A stretch of DNA of 23,193 nt from Candidatus Zixiibacteriota bacterium (GTDB lineage: Bacteria > Zixibacteria > MSB-5A5 > GN15 > FEB-12): the NCBI GenBank assembly GCA_003641345.1, contig QNAD01000002.1, forward strand, positions 1 through 23,193. The letters are read 5' to 3'. The notes under the pieces were generated by a model, which saw only the letters and a list, made by a program, of their open reading frames with translations, was not told where the DNA came from and made no database searches. Made by a program: the position numbers and the translations under genes. Positions 1 to 23,193 of the stretch are shown in pieces; position 1 is the first letter of the stretch, and every line of letters starts with the position of its first letter.

Positions 1-492
1 CTGAATAGGAAGACCTGCATTTGATGATAAAGTTGCCGGATGAACTTCAGTAACAAACATAGGATGCCAATACTGTCCAATCAACAATGAAGATTTTTCC
101 CACTGCATTTTTAAGAAAGCATGACGCAAACGAAAACCGTTGATATCCCCCTCAGTCTGACCAAAAAAAGCAGCTTCTATCAAACCACTTACTTTGGCAC
201 CTAACGCATTCGGTGCTGATATTCTACTTGTCAAACGAGTTTGAATTGCTAAAATATTAAGATTATCTTTTGCATTAATATCTTTAGAGTTTATATCCAA
301 CAATTCTGCGGCAGGATATAACAAATAATGTCCTTCGCGAGCCGCAATAATCTGCCTGGAATCATACATTATATCTGTTTTTACATAACCATTAAATTTA
401 ATCCCAAATTCTGCTTGATTATCAACTTTTTCTTGAGCAAAAAGGACTGAACTATTCAAGATTAGGAACAATATAAAAATAATTTTTTTCAA
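1..492 (-). CDS. Outer-membrane porin-like protein, N-terminal part (cut by window edge)
   Basis: The frame is open from a TTG at 492 to the left edge of the window (164 codons seen), so the 3' end is missing. The TTG is preceded by a good ribosome-binding site (AAGGGAGAAG). The first ~20 residues are a clear signal peptide: KK, then IIFILFLIL, then a cleavage-like LFA followed by QEK. After it comes NGYVKTDIMYDSRQ and alternating hydrophobic/polar strands, then GDINGFRLRHAFLKM and LLIGQYWHPMF, which is the usual look of a porin-like beta-barrel in Gram-negative anaerobes. The likely place is the outer membrane. The substrate cannot be told. It is the last gene of the minus-strand series, 101 bp after the flavoprotein gene, and may have its own promoter. 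I am fairly sure of the reading frame and signal peptide, less sure of the exact family. Confidence 0.75.
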   Translation of the reverse strand, partial: MKKIIFILFLILNSSVLFAQEKVDNQAEFGIKFNGYVKTDIMYDSRQIIAAREGHYLLYPAAELLDINSKDINAKDNLNILAIQTRLTSRISAPNALGAKVSGLIEAAFFGQTEGDINGFRLRHAFLKMQWEKSSLLIGQYWHPMFVTEVHPATLSSNAGLPIQ

Positions 493-593
493 AACTTCTT
501 CTCCCTTAATAATATAATCTACCTTATAATTTTATTTGCATCATTTCACTATTGGCTTTTTAAAAATAATAGCCTCAAGCTAATTAGTTATTT

Positions 594-1967
594 TTAACAT
601 AAAATCTCGTCTGTTTTTTGACTTTCCTTTTCAATTTTAATTTTGGAAATAATATTTTCAGCACATGCAACAATCGGATTGTTCGCCGGGAAAAATGATT
701 GATATGGTTGAGCAGAATAACTGAATTTAGTTAAATCCCGCACTGTTAACTTATTTTGTATTGCGAGGGTAATGATATCAATTTTATCCGTAACGGCACT
801 TCCGCTGATAATCTGCCCGCCAATAACTTGAAGTGTTTTTTTATCAGCAATTAATTTAACCTTAATAAGTTTTGCACCAGGCATTATCGGAAAGGTGGTA
901 GTTAATTCTGAATAGCCAACAACAATATCAAATTTATCTTTTGCCGCTTCCTCCGTTAAACCTGTACCGCCAATAAATAAAGAACCTACTTTAGTAGCTG
1001 CACCATTGAAGAAACCATCATAAACTCTATCATCGCCAAGAATATTATGTGCAAGAACCCTTGACATAGGAACCGCATTAGTTGCCAGCTTACCGAGAGT
1101 TATTTCATGTGTGATTCCACTTTTAAACTGAACACAATCACCAACAGCATAAACATCTTCAATATTTGTTTCCAGCTTATTATTTACAATAATTCCCTGA
1201 TTGCCAATTTTCAATTCAGTGTCATTAAAAAGATTAGTACTAGCTCTCATACCAGTAGCAAATACTACAAGACCTTCATTGTCATCGAAGGAAATATCAA
1301 CACCTTCTGACAGTACTATTTTTTCAATTCTATCTTTACCCTTAATTTGAGTAACTCTATCATTCAGATGTAACAATATGCCCATTTTTTTTATTTCTTC
1401 TTGAGCATCTTTTGAAAAATCTTCATTTATCAAATTGGGTAAAATAGAACCAGCCATTTCGACCAAATGACATTCTGCCACAATAGAATTAAGAGCTTGT
1501 GCAAGTTCAATCCCAATTGCACCCGCACCAATTACAACTGCTTTTTTTATTTTTTTCTCTTTAATTACAGTCTCTATTAGTTTTAAATCGTTCTCGGTTT
1601 TAAATGTATATACCCCTTTTAAATCTTTGCCGTCTATCGGAGGTATCGTTGGAGTAGCTCCGGTTGCAATAATCAATTTTTCATATTTGCATTTAGACCC
1701 ATCATTAAAAGTTATATTTTTATTTTTGAAAGATACATCCGTAACCGTTGCTCGAATAAGATCGGCACCCGAATCAGTTATAAGTTCGTCCCTTTTTAAT
1801 ATTTTTTCTTTAGGTATTAAATTTTCCAGAACATACGGCATCGCACAATAGACCATCGAATGATCTTCCGGTCGAACAATGCCAACTTTCTTTTTTCCGC
1901 CTAATATCTTTGCAAGTGTAATACCTGCCGGACCGCCTCCAATTGTTAAAATATCATAAGTTTTCAT
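594..1967 (-). CDS. FAD/NAD(P)H-dependent disulfide/persulfide reductase-like oxidoreductase (CoA-disulfide reductase / NADH oxidase family)
   Basis: This is a 457-residue flavoprotein of the class III pyridine nucleotide-disulfide reductase type. Visible parts are an N-terminal FAD Rossmann motif (IGGGPAG, residues 9-15), a single redox-type cysteine in YCAMPY (C41), which sits where CoA-disulfide reductase and NADH oxidase carry their active Cys, and ATGATPTIPP. A second, NAD(P)-binding Rossmann motif (VVIGAGAIGIELAQAL) lies near residues 144-160, and the FAD-contacting VYAVGDC near 275. A dimerisation domain fills the last third. No rhodanese domain is attached, and the chain ends in an unusual terminal Cys. 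It lies 34 bp downstream of the last NifX-like gene and probably belongs to the same transcript. Family members reduce CoA disulfide, polysulfide, persulfide or O2. The substrate here is unknown; the context suggests thiol or sulfur redox chemistry. The ribosome-binding site is weak (GAAAGA). Confidence 0.85.
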   Translation of the reverse strand: MKTYDILTIGGGPAGITLAKILGGKKKVGIVRPEDHSMVYCAMPYVLENLIPKEKILKRDELITDSGADLIRATVTDVSFKNKNITFNDGSKCKYEKLIIATGATPTIPPIDGKDLKGVYTFKTENDLKLIETVIKEKKIKKAVVIGAGAIGIELAQALNSIVAECHLVEMAGSILPNLINEDFSKDAQEEIKKMGILLHLNDRVTQIKGKDRIEKIVLSEGVDISFDDNEGLVVFATGMRASTNLFNDTELKIGNQGIIVNNKLETNIEDVYAVGDCVQFKSGITHEITLGKLATNAVPMSRVLAHNILGDDRVYDGFFNGAATKVGSLFIGGTGLTEEAAKDKFDIVVGYSELTTTFPIMPGAKLIKVKLIADKKTLQVIGGQIISGSAVTDKIDIITLAIQNKLTVRDLTKFSYSAQPYQSFFPANNPIVACAENIISKIKIEKESQKTDEILC

Positions 1968-2001
1968 TTCAATCTTTCATGTTAATAGACTTTGATGTTA
2001 T

Positions 2002-2373
2002 TTAATTTTCACAGGTTTTTCTTGATTCATAACCTGGTTCACCACATAAATTTTTTCCTTCTTTCAAATCAGAATTTAAAAACTCATTTATTATCCCCAC
2101 CGGATCATTACTTGAAATTCCCATAATGACCTGAATACCATTTTGTTCAAATAAGCTAATCGCCCGTCCTCCCATGCCTCCGGCAATAATTAGATTACAA
2201 CCTAATCCACTTAACCATTCAGGATAAGCACCAGGTTCATGAGGTGGAGGTGTATGTTTTTCTGAGCTAATTATTTCTTTCGTATCAGGGTTAACTTCAA
2301 TAACTGCAAATTGCTGACACTGCCCAAAATGTGGACAGAGGACATCATTAGCTAATGGGATTGCAATTTTCAT
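2002..2373 (-). CDS. NifX/NifB-type cofactor-binding protein (ORP-like), third copy
   Basis: A 123-residue small protein of the dinitrogenase iron-molybdenum cofactor-binding superfamily (NifX, NafY, the C-terminus of NifB, MTH1175, and the Desulfovibrio orange protein ORP). The start MKIAIPLAND, the CPHFGQCQQF motif and the glycine-rich LIIAGGMGGRAISLFEQNGI are typical. It carries Cys in CPHFGQC and near the C-terminus (NLCGEPGYESRKTC), so it may bind a metal-sulfur cluster. There is no nitrogenase here, so a nif role is unlikely. The gene overlaps the upstream MinD-type ATPase gene by 4 bp (ATGA), a sign of translational coupling and a joint function. Confidence 0.85.
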   Translation of the reverse strand: MKIAIPLANDVLCPHFGQCQQFAVIEVNPDTKEIISSEKHTPPPHEPGAYPEWLSGLGCNLIIAGGMGGRAISLFEQNGIQVIMGISSNDPVGIINEFLNSDLKEGKNLCGEPGYESRKTCEN

Positions 2374-3323
2374 TTTTTAACTCCGTTATTAGTTTTGTTA
2401 GTTAAATTAATATTTATTATATTACTATTAGTTGATTTTTCATCTTCTAGTTCTTGCTTGAGATTATACCATAATTTTTTTATGCTTTCGGAAACTTCAT
2501 TTGCTTCATGAGCTACAATCGAAGTGCCAGCTATCTGAGCATTTATTACAGACGCATCAAAAGGGATGCGTCCTAAAATTTTCACATTTTTTTCATCAGC
2601 AAATTTTTCAATCTGAGTTGTTAGTTCCTGATTTATGTCAAACTTATTGATACAAATCCCAACAAATATACCAAAATGAGTAACGAGTTGCAATAATCTC
2701 TCCATATCATGGATTGCCGACATTGATGGTTCCGTTACAATAAGTATATATGACGCACCGGTTACGGATGCAATCACAGGACAACCAATACCCGGAGGAC
2801 CATCAACAATAATTAATTCAGCTTCTTTCTCTTCGGCAATTTGCTTTGCTTCGCGACGAAGTAACGAAACCAATTTCCCTGAATTAGCCTGAGCTATACC
2901 TAATTTTGCATGAACAAAAGGACCATGAGAAGAGTCCGACAAATACCATTCACCACTGATAACATCATTAAATTCTATAGCATTTTCCGGACAATGCCTT
3001 ACGCAAACACCACAGCCATCACATACATAAGGATCAATCCAAAATTTATCATCACCTTCTTTGTTGGTCGATTTAATAGCATCAAAACGACAGTAATTTT
3101 GACAAACACCACAGTTAGAACATTTTTTCTCGTCAATAAAGGCTTGCTTACCGCCGATAAAATCTTCTTTTTGAATAACCTTGCTATCTATAATCAGATG
3201 AAGGTCAGCAGCATCTACGTCGCAGTCAACCAGCACTTTATTATTTGATAAAGTCGCCAATGAACCTACTATGCTTGTCTTTCCGGTACCACCCTTGCCG
3301 CTAATTACAACTAATTCTTTCAT
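2370..3323 (-). CDS. MinD-superfamily P-loop ATPase with inserted 2x[4Fe-4S] ferredoxin domain (ORP-cluster type), second copy
   Basis: This is a 317-residue ATPase. A deviant Walker A motif (SGKGGTGKTS) lies at residues ~8-17, LVDCDVDAADLH follows, and the Walker B-like IVDGPPGIGCPV is near 170. Between them is a two-cluster ferredoxin insert: CSNCGVCQNYC and CDGCGVCVRHCPENAIEF. Such MinD/Mrp-type proteins with ferredoxin inserts come in pairs in the orp cluster of Desulfovibrio and in many anaerobes, beside NifX-like proteins. They are thought to assemble or carry metal clusters or to couple ATP use to complex formation; the exact reaction is not known. Its start lies 23 bp inside the end of the preceding paralogue and has an AAGG ribosome-binding site. 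The C-terminal ~20 residues are Asn/Lys-rich and probably disordered. Confidence 0.9.
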   Translation of the reverse strand: MKELVVISGKGGTGKTSIVGSLATLSNNKVLVDCDVDAADLHLIIDSKVIQKEDFIGGKQAFIDEKKCSNCGVCQNYCRFDAIKSTNKEGDDKFWIDPYVCDGCGVCVRHCPENAIEFNDVISGEWYLSDSSHGPFVHAKLGIAQANSGKLVSLLRREAKQIAEEKEAELIIVDGPPGIGCPVIASVTGASYILIVTEPSMSAIHDMERLLQLVTHFGIFVGICINKFDINQELTTQIEKFADEKNVKILGRIPFDASVINAQIAGTSIVAHEANEVSESIKKLWYNLKQELEDEKSTNSNIININLTNKTNNGVKK

Positions 3324-4167
3324 TGGAAACCTTATCAGTAATATTCGTAATTAATTTGTTAAAAATATTTTTGTAATTTGTGTTAATATCGTAAAGCATT
3401 TCTCCACGGGAATATGCCTCGGCAGCTTTTCGATCAAAGGGAATCTGATTTAATATTTCGATATTCTCATTTAGACAATATTCTTCAGTTTTACTATTAC
3501 CAATATTTGACCGGTTAATCAAAACTCCAAACTGTAATCCAATCTCTTTTACCATTGCAACTGCAAGCATAAGATCGTTTAATCCAAATGGAGTTGGCTC
3601 AGTAACCAGAATAACATAATCGGTATCATGAATAGCTTCTATTACCGGACAGGAGGTCCCGGGAGGAGCATCGATTATAGTAAAATCTGCTCTCTTGCTT
3701 ATCCTTCGCATCTCTTTTGTCAAAGGTGGCGAGATAGCTTCGCCAATATTTAACCGCCCCTCGTAGAATTTCACCCCCATGCCAATACCATAATTGATGA
3801 CACCAATGCTCCTTGAAATTTCTTTTATAGCATTTTCAGGACAAATATCAGAGCACCCTCCACACCCATGGCACAACGAAGGGAACAGTTCTACTTTTTT
3901 CCCAAGCACTGCAATAGCATGGTATTCACAAGCAGCCGAACATTTTCCACACAGGGTACATTGCTCATGGTTAACCTCAGGAATTGGAACCGAAGCGTCA
4001 AACTGTTCTGTTATTTCCGGTTTAAGGAATATACGCCCATTCGGTTCTTCCACATCACAATCAAGATAAGCTACATCACGCCCTTGTCTTGCAAGTGCCA
4101 AAGCTAAATTAGTAGCTATCGTTGTCTTTCCGGTACCTCCCTTACCGCTCGCGATAGATATTTTCAA
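3301..4167 (-). CDS. MinD-superfamily P-loop ATPase with inserted ferredoxin domain, first copy
   Basis: A 288-residue paralogue of the next gene downstream. The deviant Walker A is SGKGGTGKTTIATNLALALA near residue 7, DCDVEEPNG follows, then two [4Fe-4S] motifs (CTLCGKCSAAC and CHGCGGCSDICPENAI), and the Walker B-like IIDAPPGTSCPV. The start is a TTG with a strong ribosome-binding site (AAAGGAAG) four bases before it. Members of this family are cytoplasmic dimeric ATPases. Two different paralogues side by side suggest a heterodimer, as proposed for the orp system. It sits between the Gly-rich zinc-ribbon gene (19 bp upstream) and its paralogue (23 bp overlap), so all are likely co-expressed. 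Confidence 0.9.
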   Translation of the reverse strand: MKISIASGKGGTGKTTIATNLALALARQGRDVAYLDCDVEEPNGRIFLKPEITEQFDASVPIPEVNHEQCTLCGKCSAACEYHAIAVLGKKVELFPSLCHGCGGCSDICPENAIKEISRSIGVINYGIGMGVKFYEGRLNIGEAISPPLTKEMRRISKRADFTIIDAPPGTSCPVIEAIHDTDYVILVTEPTPFGLNDLMLAVAMVKEIGLQFGVLINRSNIGNSKTEEYCLNENIEILNQIPFDRKAAEAYSRGEMLYDINTNYKNIFNKLITNITDKVSNERISCN

Positions 4168-4186
4168 ACTACTTCCTTTGTGATAT

Positions 4187-4468
4187 TTATTGTCTATTCA
4201 TTAATCGTCCACATTCAGGACAAGTTGTCTCTATACATGGTACGCCTATCTTATGAGGAGCTATTTTCCCACAGTTAGGACAAATGCAATTATCGCCGGG
4301 ACCAAGCCCTCGTCCTCCCGAACCTTGACCACGACCGCCGCCGCCGCCTTGACCACGACCGCTGCCGCCGCCTTGACCTCGACCGCCGCCACCGCCTTGG
4401 CCACGACCACCGCCACCGCCTTGACCTTGACCACCGCCGCCGCCTCTACCACCTTTTGTATTAAACAT
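4187..4468 (-). CDS. Small glycine-rich protein with C-terminal zinc-ribbon-like domain
   Basis: A 93-residue protein in two parts. Residues ~6-55 are almost only Gly, Arg, Gln and Ser, built from an 8-residue repeat (GGGGGRGQ). Residues ~60-93 have four Cys in two knuckles: CICPNCGK, then PHKIGVPCIETTCPECGRLM. The second half resembles rubredoxin/zinc-ribbon type small proteins often found in MinD/NifX clusters, and could bind Zn or Fe. A GAGGAGA ribosome-binding site stands directly before the ATG. The low-complexity part is encoded by GC-rich DNA very unlike its AT-rich surroundings, and the shadow frames there mean nothing. The function is unknown. Its place between the DUF5320 gene and the MinD-type ATPases suggests a structural or metal-delivery part of the same complex. 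Confidence 0.8.
   Translation of the reverse strand: MFNTKGGRGGGGGQGQGGGGGRGQGGGGGRGQGGGSGRGQGGGGGRGQGSGGRGLGPGDNCICPNCGKIAPHKIGVPCIETTCPECGRLMNRQ
4313..4455. repeat. 24-bp minisatellite encoding GGGGGRGQ units
   Basis: About five tandem copies of a 24-bp GC-rich unit (on the plus strand CCGCCGCCGCCTTGACCACG and variants) lie inside the zinc-ribbon gene. Each encodes eight residues, close to GGGGGRGQ, with single-base variants giving GGGSGRGQ and GGGGGQGQ. Copies are similar enough for slippage, so the copy number probably varies between strains. Every unit is a multiple of three, so the frame is kept. Confidence 0.8.
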
Positions 4469-4479
4469 ATTCTCCTCGC

Positions 4480-4920
4480 TTATTCTTTTGTGTTATCCTG
4501 TGCATTTTTTTCATTTCCAACCTTTTGTTGGATCTTGCTCATCTGTAATTCAATATTCTTAAGCGCTCCCTTTAAATACTGAGCCTCTTCTTTTAGATAG
4601 CTCAACTCTTCCTGTTGGGACGCTGCAACAAATTCTTCAGTTGGAACATAGGGATTGAAGTTTCTCGGATACATTCGTGCGGGCCTACCTGCAAAAAATT
4701 GGTTATGATGTCTGCCACCCTGAAATCCTCTACCAAATCCTCCACCGAATCCGCGCCCAAATCCTCCACCGAATCCGCGCCCTAATCCTCGACCTCCTCC
4801 AAAATTTCTCCCGAAAGATTGGCTCATATAACCCGGCACGTCATTTCCGGCACAAAATCCTTCGCCCCGTCCTGTCATTGCACCAGCACCCATCGGACCT
4901 GTTTTATCACCTCTTGGCAT
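4480..4920 (-). CDS. DUF5320 family protein, Gly/Arg/Phe-rich
   Basis: A 146-residue protein when started at the ATG at 4920, which has a strong AAAGGAGAA ribosome-binding site. The longer frame back to 5037 is not used: it would run into the preceding gene, and the family begins at this Met. The N-terminus MPRGDKTGPMGAGAMTGR followed by GFCAG is the family hallmark. The middle is FGGGRGLGRGFGGGFGRGF-like low complexity (residues ~37-70). The C-terminal ~55 residues form a predicted coiled coil (ELSYLKEEAQYLKGALKNIE). DUF5320 genes are regular neighbours of NifX-like and MinD-type ATPase genes in anaerobes; their function is unknown. The coiled coil suggests oligomerisation. Confidence 0.85.
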   Translation of the reverse strand: MPRGDKTGPMGAGAMTGRGEGFCAGNDVPGYMSQSFGRNFGGGRGLGRGFGGGFGRGFGGGFGRGFQGGRHHNQFFAGRPARMYPRNFNPYVPTEEFVAASQQEELSYLKEEAQYLKGALKNIELQMSKIQQKVGNEKNAQDNTKE

Positions 4921-4972
4921 TTTATTCTCCTTTCTAAAAAGATTAACATAAAATTTAAAATGTTTTTTTGAC

Positions 4973-5332
4973 CTACCAATGACCGCCAACATTTGCCTGA
5001 GTACAATATTCAAGCTTGTCATTACGAGCCAATTCAATCGCCTCAGAAACTTTACCTTTTGACCACAATGCGGATTTTATGTCGGCAGTAGTCAGAGCAC
5101 TAAATGCTTGGGGTCCAAAATTCCCAGAAATTACTAAATCAATATTCTTCCCTGAAAGAAATTCTACCGCCTTCACACCAACACCTTGTGAAGATTTTGC
5201 ATTAACATTGTTGTCAAGAGCTTCGAAACGGTCAGTATCAGTATCATAGATCATGAAATAATTCGCCCGTCCAAAACGCTCATCAACCAGACTGTCTAAG
5301 TCCGAACCTTTTGATGAAACTGCTATTATCAT
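4973..5332 (-). CDS. NifX/NifB-type cofactor-binding protein (ORP-like), second copy
   Basis: A 119-residue member of the dinitrogenase FeMo-cofactor-binding superfamily. The start MIIAVSSKGSDLDSLVDERF, the block FGRANYFMIYD and the glycine loop LVISGNFGPQAFSAL are typical of MTH1175/ORP-like proteins. The start is supported by this family alignment; the ribosome-binding site (AGGGAG) is unusually far, about 12 bases, from the ATG. It lies between the first NifX-like gene (36 bp) and the DUF5320 gene (52 bp). Only one Cys is present, so it would hold a cofactor differently from the copy at 2002-2373. A role as acceptor or carrier of a Mo, Fe or Cu sulfide cluster is inferred from family knowledge only. 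Confidence 0.88.
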   Translation of the reverse strand: MIIAVSSKGSDLDSLVDERFGRANYFMIYDTDTDRFEALDNNVNAKSSQGVGVKAVEFLSGKNIDLVISGNFGPQAFSALTTADIKSALWSKGKVSEAIELARNDKLEYCTQANVGGHW

Positions 5333-5368
5333 ATTTTACACATTCTCCCTATATTAAAAATTTTATTG

Positions 5369-5767
5369 TTATCTTTGATTTCTTCCTCTCCGACCTCTGC
5401 CACCTCTTCCGCCTCTCCGATGACCTCGCTTGCATCCGGGCAGAAGAAAATTATTAGAAATAATTTCACCTTGAGAATAAGCTGAAATTACATCATCAAC
5501 TTCGCCACCAATCCACGGTATCAACTCAATGCCAGTAACTGAAAGCAACATTTCTGTCTCATTAGATAAAGCTCCACATATTAAAACATCAATATCTTTA
5601 CCTTGAAAATATTTGACTCGATTCTGATAATTTGAAGACGGAATACTCACAATATGCCTAGAAGATTCAACATTATCCTCAATCTCTGATATCAGTAGAA
5701 TACTTGCCGTCTCCAGTACCGGAGAAATACGATTTTTCCATAACGGAATTGCAACCTTTATTTTCAT
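5369..5767 (-). CDS. NifX/NifB-type cofactor-binding protein (ORP-like) with Arg/Gly-rich tail, first gene of the orp-like operon
   Basis: I start it at the ATG at 5767, giving 132 residues beginning MKIKVAIPLWKNRISPVLET, where family members begin. The open frame goes back to 5818, but that extension overlaps a sigma54 promoter and has no family likeness. No ribosome-binding site is visible before 5767, which fits a leaderless or near-leaderless message from that promoter. The core resembles the FeMo-cofactor-binding superfamily (DVLICGALSNETEMLL). The last ~20 residues are KRGHRRGGRGGRGRRGR-like, an RGG-type basic tail that is unusual for this family and could bind nucleic acid or partner proteins. 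It is the first gene after the activator and probably heads the operon down to 594. Confidence 0.82.
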   Translation of the reverse strand: MKIKVAIPLWKNRISPVLETASILLISEIEDNVESSRHIVSIPSSNYQNRVKYFQGKDIDVLICGALSNETEMLLSVTGIELIPWIGGEVDDVISAYSQGEIISNNFLLPGCKRGHRRGGRGGRGRRGRNQR

Positions 5768-5779
5768 AACTAATACTAC

Positions 5780-5795
5780 AGCATAATCCATGCCA
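5780..5795 (-). promoter_or_regulatory. Sigma54 (-24/-12) promoter of the orp-like operon
   Basis: On the minus strand the sequence is TGGCATGGATTATGCT, against the consensus TGGCACG-N4-TTGCW. The invariant GG (-24) and GC (-12) are exactly 10 bases apart. The neighbouring upstream gene is a sigma54 activator, and the orp operons of Desulfovibrio are known to be sigma54-dependent. The predicted transcript start is about 5769, only ~2 bases before the ATG at 5767. Confidence 0.65.
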
Positions 5796-5903
5796 CAACT
5801 TGATTTAGCACGCGTCATATCCGTGTATCATGTTGTTATATAGGTCGTTATAAGCATTATAAATAAACCGAAAAAGTTTATTAAAATCGAAATAAGATTG
5901 CTA

Positions 5904-5950
5904 TTTTGCATTGTTTTAGCGTCATATAATGCACTATTGCAATTATTGCT
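5904..5950. promoter_or_regulatory. Candidate upstream activator sites (TTGCA half sites)
   Basis: Three or four copies of a TTGCA/TGCAA-like half site (TTTTGCATTG, TGCACTATTGCAATTATTGC) cluster 135-180 bp upstream of the predicted sigma54 start, the usual distance for enhancer-binding proteins. The same word forms the palindrome TTGCA-TAAT-TGCAA before the activator's own gene. The region is AT-rich, so chance similarity is possible. Confidence 0.35.
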
Positions 5951-7280
5951 TATTTGGAATTTCTATTCCAAATTTTTTAATTTTACGCCAAAGAGTAGTT
6001 TTGTGAATACCAATATCTTCTGCTGTTTTTTTCCTGCTCCAATTGTTTTTCTTTAACGCTTTTCTCAGATATTCAGATTCCAACTCATTCATTGATGTTG
6101 GTTTTACCATAGAAGATGTTTCTTTTGGTTTGATAAATTCCGGAAGATCTTCAAGTTCAATTATTTTACTTTTACATAAAACAAAAGCATGTTCAATTAT
6201 ATTTTCTAATTCTCTTATATTTCCGGGGAAATCATAATTGATTAAAACCATAAGTGCCTCGTGAGAGATGTCTGAAATATATTTATTTTTCAAATTATTA
6301 AACCGCCGAATAAAATGTTCTATCAGCAATGGGATATCTTCTTTGCGTTCACATAGTGGTGGTAGTTTTATTCGTATAACATTTATTCTATAATAAAAAT
6401 CTTCTCTAACTTGACCGGATTTTACAAGGTCTTCAATTTTTACATTTGTTGCCGCTATAATACGAACATCAGATTTAATTGGCTTTGTCCCCCCTAAGGG
6501 TTCATATGTTCGTTCTTGTATAACACGAAGCAACTTTACTTGAAGAGCTTGAGAGATTTCAGCTATTTCATCAAGAAATATCGTTCCTTTTTCAGCTAAT
6601 GCAAATCGTCCCGGCTTATCTTTGCGAGCATCGGTAAACGCTCCAGCTTTATAACCAAACAACTCTGACTCAAGAAGAGTATCCGGAAGCGCTCCACAAT
6701 TTATAGAAACTATCGACTTTTTACTCCTCGAAGAAAGATCATGCAATGCTCGAGCAATGAGTTCTTTACCTGTTCCGGTTTTACCTTCAATGAGAACAAC
6801 ACTATCACTTTGAGCAATGCTTGGCAAACTGTCAAATATTTTTAACATTTCATTATTTTTGCTGATAATATTATGAAATGAATATTTTTTTTCTAATTCT
6901 CTTTTGAGTTCTTCTATCGCACTTAAATCTCTGAAAGTTTCAACGCCCCCAACAATATTACCGTTCTTATCTCTTAAAACAGCAGTAGATATGCTAATCG
7001 GAATTCTATTGCCGCTGGTATCAATAATATAAACTGACTGGCATACAACTGGTTTTTTTGTTTCGAATGTCTTTCTTAGAGCACAATCATTTTCACAAAT
7101 TGAAGCATGAAAAACATCACAACAGCGCTGATTTATCGCTTCCTTTTTTGAAATACCAGTAATTTTTTCTGCCGCTTTATTGAAAGATGTTATCCGCCAG
7201 TCCTTATTGACTGTAAAAACTCCCTCGGCTATCGAGTCAAGAATTACTTCGGTCGTATCGCTTTTATTTTTATTTGTCAT
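5943..7280 (-). CDS. Sigma54-dependent transcriptional activator with Cys-rich PAS domain (ORP-regulator type)
   Basis: This is a 445-residue bacterial enhancer-binding protein. Residues ~8-125 form a PAS domain with a cysteine-rich stretch (RCCDVFHASICENDCALRKTF; C53, C54, C62, C66, C80) that may bind an Fe-S cluster or sense redox. Residues ~140-375 are the AAA+ domain: Walker A GKTGTGKE, Walker B GTIFLDEI, and the sigma54-contacting loop reading GAFTDA instead of the usual GAFTGA. Residues ~400-445 are a Fis-type helix-turn-helix (NWSRKKTAEDIGIHKTTLWR). It stands just upstream of the orp-like operon with a sigma54 promoter in between, as the regulator DVU2106 does for the orp operons of D. 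vulgaris. It most likely activates those genes under anaerobic conditions. Confidence 0.92.
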   Translation of the reverse strand: MTNKNKSDTTEVILDSIAEGVFTVNKDWRITSFNKAAEKITGISKKEAINQRCCDVFHASICENDCALRKTFETKKPVVCQSVYIIDTSGNRIPISISTAVLRDKNGNIVGGVETFRDLSAIEELKRELEKKYSFHNIISKNNEMLKIFDSLPSIAQSDSVVLIEGKTGTGKELIARALHDLSSRSKKSIVSINCGALPDTLLESELFGYKAGAFTDARKDKPGRFALAEKGTIFLDEIAEISQALQVKLLRVIQERTYEPLGGTKPIKSDVRIIAATNVKIEDLVKSGQVREDFYYRINVIRIKLPPLCERKEDIPLLIEHFIRRFNNLKNKYISDISHEALMVLINYDFPGNIRELENIIEHAFVLCKSKIIELEDLPEFIKPKETSSMVKPTSMNELESEYLRKALKKNNWSRKKTAEDIGIHKTTLWRKIKKFGIEIPNKQ

Positions 7281-7317
7281 AATATTTCAATCTTAAATAT
7301 CATTATTTATTGATACA

Positions 7318-7346
7318 ATCATACAATAAGTATTGCATAATTGCAA
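7318..7346 (-). promoter_or_regulatory. Sigma70-type promoter of the sigma54-activator gene, with overlapping palindrome
   Basis: On the minus strand the -35 box TTGCAA (7341-7346), a 17-base spacer and the -10 box TATGAT (7318-7323) make a very good housekeeping promoter, with a start near 7311 and a leader of ~30 bases. The palindrome TTGCA-TAAT-TGCAA (7333-7346) covers the -35 box. It matches the half sites upstream of the orp-like operon, so negative autoregulation is possible. Confidence 0.5.
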
Positions 7347-7394
7347 CACTCAAATCATATTTTTTCAATAAAATTTACTTTAAAATTGGCGAAA

Positions 7395-7545
7395 CAGGCA
7401 CCTGATTCCAACTAATTGTATGGGTTATCGATTCCGAAATCGGAAAAATGCCCACTCCACTGCATACCGGGCTGAAAATGATCGGGGTCAGACATCCATT
7501 ATCTGTCCATCGCCTGCCTCCCCTAACATTCAGGGTATTGTTTTG
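7395..7545. other. Intergenic segment of unusual composition, possible mobile-element scar
   Basis: Between the activator promoter and the protease gene lies ~150 bp richer in G+C than its surroundings, with no credible gene. It contains the perfect inverted repeat TTCCGA-AA-TCGGAA (7432-7445), the hairpin CCCT-N7-AGGG (7521-7535), and on the minus strand the phrases TGACCCCGATCATTTTCAGC and GTGGGCATTTTTCCG. These recall ends of IS21-like elements, but I cannot confirm it. No U-run follows either hairpin, so neither looks like a terminator of the hydrogenase operon. Confidence 0.25.
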
Positions 7546-7565
7546 ATTCTATAGAACTATCGTTA

Positions 7566-8051
7566 TCATCTATACACTAAATCTTTTTCTTTAGTATTAA
7601 TCCAAAATAATATTTTTTCGACAGCCATATCTACTGATTTTGCTACTTTTGTTGTTAGATTCTCGGAAATTGTTGTAATATCTTCTACTTCTATTGCTAA
7701 TATATCAATTTTATCGGGCATAACATAACCAAGCAATTTGCCAAATTGTATCGCTGTTGGAAGATTTATCTGATGAGAGTTAATTAGCCCATTAGACGGC
7801 GTCAGATAATCAGCATTAAAAAAATGAATAGTTCCCGGATCTACTTTTCCAGTTATAATGGAATCAACTATCAAGACTGATTCACGATTATGAAAAAAAT
7901 CAAGTAGATTAAAGCCGGCTACCGGGGCAAAAGATATTTCTACTTCTTTAGTTTCGGCATAGACGGCTTTAATTCGGTTAGCTACAGTCGGACCAACAGC
8001 ATCATCTGACAGAACTTCATTACCAAGGCAAAGAACTAATATAGGCTTCAT
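7566..8051 (-). CDS. [NiFe]-hydrogenase maturation endopeptidase (M52, HycI/HybD family)
   Basis: A 161-residue protease that removes the C-terminal tail of a hydrogenase large subunit once nickel is inserted. The nickel-sensing residues can be placed: D17 in GNEVLSDDAVG (Glu16 in HybD), D63 in LIVDSI, and H93 in NSHQ, the same position as His93 of HybD. The usual DDG reads DDA here. The gene is the last of the operon and overlaps mvhA by 4 bp, so its substrate is almost surely that MvhA, which still carries a 28-residue tail. Other maturation genes (hypA-F) are not in the window. Confidence 0.92.
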   Translation of the reverse strand: MKPILVLCLGNEVLSDDAVGPTVANRIKAVYAETKEVEISFAPVAGFNLLDFFHNRESVLIVDSIITGKVDPGTIHFFNADYLTPSNGLINSHQINLPTAIQFGKLLGYVMPDKIDILAIEVEDITTISENLTTKVAKSVDMAVEKILFWINTKEKDLVYR

Positions 8052-9532
8052 AAATTTCTATTTGCTTTTTGCACAACATCTCCAGTTACAGAATCATGCA
8101 CAATAACTTCAAGCGGCATTTTACCAAGCAAAGTATGAGTAGCACACCCAAAACAAGGATCATAAGCACGGAATGCCATTTCTATCTTATTTAAGGTACC
8201 ATCTGTTATCTCTGAACCTTTTGTAATTAATCCTTCCGCCGCCCGTTTAATTGACATCGTAATCGGGGCATTATTGTTTGTTGTCCCAACAATTAAATTA
8301 GCTTCTGTTACTATTCCGTTTTTATCAGTTTTATAATGATGCGTTAGTGTTCCTCGTGGTGCTTCAACAATACCAATCCCTTCGCCAACAATTGAAGTAG
8401 GTGGATTAAGAACATGCTCTGAGCAGATTTCATCATCTTGAGCTTGTTTTAAAACCGATTCAGAGGCAAACATAAGTTCAACTAATCTTGCCCAATGAGT
8501 TGCAAGAGTAGAATTAACCATTGTTTTACCGGAGCCATCACCAGTAAGTGTTTTATAATACCGTTCATACTCCGCTTGAGCCAGTGGGGTTGCCATACCA
8601 TCAGCAACATTCAATCGTGATAACGGTGTTGCTTTATATATCCCTGATTTCATCCCGTCAACAAAACCATGCCAACCTATATTTTTCAAATATGGATATT
8701 TCAAGTAACTGTATGATTCAACATGTTCAGCAACATGGTCAAGGTAATCGCATGGCTTATACTTGGCAAACTCTTTACCATCGGGTCCTGCTACTCGAAC
8801 CATACCATCGTAAAAATTCACATGATTATTATCATCAACTAACCCCATATTATACGTAGCATGAGCATAAATATCTGACAGAATGAGATCTACATAATCT
8901 TTATTAGCCAGAACGATATCATCAAAAACTTTCAATGAGAATTTGGAAAATTCAACCATCCTTTTCCCGATTTCAATCATCTCGGCTTGTTCTTCTTTTG
9001 ACACCCGTTTTGACATTCCTCCCGGAAGAGCAGTAACGGGATGAACCTTTTTCCCGCCGATTATTTCTATTACTCGTTGTCCATCAGCCCGCTGTTGAAT
9101 AACTTTTTTACCGGCATCAAGTCCTACCTTTGCAATTACACCAAGTATATTACGTTCTGCCGGAGGAGCATCAGGACCACACACAAAATCAGGTCCGCCT
9201 AAAGCGTAAAAATGGGTAGTATGATCTCCTGCAAAAAAGGCATTATAAACCAATTCCCTCAATTTTCTGGCAGCTGACGGAATCTCCACACCATAGACTG
9301 CATCTGCCGCTTTAACGGCAGCCATATGATGTGCATCAGGACAGACACCACAAATACGAGTAGTAATACGAGCCATTTCTTCAACTGGCCGCCCTTGAGC
9401 GAATTTCTCGAAACCGCGAAGTTCCGGCACCTGAAAATAACAGTTATCAAGTGAACCATCATCATTAATAAAAAGATGTATTTTCCCATGTCCCTCTAGA
9501 CGGGTAATAGGATCTATTAAAATCTGTCTCAT
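8048..9532 (-). CDS. mvhA: [NiFe]-hydrogenase large (catalytic) subunit, group 3c MvhA-like
   Basis: A 494-residue subunit holding the Ni-Fe active site that splits or makes H2. The N-terminal ligand motif is RICGVCPDAHH (C61, C64) and the C-terminal one DPCFGCATH (C460, C463, H466). After H466 there is a 28-residue tail to be cut by the protease encoded next. The start MRQILIDPITRLEGHGKI and RGFEKFAQGRP fit the cytoplasmic group 3 enzymes (MvhA, HoxH). Its neighbours MvhG and MvhD point to the methyl-viologen/heterodisulfide-linked 3c type. It overlaps mvhG by 4 bp and the protease gene by 4 bp. Cytoplasmic location is expected, as there is no Tat partner signal. Confidence 0.95.
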   Translation of the reverse strand: MRQILIDPITRLEGHGKIHLFINDDGSLDNCYFQVPELRGFEKFAQGRPVEEMARITTRICGVCPDAHHMAAVKAADAVYGVEIPSAARKLRELVYNAFFAGDHTTHFYALGGPDFVCGPDAPPAERNILGVIAKVGLDAGKKVIQQRADGQRVIEIIGGKKVHPVTALPGGMSKRVSKEEQAEMIEIGKRMVEFSKFSLKVFDDIVLANKDYVDLILSDIYAHATYNMGLVDDNNHVNFYDGMVRVAGPDGKEFAKYKPCDYLDHVAEHVESYSYLKYPYLKNIGWHGFVDGMKSGIYKATPLSRLNVADGMATPLAQAEYERYYKTLTGDGSGKTMVNSTLATHWARLVELMFASESVLKQAQDDEICSEHVLNPPTSIVGEGIGIVEAPRGTLTHHYKTDKNGIVTEANLIVGTTNNNAPITMSIKRAAEGLITKGSEITDGTLNKIEMAFRAYDPCFGCATHTLLGKMPLEVIVHDSVTGDVVQKANRNL

Positions 9533-10500
9533 ATCTGTTTTCTCCTGAGCATTGAATCAGCCATACTAAAACGATAAAATGTTCCAACCGGATCGACAAT
9601 TGTATTGATGATTTTTTCTATTTCTTCAGGATCATCAGAATCAATTACCGATGCCAACGCTGACGCCATTTTTGCTCCTTGATCTTTAATATTGGAAGGC
9701 AATCCGTAACATCCCCTACACGGTACTCCCGCCGAAACACATTTTGCTCCACAACCGCCCCGTGTTGCCGGGCCGAGACAAATAATACCCTGTTCTAATA
9801 AACAAACATCAGGATCTGGTACAATTTCAAATGGACGGACGAACTTTTTAATTTTCTTGACATCTTTTTTTCGTTCACATTCATCACAACAACTTTTTTC
9901 ATTCGAGCCAAGCACCGTTCCTTTCGGTGGAAGCTCTTTGCCATTTTGTAGTATATCTATCACAGCTAACACGACGGATAATATTTGATCTGATTGTGGT
10001 GGACATCCCGGTATAACATAATCTACATCTACTACCTGAGGCAATGAGCGTACTGTATTCCATAACTCTGGCAATGTCAACGTACCCTCTGGTACAATAG
10101 TCTGTGTTTGGGGATAAATATTTTCGGTATTACTTGTAGAAGGTGATTCTTTATAGGCATAATCCATAATTGATTTTTTATCATAAAGATTCGCTAAAGC
10201 AGGAATACAACCTTCCGATGCACAACTTCCGAAAGCACATAAAAGAACTGATTTTTGGCGAAGCAGTTCAGCAATTTCAAGGTTTTCTGATGATCGTATT
10301 GCTCCGTTGAATAATGTCAATGTGATTGATTTATCTTCCATCTTACGAACATCATCATACTTAAAATCCATCGCACAGGGCCAAAAAACAACATCAAAGA
10401 AATCAACAACATTTAGAATTTTATCTTCAATATCTAATATGGCGATATCACACCCTCCACATGATGCCGCCCAATAAATGGCAAGTTTTGGTTTAGACAT
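9529..10500 (-). CDS. mvhG: [NiFe]-hydrogenase small subunit, MvhG-like
   Basis: A 323-residue electron-transfer subunit with three Fe-S clusters. The proximal cluster ligands are ASCGGCDIA, FGSCASEGC and PGCPP. The medial and distal ones lie in the C-terminal third (CLLEQGIICLGP, RGGCGAKCVSAGVPCRGCYG). An extra CCDEC motif lies near residue 200. There is no Tat signal peptide, so the enzyme works in the cytoplasm. It passes electrons from MvhA to MvhD. Overlap with mvhD is 8 bp, with mvhA 4 bp. Confidence 0.93.
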   Translation of the reverse strand: MSKPKLAIYWAASCGGCDIAILDIEDKILNVVDFFDVVFWPCAMDFKYDDVRKMEDKSITLTLFNGAIRSSENLEIAELLRQKSVLLCAFGSCASEGCIPALANLYDKKSIMDYAYKESPSTSNTENIYPQTQTIVPEGTLTLPELWNTVRSLPQVVDVDYVIPGCPPQSDQILSVVLAVIDILQNGKELPPKGTVLGSNEKSCCDECERKKDVKKIKKFVRPFEIVPDPDVCLLEQGIICLGPATRGGCGAKCVSAGVPCRGCYGLPSNIKDQGAKMASALASVIDSDDPEEIEKIINTIVDPVGTFYRFSMADSMLRRKQI

Positions 10501-10966
10501 GAGTGATATCCCCCATTTCTGAAGCTACTTTATCGGCTATTTCATCCGGTTGATAGTTTAATTCCTTAAGTGCAAGCGGTCCCATCTCACGAATTTGATT
10601 AGTGAATTCTGTAATTACTTCCTGAAATATTGCTCCTTCGGAAGCAGATATCCATTCCAATCGCAAACGGTTTTCATCAATCCCGAATTCTTTAATAATT
10701 CTTTTTGTCAATGGCATTCTTCGCATGCATTTATAGTTTCCTTCTACATAATGGCAGTCACCCGGATGACACCCGCAAACAATCACTCCATCCGCTCCCT
10801 TTTGAAAAGCACTTAGAATAAATCCGGGATCAACTCTTCCGGAACACATTACCCGAATTCCAACCATATTTGGTGGGTATTTCATTCGGGATGTCCCTGC
10901 TAAATCAGCACCGGTATAACTACACCAATTACATAAAAAACCGATTATTTTTGGTTCAAAACTCAT
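10493..10966 (-). CDS. mvhD: [2Fe-2S] electron adaptor between hydrogenase and HdrA, MvhD-like
   Basis: A 157-residue protein of the MvhD/FlpD family. Cysteines lie in FLCNWCSYTGADLAGTSR, RVMCSGRVDP, GVIVCGCHPGDCHY and YKCMRR, the full family set. In the methanogen complex MvhD links the hydrogenase to HdrA through a [2Fe-2S] cluster. Here it directly follows the gene with the C-terminal half of HdrA (4-bp overlap), which is the half expected to dock it. This supports a physical hydrogenase-Hdr complex. Confidence 0.95.
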   Translation of the reverse strand: MSFEPKIIGFLCNWCSYTGADLAGTSRMKYPPNMVGIRVMCSGRVDPGFILSAFQKGADGVIVCGCHPGDCHYVEGNYKCMRRMPLTKRIIKEFGIDENRLRLEWISASEGAIFQEVITEFTNQIREMGPLALKELNYQPDEIADKVASEMGDITHV

Positions 10967-12726
10967 GATAATATCCCTTCAATTTGGGCATAAATCTGGT
11001 CATCAGTGAAATGCCTGGCAGTAATTGCACCTACCGGACAAGCCGCGACACATGTTCCGCACGCTTTACATAAAGCAGAATTTATAACCGAAACATTATT
11101 TTCATCATCAAAATCTATAGCTGTGTATGGACAGAGATCGTTGCAAATCTTACAGCCAGAACAATATTTTTCATCTATCTCGGCGTAAGCGGCATCCATA
11201 AAGATTTCACCCTGGCTCAACAATTTCAGTGCTTGTGTAGCGGCAGCTCCGCCTTGTGCTACTGAATCAGGAATATCTTTTGCACCCTGACAAGCACCAG
11301 CTAGAAAGACACCGTCAGTTGTAGTCGAAACAGGAGCAAGCTTGGGATGAGCTTCAATATACCAACCATCGGCACCAGTCGAGATGTTAAATATCCGTCC
11401 AGTCTCTTTTGCTTCCTTTTGTGATTCAAGTGCCGTACAAAGAACAACCATATCTACCGGTATCTCGCGAAACTTCCCAATTAAGGTATCTTCACATTGA
11501 ACTAACAGATCACCCTCTTTCGATCTATGCTTTGAAGCAGGAATAATCTCAGCGGCTTTTCCTCTAATTACATTAACACCTTCATCTAAAATTCTCTGAT
11601 AAAACTCTTCATAGCCTTTACCGTATGTTCGCATATCAATATATAGTTGATAGACTTCAGCATCGGTTTTCTCCACAACGAGATGAGAAAATTTAAGAGC
11701 ATACATACAACAAACCCGAGAACAATACTCATGATAATTTTTATCTCTTGAACCGACGCAATGAAAAATAGCGATCGTTTTTGGTTCTTCGCCGTTCTCC
11801 ATCAGGATTTTACCTCCTGTTGGTCCAGCCGCATTATTCATCTGTTCGAATTCTTCTGCAGATATTACATTTGGATATTTACCGTATCCATATTGTTTCA
11901 ATGGGGTAGGATCAAATGAATTAAAACCGGTTGCCATAATAATCGCACCTACGTCTAACTCTTCGACCTTATCCGTGTCATTAAAATTGATACAATCTTT
12001 CTCGCAGACATCAGCACAAACCATACAGCCACCGGTTTTGAAATGAATACAATTATCTCGGTGTATTCTTGGAACATTTGGGACTGCTTGTCTGGTCGGT
12101 ATAGTAATTGCAGCATTAGGTCCAAGATTTAATTCACGATGGCTAAGAACTCTCTCTTCAATATCCTCCATTTTAATATGATCCGTTGGGCAAATTTTTG
12201 CACAAGCACCACACAGGATACACGACTCTGTTTCAAGATTAAACGGAGTTGCTACATCACGTTCAAATCCACGGTTAACAAATGATAACGCATGAGCACC
12301 GACAACTTCATCACAAACCCGAACACATAAACCACATAGAATACAAGTATAATCACCAGTGCCCCATCGTGGTTTTTCAATTCCGAATTCTTCTGCTAAT
12401 TTTCTTAATATCGGAGACGGTGAACATGATCGCATCAACATCTGTAGATTTGTACGTCTTGCATTTACAACCCTTGGAGTGTAGGTATATACCTCTAATC
12501 CTTCCCAAACCGGATAGTTACAAGCTGTTACAATTTTAGACCATCCTTTACCATCTCTTGCTTCCACACAACAGATTCGACAAGCGGCATATGGTGTCAT
12601 ATGCGGATAATAACAAAGAGTAGGAATTGAAATTCCAATTGACTCAGCTGCTTGAAGGATATAAGAGTCTTTCTCAACTTCAAGCGGAGTTCCATCAATT
12701 TTTATTTTTACTTTTTCCACTTTCAT
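10963..12726 (-). CDS. Fusion of NuoG-type [2Fe-2S]/[4Fe-4S] domain with the C-terminal half of HdrA
   Basis: A 587-residue, cluster-rich chain. Residues 1-~80 form a NuoG/HydA-type [2Fe-2S] domain (C38, C49, C52, C69). The following segment lacks the usual His-Cys3 cluster (only C101). Residues 125-182 bind two [4Fe-4S] clusters (C128, C131, C134, C138; C169, C172, C175, C179). From ~residue 200 the sequence is HdrA from its middle onward: AITIPTRQAVPN, C226/C234/C237/C241, IIMATGF, FHCVGSRDKNYHEYCSRVCC, YGKGYEEFYQR, VFLAGACQGAKDIPDSVAQG. A C-terminal 2x[4Fe-4S] ferredoxin follows (CSGCKICNDLC, CKACGTCVAAC). The FAD-binding Rossmann start of HdrA is missing here and lies in a separate gene at 15258-16235. 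The product should be an electron hub between NuoEF, HdrBC and MvhADG. The ribosome-binding site TAGGAGA is very close to the ATG. Confidence 0.88.
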   Translation of the reverse strand: MKVEKVKIKIDGTPLEVEKDSYILQAAESIGISIPTLCYYPHMTPYAACRICCVEARDGKGWSKIVTACNYPVWEGLEVYTYTPRVVNARRTNLQMLMRSCSPSPILRKLAEEFGIEKPRWGTGDYTCILCGLCVRVCDEVVGAHALSFVNRGFERDVATPFNLETESCILCGACAKICPTDHIKMEDIEERVLSHRELNLGPNAAITIPTRQAVPNVPRIHRDNCIHFKTGGCMVCADVCEKDCINFNDTDKVEELDVGAIIMATGFNSFDPTPLKQYGYGKYPNVISAEEFEQMNNAAGPTGGKILMENGEEPKTIAIFHCVGSRDKNYHEYCSRVCCMYALKFSHLVVEKTDAEVYQLYIDMRTYGKGYEEFYQRILDEGVNVIRGKAAEIIPASKHRSKEGDLLVQCEDTLIGKFREIPVDMVVLCTALESQKEAKETGRIFNISTGADGWYIEAHPKLAPVSTTTDGVFLAGACQGAKDIPDSVAQGGAAATQALKLLSQGEIFMDAAYAEIDEKYCSGCKICNDLCPYTAIDFDDENNVSVINSALCKACGTCVAACPVGAITARHFTDDQIYAQIEGILS

Positions 12727-12730
12727 TCTC

Positions 12731-14737
12731 CTACATCACAACTTCAGTTTTTTTAGGTGAGTGGGACTGCCATAATTGTTTTGCTTTTACCTGAACAGCA
12801 TCCCCTTCATCAGTGCGTACCCGCTTGATAGCATCAAACTTGCAAACCTGATAACAGGCTCCGCACTGAATACATTTATCTTGATCTATTCTATGAAGTT
12901 CTTTTGGTTTCCCTATTATAGCATCGGTCGGACAAGGCTTCACACAGGCATGACAGCCGTTGCAGGTTTCATCAATAGCATGAGCAACTAATTCTTTGCA
13001 CACTCCCGCAGGACAACGTTTATCTTCGATATGAGCTAAATATTCATTATGAAAATAACGAAGTGTTGACAGCACAGGATTAGGAGCGGAACCGCCTAAT
13101 TGACAGAGGGAGGTGTCAATTATTACCTGAGAAAGGTCCTCAAGTGATTCAAGGTCTTCCATCTTTCCTTCCCCTTTGGTAATACGATCGAGAATATGCC
13201 ACATCGTTTTTACACCTTCGCGACATGGGATACATTTACCACAGCTTTCTTCCATCAAAAAATTAAGGAAATATTTAGCAACATCGACCATACAGGAATC
13301 CTGATCCATGACAATCATTCCACCTGAACCCATCATTGAACCGGCTTTGATTAATTCATCAAAATCAACCGGTAAATCAAGAAGTGATTTAATATTCTCA
13401 TCATCTTGGATATCACCATGTTCTACTAAAGATTGGTGAACATCTTTATCTGCGGTTTCTACAACAAGCGTTCCGCCCGATGGACCGCCGGTTTGCACTG
13501 CTTTAAATTTCTTTCCTCCGGGAACTCCGCCACCGATATCGTATAGAATTTCACGAAGGGTGATTCCCATCGGAACTTCAACAAGACCGGTATTGTTAAT
13601 CTTGCCGGTTAAAGCAAAGACTTTGGTTCCTTTTGATTTTTCTGTTCCTATACTGCTATACCAATCAGAACCCTTATCAATAATAACTGGAACATTAGCC
13701 CATGTTTCAACGTTATTGAGAATAGTTGGTTTATCCCAAAGACCGAATTCTACAGTATGTATATACTTTGCTCTTGGTTCACCAACCTTACCTTCAAGTG
13801 ATGCCATCAGAGCTGTTGATTCACCACAAACAAAAGCACCCCCGCCTCGAGAGATTTCAATATCAAAATTGAAGCCGCTACCAAGTATATTTTCACCAAG
13901 TAATCCCATCTCACGTGCAGCTTTAAGAGCAATAGAAAGATTCTTTACCGCAAGAGGATATTCATGTCGCACATAAACAAATCCCTGGTCAGAGCCAATA
14001 GTAATAGCCCCGATAATCATTCCTTCAATTACCTGATGTGGATTACCCTCAAGAATAGACCTGTCCATAAATGCCCCAGGGTCGCCCTCATCAGCATTAC
14101 AAATAATATACTTTGTATCATTCTTTGCTTTTTTGCAGGTCTCCCATTTTCTTCCAGTTGGAAACCCGCCACCGCCTCGACCTCGAAGACCTGATTTTTT
14201 AACTTCCTCAAGAATTTCATCCGGTTTTAATTCTGTAAGTGATTTAGCAAGAGCTTTGTATCCACCAAGTGTAATATAATCGTCAATTGAAGTCGGATCC
14301 ATTAATCCGTTCTTGTTAAAAATTATTCTTTTCTGGTTTTTGTAAAAAGGAATATCTTTCTCTTTTTCAATAACTACTTTTGTAGTAGGATCCCTATACA
14401 GAAGATTTTTCACGAGTTGACCATTCATAATTGTTTTTTCAACAATCATTGCAATGTTTTTCTCATTCACTTTTTGGTAAAAGATTCCATCGGGTTGAAT
14501 TACAACAAGAGGTCCTCTTTCACAGAACCCATGGCAACCAGTTGTTTTAATTTCAACTACCTTATCAAGTTTTTCTTTTTTAATCTTCTCTTTTAGTGCA
14601 GTTATTACTTTTTCACAACCACAAGCAATACATCCGGTTCCGGCACAAACAGAAATAGTTGTTTTTCTTTCATCTCTATTTTTTTTATACTTCTGCTGTA
14701 ATTGTAAAAGCTCATCAGGTGATTGTAATCGTTTCAT
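12731..14737 (-). CDS. nuoF: NuoF/HydB-like FMN- and NADH-binding subunit with extra Fe-S domains
   Basis: A 668-residue flavoprotein arranged as in HydB of bifurcating hydrogenases. An N-terminal thioredoxin-like [2Fe-2S] domain (C31, C36, then TTGCHGFCERGP) comes first. The NuoF core follows, with the NADH loop RGRGGGGFPTGRKWE and the FMN-contacting NADEGDPGAFMDR, then an SLBB region and the [4Fe-4S] motif ESCGKCIPCREG. A C-terminal two-cluster ferredoxin ends the chain (CNGCHACVKPC, CIQCGACYQVC). It oxidises or reduces NAD(H). In the HydABC and HydABCSL families this subunit is the proposed site of flavin-based electron bifurcation with ferredoxin. It lies between nuoE (2-bp gap) and the NuoG/HdrA fusion (4-bp gap), the usual E-F-G order. 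Confidence 0.93.
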   Translation of the reverse strand: MKRLQSPDELLQLQQKYKKNRDERKTTISVCAGTGCIACGCEKVITALKEKIKKEKLDKVVEIKTTGCHGFCERGPLVVIQPDGIFYQKVNEKNIAMIVEKTIMNGQLVKNLLYRDPTTKVVIEKEKDIPFYKNQKRIIFNKNGLMDPTSIDDYITLGGYKALAKSLTELKPDEILEEVKKSGLRGRGGGGFPTGRKWETCKKAKNDTKYIICNADEGDPGAFMDRSILEGNPHQVIEGMIIGAITIGSDQGFVYVRHEYPLAVKNLSIALKAAREMGLLGENILGSGFNFDIEISRGGGAFVCGESTALMASLEGKVGEPRAKYIHTVEFGLWDKPTILNNVETWANVPVIIDKGSDWYSSIGTEKSKGTKVFALTGKINNTGLVEVPMGITLREILYDIGGGVPGGKKFKAVQTGGPSGGTLVVETADKDVHQSLVEHGDIQDDENIKSLLDLPVDFDELIKAGSMMGSGGMIVMDQDSCMVDVAKYFLNFLMEESCGKCIPCREGVKTMWHILDRITKGEGKMEDLESLEDLSQVIIDTSLCQLGGSAPNPVLSTLRYFHNEYLAHIEDKRCPAGVCKELVAHAIDETCNGCHACVKPCPTDAIIGKPKELHRIDQDKCIQCGACYQVCKFDAIKRVRTDEGDAVQVKAKQLWQSHSPKKTEVVM

Positions 14738-14739
14738 AA

Positions 14740-15261
14740 TTAAACAACCTCCTCGCGTTTTACTTTGTTGACTTTTGGCTTTTTTAAATCTTCCATCATT
14801 TTATCAATTTTAGCCACAGTCATATTACCGTAATACTCCTCATTCGCTGTCACAAGCGGACCAAGAGCACAAGCACCAAGACAGTTGACTGTCTCGATAG
14901 AAAATTCACCATCCTCTGTGGTTTCCCCAACACTAATATTTAAATCTCTCTCCAATTTATCAATTATGATTGAAGCTTGTCTCACATGGCACGCTGTACC
15001 GGTGCAAACACATATATGATTTTTACCCTTAGGTTCAAGACTAAAAGTCTTATAGAAAGTTGCAACACCGTATATCTGTGCCATAGGAAGTTTCATCTTC
15101 TTGGAAATTAATTCCAACGCTTCTTTGGGGAGATATTTGTAATGTGACTGAACATCCTGCATTATCATGATCAATGCTGTTGGCTTATAATTATATTTTT
15201 TTATGATTTTGTCAATCGCATCCTTAACATCGTATGATTTTTCTACTTTGATAGTTGTCAT
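14740..15261 (-). CDS. nuoE: NuoE/HydC-like [2Fe-2S] subunit
   Basis: A 173-residue thioredoxin-like [2Fe-2S] protein. The ligands are CTGTACHV and NCLGACALGP, the C-X4-C and C-X3-C spacing of NuoE and HydC. The N-terminal helical part (ALIMIMQDVQSHYKYLP, VATFYKTF) is typical. The last ~20 residues are basic and variable. It pairs with the NuoF-like protein encoded next. Its 4-bp overlap with the upstream half-HdrA gene ties the NADH module into the Hdr operon. Confidence 0.95.
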   Translation of the reverse strand: MTTIKVEKSYDVKDAIDKIIKKYNYKPTALIMIMQDVQSHYKYLPKEALELISKKMKLPMAQIYGVATFYKTFSLEPKGKNHICVCTGTACHVRQASIIIDKLERDLNISVGETTEDGEFSIETVNCLGACALGPLVTANEEYYGNMTVAKIDKMMEDLKKPKVNKVKREEVV

Positions 15262-16235
15262 AAGCCCACCTCTTCTTCCTTATCTTGAGGCGTTGGTAAA
15301 TTTTCAGGCATCGGTTGACCTCCGGTTAAAACTGTGAGATCATGCTTTGGTCCAAGCCGGTATTTATCGCGAACATCCAAAAGACTTCCTTGACGAAACA
15401 TCTTCTCACCAAGTATCATCTTACGATTTTTTGGTGTCGGCCTGCTTGGACATGCTTCGTAACATGCTCCACAGCTATTGCATACTTCAGTATCTACATA
15501 ACGTGCTTTTTTTCGAACCTTTACTTTGAAATTTCCAATATATCCCTGTACATCTTGTACTTCAGCAAATGTCATCAGAGTAATATTGGGATGTTTACCA
15601 ACAGAAACCATCTTTGGTGTTAAAATACATGCGGCACAATCAAGCGTTGGAAATGTCTTGTCAAAATTTGCCATATGTCCACCAATTGATTCTTCTTTTT
15701 CTACTAAAATAACTTTGTAACCGGCATCAGCTATCTGTAAAGCGGCCTCTATCCCAGCTATACCAGCACCAACAATCATAACCTTTTGTTTGATTGATAC
15801 TTTACGAAGTTCAAGTGCTTCATGTAATTTTGCACGAGCAATAGCACCTTTTATCAATGCATATGCTTTTTCAGTTGCCGCTTTTCTTTCAAAAGTCACC
15901 CAGCTGACTTGCTCACGAATATTCACCATCTCAAAAAGATATTGATTAAGACCCGCATCGGTAAGAGCTTCACGAAATGTTTTTTCATGCATAAGCGGTG
16001 AACAGGCGGCAACAACAACTCGATTAAGATTGTTCTTTTTAATATCTTCTATAATCAATTCTTGTCCAGGCTCAGAACACATAAATCGATAGTTGCGAGC
16101 TACTACAACTCCAGGAAGTTTACCTGCACGTTCTGAAACATCTTGGACATCTACCATTTTTGCTATATTATTTCCACAATGGCAGACATATACTCCAAGC
16201 CGGATATCACTGTTTTGTTGATTATTTAAAATCAT
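15258..16235 (-). CDS. hdrA: N-terminal half of HdrA (FAD Rossmann part plus one ferredoxin cluster)
   Basis: A 325-residue chain matching only the first half of HdrA. It has the N-terminal cluster domain (VCHCGNNI, FMCSEPGQ, AACSPLMHEKTFR), the FAD-binding motif IVGAGIAGIEAALQIADAG near residues 155-173, VEKEESIGGHMA, LDCAACILTPKM, and one [4Fe-4S] motif (CNSCGACYEAC). It then ends with a Pro/Glu-rich tail instead of running on into the second half. Usual HdrA is about 650 residues. The missing half is found fused to a NuoG-type domain at 10963-12726, and the two break at matching points. The frame is clean and starts inside the end of hdrB (ATGA overlap), so this looks like a stable split, not decay. 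HdrA is the flavin bifurcation site in methanogens. Confidence 0.9.
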   Translation of the reverse strand: MILNNQQNSDIRLGVYVCHCGNNIAKMVDVQDVSERAGKLPGVVVARNYRFMCSEPGQELIIEDIKKNNLNRVVVAACSPLMHEKTFREALTDAGLNQYLFEMVNIREQVSWVTFERKAATEKAYALIKGAIARAKLHEALELRKVSIKQKVMIVGAGIAGIEAALQIADAGYKVILVEKEESIGGHMANFDKTFPTLDCAACILTPKMVSVGKHPNITLMTFAEVQDVQGYIGNFKVKVRKKARYVDTEVCNSCGACYEACPSRPTPKNRKMILGEKMFRQGSLLDVRDKYRLGPKHDLTVLTGGQPMPENLPTPQDKEEEVGL

Positions 16236-17119
16236 ATCAATGCCTCCCGTTCTACAGCAAAAAGTTTCTCCGGTTTAACTATCAATTTATCCAATCCCAT
16301 TAACTCCGGAGCAATACCGATTGCTATACCAATCAGATGAGTAAAATAAACTATCGGAATATTATAGTTTGTATGACAGAATGAATTAATTTTGTCTTGA
16401 TACGCCTCTACATTCATCTGGCAAAGCGGGCAAACAGTAGAAATCATCTCTGCTTCATTATCAACCGCATTTTCAATAAGATTTTTATTAAGTTTCAAGG
16501 CTACTTCTTCATCAGTCGTCATTAGCATTCCACCGCAACAACGTACTTTACTAGAATATTCTGTCGGAGTACCCCCTAAAACTTCAATTAGATGATCCAT
16601 GGTTTGTGGGTCATCAATATCATCAAAGCCATGGTGTGGCCTTACTATCTGACAACCGTAATACGGAGCAACTCTTAATCCGTTTAATGGCTTGACAACG
16701 TGCTTTTTAAGTTCATCAAGACCGAAATCATTCACTAAAATATCCAATGGATGCCTAATATTTACTATTGTATCATAAGAAAGATTCGCCGCTTGAAGAG
16801 CTTCATTTATCTTGGCTCGTTCTTTTGGATCCCACTGAATATGACGATTAGTTTTTTTCAAAATTGTATAACAACTTGAACAAGGTGCACAAACATCAAG
16901 ATTCATGTTTTGGGCAATCGCTAAATTTCGAGCAGAGATTGCATAACCAACTATTTTCTTAACCGACATATACATCGTTGCTCCGCAACAGTTCCAGTCA
17001 TCTATCTCTTTTAATCCAATTCCCAAAGCTTTGAATACTTCCCGTACAGATTTATCATACGGTGAAGCAGTATGTTCCAAAGAACAGCCGGGATAATACG
17101 CATATTCTAACATTTTCAT
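16232..17119 (-). CDS. hdrB: Heterodisulfide reductase subunit B-like (two CCG domains)
   Basis: A 295-residue subunit with two full CCG domains: YPGCSLE, WNCCGATM, CAPCSSCY; and YYGCQIV, VRCCGGML, CPLCQMN. In methanogen HdrB these bind two non-cubane [4Fe-4S] clusters that cleave the CoM-S-S-CoB disulfide. Bacteria lack that substrate. DsrC-like trisulfides, other thiols or only electron passage have been suggested for bacterial homologues. Both cluster sites are intact, so a real disulfide-type substrate is likely. It overlaps hdrC and the half-hdrA gene by 4 bp each. Confidence 0.95.
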   Translation of the reverse strand: MKMLEYAYYPGCSLEHTASPYDKSVREVFKALGIGLKEIDDWNCCGATMYMSVKKIVGYAISARNLAIAQNMNLDVCAPCSSCYTILKKTNRHIQWDPKERAKINEALQAANLSYDTIVNIRHPLDILVNDFGLDELKKHVVKPLNGLRVAPYYGCQIVRPHHGFDDIDDPQTMDHLIEVLGGTPTEYSSKVRCCGGMLMTTDEEVALKLNKNLIENAVDNEAEMISTVCPLCQMNVEAYQDKINSFCHTNYNIPIVYFTHLIGIAIGIAPELMGLDKLIVKPEKLFAVEREALI

Positions 17120-17703
17120 TCTCCCAGTTGATTAGCTTTATTAATTATCGCTCGCACTTCATCAATTTTTTTAATTTTCTTTGGTATCAAACCCATTCGA
17201 CCGCGAGAAATCATTGAAAGTCCGACGCCCATATTTTTGAAAAGTTTTTTGTAATCCGATTTTAGAAAAAAACTGATCCCCAAACCTAATTCATAGTTTC
17301 TGCCATAACGATAGATGTTATTTACAAATGCTTTTGAAAGAGCATAAACAGGAAAATTATCAGGGTATATTTTTTTCTCTATCGCTATTCGCTTTAAAGC
17401 ATACAACGTATCCGTTACCCTAATACCGACCGGACAACGAACTGTACAAGAATAGCAAGATGCACAAATCCAAATAGTTCGGCTTTGTAATATTTCAGTT
17501 AAATGTCCAGCTCGAAAAAGTGCAATAGTTTGGCGAGGAGTAATATCCATCACATCCGATACTGGGCAAGAACCTGTACAAGTACCACATTGCAGACAAT
17601 TTTTTATCTTATCCCCTTCCGGAAATGAATTTACTTGTCCCCAAAATGCGGACCGCAAATCCTCTTCTGTTCGATTTTGTGTTAACTTATTGTTTGTACC
17701 CAT
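17116..17703 (-). CDS. hdrC: Heterodisulfide reductase subunit C-like ferredoxin protein, first gene of the Hdr-Nuo-Mvh operon
   Basis: Started at the ATG at 17703 (195 residues), which has a good GGAG site five bases before it. A TTG at 17742 would add 13 residues but has no such site. Two [4Fe-4S] motifs lie in the first half (CLQCGTCTGSCP and CASCYSCTVRCPVGI), as in HdrC. The C-terminal half is helical and basic, and longer than the cores of some homologues. It carries electrons between HdrA and HdrB in the cytoplasm; no membrane segment is seen. It opens a ten-gene operon that runs to 7566 with gaps of at most 4 bp. Confidence 0.93.
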   Translation of the reverse strand: MGTNNKLTQNRTEEDLRSAFWGQVNSFPEGDKIKNCLQCGTCTGSCPVSDVMDITPRQTIALFRAGHLTEILQSRTIWICASCYSCTVRCPVGIRVTDTLYALKRIAIEKKIYPDNFPVYALSKAFVNNIYRYGRNYELGLGISFFLKSDYKKLFKNMGVGLSMISRGRMGLIPKKIKKIDEVRAIINKANQLGE

Positions 17704-17746
17704 AGTTACTCCAGTATTTTTATACGATATGATTTTTCGCAATTTA

Positions 17747-17757
17747 TCACATAGTGA
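17747..17757. promoter_or_regulatory. Small palindrome TCAC-ATA-GTGA in the hdr leader
   Basis: A perfect 4-3-4 inverted repeat sits between the predicted transcript start and hdrC. It uses the same GTGA/TCAC halves as the operator at 17811-17826 and could be a second regulator site. It is short, so chance is possible. Confidence 0.25.
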
Positions 17758-17782
17758 GCCCTCTCATAGATGTTTATATTTA

Positions 17783-17811
17783 TAAATATATTTCAACAAA
17801 TAAAAAAGCAA
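17783..17811 (-). promoter_or_regulatory. Predicted promoter of the hdr-nuo-mvh operon
   Basis: On the minus strand, TTGCTT (17806-17811), 17 bases, then TATTTA (17783-17788). The -10 box is a moderate match. The predicted start is near 17776, leaving a leader of ~70 bases before hdrC. The weak -35/-10 pair fits a promoter needing an activator at the adjoining operator. Confidence 0.35.
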
Positions 17812-17826
17812 GTGATTTTTTTCACT
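17811..17826. promoter_or_regulatory. CRP/FNR-family-like operator before the hdr operon
   Basis: AGTGA-TTTTTT-TCACT is a perfect inverted repeat with the 5-6-5 geometry of CRP-family sites (TGTGA-N6-TCACA). Its centre is about 42 bases upstream of the predicted start and its edge touches the -35 box, the position of class II activators. The site is inferred; no regulator gene is in the window. Confidence 0.4.
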
Positions 17827-18156
17827 ATTTATTCAATACTATCCTTATCATATTTGTCGTTATTATCAATATTTGATTTCTCTGGGTTACATATAGCGCC
17901 CCTATCTCTTTTTATAACAACATGATACATTGCCATATTTATTTTTAATGTAGATTTTACTATAATATGACTTTTTTATATTATCACAAAAAAATAACAG
18001 ATTAGCCCTAATTTAATCAAATCATAAAAAATCTCTACTACATAGTTGAACAAATTAGAGTAGTTTTGATTGAGTAAACGAACCTCTGATGGGGTGAATT
18101 GATTGCTACTGTAATTATATCATTAAGAAAGTTAGAATTTAATATAATTTAAAAAG
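17827..18156. other. AT-rich intergenic stretch without recognisable gene
   Basis: I see no coding frame with family likeness, no RNA gene and no strong hairpin here. It contains one copy of the word TTGCTACTGTAA (18103-18114) that recurs at 18408-18419. Confidence 0.6.
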
Positions 18157-18176
18157 CTGGGACACAGGGATTCGAA
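18157..18176 (-). mobile_element. tRNA 3'-end fragment (tRNA-Gln-like), probable integration (att) scar
   Basis: On the minus strand TTCGAATCCCTGTGTCCCAG reads as the 3' end of a tRNA: T-loop TTCGAAT, T-stem strand CCCTG, acceptor strand TGTCCCA, discriminator G. An acceptor pairing U1 with A72 followed by discriminator G is what tRNA-Gln has. The bases before it (ACTCT) cannot pair with CCCTG and no other tRNA arms are present, so only the 3' end is here. This is the form left at the far end of an element integrated in a tRNA gene. By that logic the element side is at higher coordinates. Confidence 0.5.
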
Positions 18177-18245
18177 AGAGTGCCGTCATGCATTTCTCTA
18201 TAACACAACAAAATACAACGTATCTTAATTTACAACATCAGTTTA

Positions 18246-18325
18246 GGTTTTTGATTCCTTTTGATCTGTTTTGATTGTTTTTGAAGGTTTTTGCATTGAA
18301 GTTGGCAGAAATTAGGCAGAAATTC
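18246..18325. repeat. Direct repeats beside the tRNA fragment (possible integrase arm sites)
   Basis: TTTTGAT recurs about every 9-11 bases from 18247 (TTTTTGATTCC, TTTTGATCTG, TTTTGATTG, TTTTTGAAGG), followed at 18304-18324 by a tandem GGCAGAAATTA / GGCAGAAATTC. Such short direct repeats next to a tRNA 3' end are like arm sites of tyrosine integrases. No integrase gene is in the window. Confidence 0.35.
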
Positions 18326-18369
18326 TTTCATGAAAAAAAATAAATATCTTTATGTCTGAATTATTACAA

Positions 18370-18524
18370 TTAAAATTCTCTGTTACAATCTGGTAGAAAT
18401 ACACCTGTTGCTACTGTAACTCCTGATGTGCCCTTTCCGTCATATCGGATTCAATAATATCCAGAAATCTGATAACAATCGACAAGCGTTTTACTGCCTT
18501 TACCAATATAGTATAAACGTCTAT
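18370..18524 (-). pseudogene. Decayed C-terminal FlgD-like / type IX secretion sorting domain
   Basis: Translating the minus strand gives IDVYTILVKAVK in one frame, then in the next frame TLVDCYQISGYY, a stop codon, IRYDGKGTSGVTVATGVF, and a terminal stop soon after. The order VYTILG-like, KTLVD, Q-GYY, I-WDG, G-VATGVY is the known pattern of the FlgD Ig-like/C-terminal sorting domain of secreted proteins. One frameshift and one in-frame stop show it is broken. Only the last ~50 residues of the former gene remain. Confidence 0.55.
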
Positions 18525-18537
18525 TTTGATAATAGAT

Positions 18538-18568
18538 AAAACCACTCTATTATTCATAGAGTGGTTTT
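18538..18568 (-). terminator. Strong intrinsic terminator after the giant surface-protein gene
   Basis: AAAACCACTCTAT and ATAGAGTGGTTTT pair perfectly (13 bp) around a five-base loop. The A/T ends give a U-run on both strands, so it may stop transcription both ways. It begins ~28 bp after the stop codon of the gene at 18597. Confidence 0.9.
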
Positions 18569-18596
18569 AATAATTGTGCTTTATGGCAACATTAAA

Positions 18597-21500
18597 TTAT
18601 TCAAACCGAACAGCATTTGAACGATGAGTTACTGTTTTTCCACGACCTTCTAACTCAATGATAGCTTCACTACTGCCAGTTGGATTTGTTTCCATTTTGG
18701 CTTTAAAGCGATACCGTACTTCAATCTTCTGCTTACGATCAACTCTATTAAGTTTGATTTTCAGATGACCATCAGCATCAACGGTTGCTTGAACTGCTTT
18801 ACCATCAACTGAAGCACTCTCTTTTACATATTCACTATTTTGAGGAAGAATATCATCTAAGACAACATCTTCAGCCGGATAATAACCAACATTTTCAATC
18901 ACAATATGGACTTCCCAGAGATTATGTCCAGTTTGTGTTTTTGAATCTGCTTCCTGTACCAAAACAGTATCCCAAATAACCGGTTCGAGCTCAAGGATTG
19001 TAGTAGCTTCCCAGTTATTAACCGGAATCAGACTATAATCGACTTGCGAACGATTTCTTCCTTTGATAAAGACTTCAACCCGTCGATTTTGCTGCCAATG
19101 TACTTCGGAATGACCGGTATCTACAGGCTTAGTAGCGGCAAAGCCTTCATAGGACATTATAGAACTGTCAATATTATGGTTTTCAATTAACCAGTTTAAT
19201 ACTGACAATGCTCTTGCTTCGGACAGTTCCCAGTTGGATGGGAATTTGATAGTATGAATACGACGGTAATCGCAGTGTCCCTCGGCCTTGACAGTTACAT
19301 CAGAATATTTTTGAATAGAATCGGCAATCGCTTCCAAAATTGGAATTGCTTCCGGTCGCAGATACGCTTTTGATGTTTCAAAGTAGGCACCAATAATATT
19401 CATTTTAATATCAGCATCGGGCGATGTAAGAAGCGGTCCCACAGCTACTGTTGCAGTTGTAGATTTACTTGAATACTCTTTTGCGGTAGAATCGGGTCTG
19501 CCTTCCAGATAGATAGAGTTTTCAAGGAATTTACGAGAACCCGGGTCGAGGTCTTCAAGAGAATACTTTATTGATTTTTCAAATCCATCAGCACCAACTC
19601 TGAATTCATTATATAAATGTTTTCCGTTAGAACTAACTACCAGATACTCACTATCTGATTTAGATAGTTGTGTAAATTCAGGAAGAGAATCAACAATTTT
19701 CAAATTGGCTGTATTGCCACCGCCGGAATAATCAACTCTGATTTCATAATCGACTACTACACCGCTACTATCATAGGTTTTAGTTGTGTCAATCGAAGCT
19801 GATTTTATTATCGTTGCTGTTGGCACCTGTGCAGCTTTTTTATTGAGATTTAACATAGGCTGAGACGGACATACCTTGAAGATAACATAAGATTCACCAG
19901 CTTCATGTACAAAAACAAAAACAGATGCAGTCTGATCATCTGACAAATCGAATAGTTTCTCTTTCAAGTCACGAGTGTCTATCATTACTGCTCTTTGACC
20001 AGACCTGACAGTATTAAAATAGAACATCCCTTTATTGTTTACTTGTGAGTGAGAACCGTCATCAAGGAATATATCAGTACCTATCAAAGTTGTATCAAAT
20101 TCCAGTTCATTGCCTTCGTTACAATCTACAATAACTCGTCCACGAATGGATCCAGATAGTGTAGATGGAATTACATTAACACGACAGGTTGCACGAGATG
20201 GAATGAAATCATCGGCATAAGCCCATGCAATATTCTCATTAATGCCACCCATAATCCGAGTACTAAGTTGAACAGTGTAGCGCAATGTTACTTTGTCCCC
20301 AGGATCAAGATCACCTAATTGCCATATCAATGGATTTATTCCAGAAGGATCAGGAGCAATGTTTTGATCTATTAATGTTGTGCTATCAACATATTCAAAA
20401 CCAAAAGGTAAAGTGTCTAAAACATAACTGTTATTAGCGATTGTATTTGAAACATTTTCAACAACAATTGTATAATCAAAAATATCACCTGGGAATCCGG
20501 AATTGACACTTGCACGCTTAGTAATAACAAGTGGTGGAACATCTACTCCTACCACAGCTATAACAGGACCCCAAGATCGACTCAACCCATCTCCACCTCT
20601 ATCATAAAGAATCGCAGTATTAACAAATGGTTGAGAATAATCTATTCCGTGAGAAACCTCTGATAAGTATGTAAGAACTAAAGTATCAGGAAAACCAATA
20701 TCTCCAAGCTCAAACCTAATTGGATCACTTCCCGATGAATTTATAGCAACACCATCCATCATTGCTGAACCATAAATAAAGTTGAAATCATCTGGATGGT
20801 CATCAACAAGGATAGCATCTGTTAATCCAAAATTACCAGCATTTGTTACCCTGATAGTATAAGTAATTGTATCACCAGCATTAGCAATAACAGGATTGGC
20901 AGATTTTTGAATGCCAATATCCGGAGCAGTAACCAATGTGGTAACTTCTGATTCTGCATATTGGTCAGGCGGATTTGTAATAATTGCTTTATTAGGAATT
21001 ATATATCCATCAGGAGCAGATTGGTCAATCACTACTCTGAATTGCATTTTAACAGAATCAAGAGCGTTAACAGTATCAACTGACCAAATTATCATATTAT
21101 CTGTCGGATTATATACAAATGCAGACGTTGTCTGTGCCATTCCGCTATTAGATAGCTTAGGCATTGAAGATACTGCTGATTGTGCAGAACCTGAAATGTA
21201 AGCTGTCAACTCAGGAATAGTATCGTGAACGATAATATCTGTTATTGGGCCGTGTTCAGTATTACGAATTGTTACAGTATAAAGAAGTGTATCTTCGGGC
21301 GGCGCTTGTGCTTTATCAACTGCTGTAAATAATCTAAGTGCTCCGGGAGCGAAGAATCTTTGAACTACAATTTCAGCTGTTTTAGTATCTGAACCACATC
21401 CATTGCTAACAGTTAAAGTAACTGTAAAATGACCTGAATCTATATAAATATGTTGAGGGTTTTGATCTGTAACAGCTGCACTACCATCACCGAAATCCCA

Positions 21501-23193
21501 ATACCATGAAGTTGCACCTGATGACATATCAGTGAAATCAGTAAATACAGGAGCATAATTATTGCTCGGGTTAGTAACATAACTAAAATCAGCCGTTGGA
21601 ACATCTATGATAGTGAAAGTATAAAGTTTTCTTTCAACGTCAGTATCGGCAGGACCAATAACATTTAATGTGATATTATAATCCCCGGAGACTGAATAAT
21701 TATGAGTTGGGTTTTGATCAGTCGATGTAGAACCATCACCAAATTCCCAAAGCCAATATGTTACATCCCCTGTTGACAAATCAGTAAATTCAACTGTTAA
21801 CGGGTCACATCCGGATAACGGTTCTGCGGAAAAGTCTGCATTAAGCCCTGGAACAGTTACAGTAATAACTTCTGTCGATTCTTCGCTTCCACACTCATTG
21901 GTACTGGTAAGTGTAACTGTATAAGTACCACCAGCTACGAAAATGTGAGTAGGGTTTTGGTCTGTTACAGCAGGAGATCCATCATTAAAATCCCATGACC
22001 ACGAAGTTGCACCAACCGACTGGTCAGTGAAATCAACTGTTAATGGTGCATTGCCATTTGTAGGGACAGCTGTAAATCCGGATGTCGGCGGGACAATGAC
22101 AGTAACATAATTAGTTTTGGTTTCAGTATCAGTTCCACCATCATAAGTAATAGTTAGAGTAACGTCATAACTACCGGCATTTACATAAGTATGTTGTGGG
22201 TTCTGTTCTGTTGAAATACCTCCATCACCAAATGTCCAAGACCATGCCAACACGTCACAATCAGACTGGTCAAAGAAATAAGCTGTAAACGGTCCACAAC
22301 CAGATGTAACTTCTGTGCCAAAATCAGCTTGGCATGTCGGTTCTGTGACAGTAATAACTTCTGTCGATTCTTCACTTCCACACTCATTGGTACTGGTAAG
22401 TGTAACTGTATAAGTACCACCAGCTACGAAAATGTGAGTAGGGTTTTGGTCTGTTACAGCAGGAGATCCATCATCAAAATCCCATGACCACGAAGTTGCA
22501 CCAACCGACTGGTCAGTGAAATCAACTGTTAATGGTGCATTGCCATTTGTAGGGTTAGCTGTAAATCCGGATGTCGGCGGGGCAATAACAGTAATATAAT
22601 TAGTTTTGGTTTCTGTATCAGTTCCACCATCATAAGTAATAGTTAGAGTAACGTCATAACTACCAGCATTTACATAAGTATGTTGTGGGTTCTGTTCTGT
22701 TGAAGTACCACCATCACCAAATATCCAAGACCATGCCAGCACGTCACAATCAGATTGGTCAAAGAAATAAGCTGTAAACGGTCCACAACCAGACGTAACT
22801 TCTGTACCAAAATCAGCTTGGCATGTCGGTTCTGTAACAATAATAGTTTCTGTTGATTCTTCGCTACCACACTCATTGGTACTGGTAAGTGTAACTGTAT
22901 AAGTACCTGCTGAATTGAATATATGTATTGGATTTTCTGCAGTTGATGTTGCCCCATCACCAAAATCCCAATTCTGAGATGTCGCACCAACTGATGTATT
23001 TGTAAAATATACCGTTAGTGGACTTTCGCCTTGAGCAGGATTAGCTGTAAATCCGGATGTCGGCGGGGCAATGACAGTAATATAATTAGTTTTGGTTTCT
23101 GTATCAGTTTCACCATCATAAGTAATAGTTAGAGTAACGTCATAACTACCAGCATTTACATAAGTATGTTGTGGGTTCTGTTCTGTTGAAGTA
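18597..23193 (-). CDS. Giant surface protein: PKD repeats, DUF11 repeats, OmpA-like domain (5' end beyond the window)
   Basis: The frame is open from the right edge to 18597, about 1531 codons; the GTG at 22742 is merely an internal Val, so the start and signal peptide are outside. Order of domains, N to C: about eight PKD domains (21360-23193; W-W-FGDG, NP-H-Y, G-Y-VTL motifs); three DUF11-type domains (about 20930-21350, 20535-20930, 20170-20535); a carboxypeptidase-regulatory-like domain (about 19840-20165, SGSIRGRVIVDC); another DUF11-like domain (19445-19840); an OmpA/MotB domain (about 19040-19415; AYFETSKAYLRPEA, EGHCD, FPSNWELSEARA, NRRVEVFI); and a last DUF11-like domain (18597-19035). 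The OmpA part should grip peptidoglycan while PKD/DUF11 parts extend as a stalk or adhesin. Conserved Cys pairs in the PKDs may form disulfides. No sorting signal ends the chain. Confidence 0.88.
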   Translation of the reverse strand, partial: TSTEQNPQHTYVNAGSYDVTLTITYDGETDTETKTNYITVIAPPTSGFTANPAQGESPLTVYFTNTSVGATSQNWDFGDGATSTAENPIHIFNSAGTYTVTLTSTNECGSEESTETIIVTEPTCQADFGTEVTSGCGPFTAYFFDQSDCDVLAWSWIFGDGGTSTEQNPQHTYVNAGSYDVTLTITYDGGTDTETKTNYITVIAPPTSGFTANPTNGNAPLTVDFTDQSVGATSWSWDFDDGSPAVTDQNPTHIFVAGGTYTVTLTSTNECGSEESTEVITVTEPTCQADFGTEVTSGCGPFTAYFFDQSDCDVLAWSWTFGDGGISTEQNPQHTYVNAGSYDVTLTITYDGGTDTETKTNYVTVIVPPTSGFTAVPTNGNAPLTVDFTDQSVGATSWSWDFNDGSPAVTDQNPTHIFVAGGTYTVTLTSTNECGSEESTEVITVTVPGLNADFSAEPLSGCDPLTVEFTDLSTGDVTYWLWEFGDGSTSTDQNPTHNYSVSGDYNITLNVIGPADTDVERKLYTFTIIDVPTADFSYVTNPSNNYAPVFTDFTDMSSGATSWYWDFGDGSAAVTDQNPQHIYIDSGHFTVTLTVSNGCGSDTKTAEIVVQRFFAPGALRLFTAVDKAQAPPEDTLLYTVTIRNTEHGPITDIIVHDTIPELTAYISGSAQSAVSSMPKLSNSGMAQTTSAFVYNPTDNMIIWSVDTVNALDSVKMQFRVVIDQSAPDGYIIPNKAIITNPPDQYAESEVTTLVTAPDIGIQKSANPVIANAGDTITYTIRVTNAGNFGLTDAILVDDHPDDFNFIYGSAMMDGVAINSSGSDPIRFELGDIGFPDTLVLTYLSEVSHGIDYSQPFVNTAILYDRGGDGLSRSWGPVIAVVGVDVPPLVITKRASVNSGFPGDIFDYTIVVENVSNTIANNSYVLDTLPFGFEYVDSTTLIDQNIAPDPSGINPLIWQLGDLDPGDKVTLRYTVQLSTRIMGGINENIAWAYADDFIPSRATCRVNVIPSTLSGSIRGRVIVDCNEGNELEFDTTLIGTDIFLDDGSHSQVNNKGMFYFNTVRSGQRAVMIDTRDLKEKLFDLSDDQTASVFVFVHEAGESYVIFKVCPSQPMLNLNKKAAQVPTATIIKSASIDTTKTYDSSGVVVDYEIRVDYSGGGNTANLKIVDSLPEFTQLSKSDSEYLVVSSNGKHLYNEFRVGADGFEKSIKYSLEDLDPGSRKFLENSIYLEGRPDSTAKEYSSKSTTATVAVGPLLTSPDADIKMNIIGAYFETSKAYLRPEAIPILEAIADSIQKYSDVTVKAEGHCDYRRIHTIKFPSNWELSEARALSVLNWLIENHNIDSSIMSYEGFAATKPVDTGHSEVHWQQNRRVEVFIKGRNRSQVDYSLIPVNNWEATTILELEPVIWDTVLVQEADSKTQTGHNLWEVHIVIENVGYYPAEDVVLDDILPQNSEYVKESASVDGKAVQATVDADGHLKIKLNRVDRKQKIEVRYRFKAKMETNPTGSSEAIIELEGRGKTVTHRSNAVRFE
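21846..23193. repeat. Tandem 489-bp repeats in the PKD region
   Basis: Two full units (22335-22823 and 21846-22334, each 489 bp) and part of a third (22824-23193) stand head to tail. Each encodes two different PKD domains (CQADFGTEVTSGCGPF type, then PPTSGFTA type). The two full units are nearly identical in DNA, so they duplicated recently. The partial unit differs in its second PKD (AENPIHIFNSAGTY) and is 3 bp shorter. Confidence 0.85.

Follow-up and report, generated by a model that had tools for sequence, protein, structure and literature searches.

The window analysed here, i.e. the entire stretch of 23,193 nucleotides from Candidatus Zixiibacteriota bacterium, carries on its minus strand a series of genes encoding Hdr, Bfu-like and Mvh proteins. 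Read along this strand, it begins with HdrC (17116..17742, 208 aa), which has two CxxCxxCxxxC motifs, and HdrB (16232..17119, 295 aa; CCG, E 1e-26), which has two CCG non-cubane cluster motifs. These are followed by a 325-aa chain matching the N-terminal part of HdrA (HdrA-N or chain N, 15258..16235), a NuoE/HydC-type protein designated BfuC (14740..15261, 173 aa), a HydB-type protein designated BfuB (12731..14737, 668 aa) and a 587-aa chain (chain C, 10963..12726). The latter consists of a BfuA/NuoG-like domain (residues 1-197, 12136..12726) and the remainder of HdrA (HdrA-C, residues 198-587, 10963..12135). Further along lie MvhD (FlpD; 10493..10966, 157 aa, FlpD E 4e-55), the [NiFe] hydrogenase small subunit MvhG (9529..10500; VhuG model, E 2e-64), the large subunit MvhA (8048..9532; VhuA model, E 3e-118), the latter two scoring under the model cut-offs, and a hydrogenase maturation protease (7566..8051; TIGR00072, over the model cut-off). 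MvhA with both of its CxxC pairs, MvhG and MvhD are the components of a group 3c [NiFe] hydrogenase (Mvh), which we take these three proteins to be.

The first-pass annotation had claimed that HdrA is split into two chains, and both open reading frames are indeed present at the coordinates given above. On the HdrA2 profile (NCBIfam, 777 positions), the 325-aa chain covers positions 1-256, the 587-aa chain positions 262-640 and the MvhD chain positions 647-774, from which we conclude that the three chains tile one protein. Likewise, the solved HdrA 5odc_A (654 aa) is matched by the 325-aa chain over 4-266 (E 2e-99) and by the 587-aa chain over 242-649 (E 4e-106). Chain N contains the N-terminal FeS domain, the GxGxxG motif, Cys200/Cys203 and Cys motif 1 of the inserted ferredoxin, and ends in a tail of 60 residues. 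Chain C has the NuoG-like start that had been described, true HdrA sequence begins at about residue 198, and there follow the second inserted-ferredoxin motif, the remaining FAD domain and the C-terminal ferredoxin. The domain order of HdrA (N-terminal FeS, FAD domain, inserted ferredoxin, C-terminal ferredoxin) is thus complete over the two chains, between which nuoE and nuoF are positioned, as had also been noted. HdrA is interrupted within its inserted ferredoxin, after the first and before the second Cys motif, which is also where type III HdrA has its GltD/NfnB insert. With 325 and 587 aa instead of a single continuous chain of ~650 aa, the window encodes a variant and not the standard soluble bifurcating HdrA.

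Among the matches listed, at least 120 relatives of each chain are of nearly uniform length (317-334 aa for chain N, 579-604 aa for chain C) in a search accepting 0.55-1.75 times the query length, by which a one-chain HdrA of ~650 aa was admissible for chain C but not for chain N; from this we conclude that the split is due neither to chance nor to a sequencing error. In two other loci, L024 and L034, apparent splits into 194 and 453 aa coincide with a TGA at the position where HdrA has Cys197, which reads as selenocysteine. Such apparent splits are what a gene-calling artefact, by selenocysteine UGA or frameshift, would give. For the window this explanation is refuted and has a negligible probability, since the equivalent residue is Cys203, the break is at a different site, the halves are 2.5 kb apart with two further genes in the interval, and the length of each chain varies little among its 120 listed relatives.

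The residues required for the cofactors are divided between the chains. Chain N alone carries the GxGxxG of the HdrA FAD site (residues 156-161, 15753..15770), and chain C alone carries the bifurcation residues E294 (11845..11847; E356 of 5odc, which holds the catalytic Lys) and K345 (11692..11694; K409 of 5odc, which contacts FAD N5). The three Gly are present in 144/144 chain-N sequences and the E/K pair in 145/145 chain-C sequences. The same applies to the inserted ferredoxin: all four Cys of motif 1 (C252, C255, C258 and C262, 15450..15482, equivalent to C246/249/252/256 of 5odc) are found in 144/144 chain-N sequences, and all four of motif 2 (C226, C234, C237 and C241, 12004..12051) in 145/145 chain-C sequences. 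These counts are not independent, as most of the 120 listed relatives per chain are close kin, and the chain-N relatives were taken by chain match alone, irrespective of an adjoining fusion gene.

The two halves also diverge together (r=0.74, 95% 0.55-0.86; reached in 0/2000 permutations), similar to the N- and C-terminal parts of one-chain HdrA (r=0.71 over 40 rows, leaving out L070_F_16049, L038_F_2817, L059_F_12919, L026_F_2 and five type III rows). For HdrA-C and the BfuA domain to which it is fused, the coefficient was r=0.31, and the difference between the two coefficients was zero or below in 6/2000 bootstraps. Both halves are present in all 24 split-bearing draft genomes. By our reading of the matches, 14 of these genomes show no one-chain HdrA, although an absence from draft metagenome bins may simply reflect missing sequence. 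In the other 10 a one-chain HdrA was seen, in one case ending at profile position 477 and in another represented solely by a long protein of type II. These 10 genomes would be in line with halves that stay apart, for instance with chain C transferring electrons as a BfuA-HdrA-C protein and HdrBC being served by a full-length HdrA encoded elsewhere, and the genome to which the window belongs may likewise encode a full-length HdrA. We consider such a separation of the halves very improbable, since chain C lacks the GxGxxG, chain N lacks the E/K pair, and the halves occur together in every genome and co-diverge like one protein. The divided invariant motifs, the co-divergence and the 14 of 24 genomes rather indicate that, as had been anticipated, a single HdrA with a single FAD site is most likely reconstituted from the two chains. 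AlphaFold single-chain models of the halves (pTM 0.55 and 0.51) confirmed the folds, with an unreliable placement of the domains relative to each other, and the Foldseek and VIA rows were mostly single-domain matches.

Residues 1-197 of the 587-aa chain match N-terminal domains of the NuoG/HydA type (Fer2_4, E 1e-14), and their best match is the stand-alone 9mqx_A (E 9e-36), a chain of an entry titled as electron-bifurcating tungsten aldehyde oxidoreductase. The domain has one [2Fe-2S] and two [4Fe-4S] motifs colinear with 9mqx_A, corresponding to BfuA Type 2 (clusters A1, A2 and A4 only), and thus looks like a BfuA-type domain. A GltD-type pair (Fer4_20 + Pyr_redox_2) was absent from the window graft in the domain scan and is present in L044 and L064; the tree of the BfuA domains had weak support and long branches and is compatible with one graft event as well as with several. 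A four-Cys motif belonging to this domain, C169-C179, is placed over HdrA motif 1 by phmmer, which would fit an inserted ferredoxin formed in cis from C169-C179 and C226-C241, with the motif of chain N as a leftover. This is unlikely, because the chain-N motif is complete in 144/144 sequences as well as in all four N-fragments read from a second, type II arrangement, and because the stand-alone 9mqx_A already contains both BfuA motifs, C128-C138 and C169-C179. C226-C241 is thereby left without a partner in its own chain, which the motif of chain N supplies. With one motif invariably on each chain, the inserted ferredoxin is most likely assembled in trans from both chains.

The genes annotated as nuoE and nuoF do not appear to encode a plain NADH dehydrogenase module, which we rejected because BfuB has its best matches among HydB-type chains (9mqx_B, 7t2r_B and 8a6t_B) and carries the B2-cluster signature of bifurcating BfuB, H569-x5-C575-x4-C580 (12998..13033), aligning with H525/C531/C536 of A. 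mobile HydB. BfuB comprises an N-terminal [2Fe-2S] domain, the FMN/NADH domain and a C-terminal 2x[4Fe-4S] domain, including the B1-B5 cluster ligands and the B2 histidine, and BfuC is a [2Fe-2S] thioredoxin-like subunit (2Fe-2S_thioredx, PF01257, E 4e-52). A. mobile HydB C476 is replaced by Thr in the window as it is in 8a6t_B and 9mqx_B. The published signature H-x5-C-x4-C is found in 22/22 loci with BfuB, the window included, the N-terminal four-Cys motif in 19/22 (L017, L019 and L026 retain three of the four Cys) and the C-terminal double [4Fe-4S] in 21/22, L004 having another domain at that position. Together, the two proteins look like a bifurcating BfuBC (HydCB-type) core. The proposal that the NuoG-type domain wires NADH directly into HdrA therefore has to be modified, since NAD(H) as well as ferredoxin would be linked in via BfuBC. 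Moreover, the graft sits at the inserted ferredoxin of HdrA, the low-potential exit according to the available part of PMC9012536, and not at the MvhD entry.

The architecture had been regarded as rare at best, which does not hold: besides the window, the fusion occurs in 24 loci of public records, which are assigned to 11 named phyla. BfuB is positioned between the halves in 22/24 loci; it was not found in the loci of L014 and L027, and L001 has no chain N on its 5-kb contig. HdrA-N and BfuC form one ORF in 6/24 loci and in 3/5 loci of the type II arrangement, and in 17/25 loci mvhD follows at a distance of no more than 1.2 kb, encoded on the same strand. Eleven split loci have additional ORFs between hdrA-N and nuoE; one such ORF, in L005, encodes an Fe_hyd_lg_C protein, and others by eye resemble PHP and HATPase. 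PHP and HATPase proteins accompany FeFe-Bfu hydrogenases. The tree test rejected a single clade of split HdrA, and the split forms are dispersed over the HdrA tree; well supported branches force 2 changes in the N-half tree (omitting L070_F_16049 and L038_F_2817), 8 in the C-half tree (complete) and 10 in the joint tree (omitting these two long-branch rows as well as L059_F_12919 and L026_F_2, likewise long). In the papers covered by a full-text literature search, no split HdrA with a BfuA graft is described; archaeal Hdr fusions are mentioned in the available part of PMC11237513.

Compared with HdrABC-MvhAGD of hydrogenotrophic methanogens (5odc, 8rvu), the window encodes all HdrA parts, HdrB, HdrC, MvhA, MvhG and MvhD, and the GxGxxG, E356/K409 and cluster Cys are conserved. 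Whereas methanogen HdrA is one chain of ~650 aa whose inserted ferredoxin serves free ferredoxin, the window has HdrA in two chains, the BfuA graft and, in addition, BfuBC. Type III HdrA, described in the accessible parts of PMC12054007 and, as HdrA9-11, of PMC9012536 as carrying GltD/NfnB inserted in the ferredoxin domain, shares an NAD(P)H-module domain between both Cys motifs of the inserted ferredoxin. It is, however, a single polypeptide that includes a GltD-type flavin domain. The window graft lacks such a domain; here, the chain is broken and a flavin-domain-free BfuA lies beside BfuBC. Bam-Bfu, the class II benzoyl-CoA reductase BamBCDEFGHI, likewise combines BfuABC with an HdrA-type module, and two bifurcation events are proposed for it, but it has BfuA (BamI) as a subunit of its own and also includes a tungsten enzyme (PMC9304861, as far as accessible). 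The window does not belong to this type: BfuA is fused to half an HdrA, the role of the partner falls to a [NiFe] hydrogenase with HdrBC, and no family of tungsten benzoyl-CoA reductase subunits was detected among the 20 window proteins scanned. NiFe-Bfu (HydABCSL, 7t2r) and Wor-Bfu (9mqx) share the BfuBC core with the B2 signature, and the window BfuA is closest to 9mqx_A, but in the available text of PMC9304861 these enzymes are described without HdrA, HdrB or HdrC.

From these comparisons we infer, with a probability of roughly 0.7, that the operon encodes one large soluble Mvh-Hdr-Bfu complex with a broken and BfuA-grafted HdrA and two bifurcation sites; split and fusion together suggest a single assembly linking hydrogen, NADH, ferredoxin and disulfide. 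Within it, chain N would contribute the GxGxxG, the N-terminal cluster and motif 1, and chain C the E/K pair, the second FAD half and motif 2; together they would complete the FAD site for bifurcation and also, in trans, the inserted ferredoxin with its 2x[4Fe-4S]. Electrons from H2 would enter through MvhAGD and then the C-terminal ferredoxin of HdrA, and the high-potential branch would run via HdrC and HdrB to a putative disulfide. In the known HdrABC-MvhADG, low-potential electrons leave through the inserted ferredoxin for free ferredoxin (PMC9012536, accessible part); here this domain would be wired via BfuA to BfuBC, a second bifurcation centre handling NAD(H) and ferredoxin. In the forward direction, H2 and disulfide would drive low-potential electrons, which BfuBC would split between NAD+ and ferredoxin, and the reverse, confurcation to H2, is possible. 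More tentatively, the complex could be doubly bifurcating, in that the HdrA FAD makes electrons below the H2 potential, which pass through a ferredoxin liganded by two proteins to BfuBC and on to NAD+ and ferredoxin; the break in HdrA could then be a recurrent evolutionary means of replacing free ferredoxin by a fixed module as the low-potential outlet.

A comparable, minority chance falls to the opposite role of the same complex, in which BfuABC oxidises NADH and reduced ferredoxin and feeds mid-potential electrons to HdrA, making it mainly an H2-evolving or disulfide-reducing confurcase. Such a role is proposed for Bam-Bfu (PMC9304861) and Bfu-type enzymes work in both directions (PMC5861303), according to the accessible parts of both sources, and the extra ORFs between hdrA-N and nuoE would also be in line with it. 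However, the BfuA graft is placed on the inserted ferredoxin, i.e. on the exit side, and the normal mid-potential entry via the C-terminal ferredoxin and MvhD is intact, with MvhAG adjoining.

HdrA and Bfu are among the four electron-bifurcating families counted in PMC9304861, in which Bam-Bfu is proposed to use both in series, which could not be demonstrated (available part). In the present architecture they are linked covalently, at a defined site, in a hydrogenase context and in many uncultured phyla, and the question of two sites in series thus becomes testable in a compact operon. An annotation reading 'hdrA, nuoE, nuoF' may conceal another reaction, and the locus exemplifies how a flavin site as well as a ferredoxin domain are most likely put together from two chains.

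Ten genes on the minus strand of the window, the neighbouring members of which overlap or almost touch, encode HdrC, HdrB, the N-terminal part of HdrA (chain N, 325 aa), NuoE (BfuC), NuoF (BfuB), a 587-aa fusion of a NuoG-like BfuA domain with the remainder of HdrA (HdrA-C; chain C), MvhD, MvhG, MvhA and a hydrogenase maturation protease. The gene order confirms that nuoE and nuoF lie between the HdrA halves, as stated in the first-pass annotation. Its claim of an HdrA in two chains, the C-terminal half being joined to a NuoG-type domain, is borne out by a single HdrA2 profile (777 positions), which is tiled by three chains (HdrA-N 1-256, fusion 262-640, MvhD 647-774), and by the coverage of the solved methanogen HdrA 5odc_A (HdrA-N 4-266, fusion 242-649). 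The two matches overlap at 242-266 owing to a 4-Cys motif that belongs to the NuoG-like part of the fusion, lies at the end of this part and resembles ferredoxin motif 1 of HdrA. With two non-cubane (CCG) motifs in HdrB and two 4-Cys motifs in HdrC, the disulfide branch appears complete at the sequence level.

The break in HdrA is located between the two Cys motifs of the inserted ferredoxin domain. Motif 1 (C252, C255, C258 and C262, equivalent to C246/249/252/256 of 5odc) lies near the end of chain N, and motif 2 (C226, C234, C237 and C241, equivalent to C293/296/299/303) is found on chain C. All four Cys were present in 144/144 chain-N sequences (24 loci including the window and 120 listed database proteins, the latter without a check for an adjoining fusion) and in 145/145 chain-C sequences (25 loci including the window and 120 listed database proteins), respectively. 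Likewise, GxGxxG on chain N as well as E294 and K345 on chain C were invariant in these sets; the latter residues correspond to E356 and K409 of 5odc, which mark a bifurcating HdrA according to the available text of PMC12054007. Since these elements are divided between the chains, the FAD site and the inserted ferredoxin are predicted to be incomplete on either chain alone and complete in the pair. When chain N was folded alone, confidence was low at residues 192-200, 246-267 (all but one) and 285-325, i.e. around the Cys200/203 loop, motif 1 and the tail, which would fit a missing partner, but is no proof of it.

The two halves also diverge together: the distance correlation between HdrA-N and HdrA-C was r = 0.74 over 24 loci (95% 0.55-0.86), a value reached by 0/2000 label permutations and close to the r = 0.71 obtained for the corresponding parts of 40 one-chain HdrAs. 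In contrast, HdrA-C and the BfuA domain on the same chain gave r = 0.31 (0.07-0.55), and the difference between the two correlations was ≤ 0 in 6/2000 bootstraps. Together, the divided invariant residues and this co-divergence make it most likely that the two chains rebuild one FAD site, as the first-pass annotation proposed; the continuation of HdrA-N into BfuC within one ORF at six loci (see below) points the same way. Chain N was present in 24/24 of the fusion-bearing genomes examined. A one-chain HdrA (matches of at least about 164 bits) was seen in ten of them, one ending at profile position 477 and another (genome G015) present only as a long type II (double HdrA) protein; none was seen in the other 14, which is weak evidence because the genomes are drafts, and one of these 14 (G002) also carries a C-terminal piece of HdrA on a different contig.

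HdrA and Bfu are of known kinds, and no description of the split-and-graft form was found in the accessible parts of the open-access literature searched. Of the suggestion that the architecture is new or rare, novelty thus stands relative to this literature, whereas rarity does not, since the fusion occurs in at least 24 of the 80 loci kept from a genome-contig scan (locus L035 ends at a contig edge) and in many phyla. According to their record titles, these 24 loci, all from metagenome bins, belong to Zixibacteria or GN15, Calditrichaeota, Aminicenantes, Ignavibacteria, Phycisphaerae/Planctomycetaceae, Acidobacteria, Armatimonadetes, Dehalococcoidia, Neomarinimicrobiota, Sumerlaeota and Euryarchaeota, and one is titled just "bacterium". 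Database searches with each chain, scoring the 8000 and 7999 candidates that shared most words with the query, yielded at least 120 proteins of closely similar lengths per chain, the taxa among the matches listed including KSB1, Zixibacteria, Eisenbacteria and Thermoanaerobaculaceae. A stand-alone fusion was matched over its whole length in 12 of 132 genomes from the phylum of L001 (leaving out G065, matched at 94-586 only), and was found in 16 of 247 sampled genomes from that of L011 (two ending early, at 552 and 512 of 584) and in 2 of 251 from that of L016; the longer type II form alone was found in G265 and G284 (phylum of L011) and G574 (phylum of L016). The search for conserved split/fusion neighbours, which the first-pass annotation had proposed, placed chain N within 24/25 fusion loci and BfuB between the halves in 22/24, with BfuC there as its own gene in 17/24 and fused to HdrA-N as one ORF in 6/24 (L015, L017, L018, L019, L026 and L027), while mvhD lay behind the fusion, at most 1.2 kb away and in the same orientation, in 17/25 (window included throughout).

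Several loci deviate from this arrangement. In L081-L085, which share the break in HdrA and the BfuA graft, BfuA-HdrA-C is followed by a whole HdrA in a single ORF of 1074-1378 aa (type II), the start of which is probably called too early in L085. An N-fragment without the N-terminal domain accompanies four of these five (fused to BfuC in L081, L082 and L085, free in L084), and motif 1 is kept in 4/4; mvhDGA follows the type II ORF in L083 and L085. A Dehalococcoidia bin holds a second BfuA-BfuC-BfuB set directly behind its split-HdrA operon (L013:8849-12003). On the Neomarinimicrobiota chromosome record CP070787.1, about 18 kb separate two loci with the fusion, namely L014, where hdrA-N and the fusion are overlapping neighbours and BfuBC was not found within the locus, and L020, where a partly masked fusion precedes mvhDGA. 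Judged by eye, the C-terminal [4Fe-4S] pair of a 1024-aa BfuB (L004:6912-9983) is apparently replaced by a GltD/NfnB-like domain. In L024:5482-7440 and L034:9296-11254, a TGA that reads as selenocysteine interrupts HdrA exactly at Cys197 (LDCSA-TGA-ILTPKM); L039, L052 and L054 have similar ORF sizes.

Both halves were combined in one tree of 69 rows, 24 of them split, the one-chain rows being drawn from among the nearest relatives of chain C of the window. On this tree, the split forms required 11 changes, ten of them forced by well supported branches. Placing the split forms in one clade cost 686 log-likelihood units (p-AU 9e-41, quick tree). Single-half trees were also scattered, with eight forced changes for C and two for the weakly supported N half. 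This pattern argues for repeated change between split and one-chain HdrA, for which splitting and re-fusion are both possible. The split pair of L026 is most closely related to a one-chain HdrA encoded in the same cluster, possibly reflecting a local origin of the split; in this bin, titled Euryarchaeota archaeon, several HdrA paralogues lie in a row and the pair adjoins its closest one-chain relative (L026:2-12009). L057 and L075, encoding a one-chain HdrA, a separate BfuA-like protein and BfuB, plausibly represent an unfused stage. Eleven split loci (L003-L007, L009-L012, L035 and L060) carry extra ORFs between hdrA-N and nuoE, which the window lacks. Those of L005 include one Fe_hyd_lg_C protein, absent from the extra ORFs of L003, and others that read by eye as PHP and HATPase proteins. 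Since genes of these three kinds accompany [FeFe] HydABC operons, this suggests an origin from a HydABC-type operon, in which the HydA catalytic domain was swapped for HdrA-C.

Elsewhere on the minus strand, positions 594-5818 encode a pyridine-nucleotide disulfide oxidoreductase, two Nitro_FeMo-Co domain proteins, two MinD/ParA ATPases with inserted 4Fe-4S domains, a DUF5320 protein and a Gly-rich 93-aa protein, adjoined by a PAS-sigma54 activator-HTH_8 regulator (5943-7280); we take this cluster to resemble the "orange protein" (ORP) clusters known from sulfate reducers. A 1381-aa protein (18597-22742, minus strand) contains six PKD_4 stretches, DUF11 domains and an OmpA domain, and its upstream part may be encoded by an ORF in another frame (22670-22990), owing to a frameshift or to the contig edge.

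The site at which HdrA is broken in the window is used elsewhere by another insertion. In six loci (L038, L044, L064, L066, L068 and L069), HdrA measures 1114-1161 aa and about 510-530 residues separate motif 1 from the next Cys motif; domain scans of two of these, L044 and L064, located Pfam Fer4_20 and Pyr_redox_2 in between, the make-up of GltD/NfnB. Such an HdrA is called type III in the available text of PMC12054007 and described as an NfnB insertion in that of PMC9012536. The window architecture looks like its two-chain counterpart, with BfuA and a broken chain where type III has GltD in one chain. For type III, PMC12054007 argues, in the text available, that free ferredoxin is kept out by the insert and that NADH is thereby introduced as a mid-potential donor or acceptor; we found no published reasoning closer to the present case.

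Since BfuA flanks the inserted ferredoxin in the window, we infer that the low-potential stream runs into Bfu: electrons would leave the inserted ferredoxin via A4, A2 and A1 and arrive at the FMN site of BfuBC, where NAD+ and ferredoxin would be reduced. This attachment point suggests an order of Bfu and HdrA opposite to that in Bam-Bfu, for which BfuABC and HdrA in series, with Bfu as the source of mid-potential electrons, were proposed (PMC9304861, available text). The reverse direction of the whole pathway is equally allowed by the parts. In the forward direction, and based on the potentials in the same text (H2 −414 mV, NADH about −280 mV, Fd about −500 mV, heterodisulfide −140 mV), disulfide reduction could drive electrons from H2 down to the level of ferredoxin, NADH being formed alongside.
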